Source of the DNA: Lysobacter sp.
GTDB taxonomy: Bacteria; Pseudomonadota; Gammaproteobacteria; Xanthomonadales; Xanthomonadaceae
Assembly (NCBI GenBank): GCA_019634715.1
Contig: JAHCAU010000001.1
Span: 124,001 to 188,000 of the forward strand
Direction: 5' to 3'
Length of the DNA: 64,000 nt
This document shows, piece by piece, positions 1-64,000 of this stretch. Position 1 is the first letter of the stretch. Each line of letters begins with the position of its first letter. The translations under genes were made by a program, and so were the position numbers. Under the pieces are notes generated by a model. It made no database searches and was not told the DNA's origin. It saw only the letters and a program-made list of their open reading frames with translations.

Positions 1-258
1 AAAAAGCCTTCTGCCGATTCTCTGCACGGCGACGGACTGTCGAGCCAGGCCACAGGTCTTGGCTTCGGACACCTCGACGAACAATGCGCCGTCCGTCCAT
101 GTGGAACTGACACGCCTTTTGCCATCAATCTGATCATCACAACTGGGTTTTGAACTCACGGCCACACCCTCAATCGCGAACGGGCTGAACGTGAAGTACA
201 CGAGCGGTAACAGCGCTGTCGTTCCCAATGCAAGCAGAAAAAGGAGAAATCGCTTCAC
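1..258 (-). CDS. Secreted or membrane-anchored hypothetical protein, 3' end missing
   Basis: A minus-strand frame opens with GTG at 258 and runs unbroken through 86 codons to the window edge, so the C-terminus is missing. The first residues (MKRFLLFLLALGTTALLPLV) are a basic start followed by a long hydrophobic stretch, as in a signal peptide or N-terminal anchor. The rest is polar with two cysteines. I do not recognise the family. The GTG start is chosen because the hydrophobic leader follows it directly. No strong ribosome binding site is visible, so both the call and the start are moderate. Confidence 0.5.
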   Translation of the reverse strand, partial: MKRFLLFLLALGTTALLPLVYFTFSPFAIEGVAVSSKPSCDDQIDGKRRVSSTWTDGALFVEVSEAKTCGLARQSVAVQRIGRRLF

Positions 259-487
259 GGCGCGCGTCCCGGTACATGAATCACACCATGCCGGTAGCCG
301 GCATCGGCTTGGAGGTTGAAATGGGCGCCTTGCTGCCAGCGCCCCTCCCGGATGCTACTACCGCAACAAGCGATGCTGCAAAGCTCGACCGCACTTCTGG
401 AAGGGCCTGATGCAGTGCCAGGCAGGCCGGGGGCCATGCTACCTGTTCGTGCGTCATCTGCGCTCCGCCTTACGGAAGTAGACACGG

Positions 488-638
488 AATCAGGGACACC
501 CACAACTCAGACTTCCCCCACACCCGGATCAGCAGTTCCCCGACATCCCTACCGCCCCGCCTCCGCGACACTGAGGCATGACCCGGCCTCGCTCACAGAT
601 TGCCCCGCATCACAGCCCCGGCGCCTTCCACTGCGTCC
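488..638 (+). repeat. Direct repeat, copy 1 of the RAYT upstream region
   Basis: This 151-base segment matches 1199-1348 with few differences. It starts at aatcagggacacc and ends at ctgcgtcc, covering the upstream region of the RAYT gene plus its first 20 or so codons. After 638 the two copies diverge completely. Confidence 0.85.
578..638 (+). pseudogene. Truncated 5' end of a RAYT transposase gene
   Basis: The first 20 codons (MTRPRSQIAPHHSPGAFHCV) are identical in protein sequence to the start of the intact RAYT at 1288, then the frame runs into unrelated sequence. None of the HUH or tyrosine motifs of the transposase is present, so this is a dead fragment of a second copy. The HEAT-repeat gene at 677-1129 sits between fragment and intact copy. 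Confidence 0.8.
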
Positions 639-676
639 TTTCGCGGGACCCGATTGAAGAAGGGTGCCAACAGCCG

Positions 677-1129
677 TCATCGCACAACAGACGCCCCGGC
701 GGAGCGAACGCTGATCGCTTCTTTCCAGACGTTGATCGCGGCGGCCACTTCGTCTCGAGTGTCTTCGTTATCAAGGATCGGCCCGGCCACTCCGAGAGAT
801 CGACAGAGCGCAGACGTTGTCAGGAATGGGTGTCCTCCTGTCCGCAGCACTGAGAGCAGGGCGCGGGCGTCTTCGGGCTGTGCAAACTCAGCGAGATACT
901 CAAGGACCTCGTTACGAACATCCTCGTCCGGATCGCCCAGCAATACCAGCACATCGTCGTGCGCGGAACGATCATCCGATTCCAGCAGGACGGCCACCGC
1001 TGCACAGCGGACGTGCGGCGTGGGCGATCGAAGAGCAGAGAGCACCATATCGCGGGACACCGGGAACAAGCCTGTTGCCTGAGCCACAGCGCGCTGCCAG
1101 TCTTCGGCCACCATGCTCTCGAAGTCCAT
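677..1129 (-). CDS. HEAT-repeat domain protein
   Basis: This 150-residue protein is built from helical repeats typical of bacterial HEAT or PBS-lyase-type repeat proteins. Two adjacent repeats read roughly RSPTPHVRCAAVAVLL and GDPDEDVRNEVLEYLAEFA, each with the Pro/Asp turn followed by a Val-Arg helix. There is no signal peptide or membrane segment, so it should be cytoplasmic. Such proteins usually act as protein-binding scaffolds; no partner is evident. The gene stands alone on the minus strand between two copies of a RAYT-linked direct repeat, which suggests it arrived with or was trapped by that repeat. Start at 1129 is the first ATG of the frame. Confidence 0.75.
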   Translation of the reverse strand: MDFESMVAEDWQRAVAQATGLFPVSRDMVLSALRSPTPHVRCAAVAVLLESDDRSAHDDVLVLLGDPDEDVRNEVLEYLAEFAQPEDARALLSVLRTGGHPFLTTSALCRSLGVAGPILDNEDTRDEVAAAINVWKEAISVRSAGASVVR

Positions 1130-1198
1130 TGCAGTCCCCCCATAATTCCCGCCTCGGATGCTACTACCGCTGCGGCTAGCTTCGCACGTGGGTCAGTG

Positions 1199-1348
1199 AA
1201 TCAGGGACACCGCAACTCAGGCTTCCCCCACACCCAGATCAGCAATTCCCCGACATCCCTACCGCCCCGCCTCCGCGACACTGAGACATGACCCGGCCTC
1301 GCTCACAGATTGCCCCGCATCACAGCCCCGGCGCTTTCCACTGCGTCC
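1199..1348 (+). repeat. Direct repeat, copy 2 (upstream region and start of intact RAYT)
   Basis: Second copy of the 150-base block at 488-638. It contains the presumed promoter region and the first codons of the RAYT gene. The repeat includes the motif GGGACACC followed about 17 bases later by TTCCCC, seen again at 2870-2894 and in inverted form at 2391-2419. Confidence 0.85.
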
Positions 1349-2244
1349 AGCGCTGCGTGCGGCGAGCCTTCCTCTGCGGCGTCGACAGATACAGCGGCCA
1401 GTCCTTCGAGCATCGCCGGGGCTGGATCGAACAACGCCTCCGGCTCGTCGCAGAGTGCTTTGCAGTCGCGGTCGACGCGTATGCGGTGATGAGTAATCAC
1501 CTGCATCTCGTGCTGCACATCGACCCGGGCGAGACACTGCGCTGGACCAGTGAGGAAGTCGCCGCACGCTGGATTCGGCTGTTTCCGCCCCGCGAGGACA
1601 GCGATACCGCGATCGAGACCAAACGCCTGCGATTGCTCGCGGACCCTGACCGGATTGAGACGCTCCGCGAGCGCCTCGGCAACCTCTCCTGGCTGATGCG
1701 CTGTCTGGTCGAACCCATCGCCCGCCGCGCGAATCGCGAGGACGGCTGCAAGGGGCGCTTCTGGGAAGGTCGCTACAAATGCCAGGCGCTGTGCGACGAG
1801 CGCGCGATCCTCGCCGCGATGGCGTATGTCGACCTGAACCCGATCCGCGCCGGCATGGCAGACCGGCTCGAGACTTCGGCCTATACCAGCGTGGCCGAGC
1901 GTGCTTCGCAGGCCAGGAAGAATCCGGTGTCGGCAAGCTCACCGCTGAAGCCGATCGCGGGCAGCCTGAGACCCGCCTTCGAGCTCACCACAGCCGATTA
2001 TCTGCACATCCTCGACTGGACCGGGCGCCAACTCGCGCCTGGCAAACGCGGGCGGATTTCACCGGACGCGCCCGCCGTGCTGGCGACCATCGATCGCGAC
2101 GGGGCGCGCTGGACCACCCGCGTCGCCGCCTTCGGCAGCAGCTGGCATCGCGCAGTCGGCTCGGCACAGGACCTGATCGCCCTGGCCGAAAGACTTGGGC
2201 AACAGTGGCTCCAGGGTATTCGACTTGCGTTGACACTTGGATGA
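1288..2244 (+). CDS. REP-associated tyrosine transposase (RAYT, Y1_Tnp family)
   Basis: The 318-residue product is a single-strand DNA nuclease of the IS200/IS605-like Y1 family that is associated with chromosomal REP palindromes. The HUH metal-binding motif is visible as MSNHLHLVLH near residues 68-77, and the tyrosine-containing helix as AMAYVDLNPIRAG near residues 178-190. The sequence RFWEGRYKCQAL before it is also typical of RAYTs. Family members excise or copy REP hairpins in vitro; at least four REP-like palindrome families occur elsewhere in this window. The gene is intact and sits alone. It lies downstream of a direct repeat that carries a truncated second copy. Which palindrome family it acts on cannot be told from sequence alone. 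Confidence 0.9.
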   Translation: MTRPRSQIAPHHSPGAFHCVQRCVRRAFLCGVDRYSGQSFEHRRGWIEQRLRLVAECFAVAVDAYAVMSNHLHLVLHIDPGETLRWTSEEVAARWIRLFPPREDSDTAIETKRLRLLADPDRIETLRERLGNLSWLMRCLVEPIARRANREDGCKGRFWEGRYKCQALCDERAILAAMAYVDLNPIRAGMADRLETSAYTSVAERASQARKNPVSASSPLKPIAGSLRPAFELTTADYLHILDWTGRQLAPGKRGRISPDAPAVLATIDRDGARWTTRVAAFGSSWHRAVGSAQDLIALAERLGQQWLQGIRLALTLG

Positions 2245-2390
2245 GATATCGCGAAGTGGAGCATTGCCCGCATGGGAGGATGGCGCGTGGGCGATCGTTG
2301 GCTCTCTCCCATCTTCACTGCCTGGATCGGCAAGGAAAATCGGACGGCGTGTTCGTCGCGCCGCGGCGACACGGGGATCGGGGAAGAACG

Positions 2391-2419
2391 GGGAAGAAAA
2401 ATAGAAAAATGGGTGTCCC
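2391..2419. repeat. Inverted copy of the RAYT-flanking motif
   Basis: The sequence gggaagaaaaatagaaaaat followed by gggtgtccc is an imperfect inverse of the upstream motif GGGACACC...CTTCCCC found at 493-520 and 1204-1230. It lies about 150 bases after the RAYT stop, so the gene is bracketed by related inverted segments. It may mark the element's end. Confidence 0.5.
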
Positions 2420-2482
2420 GGTCTTCCCGAAACCGCTCGCGGTCGCGTCATCGCGACTCAGCCGCGAGCGGTCAACCGGGCA

Positions 2483-2695
2483 TCAGACGTAGACGCAGCC
2501 ATTGGAATTGCAGATGGCGATCCGCAGCCAACCAAAGCCGGCTATGCATTCCCAGATGGCAGAGCTGCTTACCATGATTTGGCCATCATTGGCTTCGGTG
2601 CAGCTCGGCCACGTATTGGCGGCCGCATTGCCGCTGAGGGTGGTCGCGAAGGCAAACAGTGCGATACAGGTCCCGTACAGAAAACTCTTGGTCAT
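2483..2695 (-). CDS. Small secreted hypothetical protein
   Basis: The 70-residue product has a clear Sec signal peptide (MTKSFLYGTCIALFAFATTL, cleavage likely after SGNAAA) leaving a mature peptide of about 45 residues. The mature part holds four cysteines and two tryptophan-containing segments, which suggests a small disulfide-bonded exported protein. Its start is followed upstream by an A/T-rich region that could hold the promoter. I do not recognise a family. It stands alone on the minus strand between the RAYT and a repeat-bearing gap. Confidence 0.7.
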   Translation of the reverse strand: MTKSFLYGTCIALFAFATTLSGNAAANTWPSCTEANDGQIMVSSSAIWECIAGFGWLRIAICNSNGCVYV

Positions 2696-3213
2696 GGTGT
2701 GTCCTTGATTGAGTGATCGCCGTCATTTCGTCAATGCGATACATCATTCATCGACGGCCTCCGGGCGAAGGCATCCTCCGCGCAGGCGGGCGCTAGCCTA
2801 ACAAGGCTCGTCGGCATGCATTGCGAACCCCCAGCACAATTGCGTGGAAACCGGGACAAGCAAGCAACCGGGACACCTAGAAGCCAGATTTCCCCTACAC
2901 GTTTTTCCATCGAATGCGACCTGTCAAAAATGACAGATGCATCTCGAACAATCCCGTCGCAACCCGCACGCGATCATCGCAATCCTCTTCACCCTCCTGG
3001 CAACCCACACCTCACCCGCTTCGAGATCGGCGGGCCCAGGGCCCGCCCTACAAATGCGGGGATGCGTCAGTGTTGCGGGTTTCCGGCACTTGGGAATCGC
3101 TCCCTTCATCCTCCCCGCATCTCACGGCTGACCCGCTTCGATATCGGCGGACCCGAGGTCCGCCCTACAAAAGCGGGGACGTTGAGGGGGTTTCGGCACA
3201 CGGGCTGCGCGCG
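2696..3213. other. Gene-free region with RAYT-type motif and two REP-like palindromes
   Basis: No gene is supported in these 518 bases. At 2870-2894 there is a third copy of the GGGACACC...TTCCCC motif seen upstream of the RAYT, here without a transposase gene. At 3029-3169 two related palindromes occur in the same orientation. The rest shows nothing recognisable. Confidence 0.6.
3029..3169. repeat. Two direct copies of a REP-like palindrome
   Basis: Copy one at 3029-3052 reads ggcgggcccagggcccgccc then taca; copy two at 3146-3169 reads ggcggacccgaggtccgccc then taca. The two differ by compensating changes in the stem, so the hairpin is preserved. The flanks (acccgcttcga upstream, gcgggga downstream) are also shared. 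A related palindrome in inverted pair form lies at 38020-38145. Confidence 0.8.
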
Positions 3214-4434
3214 TTACGCGGCTTCGCGCACCACCGCACTGTCCTGCACGAGCGCCTGTTCGAGGTCGCGCCACAGGTCGTCGACATGCTCGATACCGAC
3301 CGACAAGCGCAACAGGCCCGGGGTGATGCCGCAGCGCGTGCGTGTGGCGTCGTCGAGCACGCGATGAGTGAGGCCGGCGGGGTGCTGGATGAGGGTGTCG
3401 ACGGAGCCGAGGCTCACCGCGGGTGTCATCAGTGCGACACGCTGCAGGGTGCGGGCGGCGGCGGCGTAGCCGTCGCGGAGTTCGAAGGCGAGGAGGCAGC
3501 CTGGGCCGCGCATCTGCGTGGCGGCGAGATGCGCGTTGCGCACGGTGCCGTGGCCGGGGAAGAACACCTTCGCCACGGCGGGATGCGCGGCGAGACGGCG
3601 GGCGAGTTCGATCGCGTTGGCCTGTGCGCGTTCGACGCGCAGCGCGAGCGTGGGCAAGCCGCGATGGAGCAGATAGGCCGCGAGCGGGTGCAGCAGTCCG
3701 CCCGTCGCGGCGCGCACCTGGCGCAAGGGTTTCGCGTTCGCTTCGGAACAGCAGACGATGCCGGCGATGACGTCGCCGTGGCCGCCGAGGAATTTGGTCG
3801 CGCTGTGGACGACGTAGGTGGCGCCGAGTTCGAACGGTCGCTGCAGGATCGGCGTGGCGAAGGTGGAATCGACCGCGACCGGCACGTCGCCTGCGGCGTC
3901 GACCACGGCGCGGATGTCGACGAGGTCGAGCGTGGGATTGGCCGGGGTCTCGATGAAGATCAATACCGTGTCCGGGCGTCGGCGCGCGGCGATCTCGTGC
4001 GCGTCGACGAATTCCGCTTCGAGTCCGGCAAGGCCGCTGGCGAAGAGATGATCAGAGGTGCCGTACAGCGGACGCACCACCAGCATGTGCGCGCCGCGCG
4101 CGCGGCTGGCGAGCAGCAGCGCGGTGATCGCGGCCATGCCCGAGGCGTAGGCGACGCAGGCCTCGGTCCCTTCCAGCGTGGCGAGGGCGCGCTCGACGCG
4201 GGCGACGGTCGGGTTGTGCAGGCGGGCGTAGATCGGGTTCGTCGCGCTGGCGTCGCCGCCGACCAGGGCATCGAAGCTGGCGGTGCCGGCGGCGAGGTCG
4301 ACGACGGGATAGGTGGTCGACAGGTCGATCGGCGGCGCGTGGATGCCCAGCGCGGTGAAGTCTTCGCGGCCGGCGTGGACTGCCCGGGTCTCGGGATGGG
4401 TCGAATCGGGGCGGGTCGAATCGATGGCGGTCAT
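3214..4434 (-). CDS. PLP-dependent trans-sulfuration enzyme, methionine gamma-lyase-like
   Basis: This 406-residue protein belongs to the Cys/Met metabolism PLP enzyme family. The PLP-binding lysine is Lys214 in VVHSATKFLGGHGDVIAG, and Asp189 in VAVDSTFATP should bind the pyridine nitrogen. The lysine motif is closest to methionine gamma-lyase, which splits methionine to methanethiol, 2-oxobutyrate and ammonia. However, the cysteine that characterises classical methionine gamma-lyase after the active-site Tyr-Gly is threonine here (LYGTS, Tyr124), so the substrate could also be cystathionine or homocysteine. Start: the open frame extends to 4515, but ATG 4434 gives the normal family N-terminus. 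An Lrp-type regulator is divergent 104 bases away, the arrangement of mdeR/mdeA in Pseudomonas putida. Confidence 0.85.
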   Translation of the reverse strand: MTAIDSTRPDSTHPETRAVHAGREDFTALGIHAPPIDLSTTYPVVDLAAGTASFDALVGGDASATNPIYARLHNPTVARVERALATLEGTEACVAYASGMAAITALLLASRARGAHMLVVRPLYGTSDHLFASGLAGLEAEFVDAHEIAARRRPDTVLIFIETPANPTLDLVDIRAVVDAAGDVPVAVDSTFATPILQRPFELGATYVVHSATKFLGGHGDVIAGIVCCSEANAKPLRQVRAATGGLLHPLAAYLLHRGLPTLALRVERAQANAIELARRLAAHPAVAKVFFPGHGTVRNAHLAATQMRGPGCLLAFELRDGYAAAARTLQRVALMTPAVSLGSVDTLIQHPAGLTHRVLDDATRTRCGITPGLLRLSVGIEHVDDLWRDLEQALVQDSAVVREAA

Positions 4435-4538
4435 GGCGGGTCCCGTCGGCGTTGTGTTCGGAGAATGCAGCCGATTCTGGAAGCACATGCGACTGATAGA
4501 CTGCAGACCGAACATTATTTCGCGAACGGGGCCGGATC

Positions 4539-5000
4539 ATGCTGCTCGACCGAATCGACTTCGACCTGCTGCGCCTGCTGCGGAAGCACGCGCGGATGCC
4601 GAACAAGGACCTGGCGGAGAAAGTCGGCGTGGCGCCGTCCACGGCCCTGGAGCGGATCCGGCGCATGCGCGAGTCGAAGGCGCTGCTGGGCTTCCACGCC
4701 GAGATCGCGCCGGAGGCGATCGGCATCGGCCTGCAGGCGCTGGTGGCGGTGCGCCTGCAGCAGCATTCGCGAACCTTCGTCGAGAGCTTCCAGGCCCACC
4801 TGCGCGCCCTGCCCGAGGTGCTGGCCTTCTACCACGTGGCCGGCGCCGACGATTTCCTGGTCCATGTGGGCGTGCGCGACAGCGCGCACCTGCGCGAGTT
4901 CGCCCTCGCCGCCTTCACCGAGCGGCCCGAGGTGGTGCACATCCAGACCCACCTGATCTTCGATTTCCACCGCAACACCGAACTGCCGGCGCAGCCCTGA
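4539..5000 (+). CDS. Lrp/AsnC family transcriptional regulator
   Basis: The 153-residue product has the two-domain Lrp/AsnC layout. An N-terminal winged helix-turn-helix covers about residues 5-60 (LLRKHARMPNKDLAEKVGVA, then STALERIRRM as recognition helix). A C-terminal RAM ligand-binding domain covers about residues 65-145. Family members bind DNA as dimers to octamers and sense amino acids. It is transcribed away from the methionine gamma-lyase-like gene, so control of that gene in response to a sulfur amino acid is the natural inference, by analogy with MdeR. The short divergent gap (4435-4538) must hold both promoters. Confidence 0.9.
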   Translation: MLLDRIDFDLLRLLRKHARMPNKDLAEKVGVAPSTALERIRRMRESKALLGFHAEIAPEAIGIGLQALVAVRLQQHSRTFVESFQAHLRALPEVLAFYHVAGADDFLVHVGVRDSAHLREFALAAFTERPEVVHIQTHLIFDFHRNTELPAQP

Positions 5001-5093
5001 AAAAAAGCCGGCGCACACCCCCGGCCGTCATCGCTGCAGCGCTACAGTAGGCGTCCAGACGCGGCCGGGCCGCCTTCGCACGGGAGCAGCAGC

Positions 5094-5717
5094 ATGAGCA
5101 CGATGACCCAGGATCTCCTCGCCCAGCTCGACGGGGCGCCGCTGCAGCAGATTTCCCGGCAACTCGGCATCGACCAGAACAAGGCTGCCGGCGCCGTGAG
5201 TGCCGCGCTGCCGCTGCTGATGGGCGCGCTGGGCAGGAACGCGAGCCAGCCGCAGGGCGCGGAAGCGCTGTTCGGCGCCCTGCAGAAGGACCATGCGGGT
5301 GGTGGCGGCATCGGCGACATCCTCGGCGCGGTGCTGGGCGGCGCGCAGAGCCGGCAGACCGACGGTGCCGGCGTGCTCGGCCACATCTTCGGTGGCCAGC
5401 AGGCGCGCGCGGAGCAGAGCCTGGGTGCGGCGACCGGCCTGGGCGGCGATCGCGCTGGCCAGCTGATGAAGATCCTCGCACCGATCGTGATGGCCTACCT
5501 CGCCAAGCGCATGTTCTCCGGGAATGCCGGAAGTGGCGGCAACCCGAGCGCCGACCTCCTCGGTGCGGTATTGGGCCAGGAACAGCAGCAGGTGCGTCAG
5601 CAGGGCGGCATTGGCGGCGGTCTGCTCGGCGCGGTGCTCGACAAGGACGGCGACGGCGATGTCGACCTGAGCGATCTGCTGAAGCTCGGCGGCGGGTTGT
5701 TCGGCGGGAAGCGCTGA
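5094..5717 (+). CDS. DUF937 domain protein with a C-terminal calcium-loop-like motif
   Basis: The 207-residue protein is rich in glycine, alanine and leucine and matches the DUF937 pattern: repeated short helices such as NKAAGAVSAALPLLMGALGR and GGGIGDILGAVLGG. Near the C-terminus, DKDGDGDVDLSDLL resembles an EF-hand or dockerin-type calcium loop (D-x-D-G-D-x-D), which is common in this family. No signal peptide is present. The biochemical role of the family is unknown to me. It is monocistronic, followed by a hairpin-rich intergenic repeat. ATG 5094 has a purine-rich region (cgggagcagcagc) just upstream. Confidence 0.8.
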   Translation: MSTMTQDLLAQLDGAPLQQISRQLGIDQNKAAGAVSAALPLLMGALGRNASQPQGAEALFGALQKDHAGGGGIGDILGAVLGGAQSRQTDGAGVLGHIFGGQQARAEQSLGAATGLGGDRAGQLMKILAPIVMAYLAKRMFSGNAGSGGNPSADLLGAVLGQEQQQVRQQGGIGGGLLGAVLDKDGDGDVDLSDLLKLGGGLFGGKR

Positions 5718-5744
5718 GGTCGCAGCGCGACCCGCAGATCGATG

Positions 5745-5897
5745 CTTTGCAAGCCCCCTTTGGAAAAGGGGGCGGCGGTCGCGCAGCGGCCGCGGGGGAT
5801 TTGCGGCCGATCACCGCTCACGACACGGCAAGCACGACACTCGCGTTCGCAAATCCCCCCGCCGCGCTGCGCGCGTCAGCCCCTTTGCAAGGGGGGC
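5745..5897. repeat. Inverted pair of C-rich/G-rich palindromes
   Basis: The left unit has gcccccttt, ggaa, aagggggc (5753-5772), then ggggatttgc. The right unit has gcaaatcccccc, then cccctttgcaagggggg, so the two units face each other. This is a REP-like intergenic element between the DUF937 gene and the kinase gene and could act as a transcription attenuator. I saw no second copy of this family in the window. Confidence 0.7.
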
Positions 5898-5922
5898 GAT
5901 CACCGGCTACGGAAACATCCCC

Positions 5923-6417
5923 ATGAAACTCCTCATCCTCGGCAACTCCGGCTCCGGCAAGAGCACGCTCGCGAAGGCGGTCGCCGAGCGGCACTGCCTG
6001 CCGCACCTCGACCTGGACGGCATCGTCTGGGAGCCGGAACAGGTCGCGGTGCCGCGCGCGCCCGAGGCGGTGCGTGCGGATCTCGACGCCTTCATCGCCA
6101 CGCATCCGCGGTGGGTGATCGAAGGCTGCTACGGCGAGCTGATCGAAAGGGCGGCACCGGCCAGCACCGAATTGCTGTTCCTCAATCCGGGACTCGACGC
6201 CTGCCTGGCGAACAACCGCCGGCGGCCGTGGGAGCCACATAAATATGCATCGCCCGAGGCGCAGGACGCGATGCTCGACACCCTGCAGGCCTGGGTCGAG
6301 GGCTACTATTCGCGCGACGATGCCTGGTCGCTGGCCGCGCATCGCCGGGTGTTCGACCGGCACCCGGGCAGGAAGCGGGAAGCGACCCTGGCCTTGACCC
6401 CGGCGGATCTGGACTGA
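5923..6417 (+). CDS. P-loop nucleotide kinase-like protein
   Basis: The 164-residue protein begins with a Walker A loop, GNSGSGKST at residues 7-15, and has the small size of shikimate or adenylate kinase-like proteins. The segment HLDLDGIVWEPE after the P-loop and WVIEGCYGELIE near residues 66-77 match the 'topology modulation'/FlaR-type P-loop kinase group, in which the acidic residue after the first strand binds substrate. The phosphorylated substrate is unknown. It is cytoplasmic and monocistronic. The start follows directly after the repeat at 5745-5897. Confidence 0.75.
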   Translation: MKLLILGNSGSGKSTLAKAVAERHCLPHLDLDGIVWEPEQVAVPRAPEAVRADLDAFIATHPRWVIEGCYGELIERAAPASTELLFLNPGLDACLANNRRRPWEPHKYASPEAQDAMLDTLQAWVEGYYSRDDAWSLAAHRRVFDRHPGRKREATLALTPADLD

Positions 6418-6466
6418 GTCGGGCGCGCATTCGATTTCGTCGATCGTTTTGCGCATTGCGATAGGT

Positions 6467-8856
<2,390 letters not shown>

Positions 8857-8887
8857 ACATCTGTGAACCGCCGGCGCGGGCGCCGGC

Positions 8888-9136
8888 ATCCGACAGGCCC
8901 GCTACCGGCCTGTCGGATCCTGCAGGCGATGTCCGGGGAACTCCACGCCGCCGATGCGATCTGAACAAGCGATCGGCCTCCGACTGAGTCCCGGAGGCCG
9001 ATCGGCGCAATCGCAGGAAGCAGGTGCGCCGGCCCGCAACGGGCACGCTTGGAGACGGTCAAGTATGCGAGTCGTGTGTTCGTCCGATACCCCACGTCCA
9101 TTTCCTCCACGCCGGCCTCCCCTGCCGGCGTTTTTT
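8888..9136 (+). terminator. Three successive hairpins after katG, the last with a T-run
   Basis: The gene-free stretch 8857-9300 holds three perfect hairpins in a row. They are at 8888-8918 (12-base stem, atccgacaggcc), 8970-9004 (13-base stem, cgatcggcctccg) and 9110-9136 (7-base stem CGCCGGC/GCCGGCG, then TTTTTT). Only the last has the form of an intrinsic terminator. A REP pair follows at 9211-9274. Nothing else is seen in the gap. Confidence 0.65.
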
Positions 9137-9210
9137 ATGGCGCGGTGCCAATGGGGAAAACAAGTCGGCGCGGAGGTGCATGCAGTCGCGGCAAGGCCAT
9201 CGCTTCGCTC

Positions 9211-9274
9211 GTCGCGACTTGCGTCGCTCCTACAGAAAGCGCCTTGCTCTTGTAGGAGCGACGCAAGTCGCGAC
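9211..9274. repeat. REP-like inverted pair, GTAGGAGCGACGCAAGTCGCGA family
   Basis: A perfect 24-base inverted repeat, arms 9211-9234 and 9251-9274, around a 16-base loop. The same family recurs at 59332-59396. It lies at the 3' end of hslR, between that gene and katG. Confidence 0.9.
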
Positions 9275-9300
9275 TGCTTCTACCGCCAGCCTCCGCGCCC

Positions 9301-9705
9301 TCACAGCGCGTCGATATCCCCCAGCGCACGGATCAACCGGCGGGCGCGCTTGTCGGGTTTGCCTTCCGGCGGCTGGTAGCCGGCGCGGGCGGCACGCAGG
9401 GTCGCGAGGGTTTCGGCGCGGCGCGCCTTCGATGCGTCGGATTCGACGTAGAGCGTCTGCGCGACGCTGGCCGGGCCGCGCTGGTCGCTGAGGCCCAACA
9501 CTTCGATCTCGAATGTTTCATCCCCGCGCGTCACCTTCAGCGCATCGCCGACGCGCACGCTGCGAGACGCCTTCGCGCGTTGGCCGTCGACCTCGACCTT
9601 GCCGGTCTCGATCGCCTGCTTGGCCAGGCTGCGGGTGCGGAAGAAGCGCGCGGCCCAGAGCCAGAGGTCGAGACGGACGCTGTCGACAGGGGTGGGGGCG
9701 GTCAT
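9301..9705 (-). CDS. hslR: Heat-shock protein 15, S4-domain ribosome recycling factor
   Basis: The 134-residue product has an N-terminal S4 RNA-binding domain (about residues 10-65). It opens with VRLDLWLWAARFFRTRSLAK and continues IETGKVEVDGQRAKAS, the typical S4 hairpin. A basic C-terminal tail (GKPDKRARRLIRAL) matches Hsp15. In E. coli, Hsp15 binds free 50S subunits that still carry a nascent chain after heat shock and helps recycle them. Length and domain order agree with the family. It is transcribed toward katG and ends at the REP pair. The neighbour upstream on the same strand is slyD, with a GC hairpin (9756-9777) between them. Confidence 0.92.
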   Translation of the reverse strand: MTAPTPVDSVRLDLWLWAARFFRTRSLAKQAIETGKVEVDGQRAKASRSVRVGDALKVTRGDETFEIEVLGLSDQRGPASVAQTLYVESDASKARRAETLATLRAARAGYQPPEGKPDKRARRLIRALGDIDAL

Positions 9706-9755
9706 GCGGGACGCGTGGACGAGGGTGGACGGAAAGTGTAGCCCGCGAAACGCGA

Positions 9756-9777
9756 ACGGCCCGCTTTCGCGGGCCGT
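9756..9777 (-). terminator. GC hairpin between slyD and hslR
   Basis: The inverted repeat acggcccgc/gcgggccgt lies 28 bases past the slyD stop. It lacks a good T-run in the minus direction, so it may be a weak terminator or an RNA-stabilising hairpin. Confidence 0.4.
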
Positions 9778-9804
9778 CGCTGCGCATCGCCGCGGATGCT
9801 GCGG

Positions 9805-10284
9805 TCAGTGCTGGTGACCGCCCTCGCCGTGCACGTGGCCGTGCTCCACTTCCTCGGCGCTGGCTTCGCGCACTTCGACGATCTCGATGTCGAAATGCAG
9901 GTCCTTGCCGGCCATCGGGTGGTTCAGGTCGACGTCGACCACGCTCATGCCGACCTTCTCGATGGTGACGGCGCGCGGGCCGAAATTGGTCTGCAGCACC
10001 ACCTGCATGCCCGGCATCAGGCGCTGTTCGCCGAAATGCTTCTTCGGGATGCGCTGGCTCAGGCCTTCGCGGCGCTCCCCGTAGGCCTCGGCGGCCGGCA
10101 CGTCGACGTCGAACTTCTCGCCGGCTTCACGGCCTTCCATCGCCTTTTCCAGGCCCGGGATGATGTTGTTGTGGCCGATCAGGATGGCCAGCGGTTCGCC
10201 GCCGTTGGAGCTCTCGTTGGCCGGCTGGCCGACTTCGCCGACGGTGTAGTGGAAACGGACGACGCTGTCTTTCTGGATTTTCAT
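9805..10284 (-). CDS. slyD: FKBP-type peptidyl-prolyl isomerase SlyD
   Basis: The 159-residue protein is a cytoplasmic prolyl isomerase and chaperone with metal-binding ability. The FKBP domain is split (residues 1-68 and about 120-145) by an insert-in-flap chaperone domain. Visible landmarks are VRFHYTVGE, the conserved GHNNIIPGLEKAMEGREAGE, AYGERREG and DLNHPMAGKDLHFDIEIVEV. The C-terminus is histidine rich (HGHVHGEGGHQH), a shorter version of the nickel-binding tail of E. coli SlyD (196 residues). In other bacteria SlyD assists hydrogenase nickel insertion and protein folding; no hydrogenase gene is visible here. Start ATG 10284 is the family start. Confidence 0.95.
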   Translation of the reverse strand: MKIQKDSVVRFHYTVGEVGQPANESSNGGEPLAILIGHNNIIPGLEKAMEGREAGEKFDVDVPAAEAYGERREGLSQRIPKKHFGEQRLMPGMQVVLQTNFGPRAVTIEKVGMSVVDVDLNHPMAGKDLHFDIEIVEVREASAEEVEHGHVHGEGGHQH

Positions 10285-10381
10285 GATGGGCTCGGATGAT
10301 CCTGATCGGGTCTGGGCCGCCGGGGGGCGGCAGGGGCCGGCGAGTTGCCGGCCGAGGGAGATGGGGCCAAGATGGCCGCCG

Positions 10382-10951
10382 ATGAGAACCGCGCATTATC
10401 CGTACTCGACCGCCCCGGCGCCATTGCCCCGGCGCCCCGCCGTCGTTCGGGTCGGCGCGATGCTGGCCTTGGCGGCCCTGCTCTCCGCCTGCGGCGGCGG
10501 CAACGTCCGCAGCGACCGCCCCGCGCCGCCACCGGCCAAGCGCCAGTGGGCGACGGTCGCGCCCAGCGATCCGGCCGCGGCCAATACCGTCCTGATGCGC
10601 GCGCTCGGCCTGGTCGGCACGCCCTACCGCTATGGCGGCAACACGCCCGAAAGCGGCTTCGACTGCAGCGGCCTGGTCAATTACGTCTTCCGCGACACCC
10701 TCGATGTGCGCCTGCCGCGCAGTTCCCGCGACCTGGCCGCGATGCAGGGGCCGAAGATCGCCCCCGAGCGGCTGGCGCCGGCCGATCTGGTGTTCTTCGG
10801 CCAGGGCGGCGAGGTCAGCCATGTCGGCATCTACGTGGGCGAAGGCCGCTTCGTCCATGCGCCCCGGACCGGGGGTACGGTCCGCCTCGACCATCTCGAT
10901 GGTGCCTGGTGGCGGGACCACTACACCGGAGCCAAACGGGTCCTCCGTTGA
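10382..10951 (+). CDS. NlpC/P60 cell-wall hydrolase, lipoprotein
   Basis: This 189-residue protein is a predicted peptidoglycan endopeptidase of the NlpC/P60 family. The catalytic cysteine is Cys95 in ESGFDCSGLV, His147 in VSHVGIYVG is the base, and His159 in RFVHAP is the third residue. A lipobox (LLSAC, Cys37) predicts an outer-membrane lipoprotein. From ATG 10382 the lipobox is preceded by an unusually long arginine-containing leader; a start at ATG 10460 would leave only a short leader, so the start is uncertain. The next gene encodes a close paralogue, and the two may act together in cell-wall remodelling. The gene starts about 100 bases from the divergent slyD. Confidence 0.88.
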   Translation: MRTAHYPYSTAPAPLPRRPAVVRVGAMLALAALLSACGGGNVRSDRPAPPPAKRQWATVAPSDPAAANTVLMRALGLVGTPYRYGGNTPESGFDCSGLVNYVFRDTLDVRLPRSSRDLAAMQGPKIAPERLAPADLVFFGQGGEVSHVGIYVGEGRFVHAPRTGGTVRLDHLDGAWWRDHYTGAKRVLR

Positions 10952-11060
10952 TCGATCCGCGACCCGGGTCACCTTTTCGGGGCGGGGTCTAACGAAATCT
11001 GAACCCCCCGGCGGCCTCGGTCGTGCAATATCCGGTCTCCTTTCGCAAAGTGCATGACGC

Positions 11061-11753
11061 GTGACGACCCAAGCCTTTGGCCCCGGCCGCCCCCTCGCCA
11101 TCCACCGTGCCCTCCGCGGTACCTCCCGAATCCTCCTCTCCGGCCTGCTGGCCGCCGCCAGCCTGCAGGCATTCGCCACCGATCCGGCAGCCACCCGCGA
11201 CCCGCTGGACCGCTCGCCGCAGCTGCTGTCCCCGGTCAACGACGTGACCCTGGGCAATCCGCTGTCGCTGCCCGAGCGCACGCTCATCTTCGCCCGCGAC
11301 ATCCGCACCGTCTTCAATGCCCAGCAGGTCGCCAGCGGAACGCGCGACGTCGCGGACGCGCCCAAGGACGGCCGCATCAAGGGCATGCTCAAGCGCGGCC
11401 TCGCCCTGCTCGGCACGCCCTACCGCTGGGGCGGCAGCTCGCCGGAAAGCGGCTTCGACTGCAGCGGCCTGGTCGGCTACGTGTTCCGCAACACCCTCGG
11501 CATCGAACTGCCGCGCATCTCGCGCGAGATGGCCAACGTCGGCGAACTGGTCCGCGACCGCGATGCGCTGATCGAAGGCGACCTGGTGTTCTTCAGCCGC
11601 AAGGGCAGCCGCGTCGACCACGTCGGCATCTACCTCGGCGACGGCCAGTTCCTGCACGCTCCGCGCACCGGCAAGGACGTGGAGGTGGCCAGCCTCGCCA
11701 CCGGCTACTGGAGCCAGAAGTTCCTGCAGGCCCGCCGCGTCGCCACGCAGTAA
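11061..11753 (+). CDS. NlpC/P60 cell-wall hydrolase, secreted
   Basis: The 230-residue product is a second NlpC/P60 endopeptidase, paralogous to the one at 10382. The catalytic residues are Cys134 (ESGFDCSGLVGY), His187 (VDHVGIYLG) and His199 (QFLHAP). A signal peptide covers about residues 18-39 (RGTSRILLSGLLAAASLQAF), without a lipobox, so this copy is probably released into the periplasm. A region of about 70 residues before the catalytic domain has no recognised fold. The start is GTG 11061; no ATG in this frame fits the signal peptide. A weak hairpin (11781-11805) follows the gene. Confidence 0.88.
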   Translation: MTTQAFGPGRPLAIHRALRGTSRILLSGLLAAASLQAFATDPAATRDPLDRSPQLLSPVNDVTLGNPLSLPERTLIFARDIRTVFNAQQVASGTRDVADAPKDGRIKGMLKRGLALLGTPYRWGGSSPESGFDCSGLVGYVFRNTLGIELPRISREMANVGELVRDRDALIEGDLVFFSRKGSRVDHVGIYLGDGQFLHAPRTGKDVEVASLATGYWSQKFLQARRVATQ

Positions 11754-11894
11754 GTCGCGGTCGCATCGAACCGTCTCCCCGAAGGGCCGCGCAAGCGGCC
11801 TTTCGCGTTCCAGGTCCCCCGAACCCGGCGCTTGCGGCACCGCCGCGGCCATCGCATGCTGCGCGCATCCACATCGCTGCCGGGGGACACGTCG

Positions 11895-12302
11895 ATGCTG
11901 CGCACCCTTCTTGGAATCGTCCTGGGCGTGATCGCCATGATGATCACCGTCCATGGCATCGAAACGATCGGGCACCTGCTCTACCCGCCGCCGCCCGGCC
12001 TGGACCCGAACGACCTCGACCAGCTCGACAGCATCGTCGCCTCGGCCCCGGTCGGCGCCATGGCCCTGCTGGTCGTCGGCTGGTGCGTGGGCACGATCGT
12101 CGGCAGCGGCCTCGCCGCGCGCATCGCCCGCCATCCGCGCGTCGCCGCCTGTGTCGTCGCCCTGGTGGTCGTCGCCAGCGTCGTCGCGATGGCCTTCCTG
12201 CTGCCCTCGCATCCCACCTGGGTCGCCGTGCTGGGCACCCTGCTGCCGGTGCCGCTGGCGTTGGGGATGGCGAAGGTGGCGGGGCGGCGTGGAGCGCAAT
12301 GA
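11895..12302 (+). CDS. Small four-helix membrane protein, unknown
   Basis: The 135-residue product has four hydrophobic segments. The first is at the N-terminus (LRTLLGIVLGVIAMMITVHG). The second is around GAMALLVVGWCVGTIVGSGL, the third around ACVVALVVVASVVAMAFLLP and the last near WVAVLGTLLPVPLALGMAKV. It is therefore an inner-membrane protein with a short loop rich in Pro and Asp after the first helix. I do not assign a function. The frame is open further upstream, but ATG 11895 starts the first helix and has a GGGGGAC sequence about 10 bases before it. It overlaps the next gene by 14 bases, so the two are probably cotranscribed. Confidence 0.72.
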   Translation: MLRTLLGIVLGVIAMMITVHGIETIGHLLYPPPPGLDPNDLDQLDSIVASAPVGAMALLVVGWCVGTIVGSGLAARIARHPRVAACVVALVVVASVVAMAFLLPSHPTWVAVLGTLLPVPLALGMAKVAGRRGAQ

Positions 12303-12603
12303 TCTGAACCATGCCGAGCACGCGCCACTGACGGACATCGAAATCCGTCTGCTCAACAACGTGCTCGATGCGCTGGACAGGCTGTTCGATGGCGATTCAT
12401 CGCCGATCGATATCCACGACCTGCTGCTGGCCACGGGTCATGCCCTGGACCATCCACCGTCCATTCCATATGTGCTCGGTCCCGTACCGGCATTGGACGA
12501 AATCCTTCGCAACGGTGAATCACTCGAGACTCAACAGCAGCAGTCGCTCGAAGCGACTGCGCATCTGCGCCATTACCTGGCCGATCTCGACGCGCTCATT
12601 TGA
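12289..12603 (+). CDS. Small soluble hypothetical protein
   Basis: A 104-residue frame begins at GTG 12289, inside the last codons of the membrane-protein gene, and ends at 12603. The product (MERNDLNHAEHAPLTDIEIR...) is acidic, soluble and probably all-helical, with no cysteines, signal peptide or motif I recognise. The overlap with the upstream gene and the normal composition support a real, translationally coupled gene. A helical segment around residues 17-32 (EIRLLNNVLDALDRLF) could mediate protein contact. The function is unknown. Confidence 0.62.
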   Translation: MERNDLNHAEHAPLTDIEIRLLNNVLDALDRLFDGDSSPIDIHDLLLATGHALDHPPSIPYVLGPVPALDEILRNGESLETQQQQSLEATAHLRHYLADLDALI

Positions 12604-12681
12604 TCGTGGGTCTACGCAACGCCCCTGCAGTGACTGCGCAAAACAGGGGCGGCACGAAAAGCCGGTGCGCCGGGGCGCGCC

Positions 12682-14004
12682 CTATGCCGGCTTCTCGTCC
12701 TCGATGCCGAGGTTCGTGTCGGGATCGTCGTAGATGGCGCGATCGAGCAGGCCGGTCTGTTTCGCGACGAGCACGGGGACGAGCATCTGGCCGGTGACAT
12801 TGGTCATCGTGCGCATCATGTCGAGCACGCGGTCGATGGCGTAGAGGTAGCCGATCACTTCCAGCGGCAGCTCGGCGGCGCTGAGCACCACGGTCGCCAT
12901 GACCACGGCGGTGCCGGGCACGCCGGCGGTGCCGAAGCTGCCGAGCACCGAGGCGATGAGCACGATGAGGTACTGCTCGGGGGTGAGCGGCGTGCCGGTG
13001 TACTGCGCGATGAAGACCGCGCACAGCGCCGGATAGATCGCGCCGCAGCCGTCCATCTTGATGCTGGCGCCCAGCGGCACCGCGAAGGCGGCGTAATCCT
13101 TGTTCACGCCGAGGTTGTGCGTGGCGCAGCGCAGCGACGAGGGCAGCGAGGCAAAGCTCGACGAGCTGACGAATGCGACCTGCATGCCTGGCGCCGCGCC
13201 CTTGAAGAACTTCAGCGGGTTCAGGCCGTGCGCGAGCAGCAGGCCGCCGTAGCTGACCACGATGTGCAGCGCGCAGGCGACGTACAGCGCAATGACGAAG
13301 TTGCCAAGCGGCAGCAGCTTGTCGAAGCCGTAGGCGCCGACCAGGCCGGCGATCAGGCCGAAGGTGCCGATCGGGGTCATCTCCAGCACGAAGCGGGTGA
13401 GCTGGATCGCGATCTCGCTGGCCTCGCCCACCAGCTTGCGCGCCAGCGCGACCTTCTCGCCGAGCTTGACCATCGCGAAACCCACCAGCGCGGCGAAGAA
13501 GATCACCGGCAGGATCGAACCGCGTCCGGCGCGCAGCACAGTCTCGCCCGCGGCGTTCTTCACTTCGCCGATGCCGGTCATCGCGTAGAAGGGATTGGAG
13601 GGCACCACGTTCAGCAGCACCTGCACCACGCTGGGCACGTCCTTCGGCACGTAGCTGGGGTCGACCGCCAACGGCACCTGCACGATGCCCGGCTGCATCA
13701 CGACGCCGACCAGCAGGCCGATGCCGACCGCGAGCACGGCGGTGATCGCGAACCACAGGAAGGTGCGGCCGCCGAGCGCGGCGATGGATTTCTGGCCGTG
13801 CAGCGAGGCGACGGCATTGATCACCGCGAAGAACACCAGCGGCACCGCGATCATCTTGATCAGCGTGACGTACAGGTTGCCCAGCGGTTGGAGCCAGACT
13901 TCCGCCGCCGGGCCCATCAGCCAGCCGGCCAGGCCACCGAGGACGAAAGCGCCGAGCACGCGCTGCCAGAAGGGAATGCGGAACCAGACGGCGACCAAAC
14001 CCAT
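12682..14004 (-). CDS. Dicarboxylate/amino acid:cation symporter (DAACS, GltP/DctA-like)
   Basis: This 440-residue inner-membrane protein imports C4-dicarboxylates or acidic amino acids with protons or sodium. Family signatures in order are the serine-rich hairpin 1 (VSSSSFASLPSS) and the helix 7 motif SIKMDGCGAIYPAL (family consensus NMDGT). Hairpin 2 is GSFGTAGVPGTAV, and helix 8 is AIDRVLDMMRTMTNVTGQ, whose Asp and Arg contact substrate. About eight membrane helices are present. Start ATG 14004 gives the normal family N-terminus; the frame is open a further 16 codons upstream. It is monocistronic and divergent from the alkaline phosphatase gene. The substrate cannot be fixed from sequence. 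Confidence 0.92.
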   Translation of the reverse strand: MGLVAVWFRIPFWQRVLGAFVLGGLAGWLMGPAAEVWLQPLGNLYVTLIKMIAVPLVFFAVINAVASLHGQKSIAALGGRTFLWFAITAVLAVGIGLLVGVVMQPGIVQVPLAVDPSYVPKDVPSVVQVLLNVVPSNPFYAMTGIGEVKNAAGETVLRAGRGSILPVIFFAALVGFAMVKLGEKVALARKLVGEASEIAIQLTRFVLEMTPIGTFGLIAGLVGAYGFDKLLPLGNFVIALYVACALHIVVSYGGLLLAHGLNPLKFFKGAAPGMQVAFVSSSSFASLPSSLRCATHNLGVNKDYAAFAVPLGASIKMDGCGAIYPALCAVFIAQYTGTPLTPEQYLIVLIASVLGSFGTAGVPGTAVVMATVVLSAAELPLEVIGYLYAIDRVLDMMRTMTNVTGQMLVPVLVAKQTGLLDRAIYDDPDTNLGIEDEKPA

Positions 14005-14201
14005 GCAGGACCTCTCCGGCGCATCGTGCGCGGCATGCGGACAAGGCGGCACGATAGCCCAGCGCGCGGTCGCCCGCGAGGGCGCGGCCCGCGACGCTGC
14101 TTTTCATCGGAGGCCCTCGGCGCCGGACGGCACCATACCTCGATGCACGGTCGTCATATCCAGCGGGCATAATCGGCGCTTTCGTCGAACGCCCTCCCCG
14201 C

Positions 14202-15896
14202 ATGCCTGTCCGCCTCGCCCCGCTCGTGTCCGCCTGTGTCCTTGTCCTCGGCCTGATCGCCGCACCCTCGACGGACGCCCGCAAACCTTCGAAAGCGCCG
14301 TCTCCGATCGACGTGCCGCAGATCCGCCACCCCCACGGCGAAACCCCGGCCTGGTGGTTCCGTGCCGGCGCGGCGCAGGCAGCCGAACGCGGCGCGATGG
14401 CAGGCAGGGCGAAGAACGTGATCCTGTTCGTCGGCGACGGCATGAGCCTGCCCACCGTGGCCGCCGCGCGCATCCTCGACGGCCAGCGCAGGCAGCAGCC
14501 CGGCGAGGAAAACCTGCTGAGCTGGGAACGCTTCCCGCACACCGCGCTGAGCAAGACCTACAACACCGACAGCCAGACGCCCGATTCGGCCGGCACCATG
14601 ACCGCGATGGCCACCGGCGTGAAGACCCGCGCCGGCGTGCTGAACATCGGCCAGGACGTCGCGCGCGGCGACTGCGCGGGCGCGTTGCGCTCGCCGATCC
14701 TCAGTCTTTGGGAACTGGCGGCGTCCAGCGGCCTGGCCACGGGCGTGGTCACCACCACCCGCGTCACCCATGCCACGCCCGGTGCGACCTTCACCCACTC
14801 GCCCGACCGCAACTGGGAGAACGACGAGGAAATGCCGCAGGCCGCGCACGAGGCCGGCTGTCGCGACATCGCACGGCAGTTCGTCGAGACACCCTACGGC
14901 CTCGGCCCCGACGTGCTGATGGGCGGCGGTCGCGCGAACTTCATGCCCGCCACGCAACGCGACCCCGAGTACGACGACAAGGTCGGCCAACGCCTGGACG
15001 GCCGCGACCTGGTCGCCGAATGGAAGCAGCGCCGCCCCGACGGCACCTACGTCTGGAACGCGAAGCAGTTCGCCGAAGCCCCGGCCGATGGCCCGCTGCT
15101 GGCGCTGTTCGAGCCGAGCCACATGCAGTTCGAGCACGACCGCCCCAACGACCGCGCCGGCGAACCCTCGCTCGCGGAGATGACCCGCGCCGCGATCGCG
15201 CGCCTGCAGCGCAACCGCCAGGGCTACGTGCTGCTGGTCGAAGGCGGCCGCATCGACCACGCCCACCACTACGGCAACGCCTACCGCGCGCTGACCGACA
15301 CCATCGCGATGAGCGAAGCGGTCGCCGCCGCCACCGGGATGACCTCGGCCGAGGACACGCTGATCCTGGTCACCGCCGACCATGCCCACACCATGACCTT
15401 CGCCGGCTACCCGGTGCGCGGCAATCCGATCCTGGGCAAGGTGCGCGGCAGCAGCGGCGAAGGCCACGACTCCGGCAGCTACGCCACCGACGCCACGGGC
15501 CTGACCTACACCACGCTGGGCTACGCCAACGGCCCCGGCCACGTCGGCGCCACCGACCAGCAGCCAGAAGGCCCGAAGACCTTCCTGCACGAGGTCAGCG
15601 GCTACCAGTCCGCCTCCGGCCGCCCGAACCTCGCCGAGGTCGACACCGAGCACCCGGACTACCTGCAGGAATCCACCGTGCCGATGGCCAACGAAAGCCA
15701 CGGCGGCGACGATGTCGGCATCTGGGCGCGCGGCCCGGGCGCGCACGCCGTGCGCGGCACGCTGGAACAGCACGCGATCTTCCACATCTTCCTGCAGGCC
15801 ATGCCCGCACTGCGCCAGCCGCTGTGCGCGCGCAGGCTGTGCAACGTCGACGGCGTGCCGGTGGACCTGCCGAGGCCGGAGATGTTCGCGAAGTGA
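14202..15896 (+). CDS. Alkaline phosphatase (PhoA superfamily), secreted
   Basis: The 564-residue protein hydrolyses phosphomonoesters in the periplasm or outside the cell. A signal peptide occupies about residues 1-26. The metal site begins with VILFVGDGMS (Asp79), the nucleophile is Ser129 in TPDSAGTMTAMATGVKT, and the second metal ligands lie in VEGGRIDHAHHYGN and LVTADHAHTM. The late histidine is in ESHGGDDVGIWARGPGA. The length is larger than E. coli PhoA (471) because of loops between residues 190 and 290. It is monocistronic, followed by a REP pair. Pho regulation is plausible, but I did not identify a Pho box with confidence. Confidence 0.93.
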   Translation: MPVRLAPLVSACVLVLGLIAAPSTDARKPSKAPSPIDVPQIRHPHGETPAWWFRAGAAQAAERGAMAGRAKNVILFVGDGMSLPTVAAARILDGQRRQQPGEENLLSWERFPHTALSKTYNTDSQTPDSAGTMTAMATGVKTRAGVLNIGQDVARGDCAGALRSPILSLWELAASSGLATGVVTTTRVTHATPGATFTHSPDRNWENDEEMPQAAHEAGCRDIARQFVETPYGLGPDVLMGGGRANFMPATQRDPEYDDKVGQRLDGRDLVAEWKQRRPDGTYVWNAKQFAEAPADGPLLALFEPSHMQFEHDRPNDRAGEPSLAEMTRAAIARLQRNRQGYVLLVEGGRIDHAHHYGNAYRALTDTIAMSEAVAAATGMTSAEDTLILVTADHAHTMTFAGYPVRGNPILGKVRGSSGEGHDSGSYATDATGLTYTTLGYANGPGHVGATDQQPEGPKTFLHEVSGYQSASGRPNLAEVDTEHPDYLQESTVPMANESHGGDDVGIWARGPGAHAVRGTLEQHAIFHIFLQAMPALRQPLCARRLCNVDGVPVDLPRPEMFAK

Positions 15897-15936
15897 AGGC
15901 CCGCGCATCAGGCCCTTCAAGGCCGAGCGCCATCGC

Positions 15937-16011
15937 TTTGCAGGAGGGCCTTCAGGCCCGAGCTCTTGAATGCTGTTCGAAAAAGCTCGGGCCTGAAGGC
16001 CCTCCTGCAAA
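15937..16011. repeat. REP-like inverted pair, GGAGGGCCTTCAGGCCCGAGCT family
   Basis: Perfect 28-base inverted repeat, arms 15937-15964 and 15984-16011, loop of 19 bases. It lies between the converging phosphatase and HemJ-like genes. Other copies are at 27242-27323 and 53215-53292, and a single arm lies inside the gene at 45663-48020. Confidence 0.92.
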
Positions 16012-16021
16012 AATGCGTCGA

Positions 16022-16444
16022 TCAGAACGGCTTCGCCAGCACCAGGTAGACGACGGCGACGAGCGCGAACACCGGGATCTCGTTGAACACGCGGAGCATC
16101 GTCGACGAAGGCAGCGGCTTTCCGCCGGCCGCGCCCTTGAGCCAGCGGCCGGCGACGATGTAGTGCGCGAACATCAGCGCGACGAGGGTGAGCTTGGCAT
16201 GCAGCCAGCCCCCGGCGATGCCGAAGTGCATCCACAGGGTCAGGCCGAAGATCAGGGCCAGCCCGAACATGATGTGCCCGAAGCGGTACAGCCGGCGGCC
16301 CATGAGCACCAGCCGCTCGCGGACCACGGCCACGTCGCCGGCCTCGGCCAGGTTGATGAGGATGCGCGGCAGGTAGAACGCTGCGGCCATCCAGGCCATG
16401 ACGAACACCAGGTGTGCTGACTTTGTCCAGAAGTAGGCGGCCAT
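16022..16444 (-). CDS. hemJ: HemJ-like protoporphyrinogen IX oxidase / UPF0093 membrane protein
   Basis: The 140-residue membrane protein matches the HemJ/UPF0093 pattern in size and motifs. It starts MAAYFWTKSAHLVFVMAWMA with the conserved histidine of helix 1 and YLPR after it. Then come GRRLYRFGHIMFGLAL, GGWLHAKLTLVALM and, near the C-terminus, RVFNEIPVFALV. HemJ oxidises protoporphyrinogen IX in heme synthesis in many proteobacteria lacking HemG/HemY. Four hydrophobic helices are visible. The frame extends to 16474, but ATG 16444 gives the family length. It converges on the phosphatase gene. No other heme gene is in the window, so the assignment rests on motifs. Confidence 0.8.
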   Translation of the reverse strand: MAAYFWTKSAHLVFVMAWMAAAFYLPRILINLAEAGDVAVVRERLVLMGRRLYRFGHIMFGLALIFGLTLWMHFGIAGGWLHAKLTLVALMFAHYIVAGRWLKGAAGGKPLPSSTMLRVFNEIPVFALVAVVYLVLAKPF

Positions 16445-16751
16445 GCGCTTCGAGGCTCGGTTGCGGGCGGTCACCTTAGCAAATCGCGACCTTCGATCGC
16501 CGGATGGATGTCGACGACGGGCAGAACGCGTCGCGGCGAGTCACCCATCACTGCGCTTGTGTGACGCAGATGACGTTTGGCGTCACCCGACCGTGCGCCT
16601 GCCTCGTCATGCGACCGAAACATGAAGAAAGGTTCAGCGGATCCTTGCGTTTTGGGCTACGTTCGCATGGCACGCAGCGCACAGGCACCGAGGCAACATA
16701 CGCCTTGGCATGGAAGATGCTTATGGCGATTCGTCATCAATGGAGCCGAGC
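16445..16751. promoter_or_regulatory. Gap before the Roadblock/GTPase operon, with a dyad
   Basis: No gene is supported in this 307-base gap. It separates the divergent HemJ-like gene from the eight-gene operon and must carry both promoters. A dyad GTGACGC-N12-GCGTCAC lies at 16561-16586 and is the only conspicuous operator-like sequence. I cannot name the protein that would bind it. Confidence 0.4.
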
Positions 16752-17207
16752 ATGGCCGAGATCGTTCCTCTCCCCGCGAGCATGCATGGGGCGACGCAAG
16801 ACACATCGCCCGAGATGGCCGCGAGGATGGCCTGCCAGGACATCCTGGTCGCCCTGCTGCAACGTACCCACGCCACCCTCTTCGCCTCGATGGCGACGGT
16901 GGACGGCCGCAGCTATGCGCATGCCGGCAGCAGCCTGACCACCGCGAGCGCGCAACGCACGGCGGCGATCACCAGCTCATTGATGGGATTGATCGAATCC
17001 TTCAGCAAGGAAACCCTGAGCAGCGGCGCGCTCTACAACAGCATCGCCACCGACATGGGATCCATCGTCATCGTGCGCGTGCCGTCCAAGGCCCGGCTGC
17101 ATACGCTCTGCGTCTGCGCCGACAACACCGCGAACCTCGCGATGACCATCCGCGCCGCGCTCGACACCGCGCAGAAGCTCGCCGAGCGCATCGACGCCCC
17201 CCATTGA
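16752..17207 (+). CDS. Roadblock/LC7-domain-like protein 1
   Basis: The 151-residue product has the size and pattern of a Roadblock/LC7 (MglB-like) protein. A helix (DILVALLQRTHATLFASMAT) is followed by strands with VDGRSYAHAG, then a long Ser/Thr-rich helix (TASAQRTAAITSSLMGLIES). A final sheet follows: GSIVIVRVPSKARLHTLCVC. Roadblock proteins bind small Ras-like GTPases as activators or scaffolds, and such a GTPase is encoded 1.6 kb downstream. The frame is open from 16710, but ATG 16752 has GGAG about 9 bases upstream. It is the first gene of a same-strand run of eight. Confidence 0.72.
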   Translation: MAEIVPLPASMHGATQDTSPEMAARMACQDILVALLQRTHATLFASMATVDGRSYAHAGSSLTTASAQRTAAITSSLMGLIESFSKETLSSGALYNSIATDMGSIVIVRVPSKARLHTLCVCADNTANLAMTIRAALDTAQKLAERIDAPH

Positions 17208-17326
17208 CCGACCCGCCGGCCCCGGATGCGTCCAGTATCCCGCGACCGGCCGTCGCCACATGCCTTCCGCTCTTCGCTTTCCAACCCGAACCAACCCGAC
17301 CAACCGACAACAACAGGAGTAACCCG

Positions 17327-17683
17327 ATGGCAAAGATTTCCCTCGAAGCACTGCGCAGCATCGACGGCTACGTCGCATCCGCGCTCGTCGACATCGACAG
17401 CGGCATGCTGCTGGCCGGCGACGGCAGCGGCGTCAACCTCGAACTCGCCGCGGCAGGCAACACCGAAGTCGTGCGCGCCAAGCGCAAGGTCGCCAACGCG
17501 CTGAACCTCAACGACACGATCGAAGACATCCTGATCAGCCTGACCAAGCAGTACCACATCATCCGCCCGCTGGAATCGAACCAGAAGCTGTTCCTGTACG
17601 TGGTGCTGGACCGTTCCAAGTCGAACCTCGCGATGGCGCGCCACGAGCTGCGCACCTTCGAGAAGAGCGTGGATTTCTCCTGA
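17327..17683 (+). CDS. Roadblock/LC7-like protein 2
   Basis: The 118-residue product starts at ATG 17327, with AGGAG at 17315-17319. It has the compact alpha/beta pattern of Roadblock proteins: MAKISLEALRSIDGYVASAL, then VDIDSGMLLAGDGSGVNLEL as the first hairpin. Next comes a helix containing NTEVVRAKRKVANALNLN, then TKQYHIIRPLESNQKLFLYV leading into the last strands, and a C-terminal helix. Bacterial relatives of this shape are found next to GTPases. It may form heterodimers with the protein at 16752. The gap to the previous gene is 119 bases, so an internal promoter is possible. Confidence 0.72.
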   Translation: MAKISLEALRSIDGYVASALVDIDSGMLLAGDGSGVNLELAAAGNTEVVRAKRKVANALNLNDTIEDILISLTKQYHIIRPLESNQKLFLYVVLDRSKSNLAMARHELRTFEKSVDFS

Positions 17684-17780
17684 TTCCCGCAACGCCCTCC
17701 GGATGCGCCGCAACGGCGCATCCGGCGCTTCGCGCATCGCGTACTCCACCGCTCCAACCACTCTTTCCGAGCCGGCGTCC

Positions 17781-18710
17781 ATGCTCCGTGCCGATATCAC
17801 TTTTTCCGCGCTCGGCGAACAGGCCGAACAGCGCGTCCGCCTCGCCGTGCAACTGCTGGCGGCGTACCGGATCCGCGCGAAGGTGCGTCCCTGGGACGGC
17901 ACGCGCTGCGACCTGCTGGTGACCGACCTGTCCGATGCCTACGGGCGCAGGACGCACGACCTCGCGCGCACGCGCGGCACGCCGGTCCTGGCCTTCGGTG
18001 TCGATGGCGACGCAGCGGGCAACGGCATCGGCATCGCACCCGACAACAGCCTGGCGCCCACGCTCGCGCAGTCGATGCGCGAACTGCTCGCACCCGATGC
18101 GCGCGACGACGAACCCGATGCGCAGGCCGATGCGATGCCCGCGCTGTGCCGGCTCGCAGCCGCGGATTTCAGGGGCCTCGGCGTCGACGCGACCAGCAAC
18201 GGCCGGATCGTCCGGATCCGTCCCGAGGAAGGCCGCGTGTACGCGCCGACCCTGAGCGACCTGCTGTCCGCGGTCGACACATTCTGCAGCGCGGACTGGT
18301 CGCTCGCGCGCAACGATGCGGATGGCCGCCCGCGCGAGGACGGCGCCAGCCGCAGCCTCGAAGCCTTCCTGCTGCAGGCGGCCTTCGCCGCGCGCGATGC
18401 GCTGCCGCGTTTCCCCGAAGGTCGCTACCGCCTGAGCGACTGGCCCGATGTCGGCAGCGCGCCCGAACGGGTCGACTCGCTGAAGATCGCCAGGCAACTG
18501 CTCGACGGCAGCGCGAGCGCGGGCGAACTGGTCGCGGCCTGCCGGGTCGAGGCCGCCGACGTGAACGCCACGCTGTGGGCCTATGCCGCCGCCAACCTGC
18601 TGGACATGCCCGATGCGATGCCCAGGGAGGAACCGCCGCCGCAAACGGCGCGGCCGTTCTCCGGCATCATGGCCCGCATCGCCCAGCGCTTCGGCCTGGG
18701 GCGCGCATGA
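17781..18710 (+). CDS. Hypothetical protein of the GTPase/Roadblock operon
   Basis: The 309-residue protein is not recognised as a named family. The N-terminal third alternates strands and helices (RIRAKVRPWDGTRCDLLVTD, RGTPVLAFGVDGDAAGN) in a way that recalls a receiver-like or Rossmann fold without a clear phospho-acceptor. The C-terminal part has a helix-turn-helix-like segment, LKIARQLLDGSASAGELVAA followed by VEAADVNATLWAYAAANLLD, resembling the winged-helix part of DUF4388-type proteins. No signal peptide or membrane helix is seen. ATG 17781 is chosen over 17703 because composition becomes protein-like there. Given its position it may be an effector or adaptor of the GTPase. Confidence 0.7.
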   Translation: MLRADITFSALGEQAEQRVRLAVQLLAAYRIRAKVRPWDGTRCDLLVTDLSDAYGRRTHDLARTRGTPVLAFGVDGDAAGNGIGIAPDNSLAPTLAQSMRELLAPDARDDEPDAQADAMPALCRLAAADFRGLGVDATSNGRIVRIRPEEGRVYAPTLSDLLSAVDTFCSADWSLARNDADGRPREDGASRSLEAFLLQAAFAARDALPRFPEGRYRLSDWPDVGSAPERVDSLKIARQLLDGSASAGELVAACRVEAADVNATLWAYAAANLLDMPDAMPREEPPPQTARPFSGIMARIAQRFGLGRA

Positions 18711-18814
18711 GCGGGCGCTGACCGCATCCGCACGCCGCAACGCATCACCGCAACGCGTCGGGCCGCGCCACCGGCTGCGCCCGCAGAGAATCACCAGAAA
18801 AGAGCAGGATCGCC

Positions 18815-19342
18815 GTGTCGTTCGAAAGCGCAAAACTCGTATTCGCCGGACCCGTCGGCGCAGGCAAGACCACGTCCATCCGCTCGCTGTCGGATACCGC
18901 CCCGGTGTCCACGGAAATGCCGATGACCGATGGCGCGATGGGCGAGAAGACCACGACCACGGTCGCGCTGGACTTCTCGATGGTGCTGCTCGACGACGGC
19001 ACGCCGCTGCACATCTACGGACTGCCGGGCCAGGAACATTTCTCGCACATGCGGCCGATCGTGCTGGAAGGCGCCGTCGGCGTGGTCGTGGTGCTGCCGG
19101 GCGACCACGGCGACATCGAGGCGGCCTGCGAACACTGGCTGCGCTCGATCCGCGGCATTTCGCCCGGCATCGCCGTCGTGATCGGCATCACCCGCACGGA
19201 CCTGGCGCGCGGCTTCCGCATGGATGCCGTGCGCAAGGCGGTGCGCCGCTGCGGCCAACCGGTCCCGGTGTTCACCTTCGACGCGCGCGACCGCGAGCAG
19301 ACCTCGCACCTCGTGCGCGCCCTGCTGCTGTCGATCGGGTGA
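18815..19342 (+). CDS. Small Ras-like GTPase (MglA/COG2229-like)
   Basis: The 175-residue protein is a predicted GTP-binding switch. The P-loop is GPVGAGKTT at residues 12-20. Switch II reads YGLPGQEHF (residues 68-76), where the canonical Asp of DxxGQ is replaced by Gly, as often in the bacterial COG2229 GTPases. The base-recognition motif is TRTD at 126-129, a variant of NKxD. The start is GTG 18815 with AGCAGGA upstream. Its stop overlaps the next start in a GTGA arrangement, so translation is coupled. With two Roadblock-like proteins upstream, it resembles the MglA/MglB polarity switch and the GTPase part of streptomycete conservons. Confidence 0.85.
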   Translation: MSFESAKLVFAGPVGAGKTTSIRSLSDTAPVSTEMPMTDGAMGEKTTTTVALDFSMVLLDDGTPLHIYGLPGQEHFSHMRPIVLEGAVGVVVVLPGDHGDIEAACEHWLRSIRGISPGIAVVIGITRTDLARGFRMDAVRKAVRRCGQPVPVFTFDARDREQTSHLVRALLLSIG

Positions 19343-20277
19343 ACGCGGCCGCGCACGAAGTCGTCGCTGCGTTCGCACGCGCCGGACTCGCGCTGCATGC
19401 GCGGCTGCGCGAGATGCTCGACGAACACCCCTCGCATCGCACCGAACGACGCGGCTGCGGCTACACCCAGGCCACGCGCTTCCTGTCCACGCACATCAAC
19501 CAGCCGCGCGCGCCGGATTCGGCGTCGGACTTCGTCGTGCTCGCGACCTGGCCGAAGGCGCGCACCGAAGCGCTCGCGCAGCAGGCGATCGCGGCCGGCT
19601 GGGCGCAGGGCTGGCGCCGGCTGGACCGCTGCGACGACGCCATCGTGTCGACATTGGACGACGAGGGCGCCACGCGCCTGCTGGTCGCGCTGCCGCGCAC
19701 GCTCGCCGCGATCCACGCATCGCTGCAGCACGAGGAAAGCCGGCTCCTGGCCGACCTGCTGCGGCAGATCCTCGCACCGGATCCCGGAGGCGCGTCGATG
19801 CTGCCGGAGATGCGCGAGAAACCCGAGATCGGCAGTTGTTCGCAGGCCGAGGAATTCTTCCTGGAGATCGCGCATGGCCGCGTGCGTCGCGGCGGTCGCG
19901 TGAACCTGTTCGTCGACGCGGAAGGCCGGCCCGCACTCGTCGAGAAAATGGCCCTGGGCGAGTCGCATTCGGCCATGGCCATCGCCTCCGTGACCGTGGG
20001 CGGCGTGCGGCTGCCGCCCGGCGCCCTGTTCGCCCTGCGGTATCCCGACGCGACCGAACCGCTGCGCAGCACCGCATGCGGGCAGGTGTTCCCGCTGTCC
20101 GCGATCGCGCAGGCGCGTTTCCTGCGCCTGACCACGCTCGCGGTCTCGCCGGCCGCGCGCGCCCGCGCCTTCAGCGCCCAGTTCGAGGCCCAGCAGCGCA
20201 ACAACCTGCTGTCGCCGGGCACCACCACGATCGAGAACCTGCGCGCGTTCGCGCAGGCGCAACTGGGGCCGGCATGA
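19339..20277 (+). CDS. Hypothetical protein coupled to the small GTPase
   Basis: This 312-residue protein starts at GTG 19339, overlapping the GTPase stop by 4 bases, and ends in an ATGA overlap with the next gene. Such tight packing points to co-regulation and likely physical interaction. The N-terminal 150 residues are helical with a mixed segment (DFVVLATWPKARTEALAQQA). The C-terminal part contains GRVRRGGRVNLFVDAEGRPA and predicted beta strands, then an acidic-poor helical tail. I find no catalytic motif, signal peptide or membrane helix. It may be a GTPase effector; this is inferred only from context. Confidence 0.72.
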   Translation: MNAAAHEVVAAFARAGLALHARLREMLDEHPSHRTERRGCGYTQATRFLSTHINQPRAPDSASDFVVLATWPKARTEALAQQAIAAGWAQGWRRLDRCDDAIVSTLDDEGATRLLVALPRTLAAIHASLQHEESRLLADLLRQILAPDPGGASMLPEMREKPEIGSCSQAEEFFLEIAHGRVRRGGRVNLFVDAEGRPALVEKMALGESHSAMAIASVTVGGVRLPPGALFALRYPDATEPLRSTACGQVFPLSAIAQARFLRLTTLAVSPAARARAFSAQFEAQQRNNLLSPGTTTIENLRAFAQAQLGPA

Positions 20278-21188
20278 CCGGCGATGCCGGGCGGATCCCC
20301 GCCTTCTACCGGCCCGAGTACGCGCCCGAGGAGGTGCCGCTGCTGGCGCGCCTGGAGACCACGGCACGCAAGCTCGAACGCCTGCGCCTGGTGGATCTGC
20401 ATGCACCGCCGCCGATCGATCCTTCGCGCCTGGCCGGGCTGCACGACGAAGCCTATCTGCAGGCGTTCCTCGCCGGCACCGAGCCGATGGCCTCGCGCCA
20501 GGGCATCCCGTGGTCGCCGCGCGTGCGCGACGCCACGCTCGCCATGCTCGGCGGCCAGATCGCCGCTGCCGATGCCGCGCAACGCCACGGCATCGCGATG
20601 AACATCGCGCGCGGCTTCCATCACGCGGTGCCCGCCTGCGGCAGCGGCTACTGCCCGCTCAACGGTCTCGCCCTGCTCGCCCATGCCGCGCCGGAGAAGC
20701 GCGTCATGGTGATCGACTGCGACGAACACGGCGGCAACGGCACCGAGGAATTCGCCGCGCGCATGCCCAATCTGTACAACGTGTCGATCTTCGGCACGCG
20801 CTTCGGCTGTCGCGGCGGCACGCGTTCGTGGGCGACGCAGGTGCGCGTGCGCGAGCACGGCTTCCAGCGCTACCTCGACGCGCTGGACGAAGCGCAGGGC
20901 CTGATCGACGCGCATCGTCCCGACCTGCTGGTCTACCAGGCAGGCGCCGATTGCCACGAAGACGACCCGAAGAGCCAGGTCGGCCTGAGCACGGCGCAGA
21001 TGTTCGCGCGCGATCTGGTGGTGTTCCGCATGGCGCGTGCCCGAGGCATTCCGATCGTGTTCGTCGTCGCCGGCGGGTACCAGCAGGCGCAACACGTGGC
21101 GCGTCTCAACGCGAACACCGTGCGCGCGGCGCGTCACGTCTGGCGCGGTGCGGCGGACGGCGCGACGCCGGGGAACGCTCCGTCCTGA
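20274..21188 (+). CDS. Histone-deacetylase-fold amidohydrolase
   Basis: The 304-residue enzyme belongs to the arginase/deacetylase superfamily that removes acyl groups from lysine or polyamines using zinc. The paired catalytic histidines are His116-His117 in RGFHHAVP. The zinc ligands are Asp150 and His152 in DCDEHGGNGT, and Asp226 in QAGADCHEDDP. The active-site Tyr is in VVAGGYQQ. All key residues are therefore present. It starts within the stop of the upstream gene (ATGA), placing it in the GTPase operon. A deacetylase in such an operon is unusual; it could act on an acetylated operon protein or be an unrelated passenger. The substrate is unknown. Confidence 0.88.
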   Translation: MTGDAGRIPAFYRPEYAPEEVPLLARLETTARKLERLRLVDLHAPPPIDPSRLAGLHDEAYLQAFLAGTEPMASRQGIPWSPRVRDATLAMLGGQIAAADAAQRHGIAMNIARGFHHAVPACGSGYCPLNGLALLAHAAPEKRVMVIDCDEHGGNGTEEFAARMPNLYNVSIFGTRFGCRGGTRSWATQVRVREHGFQRYLDALDEAQGLIDAHRPDLLVYQAGADCHEDDPKSQVGLSTAQMFARDLVVFRMARARGIPIVFVVAGGYQQAQHVARLNANTVRAARHVWRGAADGATPGNAPS

Positions 21189-21222
21189 TCGCGCGCGCCC
21201 AGCCTCGTGTATGGTCGGCGCC

Positions 21223-22008
21223 ATGACACACGCCGCCACTGCCCTGCCCGTGCTGTTCCTCGGCCATGGCTCGCCGATGAACGCGATCGAGGACAACGCC
21301 TGGTCGCGCGCATGGCGCACCCTCGCCACGCGCCTGCCGCGTCCACGCGCGATCCTCTGCGTGTCCGCGCACTGGGAGACCCCGGGCCCGTGGCTCACGG
21401 GGACCGACGCACCGGCGACGATCCACGATTTCGGAGGCTTCCCGCAGGCGCTGTTCGACGTGCGCTATCCCGCGCCGGGCGATCCGGCACTGGCGCAGCG
21501 CGTGGTCGAACTGCTCGGCGACGCCGGTGCGCGCATCGATCCCGACCGCGGCCTCGACCACGGCGCCTGGGGCGTGCTGCGGCCGATGTATCCCGAGGCA
21601 GATATCCCCGTCGTCCAGCTCGGCATCGATTCGCGCCGTCCGGGCGCATGGCACATCGCGCTCGCGCGCAGGCTCGCGCCGCTGCGCGACGAAGGCGTGC
21701 TGGTGGCCGGCAGCGGCGACATCGTGCACAACCTGCGCCTGTTCGACTGGCGCGACCCGACGCCGCTGCCGTGGGCACTGCGCTTCCGCGATCGCGTGAA
21801 TGCGCTCATCCGCGATCGCGACTTCGCCGCGCTGGCCGACTGGCCGTCGCTGGGCGAGGATGCGCGGCTGTCGATCCCGACGCCCGAACACTACCTGCCG
21901 CTGCTCTATGCACTGGCCCTGGCCCGCGATGGCGACACGATCGATATCTTCAACGACGACGTGATCGGCTCGCTGTCGATGACCTCGCTGCTGATCGGCC
22001 ACGCATGA
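21223..22008 (+). CDS. Extradiol aromatic ring-opening dioxygenase (DODA type, YgiD-like)
   Basis: The 261-residue product matches class III extradiol dioxygenases of the 4,5-DOPA dioxygenase group, which open catechol rings with a metal ion. Metal-site histidines are in FLGHGSPMNAIEDN and SAHWETPGPW; others conserved are in TIHDFGGFPQAL, DHGAWGVLRPMY and PTPEHYLPLLYAL. Length equals that of E. coli YgiD. An alternative ATG four codons upstream (21211) is possible. It lies 34 bases after the deacetylase gene on the same strand. The physiological substrate is unknown, and its link to the GTPase genes may be positional only. Confidence 0.9.
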   Translation: MTHAATALPVLFLGHGSPMNAIEDNAWSRAWRTLATRLPRPRAILCVSAHWETPGPWLTGTDAPATIHDFGGFPQALFDVRYPAPGDPALAQRVVELLGDAGARIDPDRGLDHGAWGVLRPMYPEADIPVVQLGIDSRRPGAWHIALARRLAPLRDEGVLVAGSGDIVHNLRLFDWRDPTPLPWALRFRDRVNALIRDRDFAALADWPSLGEDARLSIPTPEHYLPLLYALALARDGDTIDIFNDDVIGSLSMTSLLIGHA

Positions 22009-22033
22009 ACTCGGGACACATGAATCAGGACGC

Positions 22034-22636
22034 ATGAAGACACGACACAAGCGGTACGACCGCGAATACTTCGACCGCTGGTACCGCGATTCGGGCATCG
22101 GCGGCCGCCAGCGCCTGCAGCGCAAGGTCGCGCTGGCCCTGGCCACCGCCGAATACCATCTCGAACGGCCGATCCGCAGCGTCCTCGACATCGGCTGCGG
22201 CGAGGGCGCATGGCGCGCGCCGCTGCTGAAGCTGCGCCCGAAGCTGCGCTACCTCGGCTTCGACGCCAGCGAGTACGCCGTCCGCCGCTACGGCACGGCA
22301 CGCAACCTGCATCTCGCCGCGTTCGGCGATTTCGCGCAGTTGCGGCCCAGCGCACCGGTCGACCTGCTGGTCTGCAGCGACGTGCTGCATTACGTGCCGA
22401 CCCGCGAACTCGACAAGGGCCTGCCCGGCCTGGCCGAACTGTGCGGCGGCGTGGCCTTCCTCGAAACCTTCACCGCCGACGACGACATCGAAGGCGACCA
22501 CGACGGTTTCCTGCGCCGCCCGGCGCGCTTCTATCGCGACCGCCTCACCGCCATCGGCTTCATGCCGCTCGGCTCCCACTGCTGGCTGTCGCCGATGCTG
22601 GCGCCGGATGCATCGGCGCTGGAACTGGGCGGCTGA
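22034..22636 (+). CDS. Class I SAM-dependent methyltransferase
   Basis: The 200-residue protein has the SAM-binding motif I VLDIGCGEGAW at about residues 51-61, motif II with YLGFDASEYAVRRYG, and a post-motif region DLLVCSDVLHYVP. This is a complete class I methyltransferase fold in minimal size. The C-terminal part (RPARFYRDRLTAIGFMPLGS) resembles methyltransferases acting on small molecules, but the substrate is unknown. It lies 25 bases after the dioxygenase gene and is the last gene of the run; a hairpin terminator follows at 22732-22760. Confidence 0.85.
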   Translation: MKTRHKRYDREYFDRWYRDSGIGGRQRLQRKVALALATAEYHLERPIRSVLDIGCGEGAWRAPLLKLRPKLRYLGFDASEYAVRRYGTARNLHLAAFGDFAQLRPSAPVDLLVCSDVLHYVPTRELDKGLPGLAELCGGVAFLETFTADDDIEGDHDGFLRRPARFYRDRLTAIGFMPLGSHCWLSPMLAPDASALELGG

Positions 22637-22731
22637 GGCCTGACGCGTGTGCCCCCGGCGATTGCGCCTCGATTCTGGCGCGAATTGCGTAATACAATAA
22701 CATGATAAAATAATATATATCGTATACTTTG

Positions 22732-22760
22732 ACGGAAATCACGATTTTCCGTGCTTTTTT
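22732..22760 (+). terminator. Intrinsic terminator after the GTPase operon
   Basis: Stem ACGGAAA (22732-22738) and TTTCCGT (22746-22752) followed by six T residues at 22755-22760. It lies 96 bases after the methyltransferase stop. The preceding 60 bases are strikingly A/T-rich for this genome. Confidence 0.7.
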
Positions 22761-23221
22761 GCTGCGTTTGCAGCATGCGCCCCTTCGCGGCGATCAGTAA
22801 TGTCTTCGGCAGGTGACCGACAGTCCGTGCAGGGGGCTGCACATCGGCGGTCATCCGGGAATCCGCATCGGCGCGCGGAACGATCGAGCCGCATGTGGCG
22901 TTCCCGCTGACGCACAGGAACCGGACAGACAGGTTCTTCGTGCTTCCGAACGATGCATCGGGACACAGCCGGGCGGCGCAGAACCGCCTGCACGGGCCGG
23001 TATTGCCTGGATTCCGGCGATCCACCCAGCGACCGCGACGAAACAATGCCGGTACACGCAACGCGCAGCGCTCGCTGTGCGCAGGACACGTGCCGGCCAA
23101 GAACACGAGCGGCCCACGGCCGCCTCTCGCAGCGCAGGCGACCGTCTCCAGATGCATGGCCGAACAGGCCCGCGCCCAGCGCGGGCTTCGATTCACCACA
23201 CTCCCAACCGAGACAACGACC
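22761..23221. other. Gene-free leader before the secreted protease pair
   Basis: This 461-base gap has no supported gene although one frame stays open on the plus strand from 22895. Its translation lacks the amino-acid pattern of a protein and runs into the signal peptide of the next gene. The A/T-rich segment just before it (22690-22730) is the best place for a promoter serving the 23222 gene. I saw no riboswitch or operator I could name. Confidence 0.5.
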
Positions 23222-23932
23222 ATGCAAAAGTACATTGCAACCGTGATCGCCGCAGGACTGATGCTGTCCAGCGGTGCAGCCCTCTCGCTTTCGGAACCGA
23301 ACGACGCGTTCCGCCTCGAGCGCCAGACCGCGCAGTCCGACCTGATCTTCAAGGGCACGATCACCAGCATCGCCTACCGCAATTCCGCGGAAGGCATCCC
23401 GCACACCTTCGTCACCTATCGCGTCGACGACGTGCTGAAGGGCAGCTACGGCGCCAGGACACTGACGCTGCGATTCGTCGGCGGCGTCGAAAGGAAGGGC
23501 GTCATCGTCCGCACCCTGGTGGCTTCCAACGCGCCCGATTTCGAGAGAGGGCAGCAGGACGTGCTGATGATGAAGGGCAACGGCGAAGTCTCGTGCCCGC
23601 TCGTGCAGTGCGCGCTGGGCCGCTACCGCATGGAACAGGGTCGCGTGAAGACGGAGGTCGGCGGCGTGATCGCGAAGAGCAACGATGGCGGTGCCGTCGT
23701 GCTGTCGGGCGGCAATGCCCGCATCGCGTCGGGCGGCCTGGCCGTGAAGCTGTCGGACGGCACGGTCGCAACCCCCTATTCGCAGGCCGAATTCATTTCG
23801 CTGGTCCGCAGCGTGGCCTCGCAGCAGCGGACTTCCGCCACGCGCGCGAAGCCGATCCGGAGCATGGATCCCTCCAGGCCCTTCAACGGCACGCTGCCGA
23901 ATGTCGCCGCCGCACCCCCGCAGTTGCGCTGA
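23222..23932 (+). CDS. Secreted hypothetical protein upstream of a metzincin protease
   Basis: The 236-residue product has a Sec signal peptide (MQKYIATVIAAGLMLSSGAA) and a mature domain with alternating beta strands (SDLIFKGTITSIAYRNS, HTFVTYRVDDVLKGSYGART). The pattern ...FKGTITSIAYR..., then FVTYRVDDVLKG recalls secreted proteins annotated in Lysobacter-type genomes near proteases. A pair of cysteines (VSCPLVQCAL) may form a disulfide. ATG 23222 is the first codon fitting the signal peptide. It is 48 bases upstream of the protease gene, so the two are probably one transcript; an inhibitor, chaperone or accessory role is possible but unproven. Confidence 0.75.
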   Translation: MQKYIATVIAAGLMLSSGAALSLSEPNDAFRLERQTAQSDLIFKGTITSIAYRNSAEGIPHTFVTYRVDDVLKGSYGARTLTLRFVGGVERKGVIVRTLVASNAPDFERGQQDVLMMKGNGEVSCPLVQCALGRYRMEQGRVKTEVGGVIAKSNDGGAVVLSGGNARIASGGLAVKLSDGTVATPYSQAEFISLVRSVASQQRTSATRAKPIRSMDPSRPFNGTLPNVAAAPPQLR

Positions 23933-23980
23933 GCGCCCTGCGGACGCGATCCATCGAATCGAATGACGGAGCACATCCCA

Positions 23981-25684
23981 ATGAACAAACTTCCCATCCT
24001 TTCCGCCGCAACCCTCCTGCTGCTGGCAGGCGCGCAAACGGCAAGTGCCGCGAACTTCCTGAGAACCTGCAATGGCCGTCCGATGGGACTGCCGAACGCC
24101 TCGGTGGCGTGGAGCGTCTCCTCCGCAGGGTTTCCTGCCGGCGGCGTCTGGGACACCGCATTGCGGGCCGCGATCGCCCGCGTCAACGACAATCCCAGCA
24201 CGCTGAGGATGTCGATCGCCAACAACAACGACACCAGCGTCGCGATCGGCAACGGCCAGAACGAAATCTGGTTCAGCGGCAACGCGGCCGAAGCCAGCCC
24301 GGCCGTGGCCTACAACTACTACAGCTGCAACACATCGACCGGCGTGGGCTTCATCAGCGAAACCGATGTCCTCTTCTACAACGGCGAACCCTACACCCCC
24401 GACATGACGGTGAACGGACGACTGTACGGTTACGGCGGCGGCCTGCGGCCATTCCAGACCACGGCGGTGCACGAGTTCGGACATGCCTTCGGACTGGCGC
24501 ATTCGAACAGCGAATACAACGTCATGGGAACCGATTTCCATTTCATGACCACCAATGCCGGCGTCGGCCGGGCCTACCTCGGCGCCGACGCCAGCGACGG
24601 CGCAGTGCGGATCTACGGCGCCGCCTCGACCGCGGTGGAGGACGTTTCGCTGTCGCACTGGAAGTATTCCGGCGCGAGCGGCGCTTACAGCAGCCACGCC
24701 AAGACCATCCTCGCCAACGCCTCGGGCGTCGAACTGCCCAGCACCGTCGACGCGGGCGAAAAGCGGTATGCGGTCACCGGCGGCCAGACGGTGCAACTGG
24801 AACTGACCCGGGAGAACAACGGGCGGACCGCCCGGAGCGTGCGCGTCGGCTACTACCTGTCGACCGACAACAGGATCGACACGTCGGACAGGCAATTGGC
24901 GGTCGAGACAGTGAACGCCGTCCTCGGAGACCCGACGACCTGGCGCAGGACGCTGACCTTGCCGACCGGGCTGCCGTCAGGCAAGTACTGGCTCGGTGCG
25001 ATCATCGACGACAACAATGCACTTGCCGAACGCGTCGAAGACAACAACGCGATGTACATCCCGGTGTCCTACACGGGGGGTGGCGGTGGCGTGAACCAAC
25101 CGCCTGCCGCGAGTTTCAGCACGACCATCAGCGGCCTGACGGTCACATTCACCGACACCTCCACCGATGCCGACGGCAGCATCGCCTCGCGCAGCTGGAA
25201 TTTCGGCGACGGCACCACCTCGACCGCGGTCAATCCCAGCAGGACCTACGCGGCAGCCGGCACCTACACCGTGTCGTTGACCGTCACGGACGACCAGGGT
25301 GCGACCAACACCACCAGCCGCAGCGTGACGGTCAGCACGGGTGGAGGCGGCCTTCCGGAATGCACCGCAAGCAGGACCGACGAACTCGGCCGGAACTGCT
25401 CGCGGAGCAATCTCAGCGCATCCACCGGCAATACGCAGTACTTCTACCTGCTCGTGCCATCGGGTACCACGCAGCTGCGCATCACCACCACCGGTGGCAC
25501 CGGCAACGCGGACCTCTACTACAGCGCGTCGAGTTGGGCGACGCCGAACAACTACACGCTGCGCTCGGTGAACGCGGGCAACAACGAGACGATCACCGTC
25601 AACAACCCACCCAGCGGCTACGTCTACATTTCGGTCCACGCCGCCTCGTCCTTCAGCGGTCTGAAGGTCTCGACCGAATACTGA
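23981..25684 (+). CDS. Secreted metzincin metalloprotease with CARDB, PKD and PPC-like domains
   Basis: The 567-residue protein has a signal peptide (cleavage near residue 24), then a catalytic domain with the zinc motif HEFGHAFGLAH (His164, Glu165, His168, His174) and a Met-turn at Met182 (YNVMGTDFH), the mark of metzincins. A CARDB-like beta domain covers about residues 250-365 (SVRVGYYLSTDNRIDTSDRQ). A PKD domain follows at about 370-455 (SRSWNFGDGTTSTAVNPSRT), and a bacterial pre-peptidase C-terminal domain at about 460-567. It is predicted to be secreted, probably by type II secretion, and to degrade extracellular protein. Start ATG 23981 fits the signal peptide better than the upstream ATG 23963. 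Confidence 0.9.
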   Translation: MNKLPILSAATLLLLAGAQTASAANFLRTCNGRPMGLPNASVAWSVSSAGFPAGGVWDTALRAAIARVNDNPSTLRMSIANNNDTSVAIGNGQNEIWFSGNAAEASPAVAYNYYSCNTSTGVGFISETDVLFYNGEPYTPDMTVNGRLYGYGGGLRPFQTTAVHEFGHAFGLAHSNSEYNVMGTDFHFMTTNAGVGRAYLGADASDGAVRIYGAASTAVEDVSLSHWKYSGASGAYSSHAKTILANASGVELPSTVDAGEKRYAVTGGQTVQLELTRENNGRTARSVRVGYYLSTDNRIDTSDRQLAVETVNAVLGDPTTWRRTLTLPTGLPSGKYWLGAIIDDNNALAERVEDNNAMYIPVSYTGGGGGVNQPPAASFSTTISGLTVTFTDTSTDADGSIASRSWNFGDGTTSTAVNPSRTYAAAGTYTVSLTVTDDQGATNTTSRSVTVSTGGGGLPECTASRTDELGRNCSRSNLSASTGNTQYFYLLVPSGTTQLRITTTGGTGNADLYYSASSWATPNNYTLRSVNAGNNETITVNNPPSGYVYISVHAASSFSGLKVSTEY

Positions 25685-25728
25685 TGCCATGACATCGACC
25701 TGATGGGCGCTGCCCCGCCCCATCGCTT

Positions 25729-25780
25729 GCCCGGGCCGTCCGGTCGCCGTCGCACGACGGCCGCCGGCCCGGGCCTTTTT
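25729..25780 (+). terminator. Intrinsic terminator after the protease gene
   Basis: Stem gcccgggccg/cggcccgggc (25729-25738 and 25765-25774) enclosing a second smaller hairpin, followed by five T residues at 25776-25780. It is the only terminator-like structure before the PHB depolymerase gene. Confidence 0.8.
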
Positions 25781-25953
25781 GCATTTTCTGCCCGCTCCGT
25801 GTCAGCTCTTGCGCCACGATCTCACTCCTAACTGAGATCCTTGCGTGCAGGACCCTGCCATGCCCCGAATACGTCCTCCGTCACAAAGCGAGGGGACGGA
25901 TCGGGTATGCTGCGTTGCCGCAAAAACGCAAGCTGTCACTTCTTGGGGGGACG

Positions 25954-27213
25954 ATGCTGCTGTATCAGATGCACGAGCTGGGCCGGGCATGGATGGCGCC
26001 GATCACGTACTGGGCCGAAGCCAATGCCCGGATGTTCTCCGCGCCCGGCAGCTGGCTCTCGGGCCTGCCGCATGCGCAGCGCGCCGCCGCGGGCTACGAA
26101 CTGGTCTACCGCATCGGCAAGGACTACGAGAAGCCGAAGTTCGGCATCCATTCCGTGCAGCACGACGGTCGCGAAGGCTCGGCGGCGGTGTCGCCGGTGG
26201 TCGAACGCGAGGTGCTGCGCACGCCGTTCTGCCGCCTGCTGCGCTTCAAGCGCTTCTCCGACCAGGCCGACGGCATCGTCGAGCTGAAGGACGACCCGCC
26301 GGTGCTGGTGGTCGCGCCGCTGTCCGGCCACCACGCCACCCTGCTGCGCGACACCGTGCAGACCCTGCTGCGCGACCACAAGGTCTACATCACCGACTGG
26401 GTCGACGCGCGCATGGTGTCGAAGGACGACGGCGAATTCACGCTCGACGACTACGTCGCCACCATCGAACAGTTCATCCGTTACATCGGCGCCGAGAAGC
26501 TGCACATCATCAGCGTCTGCCAGCCCACGGTGCCGGTGCTCGCGGCGGTGTCGCTGATGGCCGCGCGCGGCGAAGCCACGCCACGGTCGCTGGTGATGAT
26601 GGGCGGACCGATCGACACCCGCGAATCGCCGACGGCGGTGAACAACCTCGCTACGCAGAAACCGCTGTGGTGGTTCGAGCAGAACCTCATCCACATCGTC
26701 CCGGCGAACTACCCGGGCCGGGGTCGCCGCGTCTACCCGGGCTTCCTGCAGCACATGGGCTTCATCGCGATGAATCCCGAGCGGCACATGATGTCGCACT
26801 GGGATTTCTACCAGGATCTGGTCAAGGGCGACCTCGACGACGCCGAATCGCATCGCCGCTTCTACGACGAGTACAACGCCGTGCTCGACATGCCGGCCGA
26901 CTACTACCTCGACACCGTGCGCATCGTGTTCCAGGAACACCTGCTGCCGCGCGGCCTGTGGGACGTGGCCGGCGAACGCGTGCGCCCCGAAGCGATCACC
27001 GGCACCGCGCTGATGACCATCGAGGGCGAACTCGACGACATCGCGGGCCTGGGCCAGACCCGCGCCGCGCACAAGCTGTGCACCGGCATTCCCGAAGAGA
27101 ACCGCGTCCACCTCACCGCGCAGGGCGCCGGCCACTACGGCATCTTCAGCGGCCGCCGCTGGCGCGACCAGGTATACCCGCAGGTGCGGGATTTCATCGC
27201 GAAGCACGCGTGA
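25954..27213 (+). CDS. phaZ: Intracellular polyhydroxyalkanoate (PHB) depolymerase
   Basis: The 419-residue protein is an alpha/beta hydrolase that mobilises stored PHB granules inside the cell. The nucleophile is a cysteine (Cys189 in IISVCQPTVPVLA), the known signature of the intracellular PhaZ family. The catalytic Asp is in TIEGELDDI and the His in GAGHYGIFSGRRW. The N-terminus (MLLYQMHELGRAWMAPITYW) is typical, and length matches. There is no signal peptide. ATG 25954 is preceded by a GGGGGG run at a suitable distance; the frame is open 13 codons further. It is monocistronic. No PHB synthase gene is in the window. Confidence 0.93.
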   Translation: MLLYQMHELGRAWMAPITYWAEANARMFSAPGSWLSGLPHAQRAAAGYELVYRIGKDYEKPKFGIHSVQHDGREGSAAVSPVVEREVLRTPFCRLLRFKRFSDQADGIVELKDDPPVLVVAPLSGHHATLLRDTVQTLLRDHKVYITDWVDARMVSKDDGEFTLDDYVATIEQFIRYIGAEKLHIISVCQPTVPVLAAVSLMAARGEATPRSLVMMGGPIDTRESPTAVNNLATQKPLWWFEQNLIHIVPANYPGRGRRVYPGFLQHMGFIAMNPERHMMSHWDFYQDLVKGDLDDAESHRRFYDEYNAVLDMPADYYLDTVRIVFQEHLLPRGLWDVAGERVRPEAITGTALMTIEGELDDIAGLGQTRAAHKLCTGIPEENRVHLTAQGAGHYGIFSGRRWRDQVYPQVRDFIAKHA

Positions 27214-27241
27214 TCCTGCGTCTGTAGAGACAGGGATCTGC

Positions 27242-27323
27242 TTTGTAGGAGGGCCTTCAGGCCCGAGCTCTTGAATGGCGTGCAAATGCGTGAACAGCTC
27301 GGGCCTGAAGGCCCTCCTACAAA
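27242..27323. repeat. REP-like inverted pair, second copy of the GGCCTTCAGGCC family
   Basis: Arms 27242-27269 and 27296-27323 are perfect 28-base inverted repeats around a 26-base loop. Same family and same location type (3' of a gene) as 15937-16011. Confidence 0.92.
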
Positions 27324-27332
27324 AGCGAATGA

Positions 27333-27372
27333 AAAAGCCCTCCCGCCTTGAGGCGGAAGGGCTTTTGTTTTT
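27333..27372. terminator. Bidirectional terminator between phaZ and the HAAS gene
   Basis: The stem AAAAGCCCTcCCGCC pairs with GGCGGaAGGGCTTTT (27333-27366) and is flanked by T-runs for both directions. It separates two converging genes. Confidence 0.8.
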
Positions 27373-27389
27373 CTGCGACGCGCTTCGAA

Positions 27390-28328
27390 TCAGTCGTACT
27401 GCGAGGTCTTCACCAGCAGGTGCTTGGCGAACTGGCCGTGCAGGTAGCCGATGCCGCGCGCCAGGTGCAGGGTGACGAACAGCAGCAGCACGCCGACCAC
27501 CAACGTCAGCGGCAGCCAGAAGTAGCCCAGCGAGGTGCCGAACACGCCATCCTCGTAGCCGAGGAACATGAAGCCGCTGAAGTCGTGGTTGACCACGGCA
27601 TCGCCGAACCACACCGCGAACGGCGCGGCGATGAAGCCGGCGGCGGTAGCCAGCAACGTCACCACCAGGGTGAAGTAGCAGATGCCCAGCGGCAGCATCA
27701 GCAGGAAATACAGCTGCGTCAGCCATGTGCGCGGATCGGTGAACATCTCGCCGATGCGGGTCAGCCAGGGCTTGCCGCGCGTGGCGTACAGCGGACGGCG
27801 CGGCATGCGCTCGCCCAGCATCACCTCGACGATGCGGCCTTCCACCAGCGACAGCACCCGCACCGATCCGAAGTACAGGATCACGAACGGCACGCCGATG
27901 ATCAGCACGGCAAGCCCTGCCGACAGCGACAGCCCGGTCACCACCCAGGTGAAGTAGAAGATGCCGGTGGCCAGCGCCAGCACCATGTAGAACAGCGAAG
28001 CGTACGCGCGCGGGTCGGCGACCACGCCGAAGAACTTGCCCAGCAGCGAGCTGCGCGGCCTGGGCGCGGGCGCGCGCAGGGCGCTCTGCACCTTCACCTC
28101 GGTATCGCGGTAGATGTCGGCCACCTCCTCCGGCGCGCCGTAGCTGGACGCGACCTGCGCGATCACCTCGGCCTCGGTCATGCCGGGGTTTTCGGACATT
28201 TCGGAACGCAGGTATTCCTCGGCGTCGTACAGCGCATCCTGGATCAGCGCCGGGTCGGCACCGGCCAGCGAACGCCGCAGGTGTTCGAGGTAGTCGGGAA
28301 TGTTGGTCGGCAGCGGGCTGGTGGTCAT
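27390..28328 (-). CDS. HAAS-domain and sensor-domain membrane protein
   Basis: The 312-residue protein starts with a soluble helical region of about 75 residues (PDYLEHLRRSLAGADPALIQ) that matches the HAAS domain found beside PadR regulators. A membrane part with about six to eight helices follows (for example ASLFYMVLALATGIFYFTWV and TQLYFLLMLPLGICYFTLVV). The membrane part contains two similar halves, as in the bacterial 'sensor domain' family. Its start overlaps the PadR stop by 4 bases, so PadR and this protein form one operon. It may sense envelope conditions and act on or with the PadR regulator. Confidence 0.82.
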   Translation of the reverse strand: MTTSPLPTNIPDYLEHLRRSLAGADPALIQDALYDAEEYLRSEMSENPGMTEAEVIAQVASSYGAPEEVADIYRDTEVKVQSALRAPAPRPRSSLLGKFFGVVADPRAYASLFYMVLALATGIFYFTWVVTGLSLSAGLAVLIIGVPFVILYFGSVRVLSLVEGRIVEVMLGERMPRRPLYATRGKPWLTRIGEMFTDPRTWLTQLYFLLMLPLGICYFTLVVTLLATAAGFIAAPFAVWFGDAVVNHDFSGFMFLGYEDGVFGTSLGYFWLPLTLVVGVLLLFVTLHLARGIGYLHGQFAKHLLVKTSQYD

Positions 28329-28711
28329 GACAGGTTCCCCTTCAGAACGGAATCGACGGACGCCCGGGTGGCGTCCCAGGCGGAGGACCAGGCCTCCAGC
28401 ACGGTGCGACCCTGCGCGGTGATGGTGTAGTAGCGGCGCGGCGGCCCGCTGATCGACGGCTCGATCCGGCTGTCGAGCAACCCCGCCCCTTCGAGGTTGC
28501 GCAGCACCGGGTACAGCGCGCTCTGCTTGCCGCTCAGGACCCCGTCGCCGTGGCGCTCCAGGGTCTTGGCGATCTGGTAGCCGTACATCGGCTCGGTGGC
28601 GGCACCGAGCACGGACAGCATGACCAGGGACACGGTGCCCGCCGACAGCTCCTTCTGGAACTTGCGCAGCAGGGCCTCGGTGGCCTCGTCGTGTGGAATG
28701 GGCTCGGTCAT
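28325..28711 (-). CDS. PadR-family transcriptional regulator
   Basis: The 128-residue protein is a winged-helix repressor of the PadR type. The recognition region is visible as [20 protein letters not shown], and the wing follows in [20 protein letters not shown] and [19 protein letters not shown] short C-terminal helix would mediate dimerisation. Targets are probably its own operon, including the HAAS membrane protein that starts inside its stop codon. The region upstream (28712-28888) is shared with the divergent isomerase gene and contains the A/T-rich string ttgcacatagcaaatgtgcc, part of a near-perfect dyad (gcacatagcaaatgtgc) that could be its operator. Confidence 0.9.
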
Positions 28712-28769
28712 CGCGACCTCTCTGCAGTGACGGGATGGATATCGTGGAGATCACTCTATTGCGAACTTG

Positions 28770-28786
28770 CACATAGCAAATGTGCC
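28770..28786. promoter_or_regulatory. Dyad in the PadR/isomerase divergent promoter region
   Basis: gcacat-agcaa-atgtgc is a perfect six-base dyad with a 5-base spacer in the divergent region. PadR proteins typically bind dyads of the ATGT-N8-ACAT kind, and here the half sites are related but not identical in spacing. The assignment is tentative. Confidence 0.45.
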
Positions 28787-28888
28787 GGAGGTCATCCCGA
28801 CGGCCGTCGCAGCCAAGGGTGCCGACGGGTGGTGACCTGCCATCGTTCCGGGGCAGAATCGACGACCGACCACAAGGAGCGTCACCGC

Positions 28889-29863
28889 ATGTCCCCACGC
28901 ATCGCACCGAAAGCCCTCGCGCTCGCCACCACCCTGCTCGCCGGCGCCCTCGCCGCCCAGGCCACGGCCCAGTCCACCCCGCACAACCGCTACCGTTCGA
29001 TGCAGGAGCTGCTCGACGGCTCCAAGCCCGCAGACTGGCGCGACCTCGACCCGGCCCGCACCCTCTACATGGACCTCGACAGCGGCCGCGTGGTGATCGA
29101 ACTGGCGCAGGACTTCGCCCCGGCCCACGTCGCCAACATCAAGGCGATGGCCAAGGGCGGCTACTGGAACGGGATGAGCATCAACCGCTCGCAGGACAAC
29201 TTCGTCGTGCAGTGGGGCGACCCGGCCGGCGAAGGCGAGCCGCGCAAGGCGTTGCCCAAGGGCGCCAAGCCGAACCTGCCCGCCGAGTTCACCCGCAGCA
29301 ACACCGGCCTGACCTTCACCCGCCTGCCCGACACCGACGGCTGGGCGCCGCAGGTCGGCTTCAGCGGCGGCTTCCCTGTCGGCCGCGACACCAACGACAA
29401 CACGGCATGGCTGGCCCACTGCTACGGCATGGTCGGCGCCGGCCGCGAGAACGACGCCGACTCCAGCAACGGTTCGGAACTCTACGTCGTCACCGGCCAG
29501 TCGCCGCGCCAGCTCGACCGCAACATGAGCACCATCGGCCGCGTCGTGCAGGGCATCGAGCTGCTCAGCAGCCTGCCGCGCGGCACCGGCCCGCTGGGCT
29601 TCTACGAGAATCCGGCGCAGCGCGTCGCGATCCGCAGCATCCGCCTCGCCGCCGACCTCAAGCCCGCCGAGCGCATGAAGCTGCAGGTGCTGCGCACCGA
29701 CACCCCGCTGTTCCTGGAACTGGTCGAATCCCGCCGCAACCGCCGCGACGATTTCTACAAGCGCCCCGCCGGCCACATCGACCTGTGCAACGTGCCGGTG
29801 CCGACGCGCGTGGCGCCGGAACCCGCCCCCGCCGGGAAAGCGAAGCCCAAGCCGAAGCGCTGA
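28889..29863 (+). CDS. Secreted cyclophilin-type peptidyl-prolyl isomerase
   Basis: The 324-residue protein has a signal peptide (about residues 1-28, ending ...QATAQ) and a cyclophilin-like domain. The first strand reads [20 protein letters not shown], followed by [20 protein letters not shown] and the region with NFVVQWGDP, the counterpart of the cyclophilin GGD motif. The substrate-binding Arg/Phe pattern of canonical cyclophilins is partly altered, so activity is uncertain. It is longer than small periplasmic PpiA because of C-terminal additions and ends in a Lys/Pro tail. Start ATG 28889 follows AAGGAG at 28874-28879. Confidence 0.85.
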
Positions 29864-29954
29864 TCGCAGCGCGACCCACGCGTACGACCATCCGCCTATC
29901 GCCGGCCGCAAGGCCGGCGACTAGCATGGGCGACACATTCCTACGGCCCGACGC

Positions 29955-30716
29955 ATGCGCATCGCCCTGCTCGCCGATCTCCACGCCAACCGCGAGGCGG
30001 TCGACGCCTGCCTGAAGGCCGTGCGCAAGGCCGGCTGCGACCGCATCGTGCTGCTCGGCGACATCGTCGGCTACGGCGCGGACCCGGCGTGGACCGTGGA
30101 CACGGCACGGGCGCTGGTGGAGGACGGCGCGCTCGCGGTGTTCGGCAACCACGACCAGGCCGCGCTGCGCGCACCGCGCGAGGATGCCGGCCACAGCGCG
30201 CGCCGGCACAGCGACGCCCAGGCCGCGATCGAATGGACGCGCGGCCAGCTCGACCACGCGCAGCGGGGCTTTCTCGGTTCGCTCCCCGCCTTCATCGAGG
30301 ACGACGACCGCCTCTACGTCCACGCCAACGCCTGGGCGCCGCTGGACTGGGGCTACATCGGCAACGCGCTGGCCGCCGCGCAGAGCATCGCCGCGACGGC
30401 ACAGCGCGTGACCTTCTGCGGCCATGTCCACGAACCCGCGCTGTACCACTCGCAGCCGGAAGGCGGCGCACGCCATTTCGCACCGCGCCCCGGCGTGCCG
30501 GTGCCGCTGATCGCGAGCCGGCGCTGGGTCGCACTGCCCGGCAGCGTAGGCCAGCCGCGCGACGGCAATCCCGCGGCCTGCTGCGCGCTCTACGACACTG
30601 ACACCGATACCTTCACTACCTTTCGCGTCGCCTACGATCACTTCGCCGCCGCGAGGAAGATCATCGATGCCGGACTGCCGCAGGAACTCGCAAGACGACT
30701 GATCACGGGAGGGTGA
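29955..30716 (+). CDS. Metallophosphoesterase
   Basis: The 253-residue protein is a calcineurin-like phosphoesterase with all metal-site motifs: LLADLHAN near residue 5 (D-x-H), LLGDIVGYG near residue 33 (GD), VFGNHDQA near residue 58 (GNHD), and the late histidines in TFCGHVHEPA. Such enzymes in the MJ0936/YfcE group hydrolyse phosphodiesters, and some are protein phosphatases. It sits one base before the kinase-Usp gene, so the two are cotranscribed; an antagonistic phosphatase/kinase pair is an attractive but unproven reading. The start has no close alternative. Confidence 0.9.
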   Translation: MRIALLADLHANREAVDACLKAVRKAGCDRIVLLGDIVGYGADPAWTVDTARALVEDGALAVFGNHDQAALRAPREDAGHSARRHSDAQAAIEWTRGQLDHAQRGFLGSLPAFIEDDDRLYVHANAWAPLDWGYIGNALAAAQSIAATAQRVTFCGHVHEPALYHSQPEGGARHFAPRPGVPVPLIASRRWVALPGSVGQPRDGNPAACCALYDTDTDTFTTFRVAYDHFAAARKIIDAGLPQELARRLITGG

Positions 30717-30717
30717 C

Positions 30718-32154
30718 ATGCCGGTACGTCTCGCACCGGGCCTCGATATCGGCGGCTTCGAACTGATCGCGCCGCTGCACGAAGGCGGCATGGCCACGCT
30801 CTGGCGCGTGATGCACCCCGCGCACACGATGCCGCTGCTGATGAAGCTCGCGCGCGTCGGCTACGGCGAAGCGGCGACGCAGATCGTCGGCTTCGAAGTC
30901 GAGAAGATGATCCTGCCGCGCCTCACCGGCCCGCACGTGCCGCGCTTCATCGCTGCGGGCGACCACCAGGACCAGCCCTGGCTGGTGATGGAACACCTGT
31001 CCGGCGAAACCCTGCGCCCCCTGCTCGATCGCGCGCCGCTGCCGCCGCCCCAGGTCGCGCTGCTCGGCGCACTCGCCGCCGACGCCATCCACGCGCTGCA
31101 CCAGCAGGGCGTGATCCACCTCGACATCAAGCCGAGCAACCTGCTGCGCCGGCCCGAGGGAGCACCGCATCAAGGGACGATCGCGCTGATCGACTTCGGC
31201 CTTTCGCACCATGCCCATCTGCCCGACCTGCTGGCCGAACAGTTCGACGTGCCGATCGGCACCGGCCCGTACATCGCACCGGAACAGGTGCTCGGCGTCC
31301 GCGACGAACCGCGCAGCGACCTGTTCGCGCTCGGCGTCACGCTCTACCACCTCGCCACCGGCGAACGCCCGTTCGGCAACCCCACCAGCGACGCCGGCCT
31401 GCGCCGCCGGCTGTATCGCGACCCAGTGCCGCCGCGCGCGCTGCGGCCCGAGATCCCGCGCTGGCTGCAGGAAGTGATCCTGCGCTGCCTCGAAGTCGAT
31501 CCCGATGCGCGCCATGCCACCGCCGCGCAACTCGCGCACGACCTGCAGCATCCCGAACAGGTGCCGCTGACCGCGCGCGCCGACCGCAGCCATCGCGACG
31601 ACCGCGTCACCGTGCTCAAGCGCTGGTGGCGCAACCTCGGCCGCGACCGCGCGCCGCGCGATGCCGTCGGCGACCACCTCGACCACGCACCGCTGCTGGT
31701 GGTCGCGATCGACCTCAAGCACGAAGACGCCGCGCTGTGCGAAGCCCTGCGCGCCAACGTGCGCCGCATCGTCTCGACCTTCCCGCACGCGCGCCTCGCC
31801 TGCGTCACCGTCATGCGCACCGCACGCATCGGCCTGGACAGCAACCTCGACGCCGAAGGCCGCAACCGCCACGTCAAGCGCCTGATCGCCCTGCGCGACT
31901 GGGTGCGCCCCCTCGCCCTCGACGAGGACCGGGTCACCGTGCACGTGCTCGAACACAGCGACCCGGCACACGCGCTGCTCGACTACGCCCGCGACAACCG
32001 CGTCGACCACCTCGTCATGGGCGCCCGCGGCATCACCGGCGTCCGCCGCCTGCTCGGCAGCGTCAGCGCCCGCGTCGTCGCCGAAGCGCCGTGCACCGTC
32101 ACCGTGGTGCGCGCAGCCGGCGCGCAATCATCAAAGGAAGACGAAGCCCCGTAG
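30718..32154 (+). CDS. Serine/threonine protein kinase fused to a universal stress protein domain
   Basis: The 478-residue protein has a Hanks-type kinase domain at about residues 14-275. The ATP-binding Lys43 is in LLMKLARVG, Glu62 is in the C-helix, the catalytic loop is HLDIKPSN (Asp135, Lys137), IDFGLS carries Asp158, and IAPEQ is the APE motif. The glycine loop (HEGGMATLWRV) lacks the usual GxGxxG spacing but is functional-looking. A UspA-like domain occupies about residues 325-465, with LLVVAIDLKH and the nucleotide-binding motif GARGITGVRRLLGSVS. No membrane segment is present. Gene order with the phosphoesterase suggests a phospho-signalling unit linked to stress. Confidence 0.92.
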   Translation: MPVRLAPGLDIGGFELIAPLHEGGMATLWRVMHPAHTMPLLMKLARVGYGEAATQIVGFEVEKMILPRLTGPHVPRFIAAGDHQDQPWLVMEHLSGETLRPLLDRAPLPPPQVALLGALAADAIHALHQQGVIHLDIKPSNLLRRPEGAPHQGTIALIDFGLSHHAHLPDLLAEQFDVPIGTGPYIAPEQVLGVRDEPRSDLFALGVTLYHLATGERPFGNPTSDAGLRRRLYRDPVPPRALRPEIPRWLQEVILRCLEVDPDARHATAAQLAHDLQHPEQVPLTARADRSHRDDRVTVLKRWWRNLGRDRAPRDAVGDHLDHAPLLVVAIDLKHEDAALCEALRANVRRIVSTFPHARLACVTVMRTARIGLDSNLDAEGRNRHVKRLIALRDWVRPLALDEDRVTVHVLEHSDPAHALLDYARDNRVDHLVMGARGITGVRRLLGSVSARVVAEAPCTVTVVRAAGAQSSKEDEAP

Positions 32155-32209
32155 CCCGGGTCCGCGCAACGCGCGTACCCGGGATGGCACCAAGGCGCAC
32201 CACGCGCCA

Positions 32210-32605
32210 CTAATAACGCTGCTCGATCCCCTCATCCAGCCGCAGCCAGCGATGCATGCGCTCGCTGTAGTTCGAGACGGTGGGCGCCGGGAAACCCGGA
32301 TCCGCGAACGCGCCGACCGGCACGGCCACCTCGTCCGGCAAGGCATCCACCAGGAAATACACCGTCGCGCCGCACTCCGGGCAGAAATGGAACCGCGCGA
32401 TGCCGCCCTCGTCGCCGGCCAGCGCGAACTCCTTGCTGATGCCCCGGATCACAACCTCCGCATTCGCGAATCGCGCCTGCACCGCGAACGCGCTGCCCGA
32501 GCGTCGCTTGCAATTCAGGCAATGACAGACCGAGATGCGGCTCGGCTCGCCCTCGGCGCTGAGGGTGAGTTGCCCGCAGGTGCAGGTGGCGAGGTGGGTG
32601 GTCAT
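32210..32605 (-). CDS. GFA-family (CENP-V/glutathione-dependent formaldehyde-activating type) protein
   Basis: The 131-residue protein carries the zinc-binding cysteine layout of the GFA family: CTCGQL (Cys8, Cys10), CHCLNC (Cys27, Cys29, Cys32) and CPEC (Cys75, Cys78). The fold is a small beta protein with two zinc sites; the original member was reported to speed glutathione-formaldehyde adduct formation, but most homologues are uncharacterised. There is no signal peptide. It is transcribed away from the next minus-strand gene by 75 bases and converges on the kinase gene. Confidence 0.9.
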   Translation of the reverse strand: MTTHLATCTCGQLTLSAEGEPSRISVCHCLNCKRRSGSAFAVQARFANAEVVIRGISKEFALAGDEGGIARFHFCPECGATVYFLVDALPDEVAVPVGAFADPGFPAPTVSNYSERMHRWLRLDEGIEQRY

Positions 32606-32680
32606 GATGAGTGATATCCGTGGAAAGGAATCGCAGTTGGCAATGCTGGCGCCGGGTACATCGGCCAGAAGATATCCGAT

Positions 32681-33199
32681 TCAGCGGATATCCTCGGCCG
32701 GCCCATTGCGAAACCTGAGGATCAGCCGCTTGATGCCCGAGCTGCCGAAGATCAGCCAGACCGCGAGCGCCAACTGCCCGGCAGTCGCGATCATGTTCGC
32801 GATCTGTTCGTGTTGCCACTCGAAGTGTCCCGCGTCGATCCTGCGGCTCTGCAGGAACAGGATCACCCAGTAGATCGCGTCCGGCAGCGCGGAGGTCAGC
32901 ACCCAGACGCCCAGCAGCGTCAAGCCGACCGACAGCGCGACCGAGCCGTTCATCGCGGTTTCGGAACGCGGCTCGCGCATCGCCGGCAGCAACTTCCTCG
33001 CGACCGTCAGCGGGAAGAACCACAGGCAGGCGCACAAGGCGAGGCCCAGCACCGAAACCAGCGCGACCAGCGCCAGCGACGGCTTGGGTTCTGCCTGGTC
33101 GATGAGCGCGATCGCGCTCGGGAACGTACGCACCACCGTCACCAGAAGGAAAATCGCAAAGATCCGGACGGCAACCGCAATCACATCTTCCCTGCTCAT
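32681..33199 (-). CDS. Four-helix membrane protein, unknown
   Basis: The 172-residue protein has four hydrophobic helices, near the N-terminus (VAVRIFAIFLLVTVVRTFPS), then LALVALVSVLGLALCACLWF, then SVALSVGLTLLGVWVLTSAL, and near the C-terminus NMIATAGQLALAVWLIFGSS. The loops are short and the C-terminus is basic. I do not recognise a family. ATG 33199 is taken because the preceding open codons lack a protein-like pattern. It lies upstream of the GFA gene on the same strand, with a 75-base gap, so they may be cotranscribed. Confidence 0.7.
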   Translation of the reverse strand: MSREDVIAVAVRIFAIFLLVTVVRTFPSAIALIDQAEPKPSLALVALVSVLGLALCACLWFFPLTVARKLLPAMREPRSETAMNGSVALSVGLTLLGVWVLTSALPDAIYWVILFLQSRRIDAGHFEWQHEQIANMIATAGQLALAVWLIFGSSGIKRLILRFRNGPAEDIR

Positions 33200-33320
33200 G
33201 GCAGCCCCTTGTGGCAGACGACGGATGGGCCCCATGCCGGGGCATGGGGCGAAGGTTGCCACGCTCCCTGCCCTGCATCAATGAAACGTTCGGCGCAGAA
33301 CGCAGCCGTGGCGATTCAGA

Positions 33321-33410
33321 CCCGCATCCCGCGCAGGCGCGCCAAGGTTTGCGCAGCAGGTCGCCTCGCCCCTGACGCGCCGGGCACGGTGCAGACCGGA
33401 CGACAACGGG
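33321..33410. repeat. Direct repeat, left copy, bracketing the effector/immunity cluster
   Basis: This segment, with the core cgcgcaggcgcg and aaggtttgcgcagca, matches 37893-37984 in the same orientation. It starts just after the effector stop codon. In the right copy an 11-base hairpin (cgcgtcaaggt/accttgacgcg) is perfect; here it is imperfect. Confidence 0.75.
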
Positions 33411-33419
33411 CGAGTTCGC

Positions 33420-34937
33420 TCAGCCGCCACCGCCATCGCCGCCCCCTGCATCGCTCTGCGGCCCCTGCGGCGACAGCGTGCGCGGGCCGATCCGCATCGC
33501 CGGCCCCTTCGGGCCGTCCTGCTCCTGCTGCTGGGCAAGCTGCTGCGCCTGCTGCATCGTCTGCTCGCGCGCCTGCATCACGGTCTGCGAGACGGCCGAT
33601 GACTGTTCCAACGACTGCGACAAGGCCTGATCCATGTTGATCGCGATCCGCTGGTGCGCGGGATCGTCCAGCGCACCCTGGACGAGGAACACGGTTTCCG
33701 GCCGTCCGGTCTGCGGGTCGATCCTGCCCGGCACCGCATGATCGAAACCGGTGAACTTCCAGCCTTCTGCCGACAGCGACGTCGCCACGACCGATGCGCC
33801 CAATGCTTGTCGCTCATGCTGGGTCAGGCCGCCCATGCCGGGCGCGAGTTCGATCTGCGACAGCACCTGCTGCGCGCGCAGGTACATCCCGTGCGCAGCG
33901 TGCGTCGGTTCCGTCATCAGCACTGGCGACGGCCGCGCCTGGTCGAGGGCTGCGGTATCGATGCTGTCCGGCGTGCCCTGCATGCCGCTGCCGCTGCTGC
34001 GCAGCACGATGGGCCGGTAACGCCCCTGGCTGATGTCGATGATGGAAAACCCCTCGGCCGGCAAACGCAGGCCGGTGCTCTCCAGTTGCGCCTTGTCCAG
34101 TCCCAGCTTGGCCATGTCCAGCTTGATCGAGGGCGGCTGCACCCAGCCGCGCGTGTCGTCGGCAAGCTGCTCGATGAGATAGCCGCCGTAATAGTTGGGG
34201 TAATTCGCCGCCCCGCCCTTGCCGAGCGCGGCGCGGGACTGATCGAAGTGGCATTGCGCAACGGGTTCGAGATTGATCGGGCCGCGCTTGGGAATGCGGT
34301 GGTCCGACATCTGCATGTCGGGGTCGAGGAGGATGCCGGGGGCTGTAGTTCGTACACCTCGCTCTTCAACGATGCAGTCGGTCGTTGGTTGTGCACGTTC
34401 GAGCATCTCATCGCGGCCCGGCGGCCGGCCCTTGGTATACTCGATTCTGCTGGCCAGCGCGTTCCAGCCGTGGATTTCGGCGAGCGCTTCGTCCCTGCGC
34501 GCACTGCGGATGTAGGCACCAACGATCTGCGTTGCATCGAACTCCCCATCCTGTCCTGCCGCACGGATGCCTTCCGTGATCGCGTAACTCGCGGCATACC
34601 GCTCTTTCTCGGCCTTCTGGGTATAGAGCGCGTGGCCGGTCTCGTGACCGAGGGTGCTGGTGATGACGTCGAGGCGCGTTTGCGGATCACTCCTGAACGC
34701 CGCACGGGTAAACGTGTCCGGGCTGATGTAGATCGCTTTCTTGTCGCTGTGATAGCTCCCACCCTCGTTGGCGCCAGGATTACTCAGGCGAATATGCTTG
34801 AGCATCCCCGAATCGACGGCCTCGGTCATGATTTGCTGAAGATACGGGGAACTGGCCATGGCCGCTTCGATGTCAGCTCGCCTGTCGGCGGGTAATTCGT
34901 CCGTCAGATGGGCAAGGTTCGGCGAAATACTAGCCAT
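33420..34937 (-). CDS. Predicted T4SS antibacterial effector (X-Tfe): metallopeptidase domain plus XVIPCD
   Basis: The 505-residue protein has an N-terminal domain with the zinc motif HETGH (residues 98-102), preceded by VITSTLG and followed by the helix RRDEALAEIHGWNALASRIE, where a glutamate could be the third ligand. The C-terminal part (about 345-480) matches the XVIPCD that docks effectors to VirD4. Visible signs are HAAHGMYLRAQQVLSQ, the FDH motif in WKFTGFDHAVPG, and FLVQGALDDPAHQRIAINMD with EQSS after it, then a glutamine-rich tail. Such proteins are injected into rival bacteria by the Xanthomonadales T4SS. Start ATG 34937 overlaps the end of the upstream lipoprotein gene by 8 bases, and that gene is the likely immunity partner. 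No T4SS genes lie in the window. Confidence 0.85.
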   Translation of the reverse strand: MASISPNLAHLTDELPADRRADIEAAMASSPYLQQIMTEAVDSGMLKHIRLSNPGANEGGSYHSDKKAIYISPDTFTRAAFRSDPQTRLDVITSTLGHETGHALYTQKAEKERYAASYAITEGIRAAGQDGEFDATQIVGAYIRSARRDEALAEIHGWNALASRIEYTKGRPPGRDEMLERAQPTTDCIVEERGVRTTAPGILLDPDMQMSDHRIPKRGPINLEPVAQCHFDQSRAALGKGGAANYPNYYGGYLIEQLADDTRGWVQPPSIKLDMAKLGLDKAQLESTGLRLPAEGFSIIDISQGRYRPIVLRSSGSGMQGTPDSIDTAALDQARPSPVLMTEPTHAAHGMYLRAQQVLSQIELAPGMGGLTQHERQALGASVVATSLSAEGWKFTGFDHAVPGRIDPQTGRPETVFLVQGALDDPAHQRIAINMDQALSQSLEQSSAVSQTVMQAREQTMQQAQQLAQQQEQDGPKGPAMRIGPRTLSPQGPQSDAGGGDGGGG

Positions 34938-35685
34938 CGACCTCCCCTCCTCCAATGCGGAAACCTTCGATGCAGGTCGATTTACCACCGCCCTCCAGCA
35001 CCACATCGAAGATCAGCACTTCAATCCCGAATCCCGCCTTGCGCTCCGGAAAGCGCCTTCCGAATCCCCATGCCGTGCTCCTTCCCGACGGGTATGCACG
35101 CGAGTCGCTCTCATACCCCATCGCCACCAATTCCTTCGCCAGCGACTCGAATTCCAGCGTGCAATAAGTCGGTTGCTGATCGGAGAACGGCTCGACACCT
35201 TCGTCCAGATCAATAAGAATCGTTGGAGGCTGCTCCATTCTGCCCAGACGACTGACACCAATCCGATATCCCCAACCTTCCGTCGTCGCACCGAAGTACT
35301 GATAACCGTCGTCCATGCTGGGGCGCTTCACGAGAGCGACCTGCATTCTGCGCTCCACATTCCCCCGCTCCAGATCCTCCAGCGCCTGGAAGCTCCCCAG
35401 CAGCGCCAGAATCTGCCGCCGCAACTGCGCAGCCGGAATCGCGGGGCCGCGCTCATGCTCTGGAGCGGCAGCGACGGTATCGGCCGATTCGGCTGGCGTC
35501 GCGTCCGACTGGCTCGCGATCGGCGGTAACGCTTCGACCGGCGGCAGGTCCAGGCGCGTGGGGACATCCTGCGCGACCGTTACGTGAGGATCGACCTGCG
35601 GCGGCTGCGACCCATCCGCGCCACAGGCCGCCAGCGTGCTGCCCGTCGCGAGTGCGGCCACGGCCGCCACTGATTTCCATTGCAT
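34930..35685 (-). CDS. Predicted immunity lipoprotein (X-Tfi) A
   Basis: The 251-residue product starts MQWKSVAAVAALATGS and has a lipobox Cys about residue 21 (GSTLAAC), so it is a periplasm-facing lipoprotein, as known immunity proteins of T4SS effectors are. The mature part has a Pro/Ala-rich linker and then a globular domain (GYRIGVSRLGRM, TYCTLEFESLAKELVAMGYE) ending near two cysteines. It lies immediately upstream of the effector gene and overlaps it by 8 bases. ATG 35685 has a GAGGA sequence about 8 bases before it. The frame is open to ATG 35922, which overlaps the preceding gene by ATGA; that longer form would hide the signal peptide and is a real alternative. Confidence 0.78.
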   Translation of the reverse strand: MQWKSVAAVAALATGSTLAACGADGSQPPQVDPHVTVAQDVPTRLDLPPVEALPPIASQSDATPAESADTVAAAPEHERGPAIPAAQLRRQILALLGSFQALEDLERGNVERRMQVALVKRPSMDDGYQYFGATTEGWGYRIGVSRLGRMEQPPTILIDLDEGVEPFSDQQPTYCTLEFESLAKELVAMGYESDSRAYPSGRSTAWGFGRRFPERKAGFGIEVLIFDVVLEGGGKSTCIEGFRIGGGEVDG

Positions 35686-35918
35686 CGTCGTGTCCTCATC
35701 GGAAGGGGGAAGTGCCGGTGTCACGGGCGGAACGGCCGGGCGCGGCAATCGGGGCTTGCGCTTGGGTTGCACCTGAAGGCCACCGGGCGGCAGCGGCCCC
35801 AGGGCGCGCGCGATCTGTTCGTTGATCGCCTGCACGTCGCGCTGCAACTGCTGGTCGTGCAGTGGATCGCTTCGATTAGGGCGTTGTCGCCAGCGCAGGT
35901 CGATCTCATCGTTCTCCG

Positions 35919-36491
35919 TCATGGAGCGATCCTGTCCTGAGTGGTCCGGATTATGGCAGTGGATCCATCCTGTCGCACGCGACCAGATCCCCCTTTGATG
36001 TACTCGATCCTGCTGGTCAGCGCGTTCCAGCCGTGGATTTCGGCAAGCGCCTCGTCCCTGCGCGAACTGCGGATGTAGGCGCCGACCACAGCCGTTGCGT
36101 CAAACTCGCCGCCTTGTCCTGCCGCACGAATGCCCTCGGTGATGGCGTAGCTGGCGGCGTTGCGTTCCTTTTCCGCTTTCTGGGTATACAACGCATGGCC
36201 GGTCTCGTGGCCGAGGGTGCTGGTGATTGCATCAAGGCGGGGTTCTTTCTCCAGAATGCTGGTAAAGGTATTTGGGCTGATGTAGATCGCTTTTTCGTTG
36301 GCATGGTAGCTCCCGCCTTCATTGGCGCCCGGCGTGCCCACCCGGATGTGTTCCAGTGTTCCGGCATTGACGGCTTCGGTCATGATCTGCCGAAGATAGG
36401 GGGAACTGGCGATGGCCTCCTCGATTTCCGCCTTGCGACTTGCGGGAAGTTCGCTCGTCAAGTGCTGAAGATTCGGCGATAGCTTACTCAT
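35919..36491 (-). pseudogene. Truncated effector paralogue (metallopeptidase head only)
   Basis: The 190-codon frame matches the first 167 or so residues of the effector at 33420: same start motif (SPNLQHLTSELPASRKAEIE), HETGH at residues 95-99, and the helix RRDEALAEIHGWNALTSRIE. After that it runs into an unrelated 20-residue end. The middle domain and XVIPCD are missing, so it should not be secreted by the T4SS. It overlaps the upstream immunity B gene by 8 bases, exactly like the full effector, which shows that a whole immunity-effector unit was duplicated. It may be a decayed toxin or a small cytoplasmic peptidase. Confidence 0.8.
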
Positions 36492-37233
36492 CGGTATTTC
36501 CGCCGATCCTCAACGACAGAATGCAAGTATCATCCGTCTGCTTCTCCTTGATCGAATACAAGGCGATACCGATTGCAACGCTTGTACCCTGCGGATACGT
36601 AGGTCGTTTGAACCACCACGTTCTATTACCCCTGAAACGATAAGGCTCGTCTGCTCGCTCATACCCCATCGCTACCAGATCCTTCGCCAGTGGCTCGAAC
36701 TCCAGCGTGCAGTAGGTGGGTTCCTGGTCGGTGAATGGCTCGACGCCATGATCCAGCCCAATCAGAATCGTGGAAGGTCGATCCAATCCGTAGAGTTTTT
36801 CCACCGAAACGCTGTAGTTCCATCCCTCCTTCGTGTCTGCCTCGTAATCGTACCCTTCGGTCATCTTCAGGTTGCGCTGAAGCTGCACTCCAAAAGCTCT
36901 TTCCATATTGCCGCGCTCCAAGTCTTCCAACGTCTGGAAACTCGCCAACAGCGCCAGAATCTGCCGCCGCAACTGCGCAGCCGGAATCGCGGGGCCGCGC
37001 TCATGCTCTGGAGCGGCAGCGACTGTATCGGCCGATTCGGCTGGCGTCGCGTCCGACTGGCTCGCGACCGGCGGTAACGCTTCGACCGGCGGCAGGTCCA
37101 CGCGCGTGGGGACATCCTGCAAGACCGTTGCGTGAGGATCGACCTGCGGCGGCTGCAACCCATCCGCGCCACAGGCCGCCAGCGTGCTGCCAGTCGCGAG
37201 TGCGGCCACGGCCGCCACTGATTTCCATTGCAT
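36484..37233 (-). CDS. Predicted immunity lipoprotein (X-Tfi) B
   Basis: The 249-residue product is a paralogue of immunity protein A. Its signal peptide and lipobox region (GSTLAAC) and the Pro/Ala linker are nearly identical, but the globular C-terminal domain has diverged clearly (GWNYSVSVEKLYGLDRPSTI, TYCTLEFEPLAKDLVAMGYE). Different globular domains on the same leader suggest that the two lipoproteins protect against different effector variants. The lipoprotein start at 37233 is preferred; the frame is open to 37521. It is followed by, and overlaps, the truncated effector gene. Its own upstream region holds an effector relic. Confidence 0.76.
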   Translation of the reverse strand: MQWKSVAAVAALATGSTLAACGADGLQPPQVDPHATVLQDVPTRVDLPPVEALPPVASQSDATPAESADTVAAAPEHERGPAIPAAQLRRQILALLASFQTLEDLERGNMERAFGVQLQRNLKMTEGYDYEADTKEGWNYSVSVEKLYGLDRPSTILIGLDHGVEPFTDQEPTYCTLEFEPLAKDLVAMGYERADEPYRFRGNRTWWFKRPTYPQGTSVAIGIALYSIKEKQTDDTCILSLRIGGNTDE

Positions 37234-37520
37234 CGTCGTGTCCTCATCGGAAGGGGGAAGGGCCGGTGTCACGGGCGGAACGGCCGGGCGCGGCAATCGG
37301 GGCTTGCGCTTGGGTTGCACCTGAAGGCCACCGGGCGGCAGCGGCCCCAGGGCGCGCGCGATCTGTTCGTTGATCGCCTGCACGTCGCGCTGCAACTGCT
37401 GGTCGTGCAGCATGTCGCCAAGATTGGGCCGCAAACATTGCCGAGGATCGCTGTCGTCGTCTGGCCTCATCATCTCAAGCGTTCCTTGCGACCAATACCA
37501 ACCGATTGTTCTGCATGGCA
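37234..37520 (-). other. Open-frame leader upstream of immunity B, duplicated before immunity A
   Basis: This in-frame extension encodes a conserved segment with LHDQQLQRDVQAINEQIARA and a proline-rich stretch, identical to that upstream of immunity A (35686-35870). The identity extends on into the immunity genes with a constant offset of 1548 bases for about 460 bases. Either both immunity genes use the upstream start, or the segment is a leftover of another gene. Confidence 0.55.
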
Positions 37521-37533
37521 AGCCGGTCGCAAT

Positions 37534-37650
37534 CTATCACGAAGACCGAGCACAGGGGCACTGCGCCACCGTTTCAGGATTGATCGGATCACGCTTGGGA
37601 ATGCGACGACGAATCCGGGCGCGGGAACGCCCGCGCCCGGGTGATCTTCA
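37534..37650 (-). pseudogene. Relic of a third effector copy
   Basis: In the frame read from 37650 down to 37535, the translation contains RRIPKRDPINPETVAQCPCA. This matches HRIPKRGPINLEPVAQCHFD in the middle domain of the effector at 33420 (residues 213-232). It is bounded by stop codons within about 35 codons. It shows that an additional effector once stood upstream of immunity B, so at least three immunity-effector units existed in this array. Confidence 0.7.
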
Positions 37651-37839
37651 CGCGACATCGGCCTCCAGCGGCACCAGCCGGTTGTCTTCATCGTATTGCA
37701 GACCGCAGACCATCGCGGCCATGCCGCGCAGCGCGGCTTGCGGGCTGGCGCCGCTGGCTTCGCACAGGGCGATGAACTGGGGAGGGACTTCGACGAGCAG
37801 AACGTTGGACGGCTGGAACTGCGGCTTCGGCTTGGACAT
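37648..37839 (-). CDS. Small hypothetical protein beside the effector array
   Basis: The 63-residue product (MSKPKPQFQPSNVLLVEVPP...) is soluble with two cysteines and no recognised motif. Start ATG 37839 is preceded by GGAGTGTCG (purine-rich). Its stop lies exactly at the edge of the effector relic. Composition is protein-like and charged residues are balanced. A chaperone for effector export or a regulator is possible, but nothing in the sequence proves it. Confidence 0.5.
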   Translation of the reverse strand: MSKPKPQFQPSNVLLVEVPPQFIALCEASGASPQAALRGMAAMVCGLQYDEDNRLVPLEADVA

Positions 37840-37892
37840 GACGACACTCCGTTTCGCCCGATGCCCGGAGTGGACGCCGTTGGCAAATCCAC

Positions 37893-37984
37893 ACCGCATC
37901 GCGCGCAGGCGCGTCAAGGTTTGCGCAGCAACTCGCCTCGACCTTGACGCGCCGAGCACGGTGCGATGATGGGACGACAACGGG
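37893..37984. repeat. Direct repeat, right copy, bracketing the effector/immunity cluster
   Basis: Matches 33321-33410 in the same orientation. It contains the perfect 11-base hairpin cgcgtcaaggt/accttgacgcg with a 20-base loop, a structure that could be a terminator or recombination site. The two copies enclose about 4.5 kb of duplicated effector genes. Confidence 0.75.
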
Positions 37985-38265
37985 GAACACCTATCGATAA
38001 AATCAGCAGCCAATGCTTTTGTAGGGCGGGCTCAAGCCCGCCATTGCAGCACGCGGCATTCCGCAAGCACTCGAATGCGTATTTCGAAGATGCATCGCTT
38101 CTTGCAGATCGCGACTTCGTTTCGGCGGGCTTGAGCCGGCCCTACGGCGCTGCGCATCCATCGAAAAGCCGGATAGGCGAATGCAACCGTTCCGCTTTGC
38201 CGATGATCACGATTGTTCAAACAGCCGACGAACGGTGCTTGCGTGGTGAGTCCATAGGTGAATTG
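37985..38265. other. Spacer between effector array and integron cassettes
   Basis: No gene is supported. The region carries the REP-like pair at 38020-38145 and the outer end of a weak attC-like site from 38214. It is otherwise unremarkable. Confidence 0.5.
38020..38145. repeat. Inverted pair of REP-like palindromes (GGCGGGCTTGAGCC family)
   Basis: tgtagggcgggctcaagccc with gcc at 38020-38042, and ggcgggcttgagccggccct with ac at 38124-38145, face each other. They share the GTAGGGCGG core with the two palindromes at 3029-3169. Confidence 0.8.
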
Positions 38266-38271
38266 TTAGGC
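38214..38271 (-). repeat. Weak attC site A (integron recombination site)
   Basis: On the minus strand it begins GCCTAACAATTC (38271 leftward), identical to the start of attC site B. The inner and far ends are poorly matched, with GTTTGAAC as the nearest R' candidate at about 38214-38221. The stop codon TAA of the cassette gene at 38266 lies inside this GCCTAAC box. Confidence 0.55.
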
Positions 38272-38634
38272 CCCATGTCTCCACCATTTGTCGGTGGTGA
38301 ACTCCATGGGGATGTCTTCCTCGCCTGGATCGCTAAATCCCAGAGCGTTGAGACGTCCATGCCACTCGGTCTGTTTTGATTGTGGCAGCCGTGTGCCACA
38401 CCACGGGCAAAAATAAATTCGCGTAGCGGCGTTACCGGCGCGACTAATTTCAATACGGTACTCGTCCCATGAGTTGATCCACATGATCACAGGATTGGCG
38501 CCCTGAGAGTCCCACTCAATGGGCTTGGAGATGAACCACGCCATATCGAGACAGCAGTGCTTCGCCGGGTCGATGCCGTTCTTCAGGCAATGCTCACGCC
38601 TAAATGCGTCGGAGCGATAGGTAAGCTTTTCCAT
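38266..38634 (-). CDS. Integron cassette protein 1, zinc-ribbon-like
   Basis: The 122-residue product contains HCC (around residue 26), CPWCGTRLPQS near residue 75, and a conserved Trp-containing end. This pattern resembles small DUF6980-type proteins with a CxxCG knuckle, known from memory and not checked. Its TAA stop lies in the R'' box of attC site A, and ATG 38634 sits only a few bases from the attC site B boundary. That is typical for a cassette gene without its own promoter. G+C is lower than in the surrounding genes. The function is unknown. Confidence 0.75.
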   Translation of the reverse strand: MEKLTYRSDAFRREHCLKNGIDPAKHCCLDMAWFISKPIEWDSQGANPVIMWINSWDEYRIEISRAGNAATRIYFCPWCGTRLPQSKQTEWHGRLNALGFSDPGEEDIPMEFTTDKWWRHGA

Positions 38635-38637
38635 TAG

Positions 38638-38697
38638 GCCTAACACCTGAGTTAAGCCGTGCCGCGAAGCGGCATCGGCTTGGACGAATTGTTAGGC
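38638..38697 (-). repeat. attC site B, 60-base integron recombination site
   Basis: The site is bounded by GCCTAAC (38638-38644) and GTTAGGC (38691-38697), which are inverse complements. Inside are pairing arms (tgagttaagccg against cggcttggacga) and a perfect 6-base hairpin with loop gaa (tgccgc-gaa-gcggca). On the minus strand it reads GCCTAACAATTCGTCCAAGC, the start of the classic Xanthomonas/Vibrio-type attC. It lies exactly between two minus-strand genes. Confidence 0.93.
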
Positions 38698-39222
38698 GTC
38701 TCCGCCCGAAGCAAGCCCTGTGTGTCTAAACAATATTGGCACAATAGATGGTGCGGATGACTCCTTTCCCTGCGTAGCAATCAAGTACGTGGTGCACATC
38801 AACTCTGCGGCCAGATCAACCGATGTCCACAGCTCAGTTGCTCCGCGATACGCTTTACGGAACGTCAGAATGGTCTCAAGGTGCACCATATGCAGAAGGA
38901 AGAGCGCGGCCGCAAAATAATATGCGGAATCTTCATCATCCGGCTCGGTAGAAAACTCGGTAATGAACTCTTCGATCGCGGCACGCTTTTCGCTGGGGAG
39001 CATGTTCACCAGTCTTTGCGAGAAATTTTCAAAGTAATCGAAAGCTTCGACTAACTTGGCTTGAGACTGTGGATCGTCAAACCTAGGAGTCAGCTGTGGG
39101 TTAATTCGCACGAGTGTGTGCTCATCCGCGTAAGTCTCGCAGAGAGCAACCGCCATTCGTACGTGCCTGGCCGCGAACTGCGCGAACTCAGGTGGCATTT
39201 TTGGTTTGAACCATCCAATCAT
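38692..39222 (-). CDS. Integron cassette protein 2, hypothetical
   Basis: The 176-residue product is soluble and mostly helical, starting MIGWFKPKMPPEFAQFAARH. It contains no motif I can name. Its TAA stop at 38692-38694 lies in the R'' box of attC site B, as expected for a cassette. The start lies 10 bases before the GCCTAAC at 39232, so the gene fills the cassette. Composition is less G+C-rich than the neighbours (for instance the A/T-rich 3' end). The function is unknown; cassette genes often encode stress or antiphage functions, but no evidence points to either here. Confidence 0.78.
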   Translation of the reverse strand: MIGWFKPKMPPEFAQFAARHVRMAVALCETYADEHTLVRINPQLTPRFDDPQSQAKLVEAFDYFENFSQRLVNMLPSEKRAAIEEFITEFSTEPDDEDSAYYFAAALFLLHMVHLETILTFRKAYRGATELWTSVDLAAELMCTTYLIATQGKESSAPSIVPILFRHTGLASGGDA

Positions 39223-39231
39223 CAGAGAGAC

Positions 39232-39300
39232 GCCTAACTACGATTAGACCCCAAATTGACGCATAACACGGCACCGTATAACAAGTCGGACGCGGCTGTT
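39232..39300 (-). repeat. Degenerate attC or attI junction, site C
   Basis: A GCCTAAC box at 39232-39238 abuts cassette 2. Beyond it the sequence ataacacggcaccgtataac and aagtcggacgcggctgttcgc resembles parts of other attC sites but no complete second box is visible. No integrase gene follows to the right, where it would be expected for these minus-oriented cassettes. The remaining bases to 39459 show nothing else. Confidence 0.5.
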
Positions 39301-39459
39301 CGCGCAAACCATGAGCGGTGGCCTGACATGCAAATCAAACAGATAGCAACAGCAGGCAACCCACGCGACGTACCACGCATTCGTTTATCCGGAATCGACA
39401 CAACCTATCGCCCCAGTCCCCCACCCACCAACCTGTCAAATCAGACAGGCCTAACCCCC

Positions 39460-40380
39460 TCACTCCTCCACCCCCTTCCTTCTCCGCACCCATCGCCACA
39501 TGCGGCGCAGCAGCCAGAGACCAACCACCAGCACGACAAGCACCGGGATCAATGCCGCGATGACACGGACGACGAACGCGGTGCTACCAGCCATGACGCG
39601 ACCGGTGTCGGCGAAGGCTTCGGCGACTTCGCTGCGGCCTTCCTGGGTGGCGTGCGGGGAAAATTGAATCGTGAGCAGTTGGGTTTCGAGGCGGCGGCGG
39701 TGGCTGGCGGCGTCGCGGTCGGCGGCTTCGAGCTGGGCTTCGACGCGGGAGAGCTGGTCGGACAGCGCGATCACGTCGTCGACCTTGAGGTCCTTGCGGT
39801 CCTGGAATTCGAGCAGGCGCGCGTGCTGCTTGCGCAGGCGGTCGCGTAGGAGGGTGTTATCACGGACGGCGACGGCGAGGTCTTCGGCGGTGGTGCTGCG
39901 GGCGACGATCTCGCCGCCCTTGCCGCCGGATGAGATCAGCGGTTCGATCGCGCGGGGCTCGGCGCGCATGCGGAGCACGCCCTGTGGATAGCGTCCGCCG
40001 CTGCGGTTGGCGGAGAGGATCTGGCAGGCGCCGTAGCGCTTGCTCTCGCAGGCGCTGCGCACGGCGTCGAGGGTCGGCTCGATCCTATCGGCGTCGAGGC
40101 GCACTTCGACATCGTGTTCGTAGGCCAGCATCGAGGCTTCGCCGTCGTGGGCGGCGGCCTTGGCAGACGTCTCCTGCGGCATGTCGCGGCGCGCCTGCGG
40201 CAATCCGATCCGCGCGACCGACTCGCTGACCAGGTGATCCACGCCCATCTGCTTCAGGGGTGTGGGTCCATCGGCGGCAGGCGCCGCCCTGGTTTCATAT
40301 CGGTCCGCCTCAGCGCATCCCGCCAACAGCACCGCCAAGACCATCACCGGCAACGTTCTCGACACGACGAATCGACGCAT
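39460..40380 (-). CDS. DUF4349 lipoprotein
   Basis: The 306-residue product begins MRRFVVSRTLPVMVLAVLLA and has the lipobox LLAGC, predicting a lipoprotein. The central part is a long coiled-coil-like region (LLRDRLRKQHARLLEFQDRK, then LSDQLSRVEAQLEAADRDAA) typical of DUF4349. A C-terminal membrane helix (about residues 266-290) with a very basic end (MWRWVRRRKGVEE) follows. The frame extends far upstream, but ATG 40380 is the only start giving a signal peptide. Function is unknown; the family is thought to span the envelope. Confidence 0.82.
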   Translation of the reverse strand: MRRFVVSRTLPVMVLAVLLAGCAEADRYETRAAPAADGPTPLKQMGVDHLVSESVARIGLPQARRDMPQETSAKAAAHDGEASMLAYEHDVEVRLDADRIEPTLDAVRSACESKRYGACQILSANRSGGRYPQGVLRMRAEPRAIEPLISSGGKGGEIVARSTTAEDLAVAVRDNTLLRDRLRKQHARLLEFQDRKDLKVDDVIALSDQLSRVEAQLEAADRDAASHRRRLETQLLTIQFSPHATQEGRSEVAEAFADTGRVMAGSTAFVVRVIAALIPVLVVLVVGLWLLRRMWRWVRRRKGVEE

Positions 40381-40530
40381 GATCTTTCTCCCCTTGCATG
40401 GACAGGCGACGGCGCACTGCGGCCCCGCCAACGTACCGCAACCGGGAGCGGGGTCAAGCTGCGGCGCAGTGCGCGGAGGACAGTCCTCGTGCGCGTAACT
40501 CGCTGGTTCGGGACCATTGGATGCATGAAA

Positions 40531-40658
40531 CCCATCCCCACCCCAACCCGCCCGGCCCTCGCGCCTTGCGCTCGGGCGCTCGTCGGCGCACGAGGCAGTG
40601 CCTCGCAAGCGCGCCGCTTCGCCCCCTTGAAGGGGAGGGAGCAGAGCGCGGCGCCTTG
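40531..40658 (+). repeat. Long intergenic repeat, copy 1
   Basis: The block starts cccatccccaccccaacccg and ends with the hairpin cccccttgaaggggaggg. It matches 49200-49323 in inverted orientation with moderate divergence. Confidence 0.8.
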
Positions 40659-40771
40659 AAACTCGGCTACTGAGCAAGGGGAAAACAGGTCCCTCCCCTC
40701 GCTTTCGCGAGGGCCAAAGGCCTGCAGCTCGGGATGACAGGGGGTTCGATCAAGCGCATGCCGATGATCGC

Positions 40772-40808
40772 CCCCAAAAACACACGGGCCGCCCGAAGGC
40801 GGCCCGTG
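40772..40808 (-). terminator. Intrinsic terminator of the TonB-receptor operon
   Basis: Perfect 11-base stem CACGGGCCGCC/GGCGGCCCGTG with loop cgaa (40783-40808), followed on the minus strand by gtgtttttggg. It lies 28 bases past the receptor stop. Confidence 0.85.
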
Positions 40809-40835
40809 CTGCAACATTGACACGCATCCAGCCGA

Positions 40836-43313
40836 TCAGAATTCCTGGCTGAACTTGATGCCGATGGTGCGCGGCTGCGCGCCGAAGGCGTACACCTGCC
40901 CATTGGCGTACTGCGCAGGCACCGGGTGGACCGGCAGGCCGTCCGGGCGGTTGCCGCACACGCGCTCGGGGCACTGCACGTACCGGTTGTACTGCGCGTT
41001 CTCGTCGAAGAGGTTCTTGATGTACAGATCGACGGACCAGTTGTCCTTGCGGATGCCGACCGACATGTCGAACAGCGAGTACGCCGGCATGCTGCCGAGG
41101 ATGTCGCGTTCCTCCAGGCGCAGGTCGGAGGTGCGGCGGCCTTCGTACACGAACGAGCCCTGCCAGTAGGCTTCGAATGAGCCGATGTCGAAGGTGTAGC
41201 GGGCGTTGACGTTGCCCTTGTAGTCGGCGGTGACCGGCAGGCGCGTGCCCTCGGGGGCGAGCGGGCTGGCGCAGTCGGTGATCGGCTTGCCGCCTGCGGC
41301 GATCTCGCCGCAGTAGTTCTCGGTCAGTTCGGCGTTGTAGAGGCCGATGCCCGCGGACAGCTTGAGGTTGTAGGTGGCGGCCCAGTTCACGTCCATTTCC
41401 AGGCCCTGGATGCGCGCCTGGTTGGCGTTGCGGATTTCGGTGAGGCCGTTGAGACCGAGCACCGGGAACTGGAAGTCGTCCCAGACCTGATGGAAGGCGG
41501 CGCCGTTGAAGGTCAGGCGGTTGCCCATCCATGCGGTCTTCCAGCCGACCTCGTAGTTGGTGAGGTACTCGGTGAGGTACGGCGGCAGGATGCCGCGGCG
41601 GTTGATGCCGCCGGGGCGATAGCCTTCCGACCAGGTGAAGTACAGCATCTTGTCGCTGACGGGCTTGTAGGCGAGGTTGAACTTGCCCAGCGTGCCCTTC
41701 TCGGTGAGGGTCTTGTCGAACACGGTACAGGGCGCGCCGTTGAACGACGGCCACAGGTTCGGGTCGCTGCCGTATCGATTGATGCACGCGGCCTGGCCGT
41801 ACAGGCGCTCGACCGGCTGGTTCGTCTGCGGGAAGTAGCCGTCGGAGAAACCGAAGAAGCCCTTGAGGCTGTTCTCGTTGCGGAAATGGCGGAAGCCGGC
41901 GGTGGCGGTGAGCTTGTCGGTGAAGTCGAAGCTGACTTCGCCGAAGATCGCCCGGTCCTTGTCGCGGCGCTCCTGCTTGGTCAGCCAGATGGTGTCTTCC
42001 CAGCCGCGCACCGACAGCAGCGAGGCCAGGTCGTCGATGCGGTAGCGCTGCTCGATGTCGTGGAAGTGCTGGGTCCAGAACAGGCCGCCGACGAAGCGGA
42101 AGCGCTGGTCCTGCGGCGAGGCGATGCGCAGTTCGTGGCTGGTCTTGCGGTAGCCGTCCTTCGCCTGGATGTACTGCGCCGGGTTCACCAGGTCGCCGTT
42201 GTCGTCGTAGAAGTAGGCGCCGTAGCCGGCCAGGGTGTCGTACCAGAAGCCGTAGTCGCTGTAGTCGGACTCGCTGTCGACGTCGCGCTTGAGGTGGGCG
42301 AAGGCGTAGGTGAGGTCGAAGTTGCCGATCTTGCCCTGCACGGTCAGTGCGGCCTGGGTCCAGCGGTCGTCGGCCGACTCGGGATAGGCGTGCATGATCT
42401 TGTCGCGGCCGATGGTGGTGTCGTACGACCAGCTGCCTTTGCTTTCCTGGCGCTGGCCCATCACGGTCGGGGTGACGGTCCAGTGCTCGCCGAGGTCGAA
42501 GCGCGCGGCGAGCCGGGCGCCGACGGTGTCGGCGACGTTGTAGTCGTCCCTGGCCCGGTCGAAGTTGTCGTCGACGATGCCCGAGGTCGGATAGGTGCGG
42601 GTGCCGCGGACGTTGTCGATCCAGCCGGCGTCGCGCTTCTGCCAGCCGACGAGGCGGATGGCGGCGCTGTCGCTCATCGGGATGTTGACGAAGCCTTCGG
42701 CGACGTGGCCGATGCCGCCACCGTTGACGCTGTTGGCTTCGAGGCCGTAGCCGGCGGCGAAGCCCGACGGGTCGGGCTTGCGGGTGACGATCTTCAGCGT
42801 GCCCGATTCGGAACTGGCGCCGTACAGCGTGCCCTGCGGGCCGGACAGCGCTTCGACGCGTTCGATGTCGTAGACGTGCAGGTCGAGCGCGCCCTGGATG
42901 GTGGTGATCGGCTGTTCGTCGAGGTAGACGCCGACGCTGGGCGCGGAGGCGGAGTGGTTGCCGTCGCCGCCGCTGACCACGCCGCGCATGTAGACCTGGC
43001 CGAAGCCCGGGCCGAGCGGCGTGATCGATACGCTGGGCAGCAGCTTGGCGTAATCCTCGAAATCGTTGACCTGCAGCTCGTCGAGCTGCTGCTGGCCGAT
43101 GACGTTGAGGCTGATCGGCACGTCCTGCGCCTTTTCGGTGCGCTTCTGCGCGGTGACCGTGATGGTGTCCAGCGAGGGCTGCTCGTCCTCGGCCTGCTGC
43201 GCCAGCGCGGTGCCGGCGAAGGCCATGCCGCCGAGCGCGACGCAGATCGCGGCGGTCAGCGGCATCCGCGCCATGGCGCGCGGACGTTTGTTGCCAGTAC
43301 TTGTTTGACGCAT
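40836..43313 (-). CDS. TonB-dependent outer-membrane receptor
   Basis: The 825-residue protein has a signal peptide of about 38 residues (MRQTSTGNKRPRAMARMPLT start), a TonB box region (DTITVTAQKR), a plug domain (QDVPISLNVIGQQQLDELQV to the GTLYGASSESGTLKIVTRKP motif) and a 22-stranded barrel. It ends with SQEF, whose terminal aromatic residue fits outer-membrane insertion. It takes up a ligand across the outer membrane using the proton motive force. The ligand is not predictable, although close relatives sit beside TPR-sulfotransferase genes in Xanthomonadales and sphingomonads. It is the second gene after the sulfotransferase, 53 bases behind it on the same strand, with a terminator downstream. 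Confidence 0.93.
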   Translation of the reverse strand: MRQTSTGNKRPRAMARMPLTAAICVALGGMAFAGTALAQQAEDEQPSLDTITVTAQKRTEKAQDVPISLNVIGQQQLDELQVNDFEDYAKLLPSVSITPLGPGFGQVYMRGVVSGGDGNHSASAPSVGVYLDEQPITTIQGALDLHVYDIERVEALSGPQGTLYGASSESGTLKIVTRKPDPSGFAAGYGLEANSVNGGGIGHVAEGFVNIPMSDSAAIRLVGWQKRDAGWIDNVRGTRTYPTSGIVDDNFDRARDDYNVADTVGARLAARFDLGEHWTVTPTVMGQRQESKGSWSYDTTIGRDKIMHAYPESADDRWTQAALTVQGKIGNFDLTYAFAHLKRDVDSESDYSDYGFWYDTLAGYGAYFYDDNGDLVNPAQYIQAKDGYRKTSHELRIASPQDQRFRFVGGLFWTQHFHDIEQRYRIDDLASLLSVRGWEDTIWLTKQERRDKDRAIFGEVSFDFTDKLTATAGFRHFRNENSLKGFFGFSDGYFPQTNQPVERLYGQAACINRYGSDPNLWPSFNGAPCTVFDKTLTEKGTLGKFNLAYKPVSDKMLYFTWSEGYRPGGINRRGILPPYLTEYLTNYEVGWKTAWMGNRLTFNGAAFHQVWDDFQFPVLGLNGLTEIRNANQARIQGLEMDVNWAATYNLKLSAGIGLYNAELTENYCGEIAAGGKPITDCASPLAPEGTRLPVTADYKGNVNARYTFDIGSFEAYWQGSFVYEGRRTSDLRLEERDILGSMPAYSLFDMSVGIRKDNWSVDLYIKNLFDENAQYNRYVQCPERVCGNRPDGLPVHPVPAQYANGQVYAFGAQPRTIGIKFSQEF

Positions 43314-43366
43314 TGCACTCTCCCCAGGTTGTGGATCATCAGAACAGGTGGTGGAAGCTCCCCGCG

Positions 43367-45397
43367 TCATGCGGTGGAGCCGGGTTTGGAAAGCGGAACA
43401 TCCGGAACGCCGGGATAGGCATCGAGCACCGGGCCGAGCGCGGCCTTCAGCGGGCCGAGCCAGGCGTCGTAGTGACGCCACTGGTCGATGCCGTCGCGGT
43501 TGATCGGCCGGCGCACCTGCTCGGAGCTGGCGGTGCGCACGGGCCGGTCGTTTTCGTAGAAGCGCAGGCAGCCGTCCTCGAACGGCAGGCCGCAATGGTC
43601 GAGCAGGCGGCGTACTTCGGTTTCGGTGTCGTCGACCAACTGCTCGTGGATGACGCGATGCACGCGGCCGGGCAGCACGGCATCGAAGTGCGCCATCAGT
43701 TCGACGTAGTCGCGGTAGTAGCGGCCGAGGTCGTCGAGGCTGTAGCTGAAGTTCTGGCCGCGCGCGAAGTGCTGCTTGAAGCCGGAGAAGCAGCAGGCCA
43801 GCGGATGCCGGCGCGCGTCGACGATCTTCGCGTTCGGCAGCATCAGGTGGATCAGGCCCAGGTGCAGGAAGTTGTTCGGCATCTTGTCGATGAAGAACGG
43901 CGCGCCGGTCTTGCGCTGCACGCGGGTACGCGCCAGGAAGCGCGCGCCCAGCGCGGCGAATTCTTCCGGCGGCAGCGCGGCGAGCGCGTCGTGGTAGCTG
44001 GCCGAGGCATCGGCGGCACGGCGCAGCGCTCGCGTCATCGCGATGATCTCGGGCAGCTCCATCGTGCCTTCGACCTGCGAATGGCTGGAGAGGATCTGTT
44101 CGAGCAGGGTCGAACCCGAGCGCGGCAGGCCGACGATGAAGATCGGGTCGGGCGACGGATCGCCGCAGCCGGCGCGCTCGGCAAAGAAGTCGCGGGTGTA
44201 CAGCTGCTTCGCCTTGGCGACGCGGGCGCTGGTGTCGGCGGCGCGGTACGGCACGGTCTTCAGGCGCAGCGCGTTGCCGGCAGCATAGTGCGCGAACGAT
44301 GCAGCGTGATCCTTGCGGTCCTCCAGCGCCTTGCCCAGCGCGAAATCGAAATGCAGGCGGTCTTCGGCCGACAGGTCGGTGCGCGCCAGCTGCGCGCGCA
44401 TCGCGGCGATGTCCTGGTCGCCGAAGCGCACGGTCTTGAGGTTGGCGAGGCTCCAGTACGCTTCGCCGAAGCGCGGTTCGAGCGCGATGCTGCGCCGGTA
44501 GGCGGCGATGGCCTCGTCCTGGCGGCCGGCGGTCTTGAGCGCATGGCCGTGGCTCATCCAGACACGGGTGTTGTTCGGGTATTCGCGCAGCACCGCGTCG
44601 TACAGGGCGATGCCTTCGGCGTAGTCGCCGAGCCGGCACAGGATCGCGGCCTTGAGCGTGCGGTTGCCCGGGTTGTCCGGATCGTCGACGAGCAGGATGT
44701 CGAGCTGCGCCAGCGCCCGCTCCGACTGCTGGTCGCGATGCAGCACCAGCGCGTAGTGCTGACGCGCCTCGCGGAAGCCGGGTGCGAGTTCGAGGCAGCG
44801 TTCGAGCAGGCCCAGGCCTTCCTCGTTGCGGCCGACACGCACCGCGAGTTCGGCGAGCATGCGCAGCGCGGCGACGTCGGTCGGATGCTGGCGCAGCCAG
44901 TCCTTGAGCAGGGTCTCGGCTTCGGGCAGGCGGTTGCCGGCCAGGGCCTCGGCGGCGCGCAGCAGGCGCGGGGCGCGGGCGGAGTGGCGGACGTAGGCGA
45001 GGTAGGCGGCATCGGCGCCGTCGCCATCGCCCACCGCGCGCAGGTGGTCGGCCAGGGCCAGCCAGGCCTTGGCCATGTCGGGCTTGAGCGCGACCGCGCG
45101 ACGCAGCGCGGCCAGGGCCTCGTCGCCCCGACCGACGCGGGCCAGGGCCAGGCCGAGTTCGTACTGCACCGGCGCAGCGGCGGCCTGTTCGACGGCCAGC
45201 GGTTCGAGCAGGGCCAGTGCGGACGCGGCATCGCCGCGCAGGCGGTGCGCGGTGGCGAGGATCAGGCGGGCCGCCGGGTGGCCGGGCACGACGCGGAGGA
45301 TCTCGGCGGCCTGCTCGGCCGCCAGTGCAGGCTCGCTGCCCAGCAGCCGTGAGGCATGGGAGAGGGCGACTTCGAGGCTGGCGGTGACTTCGGACAC
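43367..45397 (-). CDS. TPR-repeat sulfotransferase
   Basis: The 676-residue protein has a TPR region of at least eight repeats at about residues 20-330 (for example VQYELGLALARVGRGDEALA and ARQHYALVLHRDQQSERALA). A sulfotransferase domain follows at about 415-660. The PAPS-binding loop is IFIVGLPRSGST (residues 419-430), and the second motif is FFIDKMPNNFLHLGLI. PNAKIVDARRHPLACCFSGF follows, as in tyrosylprotein-type sulfotransferases. It would transfer sulfate from PAPS to a protein or small molecule. Start GTG 45397 fits the first helix; the frame is open 100 codons further but without protein-like composition. It is first in an operon with the TonB receptor. Confidence 0.88.
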   Translation of the reverse strand: MSEVTASLEVALSHASRLLGSEPALAAEQAAEILRVVPGHPAARLILATAHRLRGDAASALALLEPLAVEQAAAAPVQYELGLALARVGRGDEALAALRRAVALKPDMAKAWLALADHLRAVGDGDGADAAYLAYVRHSARAPRLLRAAEALAGNRLPEAETLLKDWLRQHPTDVAALRMLAELAVRVGRNEEGLGLLERCLELAPGFREARQHYALVLHRDQQSERALAQLDILLVDDPDNPGNRTLKAAILCRLGDYAEGIALYDAVLREYPNNTRVWMSHGHALKTAGRQDEAIAAYRRSIALEPRFGEAYWSLANLKTVRFGDQDIAAMRAQLARTDLSAEDRLHFDFALGKALEDRKDHAASFAHYAAGNALRLKTVPYRAADTSARVAKAKQLYTRDFFAERAGCGDPSPDPIFIVGLPRSGSTLLEQILSSHSQVEGTMELPEIIAMTRALRRAADASASYHDALAALPPEEFAALGARFLARTRVQRKTGAPFFIDKMPNNFLHLGLIHLMLPNAKIVDARRHPLACCFSGFKQHFARGQNFSYSLDDLGRYYRDYVELMAHFDAVLPGRVHRVIHEQLVDDTETEVRRLLDHCGLPFEDGCLRFYENDRPVRTASSEQVRRPINRDGIDQWRHYDAWLGPLKAALGPVLDAYPGVPDVPLSKPGSTA

Positions 45398-45662
45398 GGA
45401 CGATCCTGATGGAAGCGCCCCCGGCAGGTCGGAATCGCCGGGGGCGGCAATGCGATGACGCAGGACAACGTCGATGCCTTCCCCCCGGTCAGCGTCGCGC
45501 TGACCAATTATTGCAATAAATCCGCCAATGAACAGTTGCGATCTGCGCCGATGCGGCGCTTCTTTCGTCGAACCGACGAAATCCATCCACCCACGACGAC
45601 CGCACCGAAGGCCTGCCTGGCCGGGCGCATCCTCGCCGTGGCGACTGCGATAGCATGCCGGG
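45398..45662. promoter_or_regulatory. Divergent promoter region
   Basis: These 265 bases separate the sulfotransferase operon from the oxidoreductase operon and must hold both promoters. The A/T-rich part ttattgcaataaatccgcca (45507-45526) includes the small dyad TTATTGCAATAA, a possible operator or -10 region. Nothing else is identifiable. Confidence 0.45.
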
Positions 45663-48016
<2,354 letters not shown>

Positions 48017-48020
<4 letters not shown>

Positions 48021-48283
48021 GCGACGCGCACGTGCTCGCCCTGCTTCGCCTGCTCGCCGAGGATGGCGAGGTATCGCCGACACGCGCGGCGAAACAGCTG
48101 GGACTCGGCGCCAGCGAACTGAACCGCCTGCTGGTCGCGCTGGGCGACGACCCGCGCTTCGACGGGCTGGACCTGGTCGAGCGCATCGCGACCCCGCACC
48201 GCGACGGCACGCGCGAGCGCCTGCGCCTGACCGCGCGCGGGCGCGCACTGTGCGCCGATGCGTCGCAAGGCGGTGCGCCGTGA
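48017..48283 (+). CDS. Small winged-helix DNA-binding protein
   Basis: The 88-residue product has a helix-turn-helix core (GEVSPTRAAKQLGLGASELN) followed by a basic wing (ERIATPHRDGTRERLRLTAR), as in minimal winged-helix regulators. It overlaps the oxidoreductase stop by ATGA and the fdhD start by GTGA, so it is translationally coupled on both sides. Its place between the enzyme and its sulfur-insertion factor suggests a regulator of this operon or of molybdenum-cofactor supply. I cannot name a family. Confidence 0.8.
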
Positions 48284-49095
48284 ACGACGGTCTGCGCACC
48301 ACGCGCGCGCTGCGCATCGAACCCGGGCGCACGTCCGAGCACGAGAGCGTCATGATCGAGGACATGGTGATCGAAGAGTCGCCGGTCGCCCTGCTCTACA
48401 ACGGCCTGCCCTTCGCGGTGATGATGGCGACGCCGGTCGATCTGGAAGACTTCGCGCTGGGCTTCGCGCTGTGCGAAGGCATCGTCGGGAGCGCGCGCGA
48501 GTTCTCGCTGGTCGACGTGGTGCGCGACGAAGCCGGCGTCGCACTGCATGCCGCGATCCCGCAGGCGCGCTTCGACAGGCTGGAAGACCGTCGGCGCATG
48601 CTGGAGGGCCGCAGCGGCTGCGGACTGTGCGGCGTCGCCGAACTGCGCGACGCGATCCGACCGCCGCCGCGTGTCGATGCCGGACACCGGGTCGCACCCG
48701 ACGACATCCTTGCGGCACTGCATGCTGTCGCACAACGACAGCCGATGAACGCGCGCAGCGGCGGCGTGCATGCCTCCGGCTTCGTGTACGAGGGCATTGT
48801 CATCGTGCGCGAGGATGTCGGCCGGCACAACGCGGTCGACAAGCTGGTCGGTGCGCTGCAGCGCGCGACACCCGCCATCGAGGCCGTCAACGGCATGCTC
48901 GTGGTGACCTCGCGCGCCTCCTACGAGATCGTGCGCAAGGCCGCGTTCGCAGGCATTCCGACGGTGGTCGCGATGTCGGCGCCGACCGCGCAGGCGATCG
49001 CGCAGGCCGAGGCCGCCGACATCACGCTTGTCGCCTTCGCGCGCGATGCGCGCATGACGGTCTATGCGGGGCGGGAGCGGATCGCGCTGGCGTAA
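48280..49095 (+). CDS. fdhD: FdhD sulfurtransferase for formate-dehydrogenase-type enzymes
   Basis: The 271-residue protein is FdhD, which passes sulfur from a cysteine desulfurase to the molybdenum cofactor of formate-dehydrogenase-like enzymes. The key cysteine pair is in GRSGCGLCGVAE at about residues 107-118. Other family marks are EESPVALLYNGLPFAVMMAT, TGG-like GGVHASGF and EDVGRHNAVDKLVG, then SRASYEIVRKAAFAGIPTVV. The start is GTG 48280 inside the previous stop. Its presence in this operon supports that the upstream oxidoreductase needs a sulfurated cofactor. Confidence 0.93.
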   Translation: MNDGLRTTRALRIEPGRTSEHESVMIEDMVIEESPVALLYNGLPFAVMMATPVDLEDFALGFALCEGIVGSAREFSLVDVVRDEAGVALHAAIPQARFDRLEDRRRMLEGRSGCGLCGVAELRDAIRPPPRVDAGHRVAPDDILAALHAVAQRQPMNARSGGVHASGFVYEGIVIVREDVGRHNAVDKLVGALQRATPAIEAVNGMLVVTSRASYEIVRKAAFAGIPTVVAMSAPTAQAIAQAEAADITLVAFARDARMTVYAGRERIALA

Positions 49096-49152
49096 GCCGC
49101 TTCTCCGTCAGCATGCATAAGCTCATACGGCTTGCATGCACTCCAGAAGACT

Positions 49153-49323
49153 GAACCCATCCCCACCCCGACCCTCCCCTTGAAGGGGAGGGAGAAAAGC
49201 GCGGTGCTTTGAAGCCCTCCCCTTCAAGGGGGCGAAGCGGCGCGCTTGCGAGGCATGGCCTCGTGCGCCGATGAGCGCCGGAGCGCAAAGCGCGAAGGCC
49301 GGGCGGGTTTGGGTGGGGATGGG
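49153..49323 (-). repeat. Long intergenic repeat, copy 2, internally inverted
   Basis: The part 49200-49323 is the inverse counterpart of 40531-40658. The left part repeats the cccatccccacccc and ccctccccttgaaggggagg units in the opposite direction, so the copy is itself partly palindromic. It lies between fdhD and the DUF2785 gene. Confidence 0.75.
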
Positions 49324-49354
49324 TTGCGGGTATTGCAGGTACGACCACGTCGCG

Positions 49355-50272
49355 TCAAGGCAACGCCTTCAACGTCGCGAGGATGCCAGGCCGCAGCGTC
49401 GCGATGCCTGGATCCTGGCTGAGGTCGGCTTCGAGGTACAGCACGCGCAGGAACGCGGCCAGATCATGGCGCTTCGCCAGCCAGCCCTCGTCCTTCCATG
49501 CGCGCGCCGGATCGTCCAGCGCCTTCGACAACGCGGCGAACCATGCCGTCCACTCCGCCTCGTCGTGCAACCCGCGCTTCGCGATGAACAACAGCGGCCG
49601 CGCGAGGCGCTCCGGTTCGCCGAAGACATAGGCATGGCCGGAGGCGGGCGCGACCTGCGCTGCGACGGCATCGCGCAGCCTGTCGAGTTGCGGTCGCTCC
49701 AGTGCGGGATTCATCGCCAGTTGCATCGCCCAGTCGGCGCCGTGCGCGACACCATGGCGCCAACCCGTCGTCGCATCGAATCCACGGTAGTCGTCGACCG
49801 ACGACAGATACGCCGCCGCACGGTCCACCATCGCCGCGCGTTCGTCCGCGCGCATCCACGGCGAAACGCGGTCGGTGCGCGCGACCTCCGCCAGCACCAG
49901 CGTCGCGAACGGCCGCGCCACGCCCTGCGGGTCGGGCGCATCGAGCATGGCCTGCAGGCGATCGCGCAGCGCGCGCAGGCGATCGTGATCGATGGCGTTG
50001 GCGCGCAGGAGCGTCTGCAATCCCTCGTAACCGAGTCCATCGCGCAGGGCGGGATCGGTCGAAGCCAGGCAGTCGGTCAGGGTCGAGACCAGCGCGTCGC
50101 GCCGGCCGGCTTCCAGCCGCGCGCCGCTTTCGGCTTTCCAGTTCGCCAGCGCCTCGCGCGGCCAGTCGGTCGATGGGCAAGCGGCCTGCGCCATGCCACT
50201 CGTGAGAGCGAGCAGCACCGCCAGCACCGGCCGCGCCCGCACGCGGCCCGCGGGCATTCCGAGATCACGCAT
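49355..50272 (-). CDS. DUF2785 secreted protein
   Basis: The 305-residue product has a signal peptide (MRDLGMPAGRVRARPVLAVL, cleavage after GMAQA). The rest consists of helical repeats with conserved segments such as VDDYRGFDATTGWRHGVAHG and PLLFIAKRGLHDEAEWTAWF, which match DUF2785. In this family the helices are thought to form a superhelix; no catalytic residue is known to me. The start at ATG 50272 fits the signal peptide. It is divergent from the DUF885 peptidase gene with 120 bases between. Confidence 0.82.
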   Translation of the reverse strand: MRDLGMPAGRVRARPVLAVLLALTSGMAQAACPSTDWPREALANWKAESGARLEAGRRDALVSTLTDCLASTDPALRDGLGYEGLQTLLRANAIDHDRLRALRDRLQAMLDAPDPQGVARPFATLVLAEVARTDRVSPWMRADERAAMVDRAAAYLSSVDDYRGFDATTGWRHGVAHGADWAMQLAMNPALERPQLDRLRDAVAAQVAPASGHAYVFGEPERLARPLLFIAKRGLHDEAEWTAWFAALSKALDDPARAWKDEGWLAKRHDLAAFLRVLYLEADLSQDPGIATLRPGILATLKALP

Positions 50273-50392
50273 GTGCGGCTCCTGTTCGATGGCGGACACG
50301 AACGTCCGGTGATGCACTCTAGCCGCATCCGGCACATGCGCGTCATGGCGTATACGTTCTATGCTCCGGTGCTTCGCCCGCCGGATCCGACC

Positions 50393-52210
50393 ATGCGCCT
50401 GACACCCCTTGCCGTTGCCCTGCTCACCGCCACACTCGCCGCCTGCAGCGGAGAGGCCACGACCACCACCGCCGCGCAGCCGGACAAGGCCGTTGCCGCA
50501 CCGGCCGCCGATGCCGCCGTCGAAGCGAAGTTCGCCGGGATCAGCAAGCGCTGGCTCGACGGCTGGCTCCAGCGCAACCCGGTGACCGCGACCCAGCAGG
50601 GCGATCATCGCTACGATGCCGAACTCGAAGACCTCAGCGCCGCGTCGCGCGACGAGTACGTCAAGTTCAACAAGGGCATCCTGGCCGAACTGGACGGCAT
50701 CGACGCGAGCAAGCTGTCGCGCGAGAACCAGATCGATGCCGCGATCCTGCGCAACCAAGTGCAGGGCGACCTGTGGAACATGGAGACGATGCAGAGCTGG
50801 GCCTGGGATCCGCAGATCTACAGTGGTCTGGCCGGCGGCGCGATCTACAACCTGATGGCCCGCGACTACGCGCCGATGCCGCAGCGCCTGAACGCCGCCG
50901 CCGCGCGCATGGAAAAGATCCCGGCGCTGCTGGCGCAGGCGCGCGAGAACCTCGATCCGGCGCGCGTGCCGAAGACCCACGCCGAGACCGTGGCGAAGCA
51001 GAACAAGGGCGTGCTCGCGCTGATCAAGGAATTCATCGCGCCCAACGCCGGCCAGTTGCAGGGTGAGGAACGCAAGCGTCTCGACGCGGCCGTAGCCACG
51101 CTGACCAAGGCCGTGAACGAACACCAGGACTGGCTGGACAAGACCCTGGTGCCGAACGCCAGGGGTGACTTCCGCATCGGCGCGCAGCGCTACGACGAGA
51201 AACTGAAGTTCGCGCTGATGTCGTCGCTGTCGCGCGCCGAGATCAAGCAGCGCGCCGAGGCCGAGATCACCAGCGTGCGCGCAGTGATGTATTCGATCGC
51301 GCAGCAGGTGCTGAAGGACAAGCCGAATGCGCCGGAGCTGCCCGATGCGCCGAGCGACGAACAGCAGCAGAAGGCGATCGAGGCCGCGCTGGAACTGGCG
51401 TACGCCGAGAAGCCGGCGCGCGACAAGGTGGTCGACACTGCCAGGCAGACGCTGGAACAGGCGACCGTCTTCACCCGCGCCAAGGATCTGGTGACCGTGC
51501 CGGACGATCCGGTCGAGATCATCCTGATGCCGGAATTCCAGCGCGGTTTCTCGGTGGCGTACTGCGATTCGCCGGGTCCGCTGGACAAGGGCCAGAAGAC
51601 CTACTACGCGATCTCGCCGATCCCGGACGACTGGGACGCGAAGAAGACCGATTCGTTCCTGCGCGAGTACAACACGCGCATGATCCACCTGCTCTCGATC
51701 CATGAAGCCATGCCGGGCCACTACCTGGAAGGCGCGCACTCGGCGCGTCACCCGTCGGTGCTGCGCGGCGTGCTGCGCTCGGGCATGTTCGCCGAAGGCT
51801 GGGCGGTCTACACCGAGACCGTGATGATGGAGAACGGCTATCTCGACAACGATCCGCTGTTCCACCTGATGCGCTACAAGTTCTATCTGCGCGCGGTAGC
51901 CAACGCGATCCTCGACCAGGGCGTGCACGTCGACAACTGGACGCGCGAGCAGGCGATGGACCTGATGACCCGCCGCACTTTCCAGCAGGAGAGCGAAGCC
52001 AGCGGCAAGTGGATCCGCGCCCAGCTCAGCAGCGCGCAGCTGCCGACCTATTTCGTCGGCGTGCAGGAACACTTCGACCTGCGCAAGGCGGTGATGGCCA
52101 GGCGCGGCAAGGACTTCCAGCTGAAGGCCTACCACGACCAGGTGCTGTCCTACGGCGCGCCGCCGGTGCGCTTCGTGCGTTCGATGATGCTGGACGAGCC
52201 GATCAGGTAA
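50393..52210 (+). CDS. DUF885 metallopeptidase-like lipoprotein
   Basis: The 605-residue protein starts MRLTPLAVALLTATLAACSG, with a lipobox Cys at residue 18, so it is anchored in the envelope. The zinc site of the DUF885 family is HEAMPGH at residues 437-443, with a further glutamate in FAEGWAVYTETVMMEN. The large helical N-terminal part and the C-terminal VRSMMLDEPIR are as in the family, which contains putative carboxypeptidases. The upstream open frame is unsupported. It is monocistronic; a GC hairpin (52244-52267) lacking a T-run follows the stop. Confidence 0.88.
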   Translation: MRLTPLAVALLTATLAACSGEATTTTAAQPDKAVAAPAADAAVEAKFAGISKRWLDGWLQRNPVTATQQGDHRYDAELEDLSAASRDEYVKFNKGILAELDGIDASKLSRENQIDAAILRNQVQGDLWNMETMQSWAWDPQIYSGLAGGAIYNLMARDYAPMPQRLNAAAARMEKIPALLAQARENLDPARVPKTHAETVAKQNKGVLALIKEFIAPNAGQLQGEERKRLDAAVATLTKAVNEHQDWLDKTLVPNARGDFRIGAQRYDEKLKFALMSSLSRAEIKQRAEAEITSVRAVMYSIAQQVLKDKPNAPELPDAPSDEQQQKAIEAALELAYAEKPARDKVVDTARQTLEQATVFTRAKDLVTVPDDPVEIILMPEFQRGFSVAYCDSPGPLDKGQKTYYAISPIPDDWDAKKTDSFLREYNTRMIHLLSIHEAMPGHYLEGAHSARHPSVLRGVLRSGMFAEGWAVYTETVMMENGYLDNDPLFHLMRYKFYLRAVANAILDQGVHVDNWTREQAMDLMTRRTFQQESEASGKWIRAQLSSAQLPTYFVGVQEHFDLRKAVMARRGKDFQLKAYHDQVLSYGAPPVRFVRSMMLDEPIR

Positions 52211-52243
52211 CCCGGCCGATCCTCACGCGACGCGCCACCGCCG

Positions 52244-52267
52244 AAGCCCCGGGTCCGCCCGGGGCTT
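52244..52267 (+). terminator. GC hairpin after the DUF885 gene
   Basis: Stem aagccccggg/cccggggctt with a 4-base loop, no T-run. It could slow transcription or protect the mRNA end. Confidence 0.45.
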
Positions 52268-52409
52268 CGCGCATGCGGCGGTGCCGGCACCCTGTGCCGG
52301 ACTTGGCCGTACGGCCGGGCCGCCGCTATCCTTGCCGCCGTCCGCCCCGGGCCCGGATTGCCGTATCCAGTGGGAACGCATGGCCCGAACGCACGAGGGG
52401 TAGTCCAGG

Positions 52410-53123
52410 GTGAGCATCTTCGATTCCGTCAGGCGCCTGCTGGGCCGCGACCACACGCCGGCCACGCCGACAGCAGCCCCGTCGGCACCCGCGCGGCCCA
52501 TGGCGTCTGCGCCTGCAACCGTCGCGCCAGCACCCGCGCCGATCCCGACGGCTCAGGCCGAGGTCGCCGTGCCCGCGCCGGCCGTGACACCGGTGCTCGC
52601 ACCGTCGCCGGACGACGTGACCGACAGCGCGATCGAAGCCGCCGCCGAGGAACACACGCAACCGGATTACCAGGGACCCGAGCGCCGCGAACGCAACCGC
52701 GTCAACGCCCGTGCCGGCACCCGCGCGCTGATCGTCGACGATTCGAACGTGGTCGTCGCGGTGCTGCGCAAGATGCTGCAGCAGAACGGTTTCCAGACCT
52801 ACGAGGCCTACACCGCCGAGGAAGCGCTGGAACTGGCCAAGGTGCTGGTGCCGGAGATCATCTTCCTCGACATCGTGCTGCCGGGCATGGACGGTTTCGC
52901 CGCGCTGCGCGCCCTGCGCCGCGACCCGGTCACCAAGGACGTGCCGGTGATCATGATCAGCGGCAACATGCTCGCCACCGAGCAGTTCTACGTGCAGCGC
53001 ATCGGCGCCGACGACTTCATGAAGAAACCCTTCTCGCGCCCGGAAGTCTTCACCCGCATCGAACGCCTGCTCGACGAGGAAGGCATCCCGCGTCGCGTGG
53101 GCATGCCGGCGCAGGCCGGCTGA
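52410..53123 (+). CDS. Response-regulator receiver protein with long disordered leader
   Basis: The 237-residue protein begins at GTG 52410. A receiver domain covers about residues 108-225, with the acidic pocket at ALIVDDSN, phospho-acceptor Asp154 in IIFLDIVLPGMDG, and the signalling Ser and Lys in VIMISGN and FMKKPFSRPE. The preceding 100 residues are mostly Ala, Pro and Thr, then a charged motif GPERRERNR. There is no output domain, so it acts like a CheY/PilG-type messenger. The kinase partner is not in the window. Confidence 0.88.
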   Translation: MSIFDSVRRLLGRDHTPATPTAAPSAPARPMASAPATVAPAPAPIPTAQAEVAVPAPAVTPVLAPSPDDVTDSAIEAAAEEHTQPDYQGPERRERNRVNARAGTRALIVDDSNVVVAVLRKMLQQNGFQTYEAYTAEEALELAKVLVPEIIFLDIVLPGMDGFAALRALRRDPVTKDVPVIMISGNMLATEQFYVQRIGADDFMKKPFSRPEVFTRIERLLDEEGIPRRVGMPAQAG

Positions 53124-53140
53124 TCGCAGCGCTCCTGTAG

Positions 53141-53292
53141 AGCGGAGCGAAGCTCCGCTGCAGCCTCTCCGGAGACGACATAGCGGAGCTTGCTCCGCTC
53201 ATGCCTTTGATCTTCGTAGGAGGGCCTTCAGGCCCGAGCTTTTGGATGGTTGGCAAAGGCCATGAAAAGCTCGGGCCTGAAGGCCCTCCCGC
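53141..53292. repeat. Two REP-like elements in tandem
   Basis: First, the palindromes agcggagcgaagctccgct (53141-53159) and agcggagcttgctccgct (53182-53199). Second, the GGAGGGCCTTCAGGCCCGAGCT family as an inverted pair at 53215-53240 and 53265-53292. They lie between the response regulator and the converging EamA gene. Confidence 0.85.
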
Positions 53293-53343
53293 AGTCAATG
53301 CAACGGCCCAGCGGATCTTCGATCCGCTCTGCAAAAACGGTGT

Positions 53344-54234
53344 TCAGCGCTTCTGGCTCAACACCACGCCGCCGAGGATCAGCACGCCAGCCAGCGCCAT
53401 CGTCCAGGTCAGCGGCTCGCCGAGCAGCCACCATGCCCAGCCGACGCCGAACAGCGGCACGAGGTACGTGGTCGTCGCCGCTCGCGGCGCACCGATGCGC
53501 GCGATCAGCCGGTAGTACATGACGAAGGCGATGCCGGTGCACAGCACGCCGAGCGCCGCCACCGACCACCAGGCGCGCATCGGCACCGGCGCGTCCGGCC
53601 AGTCGGCGATGGCGAACGGCGTGGACAGCAGCGCCGCGCACAGCAGGGTCGCGCCCGCGACCGCGGTCGCAGGCAGCCCCGCGAGATGGCGCTTCACCAG
53701 GTTCGCGCCGATGCCGTACAGGAAGGCCGCCGCGGTACCGGCCGCCACCGCAGGACCGACGTCGGCACCGGCGACCTTGCCGCTGGCGAGCACGACCACG
53801 CCGGCGAAGCCCGCGACCAGCGCGACCGCACGCCGCGCGCCGATCTTCTCGCCGTAGAAGAGGAAGGCGATCAGCGCGACGAAGAGCACCGCCATCGAAT
53901 TGGTGATCGCGCCGACACCGGTCGGCGCGCGCTGCGCGGCCCAGGCGAACAGCGTGAACGGGATCGCCGCGTTGATCGCGCCGATCAGCGCCAGCCGCGG
54001 CCACAGCGCCGGCGGGAACGCACGCCGCGCCTGCCACAGCAGCGGCAGCAGCACCAGCGCGCCCAGCCACAGGCGCACCGCAACCAGCGGCGCGGCGCCG
54101 AAGTCCGGCGCGGCCACGCGCATGAACAGGAACGAGGCGCCCCAGATGGCGCCCAATGCGGTCAGTTCGAGCGGCGTCAGCCAGGCCGGGGGCGTGCGCA
54201 CATCGAGTGCGCAGGGCGTCGTCACTGCGTTCAT
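53344..54234 (-). CDS. EamA/DMT-family transporter 1
   Basis: The 296-residue membrane protein has ten predicted helices in two EamA halves. Visible parts are GAIWGASFLFMRVAA at helix 1, INAAIPFTLFAWAAQRA, ITNSMAVLFVALIAFLFYGE and, in the second half, LCTGIAFVMYYRLIARIGAP and TTTYLVPLFGVGWAWWLLGE. It exports or exchanges small metabolites; the substrate is unknown. It is the second gene after the cupin gene on the same strand, with 47 bases between. Start ATG 54234 is the family start. Confidence 0.88.
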   Translation of the reverse strand: MNAVTTPCALDVRTPPAWLTPLELTALGAIWGASFLFMRVAAPDFGAAPLVAVRLWLGALVLLPLLWQARRAFPPALWPRLALIGAINAAIPFTLFAWAAQRAPTGVGAITNSMAVLFVALIAFLFYGEKIGARRAVALVAGFAGVVVLASGKVAGADVGPAVAAGTAAAFLYGIGANLVKRHLAGLPATAVAGATLLCAALLSTPFAIADWPDAPVPMRAWWSVAALGVLCTGIAFVMYYRLIARIGAPRAATTTYLVPLFGVGWAWWLLGEPLTWTMALAGVLILGGVVLSQKR

Positions 54235-54281
54235 CGGAGCTCCGTGGGGGAGGTTCGTGTGGCGTGGGTCGTTTCGGAGGA

Positions 54282-54779
54282 TCAGCCCTGCTGCAGGTGC
54301 AGGCGACCGATCAGCACGTCGGGATTGCCGCCGGCGCCGAGGAAGGCGTCGGGTTCGAGATGGAAGCCGACCAGGCGCGCGCCGGTCTCGCTGCGCGGGC
54401 GGTGGCGGCCGCCGGGCGAGATCACCACCTGCGTACCGGCCGGGTGATGCATGCCGTCGTCGATGACCTCGCCCTGCAGCACGAAGTAGGCCTCGCCGGT
54501 CTCGGCCCGGTCGATCCACGGCCATTCGCTGCCCGGCGCCATGTCGACCAGCCAGGCGCGCGCGCCGGGCGGTGCCGGCAGGGCGCGGCGGACGCAGCCG
54601 CTGCCCAGCAGCATCGGCGGCAGCGCCTCGGCATCGACCGACTGCGACGGCAGCGGCGTCACCGCCGCCACGCGCTGGCGCGGGGGTTCGGCCATCGTGG
54701 CGCGCCGGGGGTTCGCGGAGAGTCGGGTGGCGGAGGTCGCGGACGCGCCGGTGCGCGCGTGTCGGGGCTGAGCTGGCAT
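54282..54779 (-). CDS. Cupin-domain protein
   Basis: The 165-residue protein has a single cupin barrel: the first motif around PGSEWPWIDRAETGEAYFVL, then GEVIDDGMHHPAGTQVVISP with GG and H after it. Some of the usual metal-binding histidines are replaced, so metal binding is uncertain. ATG 54779 is kept as start because GGAGG stands 7 bases before it; ATG 54695 is an alternative. The gene heads an operon with the EamA transporter and is divergent from a LysR regulator, so both are likely LysR targets. Confidence 0.8.
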   Translation of the reverse strand: MPAQPRHARTGASATSATRLSANPRRATMAEPPRQRVAAVTPLPSQSVDAEALPPMLLGSGCVRRALPAPPGARAWLVDMAPGSEWPWIDRAETGEAYFVLQGEVIDDGMHHPAGTQVVISPGGRHRPRSETGARLVGFHLEPDAFLGAGGNPDVLIGRLHLQQG

Positions 54780-54918
54780 GGCGAATCCTCCCGTGGTCGT
54801 GGCCGGCGCGGCGCCAGCCGATCATTTGACCCGTGTCTGGTGTCGATTATGGGCTGCGCCAGAGGCCGCACAAGCGCATACTTTAGCGCCCAGCCACAAA
54901 CCAGACTTGAGGCTCGAC
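54780..54918. promoter_or_regulatory. Divergent cupin/LysR promoter region
   Basis: This 139-base gap must contain the operators of the LysR regulator. I could not single out a convincing T-N11-A dyad. Confidence 0.5.
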
Positions 54919-55812
54919 ATGACCCTGCGCGCGGACTGGCTGCCGGCCCTGGCGGCCTTCGAGGCGGCGGCGCGGCACCAGAACTTCGCGCATGCCGCCG
55001 AAGAGCTGCACCTGACCGCCAGCGCGGTCAGCCACCACGTCCGCAAGCTGGAGGAACGGCTGGGCGTGGCCCTGTTCCAGCGCCATGCGCGCGGCGTGAT
55101 CCTCACCGCCGAGGGCCGACGCCTGGCCGATGCCGCCGGCAGCGCGCTGAGCGATGTCGAAGGCACGCTGCAGGCCCTGCGCAAGGGGCGCGACGACGAC
55201 CAGCGCGTGCGCATCACCACCCTGCACTCGCTCACCCACACCTGGCTGCTGCCGCGCCTGCACGACTTCACCACGCGCCATCCCGGCGTGCGCCTGATGA
55301 TCGACACCGAGGTCACCCTCACCCGCTTCGACGACGGTGGCCCAGACCTCGGCATCCGCCACGGCCCGGGGCACTGGCCCGGGCTGACCGCGCACCACGT
55401 CATGGACGACGCCCTGATCCCGGTCGCCGACCCGGCGACGGCCGCCCGCGTGAGCTGCGCCGCCGACATCGCGAAGCTGACCCTGATCGGCGACCACGCG
55501 CGCCAGGGCTGGGCCGACTGGTTCCGCGCCGCAGGCGTGCACGGTGCGCAGCTCCAGGTCGGCCACAGCTTCAGCGACAGCACCGATGCCATGGAGGCGG
55601 CCGCGCGCGGCCTGGGCGTGGCGCTGTCGCGCGAGAAGATCGTCGGCCCCTGGTTCGAGAGCGGCCGGCTGCGCCAGCTGCCCGGGCCGGTGCTGCCGAC
55701 GCGCTGGAGCTACCACGTCGTCTATCCCTCGCACCGCCGCCTGCGCCCGGTCGCGCAGTCGTTCGTGGACTGGCTGCTGGAGACAAGCGCGGCGGAACGG
55801 CAGCGCCGATAA
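54919..55812 (+). CDS. LysR-family regulator (GcvA-like)
   Basis: The 297-residue protein has an N-terminal winged helix-turn-helix (PALAAFEAAARHQNFAHAAE, then LHLTASAVSHHVRKLEERLG) and a LysR substrate-binding domain from about residue 90. The pattern RALAAFEAAARH and the spacing match the GcvA group. It is transcribed away from the cupin-EamA operon, which it probably controls in response to an unknown small molecule. Start ATG 54919 gives the family length. A second EamA gene follows on the same strand. Confidence 0.92.
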   Translation: MTLRADWLPALAAFEAAARHQNFAHAAEELHLTASAVSHHVRKLEERLGVALFQRHARGVILTAEGRRLADAAGSALSDVEGTLQALRKGRDDDQRVRITTLHSLTHTWLLPRLHDFTTRHPGVRLMIDTEVTLTRFDDGGPDLGIRHGPGHWPGLTAHHVMDDALIPVADPATAARVSCAADIAKLTLIGDHARQGWADWFRAAGVHGAQLQVGHSFSDSTDAMEAAARGLGVALSREKIVGPWFESGRLRQLPGPVLPTRWSYHVVYPSHRRLRPVAQSFVDWLLETSAAERQRR

Positions 55813-55873
55813 TGCCGCCCACGCGCCGCCCGACGTCCCGGGCACGGCTCCTCCACAGGACACCACGCCCGAC

Positions 55874-56857
55874 ATGACCGACGCATCGGCAAGCGCCGCC
55901 CGCACCCAGCGCACCGCCTGGTTCCAGATCCACTTCTGCGTGCTGCTGTGGGGCTTCACCGCGATCCTCGGCAAACTGATCACGCTCGGCGCGATGCCGC
56001 TGGTGTGGTGGCGCATGACCATCGTCACCGTGCTCTTGCTGCTGGTGCCGCGGGTGTGGCGCGGGTTGCGCGGGATGACGCCGAAGCTGCGCCTGGGCTA
56101 CGCCTGCGCCGGCGCCCTGATCGCGCTGCACTGGCTGACCTTCTATGCGGCGGTGAAGCTGTCGAACGCGTCGGTCGGCGTGATCTGCATGGCGATGGTC
56201 ACGGTGATGACCGCGCTGATCGAGCCGATGTTCACCGGCAAGCGCATCTCCAAGCGCGAGCTGGCGCTGGGCGTGGTCGCGCTGCCCGGCGTGATGCTGG
56301 TCGCCGGCGGCGTACCGGCGGGCATGCTGGTCGGCATCGCGGTGGGCGGCGTGTCGGCGCTGCTGGTCGCGATCTTCGCCTCGCTCAACAAGCGCCTGCT
56401 CGAACACGCCGACCCGCTGTCGGTCACGGCGCTGGAGATGGCCAGCGGCGCGGTCACGCTGATGCTGCTGGCGCCGCTGACCGGGCTGATCCTGCCGGCG
56501 CTGGGCGGCAATCCCTTCGAACTGCCCGGCGGCCGCGACGCCGTGCTGCTGATCGTCCTCGCCGTCGCCTGCACCCTGCTGCCCTTCGTGCTGTCGCTGA
56601 TCGCGATGCGCCACATGAGCGCGTTCGCCGCGCAGCTGGCGATCAGCCTGGAGCCGGTCTACGCCATCCTGCTCGCCATCCTGTTCCTGGGCGAGCAGCG
56701 CGAGCTGACGCCGCAGTTCTACCTCGGCGTGGCGATCATCCTCGGCGCGGTGCTGGTCTACCCGCTGCTGGTGCGGCCGAAGCGGGCGGACGGCCAGGCT
56801 GCCGAGCCGGAACATCCGGAACTGCTGGCGGTCAGTGAATCCAAACGCCTCGATTAG
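55874..56857 (+). CDS. EamA/DMT-family transporter 2
   Basis: The 327-residue protein has ten hydrophobic helices with both EamA halves: FCVLLWGFTAILGKLITLGA at helix 1, LHWLTFYAAVKLSNASVGVI, and in the second half MRHMSAFAAQLAISLEPVYA and ILFLGEQRELTPQFYLGVAI. The C-terminus is hydrophilic. It lies 61 bases after the LysR gene on the same strand and is not closely similar to the EamA gene at 53344. The substrate is unknown. Confidence 0.88.
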   Translation: MTDASASAARTQRTAWFQIHFCVLLWGFTAILGKLITLGAMPLVWWRMTIVTVLLLLVPRVWRGLRGMTPKLRLGYACAGALIALHWLTFYAAVKLSNASVGVICMAMVTVMTALIEPMFTGKRISKRELALGVVALPGVMLVAGGVPAGMLVGIAVGGVSALLVAIFASLNKRLLEHADPLSVTALEMASGAVTLMLLAPLTGLILPALGGNPFELPGGRDAVLLIVLAVACTLLPFVLSLIAMRHMSAFAAQLAISLEPVYAILLAILFLGEQRELTPQFYLGVAIILGAVLVYPLLVRPKRADGQAAEPEHPELLAVSESKRLD

Positions 56858-56926
56858 TCGGCCGGACCGCCCTGTGGCAGTCTAGGCGCCCCGTCCAGCC
56901 CGCCCCCGCCAGCGTCGAAGACCGCC

Positions 56927-58627
56927 ATGTATCTGGAGTACTACGGCCTCGAACAGGCGCCGTTCTCGATCACCCCGGACCCGCATTACGTGTTCCTCAG
57001 CGAACACCACCGGGATGCCCTGGCGCACCTGCTCTACGGCATCCAGCAGGGCGGCGGCGGCGGTTTCGTGCAGCTCACCGGCGAAGTGGGCACCGGCAAG
57101 ACCACGCTCAGCCGCCTGCTGCTGAACCAGCTGCCGGAGAACACCCACGCGGCGCTGGTGCTGAACCCGCGCCTCGATCCGGTGGAACTGCTGCAGACCA
57201 TCTGCGAGGAACTGCGACTCACGCCGGGCGAATCCGCGCAGGCGGACGAGGACAAGGACGAGGCCCAGGCCACGGAGGCTTCCGTCGCACCGGCCACCGG
57301 TGGCGGCAAGGCCTGGTTCGACCGGCTCGGCGCCTACCTGCTCGAGGCCTACGCGAAGGGCGACCGTGTGGTGCTGATCATCGACGAGGCGCAGAACCTC
57401 TCGGCCGACGCGCTGGAACAGGTGCGCCTGCTGACCAACCTCGAAACCGAAACCCAGAAGCTGCTGCAGATCATCCTGATCGGCCAGCCGGAGCTGCGCG
57501 ATTCGCTGGCGCGGCCGGAACTGCGCCAGCTCGCGCAGCGCATCACCGCGCGCTATCACCTGCGCCCGCTCGACGCGCACGCCACCGGCGCCTACCTGCG
57601 CCATCGCCTGACCACCGCCGGCGCCAAACGCTTCCCGTTCACCGCCGATGCGGTCAAGCGCATCCACCGCCACAGCGGCGGCGTGCCGCGTCTGATCAAC
57701 GTGATCGCCGAACGCGCATTGCTCGGCGGCTATGCGCAGGACTTGCTCGCCGTCGATGCGAAGACCGTCGACCGCGCCGCATCCGAAGCGCTGGCGCCGG
57801 GCGGCAGCGACGCGCGCAAGGACAGGCCCGACCGCATGCCGCTGATGATCGGCGGCGGGCTGGTGCTGGCGACGCTGGCGATCGCGTTCGCGCTGTCGCG
57901 CCGCGATGCGCCCGAAGCGGCCGCACCGGTCGCCGGCACGGTGGCGCAGGGATCGGCGGCGACGCCCGCCACACCCGCCGCAGCCCAGCCTGCAGCCGCA
58001 CGATCCACCACCGCGCTCGATGGCGAAGCGCTGCTGCTGCGCGTGCAGCAGGCCGCACCGGACGCCACCCGCGAATGGCAGGCGCTGAACGCGCGCTGGA
58101 AATCCCCGGCGACGGTGCACAAGGTCTCCACCGACGCCTGCCCCGCGCAGCCCGCGCCCGGCTGGCGCTGCCTGCGCAGCCGCGCCACGCTCGACCAGCT
58201 GCTGCGCATCGACCGGCCGGTGCTGCTGCGCCTGCGCGCGGAGCCGAAAGCGACCTGGGCGTCGCTGCTCGGTGCAGATACCGGTGCCGACACCGGCAGC
58301 GTGCGCCTGTCGATCGACGGCACGGCATTCGATGCCGACCGCGTCGCCCTGGCCAGCCTGTGGAACGGCGAGTACCTCGCGCTGTGGCCGGTGCCGGATA
58401 CGCTCGAAACCCGGTTCAATGCCGGCGACCCGCGTGCGGTCGACTGGGTGCGCGCGCGCCTGCGCGACGACGGCATCGATGCCGTCGATCCTGTCGTCGG
58501 CCTGCGCACCTTCAAGCTGCGCCACGGCCTGCGCAACGACGCCGCACTCGGCGGCGACACCCTGTTCGTGCTCGCCAGCCGCGGCAGCGGGCCGCGCCTG
58601 TCGACCGCAACGGGCACCGGAGGCTGA
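56927..58627 (+). CDS. ExeA/GspA-type AAA+ ATPase of type II secretion
   Basis: The 566-residue protein carries the Walker A motif GEVGTGKTT (residues 52-60) and Walker B in VVLIIDEAQNLS. Sensor-like residues occur in LIGQPELRDSLARPELRQLA, and a single membrane helix follows at about residues 302-322. The C-terminal periplasmic part contains a peptidoglycan-binding-like region (GLRTFKLRHGLRNDAALGGD). ExeA with ExeB/GspB helps place the secretin of the type II secretion system through the cell wall. The gspB gene follows directly. Start ATG 56927 is the family start (MYLEYYGLEQAPFSITPDPH). Confidence 0.92.
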   Translation: MYLEYYGLEQAPFSITPDPHYVFLSEHHRDALAHLLYGIQQGGGGGFVQLTGEVGTGKTTLSRLLLNQLPENTHAALVLNPRLDPVELLQTICEELRLTPGESAQADEDKDEAQATEASVAPATGGGKAWFDRLGAYLLEAYAKGDRVVLIIDEAQNLSADALEQVRLLTNLETETQKLLQIILIGQPELRDSLARPELRQLAQRITARYHLRPLDAHATGAYLRHRLTTAGAKRFPFTADAVKRIHRHSGGVPRLINVIAERALLGGYAQDLLAVDAKTVDRAASEALAPGGSDARKDRPDRMPLMIGGGLVLATLAIAFALSRRDAPEAAAPVAGTVAQGSAATPATPAAAQPAAARSTTALDGEALLLRVQQAAPDATREWQALNARWKSPATVHKVSTDACPAQPAPGWRCLRSRATLDQLLRIDRPVLLRLRAEPKATWASLLGADTGADTGSVRLSIDGTAFDADRVALASLWNGEYLALWPVPDTLETRFNAGDPRAVDWVRARLRDDGIDAVDPVVGLRTFKLRHGLRNDAALGGDTLFVLASRGSGPRLSTATGTGG

Positions 58628-58631
58628 TCGC

Positions 58632-59312
58632 ATGTCCTTCATCCTCGAAGCCCTGCGCAAATCAGAAGCCGCACGTCGACGCAGCGAAGCACCCGACCTG
58701 TTCAGCGCGATGCACGACGCGCCCGCGCCGGTGCGCGAACGCAGGCAGGCGCCGGTCTGGATCGTCGGCATCGTCGGCGTGCTCTCGCTCGCTGTCGCGA
58801 CCTGGCTGGTGCTGCAGCGCGATCCGGCACCGACCGTGCCGACGCCGCAGGCGACCGTCGTCGACGCAGCGGTCGATGCGCCCGTCGCCGCCCCGGTCGT
58901 GGCGGGGCCACAACCGGTGCAGCCGATCGCGTCATCGCCGCCGCCTGCACCGCCCGTTGCGGCGCCCTCGCCACCACCGCCTCCACCCGCAACCGCAGCA
59001 ACGCCGCCTCCGCCCGCCGCGACATCGCTGCCCGAACCACCGCCCGCGCCACGCCCGCCCGCACCGCGTCCCGCTGGCGACGGCCGCCCGATGGCGCTGT
59101 CGGAACTCGACGCCGGCTCGCGCAAGCAACTGCCGGCGCTGCGGATGAGCATGCACATGTGGAACGAGGATGCCGATCGCCGCTTCGTGATCCTCGACGG
59201 CCAGCGCGTGGGCGAAGGCGACCTGGTCGGCGAGGCGCAGGTCGAATCGATCACCCGCGACGGCGTGATCCTGAACTGGCAGGGCGCGCGCCTGCGCATC
59301 GACATGCGTTGA
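58632..59312 (+). CDS. GspB-type secretion accessory protein
   Basis: The 226-residue product starts MSFILEALRKSEAARRRSEA, the typical GspB/ExeB cytoplasmic end. It has a membrane helix at about residues 42-62, a long Pro/Ala-rich linker, and a C-terminal domain with ALRMSMHMWNEDADRRFVIL and GVILNWQGARLRI as in GspB. It partners ExeA in assembling the type II secretin. It starts 4 bases after the exeA stop, so the two form one operon. A REP pair follows. Confidence 0.88.
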   Translation: MSFILEALRKSEAARRRSEAPDLFSAMHDAPAPVRERRQAPVWIVGIVGVLSLAVATWLVLQRDPAPTVPTPQATVVDAAVDAPVAAPVVAGPQPVQPIASSPPPAPPVAAPSPPPPPPATAATPPPPAATSLPEPPPAPRPPAPRPAGDGRPMALSELDAGSRKQLPALRMSMHMWNEDADRRFVILDGQRVGEGDLVGEAQVESITRDGVILNWQGARLRIDMR

Positions 59313-59331
59313 GCTTCACTGTCGGGCGCAT

Positions 59332-59396
59332 GTCGCGACTTGCGTCGCTCCTACAAGAACAAAAACGCTTTCTGCAGGAGCGACGCGAGTCGCGAC
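59332..59396. repeat. REP-like inverted pair, GTAGGAGCGACGC family, second copy
   Basis: Arms 59332-59355 and 59373-59396, matching the pair at 9211-9274, with two mismatches between the arms. It lies between converging gspB and WYL genes. Confidence 0.9.
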
Positions 59397-59423
59397 CGCT
59401 TTCATGCACATTCCTCGAAACCG

Positions 59424-60113
59424 CTACCACTCCCCCTCGCACTCGTAGCCGCGCAGCATGTCCGCCAGCGTGCGCCCGGGTTCGTCTCGGAAGCGCTCGG
59501 GCAGCACCTCGATCGCGAGGATGCGGTCGACGCGGAAACTGCGGAAATCCTCGCGGGCCTCGCACCAGGCAGACAGGGTCCACACGTTGCCCCAGAAGAA
59601 GCAGCCCAGCGGCCGCAGCGTGCGCGTGCTGCGCGCATCCTTGAGATCGAGGTAGTCGATGCGCAGCTTCTCGCGGCGCTCGGTCGCCTGGCGCAGGGTC
59701 TGGAGGCGCGCGCGCGTCTGCGGATCCGGGCCGACCGGCGGCGCGTACAGCGACACGCTTTCGGCCGCCGTGCGTTCCAGCAGCGGCAGCACACCGAGGA
59801 TCTTGGCCAGCGCATCCTCGGCGCGACGCGCCAGGTCGGTATCCAGCCGCGACTGCGCCATGCGCACGCAGGCCACCAGTGCCTGCGCTTCGCGGCTGTC
59901 GAACATCAGCGGCGGCAGGTCGAAGCCGCGGCGCATGCGGTAGCCGACGCCGGCCTCGCCTTCGATCGGCACGCCCTGCGCCTGCAGCGCGGCGATGTCG
60001 CGATACACCGAGCGCGACGAGATCTCCAGGCGCTCGGCCAGGAACGCGGCCGTCGTCAGGCGGCGGCCACGGATCAGCTGGACGATCTGGAACAGGCGGT
60101 CGGCGCGGCGCAT
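59424..60113 (-). CDS. YafY-type WYL-domain transcriptional regulator
   Basis: The 229-residue protein has an N-terminal helix-turn-helix (ADRLFQIVQLIRGRRLTTAA, then ERLEISSRSVYRDIAALQAQ) and a C-terminal WYL-like ligand domain at about residues 130-220, containing the pattern RPLGCFFWGNVWTLSAWCEA. It is a common small-molecule-sensing regulator type. A second ATG lies three codons upstream (60122). The next gene on the same strand is a VOC protein 61 bases away, so both VOC genes may be its targets. Confidence 0.87.
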   Translation of the reverse strand: MRRADRLFQIVQLIRGRRLTTAAFLAERLEISSRSVYRDIAALQAQGVPIEGEAGVGYRMRRGFDLPPLMFDSREAQALVACVRMAQSRLDTDLARRAEDALAKILGVLPLLERTAAESVSLYAPPVGPDPQTRARLQTLRQATERREKLRIDYLDLKDARSTRTLRPLGCFFWGNVWTLSAWCEAREDFRSFRVDRILAIEVLPERFRDEPGRTLADMLRGYECEGEW

Positions 60114-60174
60114 GACGGGCATCGGAGGGGTGCGGCGACTATGCCACGGGCATGAGCGACAGTCGTCCGGACGC

Positions 60175-60561
60175 TCACTGCAGCGCGTGCAGCCCGACGC
60201 GGTTGCCTTCGCTGTCGATGACGTGGGCGAAGCAGCCCATGCCACCGGGCAGTTCGGTGCGCGGCAGGGCGACCGAACCGCCGGCCGCCTGGACGCGTGC
60301 CAGCACGGTGTCGAGCGAGGGCACGGCGTTGAGATACACGGTGGCCCCATCGGACGACGGCTTCGGGCCGTCCATCCTGCGCCGCAGGCAGCCGCCGACG
60401 CCGTATTTCTCGAAGGGAAACACCGCGAGCGCATCTTCACCGGCATCGGCTTCGCGCAGCAGCGGCGTGGCGAACAGGGCTTCGTAGAAGCGCTGCGCGC
60501 GATCCAGGTCGAGGACCGGGATCTCGAACCAGTTCACCGCGTTGTGTCGGCTGTGCAGCAT
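60175..60561 (-). CDS. VOC-family protein 1
   Basis: The 128-residue protein is a vicinal-oxygen-chelate fold protein, beginning MLHSRHNAVNWFEIPVLDLD and with the second half VYLNAVPSLDTVLARVQAAG. The C-terminal HVIDSEGNRVGLHAL is typical of glyoxalase/bleomycin-resistance-like members. Histidine and glutamate ligands are partly present, so metal binding is possible. No substrate is known. It lies upstream of the WYL regulator on the same strand. Confidence 0.85.
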   Translation of the reverse strand: MLHSRHNAVNWFEIPVLDLDRAQRFYEALFATPLLREADAGEDALAVFPFEKYGVGGCLRRRMDGPKPSSDGATVYLNAVPSLDTVLARVQAAGGSVALPRTELPGGMGCFAHVIDSEGNRVGLHALQ

Positions 60562-60649
60562 CTGCGTCTCCTCGCCCGGGCCAGCGCCCATGCTGCGGCC
60601 AGGCTGCTGACAGCGTGGCGTCAGCAGCCTGCAGGCGATGCGGTCGCGC

Positions 60650-61024
60650 TCACTCGCCCAGGTAGCAGCAGTTGAGCTTGTTGCCGTCCAGGTCGCGGAA
60701 ATACGCGGCATAGAAGCCCGGGTAGCGCTGGCCGGGCGCGCCCTCGTCGCTGCCGCCGAGTTCGAGCGCCTTCGCGTGCACGGCATCGACCTGCGCGCGG
60801 CTGGTCGCCGCCAGCGCGACCATGGTGCCGTTGCCGACCGTCGCCGCTTCCTTGTTGAACGGGTAGGTGATGCCCAGCCCGGCACCCTCTTCCGAATTCC
60901 CCCAGGCGATGTAGTAGTCGGGTTCTTCCATGAAGCGTCGGGCGCCGAGTTCGGCGAGGACGGCATCGTAGAAAGCAGCGGCGCGCGGAAGGTCGGCGGT
61001 GCCGAGCGTGGTGTAGGCGATCAT
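60650..61024 (-). CDS. VOC-family protein 2
   Basis: The 124-residue protein is another VOC protein (MIAYTTLGTADLPRAAAFYD at the start, then YFRDLDGNKLNCCYLG at the end). It belongs to a group annotated as glyoxalases, with KALELGGSDEGAPGQR in the middle. ATG 61024 gives the family start; the frame is open 11 codons further. It is separated by 88 bases from VOC protein 1, on the same strand, and may be cotranscribed. Confidence 0.87.
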   Translation of the reverse strand: MIAYTTLGTADLPRAAAFYDAVLAELGARRFMEEPDYYIAWGNSEEGAGLGITYPFNKEAATVGNGTMVALAATSRAQVDAVHAKALELGGSDEGAPGQRYPGFYAAYFRDLDGNKLNCCYLGE

Positions 61025-61166
61025 GGTCGTGTCCTGTGCGGTTCGTCGGGAAGGCACGCCGGCGCCACCGGCGTGCCGACAGCATGGCGCCCACCTCCTG
61101 ACACCTGCGTGTCAGCAGCGTGCTGCGGCTATGCTGTGCGCTCCGCCACGCCAGGCCGCTCACGCC

Positions 61167-61385
61167 ATGCCGAACCTCGTCTTCGACCTCGACCGCGATT
61201 TCGTCGAACTCAACCAGCTGCTCAAGCTGACCGGCGTATGCGACAGCGGCGGCGCCGGCAAGCATCTGGTCGCCAGCGGCGCGGTGCGCGTCGACGGCGA
61301 GGTCGAGCTGCGCAAGACCTGCAAGATCCGCGCAGGCCAGGTCGTGCTGGTCGACGGCACGCGCATCGAGGTCGTCGCGGCTTGA
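61167..61385 (+). CDS. S4-domain RNA-binding protein, YbcJ-like
   Basis: The 72-residue product is a single S4 domain. It contains FVELNQLLKLTGVCDSGGAG, KHLVASGAVRVDGEVELRKT and a final strand VLVDGTRIEV, as in YbcJ. It probably binds structured RNA, for instance on the ribosome. It converges on the aquaporin gene with 12 bases between the stops. Start ATG 61167 is the only plausible one for this domain. Confidence 0.9.
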   Translation: MPNLVFDLDRDFVELNQLLKLTGVCDSGGAGKHLVASGAVRVDGEVELRKTCKIRAGQVVLVDGTRIEVVAA

Positions 61386-61397
61386 GGCGCGACGGGC

Positions 61398-62129
61398 TCA
61401 GCGCGCGCGCAGCACCTGGGCCACGCCGAGCGCACCGAGCGCACCGATGCACTGCGCCAGCATGAAGCCGCCCACGTCCAGCGGGCGGATGCCGGCGAAG
61501 GTCTGGGTGAACGCACGCGCCACCGTCACCGCCGGATTGGCGAAGGAGGTGCTGGCGGTGAACCAGTACGCCGCGAGGATGTAGCAGGCCACCAGCGCCG
61601 GCACCGCCTGCGGACGATGACGCAGGCCGAGCAGGATCGTCAGCAGCAGGCCGAACGTGGCCACCGATTCGCTGAACCACTGCGCCGCGCCCGTACGCAC
61701 TTGGTCGCCGGGCTGCCACAGCGGTTCGGCGAACATCGCGTGCGCGACCATCACCCCCGCGACCGCGCCCAGCACCTGCACCGCCACGTAGGCCGGCAGC
61801 GGCGCCGGCAGGCGTTCGCCGCGCAGACGCATCACCAGGCTGACCGCCGGGTTGAAATGCGCGCCGGACAGCGGCCCGAACAGCACGATCAGCACGTAGA
61901 GCCCGCCCGCCGTGGCGATGGCGTTCGCGAGCAGGGCGATCGCGACGTTCCCCTGCGCCAGGCGTTCGCCCATGATCCCGCTGCCGACCACCACCGCGAG
62001 CAGCAGCAGCGTGCCCAGGCCCTCGGCCAGCAGCGCGCATGGCGCACCGACGGCGCAGGCGTGCTTCGACGGCGGGCCCTCCTGCACGTCCACCGACACG
62101 TCCACCGGCACGTCCACCTGAGCGTTCAT
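61398..62129 (-). CDS. Aquaporin/glycerol facilitator-type channel
   Basis: The 243-residue protein has six helices and the two NPA boxes: HFNPAVS near residue 93 and FANPAVTVA near residue 197. The N-terminus has an unusual short valine-aspartate repeat (VDVPVDVSVDVQ), then the first helix. It overlaps the arsC stop by 4 bases (ATGA). An aquaporin in an arsenic operon, as AqpS in Sinorhizobium, exports arsenite produced by ArsC, and that is the likely role. No arsB or acr3 is present. Confidence 0.9.
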   Translation of the reverse strand: MNAQVDVPVDVSVDVQEGPPSKHACAVGAPCALLAEGLGTLLLLAVVVGSGIMGERLAQGNVAIALLANAIATAGGLYVLIVLFGPLSGAHFNPAVSLVMRLRGERLPAPLPAYVAVQVLGAVAGVMVAHAMFAEPLWQPGDQVRTGAAQWFSESVATFGLLLTILLGLRHRPQAVPALVACYILAAYWFTASTSFANPAVTVARAFTQTFAGIRPLDVGGFMLAQCIGALGALGVAQVLRAR

Positions 62130-62626
62130 TCGTCGATCCGGCCGATCTCGCGGATCTTCTGCTCGGCGACCAGGCGGTCGAGCTTGTCGATCGGCAGGGC
62201 GGCGAACAGCTCGACGCGGCGACGCAGCTCGGAGAAGGCCTTCATGTAAGCACGGCGGCGCGTGTCCTCGTCGCCCTCGACCGCGGCCGGATCCTCCACG
62301 CCCCAGTGCGCGGTCATCGGCGTGCCGTACCACACCGGGCAGGCTTCGCCGGCGGCGTTGTCGCAGACGGTGACCACCAGGTCGAGCTCGGGCGCGCCCG
62401 GCGCCGAGAATTCGTCCCACGACTTGCTGCGCAGCTGCGAGACGTCGTAGCCGAGCTTTCCCGCCAGTTCGGCCGCCATCGGCTGGACCTGGCCGCTGGG
62501 CTTGCTGCCGGCGCTGTACGCGCGGAAGCGGCCCTTGCCGAGCACGTTGAGCAGGGCTTCGGCCATGACGCTGCGCGCGGAATTGCCGGTGCACAGCACG
62601 AGGATGGTGTAGACGCGGTCGTTCAT
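62126..62626 (-). CDS. arsC: Arsenate reductase (low-molecular-weight phosphatase type)
   Basis: The 166-residue protein reduces arsenate to arsenite using thioredoxin-type electrons. The catalytic loop is CTGNSARS (Cys12), and the second pair of cysteines is in TVCDNAAGEACPVWYG (Cys88, Cys96), giving the relay seen in S. aureus-type ArsC. The C-terminal tail is longer than in short ArsC. It is translated with the aquaporin through an ATGA overlap. The upstream frame also ends in an ATGA overlap with this start, suggesting a lost gene (see 62676-62810). Confidence 0.94.
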   Translation of the reverse strand: MNDRVYTILVLCTGNSARSVMAEALLNVLGKGRFRAYSAGSKPSGQVQPMAAELAGKLGYDVSQLRSKSWDEFSAPGAPELDLVVTVCDNAAGEACPVWYGTPMTAHWGVEDPAAVEGDEDTRRRAYMKAFSELRRRVELFAALPIDKLDRLVAEQKIREIGRIDE

Positions 62627-62675
62627 CGGGTGTTCTCCAGCAGGAAGGCGATCGGGCGTTCGGCGATGTCGGGGA

Positions 62676-62810
62676 TCAACGCATCCATGCGTGCGAATCG
62701 GCACCATCGCGGGTCAACGGCCCCTGGCGGCGATCCGCGGCCCGGCAGGCCTGCGGGCGATGCGCGGGGCGCGGCGCCTCGAGCGCGGCGATGGGGGTGT
62801 CGTGATTCAT
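62676..62810 (-). pseudogene. Short frame upstream of arsC, possible arsR remnant
   Basis: A 44-codon frame starts MNHDTPIAALEAPRPAHRPQ at 62810, right after a dyad like those before arsR genes, and soon stops. A second frame ends MDALIPDIAERPIAFLLENT then R, with its stop overlapping the arsC ATG. Together they could be the ends of a decayed upstream gene. No HTH motif remains in either part, so the arsR identity is a guess. Confidence 0.35.
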
Positions 62811-62838
62811 GTTTCCATGATTTCGGAAACGTCGAAAT
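62811..62838. promoter_or_regulatory. Overlapping dyads before the ars operon
   Basis: GTTTCC-N8-GGAAAC (62811-62830) and ATTTCG-N7-CGAAAT (62820-62838) overlap, an arrangement similar to ArsR/SmtB operators, which commonly contain TTTCG-like half sites. It lies immediately upstream of the MNHDTPI frame. Confidence 0.5.
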
Positions 62839-62889
62839 GAATCAAGGACAATTTGATGACAGTGAGTCCACCCACCCCGCTCCGGGGGT

Positions 62890-63894
62890 TCAGGCCAGCG
62901 GCAGGTCGCTGTCGGCCCGGCAGAACAGGTCGTGGACCTCGCGCACGGCGATGGCCTCGGGCGCCTCCGGCCCCTGTCCCAGCGTTTCGAGGAAACGGCA
63001 GGAGGCGAAACGGGGCGCCGCGGCCTCGTATCGGGCGATCCAGCAGCGGCGCTCCGGCAGGTCGGCGTGCGCCGGCTGCCAGGCGGCGACGGCCGGCGCG
63101 TTCAGGCGCGACAGGCCGATCCGCCACGGCTTCGGGCTGATCCGCGCGCGGAAGCAGCGCTGGTTGTGGCACATGCGGGCATAGGTCGGATCGACGCCGA
63201 GCGCATCGAAGCAGGCCAGCACCTCGGGTTCGCGCGGATCGAAGGTGCGATGCATCGCCAGCAGGCGGAAGCCGGCCGGCGTCCGGTAGACGCGCAGGCG
63301 CCAGTCGCGGTTCGATCCGGCGAAATCGCGGATCCGGGCCAGGGCCTGCGCATCCCGGCGCTCGCGCTGCGCGCGTGCGCGCGGGCGCGCCACCAGACGC
63401 GTGTGCAACGCATCCACGAACCACCACAGCGCACAGCCGGACACGAAGCCGATCACGATCGCCGCCGGCAGATTCTCCAAGCCGGCCAGGCGCAGTCCGG
63501 CCGCGAAGACGATGGTGATTGCGACCACCAGCAGGCAGCCATGCCGGAACGACAGGTCCTCGTCGTCGATGTCGATGTCCGCGAACAGGACATGCGGCGT
63601 GTTCAGGCACAGCGCGCCATAGCCATTGCGGGTGATGACGCTGTCGCCGTGGCGGTCGACGACCTGCTCGCGGATCGGCACGCCGTCCGCGCCGTTGTAC
63701 GCGGCGCGGCGCTCGAGGCGCGGCAGGTCTTCGCCCGCGAGCACGCGCGCCATCGCTTCGCGCGCCCGCGCATCGGCATGCGCCTGCGCGGCCTCGAGGC
63801 TGTCGTCCGACCAGCCGAAGCGCCGGATGGTGACCTGCCGACGGCCTTCGCGATGCTGCAGGCGCGTTTCGGCCCAGTAGTCCGGAATGATCAT
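62890..63894 (-). CDS. Hypothetical protein with two membrane helices
   Basis: The 334-residue protein has a soluble N-terminal part (RRFGWSDDSLEAAQAHADAR) including NGYGALCLNTPHVLFADIDI, then two close helices (LLVVAITIVFAAGLRLAG, then AAIVIGFVSGCALWWFVDAL). A second soluble part follows, with RVYRTPAGFRLLAMHRTFDP and cysteines in CHNQRCFRARISPKPW. Similar proteins occur in Xanthomonadaceae as uncharacterised; I do not recognise a function. It is monocistronic, and the region after its start to the window end holds no gene. Confidence 0.75.
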   Translation of the reverse strand: MIIPDYWAETRLQHREGRRQVTIRRFGWSDDSLEAAQAHADARAREAMARVLAGEDLPRLERRAAYNGADGVPIREQVVDRHGDSVITRNGYGALCLNTPHVLFADIDIDDEDLSFRHGCLLVVAITIVFAAGLRLAGLENLPAAIVIGFVSGCALWWFVDALHTRLVARPRARAQRERRDAQALARIRDFAGSNRDWRLRVYRTPAGFRLLAMHRTFDPREPEVLACFDALGVDPTYARMCHNQRCFRARISPKPWRIGLSRLNAPAVAAWQPAHADLPERRCWIARYEAAAPRFASCRFLETLGQGPEAPEAIAVREVHDLFCRADSDLPLA

Positions 63895-64000
63895 GCGGGT
63901 TCCCCTCCCCGTTCGTGGCGCAGCCTAGCGCGCGGCGCGGACTGCGGACAAGCGCGGACTGCGGGCGTAGACTCCGCGCACGCCAACGCTCCCGGCGCGA

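Follow-up and report, generated by a model that had tools for sequence, protein, structure and literature searches.

An MglA-family GTPase gene cluster of Lysobacter that includes U2, a protein of no known family, and an HDAC-superfamily enzyme

Genes and proteins of the locus

The window analyzed here is a stretch of 64,000 nucleotides from Lysobacter sp. An earlier note on this DNA had described eight closely packed genes with a GTGA and an ATGA overlap, and all eight ORFs were indeed found on the plus strand, at or near the coordinates given in that note. The GTGA overlap (19339-19342) joins the GTPase gene to U2, and the ATGA overlap (20274-20277) joins U2 to the gene of the deacetylase-type enzyme; both overlap sequences were verified, and both overlaps were found again in several other loci. 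On the left, the locus is bordered by a minus-strand gene for a UPF0093 membrane protein (16022..16474; PF03653, E=6.9e-34). The last two of the eight genes, both on the plus strand, encode a LigB-type dioxygenase (21223..22008; PF02900, E=3.2e-17) and a class I SAM methyltransferase (22034..22636; PF08242, E=1.2e-10), and they are neighbors outside the unit defined below. The methyltransferase gave a match to PADLOC-DB, a partial one only. Some gene starts were taken from a codon-model gene caller, not from annotation.

All eight genes are under purifying selection, with dN/dS values from 0.098 to 0.333 against three relatives, the lowest single value being that of the methyltransferase against L034. 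The GC content of the block (0.65-0.72) is like that of its surroundings, so base composition does not mark it as a horizontal island. A scan of the region 15890-23000 for sigma-70-type promoters returned no site (0.4 expected), and terminator-like sites were found on the plus strand at 22732-22752, 3' of the methyltransferase gene, and on the minus strand at 16002-15989 (3.3 expected in shuffles); these scans are no evidence either way.

The first two genes were both regarded as Roadblock-like in the earlier note, which holds for the first, whereas the assignment of the second is probable. R1 (16752..17207, plus strand, 151 aa, with an ambiguous start at 16710, 16740 or 16752) is a Roadblock/LC7 (MglB-like) protein by its profile matches and a candidate GAP. 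With 19.1 bits it stays below the PF03259 cut-off of 23, but 23 of the 26 members of its family match PF03259 at E<=0.01, and its profile matches the Roadblock structures 7f8m (5e-5) and CvnB5 3leq (3.2e-4). Coupled MglB proteins are reported to have an Asp-Gly pair, and the R1 family keeps it (Asp in 41/43, Gly in 43/43). R2 (17327..17683, plus strand, 118 aa) is hyper-conserved: ten homologues are 86-97% identical to the window copy, dN/dS is steadily about 0.11, and Lys52 is invariant (39/39). R2 itself has no match to PF03259, and the PDB profile 7yh1 scores E=0.0041. Because the profiles of R1 and R2 do not resemble each other in hhalign (probability 0.4%), the view that R2 is probably Roadblock-like rests on its relatives, of which 9/20 reach E<=1 with PF03259, the best of them 1e-8.

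The third and fourth genes can be compared with the Group 3 MglA systems of beta- and gamma-proteobacteria. According to a 2014 survey, these comprise an MglA-family GTPase, one or two MglB genes and a coupled protein of unassigned function with a receiver-like N-terminal and a winged-helix-like C-terminal region (PMC4316618). U1 (17781..18710, plus strand, 309 aa) has a receiver-like N-terminal domain and a helical C-terminal part. In its AlphaFold model (pLDDT 80.4, pTM 0.54), residues 1-107 align to receiver domains with Z scores of 10.4-11.8, and other Rossmann/flavodoxin-like folds score alike; the C-terminal part had no match with any tool used. The position of Asp49, where strand 3 ends, holds an Asp in 6/11 sequences, and that of Asp52 in 11/11. 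The earlier note had taken U1 for an unrecognized candidate effector; judging from the model, it would instead fit the uncharacterized receiver/winged-helix-like protein of Group 3.

The GTPase (18815..19342, plus strand, 175 aa, GTG start) scores above the cut-offs of PF08477 and PF03029, and its best profile matches among solved structures are MglA proteins (2.6e-9 to 3.5e-9), those of Thermus and Myxococcus being nearest. Its motifs are GPVGAGKT (G1), KTTTT (G2), GLPGQ (G3), TRTD (G4, no Lys) and DAR (G5). In the survey, Group 1 MglA proteins have an Arg finger beside the G2 Thr and TVPGQ as G3, Group 3 proteins lack the Lys of [NT]KxD in G4 and have DAR as G5, and G3 of Groups 2-5 is GTPGQ (PMC4316618). 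The Group 1 features are absent here: the G2 motif KTTTT has a Thr in place of the Arg finger, and G3 is GLPGQ, not TVPGQ. Of the Group 3 features, the small, single-domain build of the MglA family, a G4 without Lys and a DAR in G5 are present. GLPGQ is identical to the GTPGQ of Group 3 at four of five positions, and the variable position is Leu, Val, Met, Ala or Thr among the 42 GTPases compared (L038, L039 and L043 omitted, as in the residue counts for R1 and for Lys52 of R2).

U2 (19339..20277, plus strand, 312 aa) exceeded no family cut-off in Pfam, NCBIfam, PADLOC or PHROGs. Its AlphaFold model is confident (pLDDT 87.6, pTM 0.87). The best Foldseek match in the PDB, Serratia NucC, is not convincing (E=0.13, query TM-score 0.12); the best VIA-align row had a Z score of 3.7 with an rmsd of 10.5 over 73 residues, followed by Nudix-type rows with Z scores of 2.0-2.5, and the best hit in the viral library (E=0.36) is not a match either. 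These searches found no match, yet novelty of the fold does not follow from them. Across 21 homologues, 43 residues are invariant, including Cys167, Glu171, Glu176, Glu202, Lys203 and His33 (counted without L038, a duplicate of L107, L039 on an incomplete contig, L043 on a short contig, L113 and L117). A further match in genome G356 (L085; E=9.6e-4, 56 residues, internal stop) lies in a stretch without operon genes and was set aside as chance. U2 thus represents a small, unnamed protein family; its model is confident, yet no fold matches it convincingly, and U2 keeps the standing of a candidate new effector that the earlier note had given it.

The sixth gene (20274..21188, plus strand, 304 aa) encodes a zinc enzyme of the HDAC superfamily with the arginase/deacetylase fold, called HDAC here (PF00850, E=1.3e-36, 126.9 bits versus a cut-off of 27.9). 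Its best solved relative is 9gkv (E=3.9e-38). On the alignment with 9gkv we placed what we take to be the His pair, the Asp-His-Asp zinc ligands and the catalytic Tyr; the corresponding residues, His116, His117, Asp150, His152, Asp226 and Tyr269, are invariant in 23/23 sequences (counted without L038, L039, L043 and L113). By its sequence, the enzyme has the HDAC fold and an intact active site; that it works as a deacetylase and acts on a protein is assumed from its family membership. The subfamily stands apart, with at least 444 bits to its own profile and 140 bits for the next enzymes in 198 genomes. None of the six core proteins matched PADLOC-DB at E<=0.1, and a known anti-phage defense system was discarded as an explanation.

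Conservation of the cluster across genomes

A neighborhood comparison showed that the order of the first six genes is kept far beyond chance, and that of the last two within the genus only. The dioxygenase and the methyltransferase had been proposed as output or passengers of an eight-gene unit. However, in four of 11 genomes of the genus, the genes that flank the six, these two included, stand next to each other and the six are missing, and the UPF0093 gene is followed directly by the dioxygenase gene. Because the two enzymes occupy the same place without the core, they are bystanders, and the unit consists of six genes. Within the genus, these six are present or absent as one block at one site. 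The empty locus L091 is sister to the filled locus L044 with a support of 100/100, in a tree for which L034 covers just half of the alignment columns; the core was looked for elsewhere in the genome in one empty-site genome, G061. Such close strains with and without the block constitute natural plus/minus pairs.

Across 198 genomes of the family, U2, the HDAC subfamily, the window-type R2 (at least 235 bits, next 185.5) and the window-type GTPase (at least 236 bits, next 163) occur in the identical nine genomes, without exceptions. Six of these nine genomes belong to one genus, so that the co-occurrence does not represent nine independent events.

Altogether, 24 U2 loci were compared. In all 23 in which the contig continues, HDAC follows directly 3' of U2, which supports the view that the deacetylase-type enzyme belongs to the unit; in the 24th a contig break splits U2, and HDAC again comes after the second piece of the gene. 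Thus, U2 and HDAC are never apart in the loci examined. R2 is in the cluster at 21/21 testable loci and a GTPase at 20/22; without L040 and L041, which were found via the GTPase only, the values are 20/20 and 18/20. Of the switch genes, R2 has the closest association with U2-HDAC. The order R1-R2-U1-GTPase-U2-HDAC is present in 15 loci, one of which is truncated on the HDAC side, and in one more that is cut at its 5' end. Other orders are U1-GTPase-R1-R2-U2-HDAC (L077), R2-U2-HDAC-U1-GTPase-R1 (L111 and L114) and, in another family of the class with a U2 identity of 40%, R2-x-GTPase-R1-U2-HDAC (L080), where R2 is of a distant subtype (145 bits). In such distant loci R1 and U1 were assigned with HMM scores down to 23-40 bits. 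In L110 and L112, R2-U2-HDAC lacks a GTPase in the cluster, and GTPase relatives (247-257 bits) are encoded elsewhere in both genomes. Extra window-like R2 copies sit away from U2.

In quick trees without bootstrap (L038, L039 and L043 left out), U2-HDAC lies beside two separate GTPase clades, with six label changes, at least three of them forced, a number as low in 0 of 500 shuffles. Twelve further loci (L045-L056), whose stretches contain no U2, retain R1 and the GTPase, and 11 of them also R2. The deacetylase would therefore be dispensable for the basic switch. Taken together, the comparisons demonstrate at the level of gene content and order that the switch genes, U2 and HDAC are kept together, and that R2 accompanies U2-HDAC even beside a GTPase of another lineage.

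A possible output of the switch

We favor the interpretation, with a roughly even chance of being right, that the six genes form a G-protein cassette of the Group 3 MglA type that has U2 and the deacetylase as its own output, tied to R2, a coupling that we infer. R1, which keeps the Asp-Gly pair of coupled MglB proteins, would act as a GAP on the GTPase, and R2 may be an adaptor, not a GAP. U2 would bind R2 and/or the GTP-bound GTPase and could recruit or activate HDAC, which would deacetylate or deacylate a lysine of a protein, where or when the switch dictates; U1 may provide an input or a transcriptional arm. That U2 and HDAC travel together with the switch genes suggests that a bacterial G-protein switch is linked to deacetylation in a way not yet described. 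With the presumed output encoded in the same operon, the target of the switch becomes testable, namely whether a deacetylase is under the control of a bacterial Ras-like GTPase and its Roadblock regulators. A broader version, which we put forward tentatively, is that R2-U2-HDAC is a transferable effector module that can be attached to MglA-type switches with a GTPase of one or the other lineage, with R2 as adaptor Roadblock, U2 as a GTPase-responsive new fold and HDAC as output. If true, it would constitute a signaling pathway from a bacterial Ras-like GTPase to a lysine deacetylase.

It is rather unlikely, yet worth weighing, that the coupling is transcriptional only, with the GTPase, the Roadblock proteins and U1 controlling promoters and U2-HDAC being a co-regulated metabolic pair, e.g., for the hydrolysis of acetylated polyamines or other amides, without protein contact. 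The survey describes a conserved Group 3 neighborhood, the output of which was only guessed: a role in transcription was proposed from the receiver and winged-helix look of the coupled protein (PMC4316618). The receiver-like residues 1-107 of U1, the existence of acetylpolyamine amidohydrolases in the HDAC superfamily and the two loci without an adjacent GTPase, L110 and L112, agree with this, but it leaves unexplained why R2 is kept with U2-HDAC in all testable loci through several rearrangements and why, within the family, the R2 subtype occurs in the same genomes as U2-HDAC.

Less probable is a writer/eraser pair, in which U2 would itself be catalytic, perhaps as an acyltransferase or as a thiol enzyme with Cys167, and HDAC would reverse its modification of R2 or the GTPase, the switch being tuned by reversible acylation. 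The invariant residues of U2 could form an active site, and the strongly constrained R2 with its invariant Lys52 could be a substrate; however, U2 has no fold or family match to any acyltransferase, and the invariant residues might just as well form a binding surface.

We doubt still more that the locus encodes a switch for cell polarity or type IV pili like MglA/MglB of Myxococcus, with U2-HDAC as pilus or pole effectors. The nearest solved structures of the GTPase are MglA proteins, and in Snodgrassella, whose mglA is placed in Group 3, mutation of an orphan mglB alters soft-agar spreading, an effect attributed to type IV pili (PMC11112851); among the matches listed, this is the only phenotype in a Group 3 organism. 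However, the G2 and G3 motifs of the GTPase differ from those of Group 1, and, of the genes identified across loci, only the switch genes are kept beside U2-HDAC. Chance synteny, i.e., a lineage-specific order in a few Lysobacterales with a functionally unlinked switch and U2-HDAC, is disfavored and hardly credible: the carriers are mostly of one genus and the two downstream genes are local neighbors only, but several gene orders keep R2-U2-HDAC together, even in another family, and the whole block is absent from the same site in close relatives.

Comparison with known systems

The favored cassette with a deacetylase output can be set beside four kinds of known systems. The actinobacterial conservons (CvnA-D), to which the earlier note had likened the core, also combine a GTPase, a Roadblock protein and a further protein in one operon, and DAR is likewise found in G5. 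However, the likeness does not extend to membership: the six proteins include no sensor histidine kinase, U1 has no family match to CvnC, which we take to be Pfam DUF742, and the window has U2 and HDAC instead. The bacterial HDAC-superfamily deacetylases 9gkv and 9rje have the fold family, the zinc ligands, the His pair and the catalytic Tyr in common with the window enzyme, which differs in forming a separate subfamily located behind U2 in every checkable locus.

In the MglA/MglB/RomY module of Myxococcus xanthus, a Ras-like GTPase is combined with a Roadblock GAP and a partner protein, and with this partner the GAP complex becomes bipartite, so that composite GAPs have a precedent; the GTPase belongs to Group 1 and has its own Arg finger, and the available part of that account names no deacetylase (PMC9481161).

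The closest likeness is to Group 3 (Wuichet and Sogaard-Andersen 2014, PMC4316618). The earlier note was right about an MglA/MglB-like switch, in that an MglA-family GTPase is present with Roadblock partners; its remark that it knew of no described system with this gene set needs correcting for the core, since R1, R2, U1 and the GTPase fit the Group 3 systems. Common to both are the 1:2 ratio of GTPase to Roadblock genes, the G4 without Lys and the DAR motif, and U1 may be the counterpart of the receiver/winged-helix-like protein; G3 is GLPGQ in the window versus GTPGQ in Groups 2-5, and the fit is by gene set and motifs. No Group 3 system joined with a deacetylase was among the matches listed in the open-access PMC literature. 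The sections of the survey consulted mention no U2-like protein, and the word "deacetylase" does not occur in the paper; the window adds both, and the tail of U2 and HDAC is the new part.

The cluster and its proteins

Eight genes are present on the forward strand at 16752–22636. They encode, in this order, two Roadblock-like proteins, R1 (16752–17207) and R2 (17327–17683), the receiver-like protein U1 (17781–18710), a small MglA-family GTPase (18815–19342), U2, a protein of no known family (19339–20277), a zinc enzyme of the HDAC superfamily (HDAC; 20274–21188), a LigB-type dioxygenase (21223–22008), and a methyltransferase (22034–22636). The GTGA and ATGA overlaps that an earlier note had claimed for the GTPase, U2, and HDAC genes were both found as stated. 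The dN/dS values of 0.098–0.333 against three relatives imply purifying selection on all eight genes.

The GTPase, which is 94% identical to that of 'Lysobacteraceae bacterium 2PB', matches both Pfam Roc and ATP_bind_1 over the cut-off, and the MglA proteins of Thermus and Myxococcus were the first solved structures retrieved with a profile of 13 homologues (2.6e-9 to 3.5e-9). R1 is a Roadblock protein by profile (7f8m, 5e-5; CvnB5, 3leq, 3.2e-4), and 23 of 26 R1 relatives match PF03259 at E ≤ 0.01. The Asp-Gly pair that PMC4316618 describes as a feature of MglBs coupled to MglA Groups 2–5 is retained in the R1 family, with Gly in all 43 sequences and Asp in 41 of them. No PF03259 match was obtained for R2 itself; 9 of 20 R2 relatives match at E ≤ 1 (best, 1e-8), and the PDB profiles yielded a weak match (7yh1, 0.0041). 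Similarity between R1 and R2 was undetectable upon comparison. R2 has the highest identity of the set, 86–97% among 10 homologues, versus 32–81% for R1 and 36–87% for U1.

The AlphaFold model of U1 (pLDDT 80.4, pTM 0.54) aligns over about 100 of residues 1–107 with receiver domains (Z 10.4–11.8, rmsd 2.2–3.9), although flavodoxins and other Rossmann-like folds score as well. Phosphorylation of U1 is doubtful: of 11 sequences, 6 retain Asp49, which lies where strand 3 ends, and all 11 retain Asp52. For U2, searches of Pfam, NCBIfam, PADLOC, and PHROGs gave nothing over the cut-off, and fold searches with its model (pLDDT 87.6, pTM 0.87; N-terminal half helical, C-terminal half beta-rich) gave no convincing match; 43 residues are invariant across 21 homologues. 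HDAC matches PF00850 (1.3e-36), its nearest solved structure is 9gkv, and its active-site residues are invariant in 23 of 23 sequences.

Neighborhoods and distribution of U2 and HDAC

We compared 24 U2 loci, 22 of them retrieved by U2-profile searches and two (L040 and L041) via the GTPase alone. HDAC lies directly 3' of U2 in all 23 loci with a continuing contig; in the remaining one (L039, genome G176), the contig ends inside U2, and the rest of U2 is found on another contig, followed by HDAC. All 21 loci that could be tested have R2 in the cluster, the other three contigs starting too late; it is encoded on the opposite strand in L110 and is a distant subtype in L080. A GTPase was found in the cluster in 20 of the 22 loci testable for it, or 18 of 20 when L040 and L041 are left out. 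L110 and L112 contain R2, U2, and HDAC alone, and GTPase relatives (247–257 bits) are encoded elsewhere in both genomes. The order R1-R2-U1-GTPase-U2-HDAC is found in 15 loci, one of them cut at the HDAC end, and in one further locus cut at the 5' end. The other arrangements are U1-GTPase-R1-R2-U2-HDAC (L077), R2-U2-HDAC-U1-GTPase-R1 (L111 and L114), and R2-x-GTPase-R1-U2-HDAC (L080), where x is a 315-aa protein without a family match; L113 and L117 are cut to U2-HDAC.

The presence of U2-HDAC requires six changes on the GTPase tree (42 rows), at least three of them forced by well-supported branches, and three changes on the R2 tree (39 rows), at least one of them forced. The GTPases of L077, L111, and L114 are of a second lineage; the R2 proteins of these loci group not with the R2s of that lineage but on the side of the window (100% branch). 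These placements indicate that U2-HDAC is followed more faithfully by R2 than by the GTPase.

In the family sample of 198 genomes, a GTPase relative was found in 53, R2 in 43, and U2 in 9. The HDAC subfamily (at least 444 bits; next HDAC-like enzyme, 140), the window-type R2 (at least 235 bits, two copies in one genome; next, 185.5), and the window-type GTPase (at least 236 bits; next, 163) are each present in 9 of the 198 genomes, and these are identical to the 9 with U2; one genus accounts for 6 of the 9. In the overlapping samples of the order, class, and phylum, U2 was detected in 14 of 393, 4 of 369 (one of the 4 a chance match), and 2 of 398 genomes, respectively. In these samples, U2 is a family of the Lysobacterales, its one sure outlier (G556) belonging to another family of the class.

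Additional window-like R2 copies apart from U2 occur in U2-bearing genomes (G089:C44:119146, G1163:C3 and C5, G1189:C26, G971:C155, and L042:7151), some near a GTPase and some orphan-like. L042 and L081 were judged from their equal length and shared genes to be the same contig (MEFP01000011.1, G561:C11), which carries two switch clusters separated by about 9 kb: one is split and lacks U2-HDAC, and the other is complete and includes it.

The boundary of the unit

The dioxygenase and methyltransferase genes are present in 10 of 11 same-genus genomes. In four of these 10 (G061, G563, G564, and G565), the genes run SDF symporter, phosphatase, UPF0093 gene, dioxygenase, methyltransferase, and none of the six core genes lies between these flanking genes; a PHB-depolymerase gene comes next in the three such stretches that are long enough. 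An eight-gene unit was therefore rejected in favor of six genes, and the dioxygenase and methyltransferase, proposed in the earlier note as output or passengers, stand at the site without the core. For G563, G564, and G565, the absence of the core was judged at the site only. In the whole genome of G061, the GTPase, R2, and U2 were not found, and the sole HDAC-like match was weak (E = 9.9e-10). The flanking-gene tree pairs the empty site of G061 with the filled one of G013 as sisters (100/100) and forces at least two changes. Taken together, the empty sites and this tree show that the six core genes are gained or lost at the site as a block.

Where the block is present, the dioxygenase and methyltransferase perhaps share its transcript. 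At the empty sites (L091, about 10440–10500, and L092, L093, and L094), a conserved TAGGATG(A/G)CACG lies between the UPF0093 gene and the dioxygenase gene; in the window, this motif was not seen 5' of the dioxygenase, as if the gene had ceded its own promoter to the operon.

Just downstream of the unit, and not part of it, is a gene for a matrixin-like metalloprotease with PKD and PPC domains (23963–25681). Elsewhere in the window, the reverse-strand region 33423–37413 encodes a protein that carries the X-Tfes XVIPCD domain (PF20410, E = 1.4e-11), by which antibacterial X-T4SS effectors are targeted. Three ORFs that match no Pfam family follow it, in a region of reduced GC content (0.58–0.63). 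Possibly, these are effector and immunity genes.

A candidate switch and its relation to Group 3 MglA systems

The core genes would encode a GTPase switch with R1 as the GAP. R2, in whose family the Asp-Gly pair is not strict (Asp in 28 of 39), looks like an adaptor; a precedent for a composite GAP is MglB/RomY (PMC9481161, abstract). U2 would connect HDAC with R2 or the GTPase. For a U2-HDAC pair that stays with a Roadblock-like protein, the simplest interpretation is a deacetylase that would act when and where the switch allows. Alternatively, U2 and HDAC might be a co-regulated metabolic pair or a writer/eraser pair, or the system might be a polarity switch.

According to PMC4316618, Group 3 MglA systems occur in beta- and gamma-proteobacteria, including Stenotrophomonas and Xanthomonas, and comprise MglA, one or two MglBs, and an unknown protein whose ends resemble a receiver and a winged helix; their GTPases have DAR at G5 and often lack the Lys of G4. 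The window GTPase is alike in G4 (TRTD) and G5 (DAR) but has GLPGQ at G3, where the same paper gives GTPGQ. Except for G3, the window core appears to fit Group 3 and thus to be of a kind already described. GTPases of a second lineage, those of L062, L077, L111, and L114 among them, have GTPGQ but DVR at G5, and the L080 GTPase has NKLD. The set R1-R2-U1-GTPase commonly occurs in the Lysobacteraceae with U2 missing: all four genes are present in 10 of the 12 loci L045–L056; no U1 was called in L050, and neither R2 nor U1 in L055. The window genome itself has a second locus, of the U1-GTPase-R1-R2 type with U2 missing in its stretch (G000:C5, L062), and a solitary Roadblock gene (G000:C31, L063 8998–9450).

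The base operon was described by others in 2014, its output being a conjecture (PMC4316618). In Snodgrassella, mglA was placed in Group 3, and mutation of an orphan mglB favored colonization of a non-native host (PMC11112851). The word 'deacetylase' is absent from both articles, and among the matches listed from the open-access literature, none describes the combination of a Group 3 system with U2-HDAC. The new part is the tail, U2-HDAC, a candidate two-gene output joined to a Group 3 MglA-type system.
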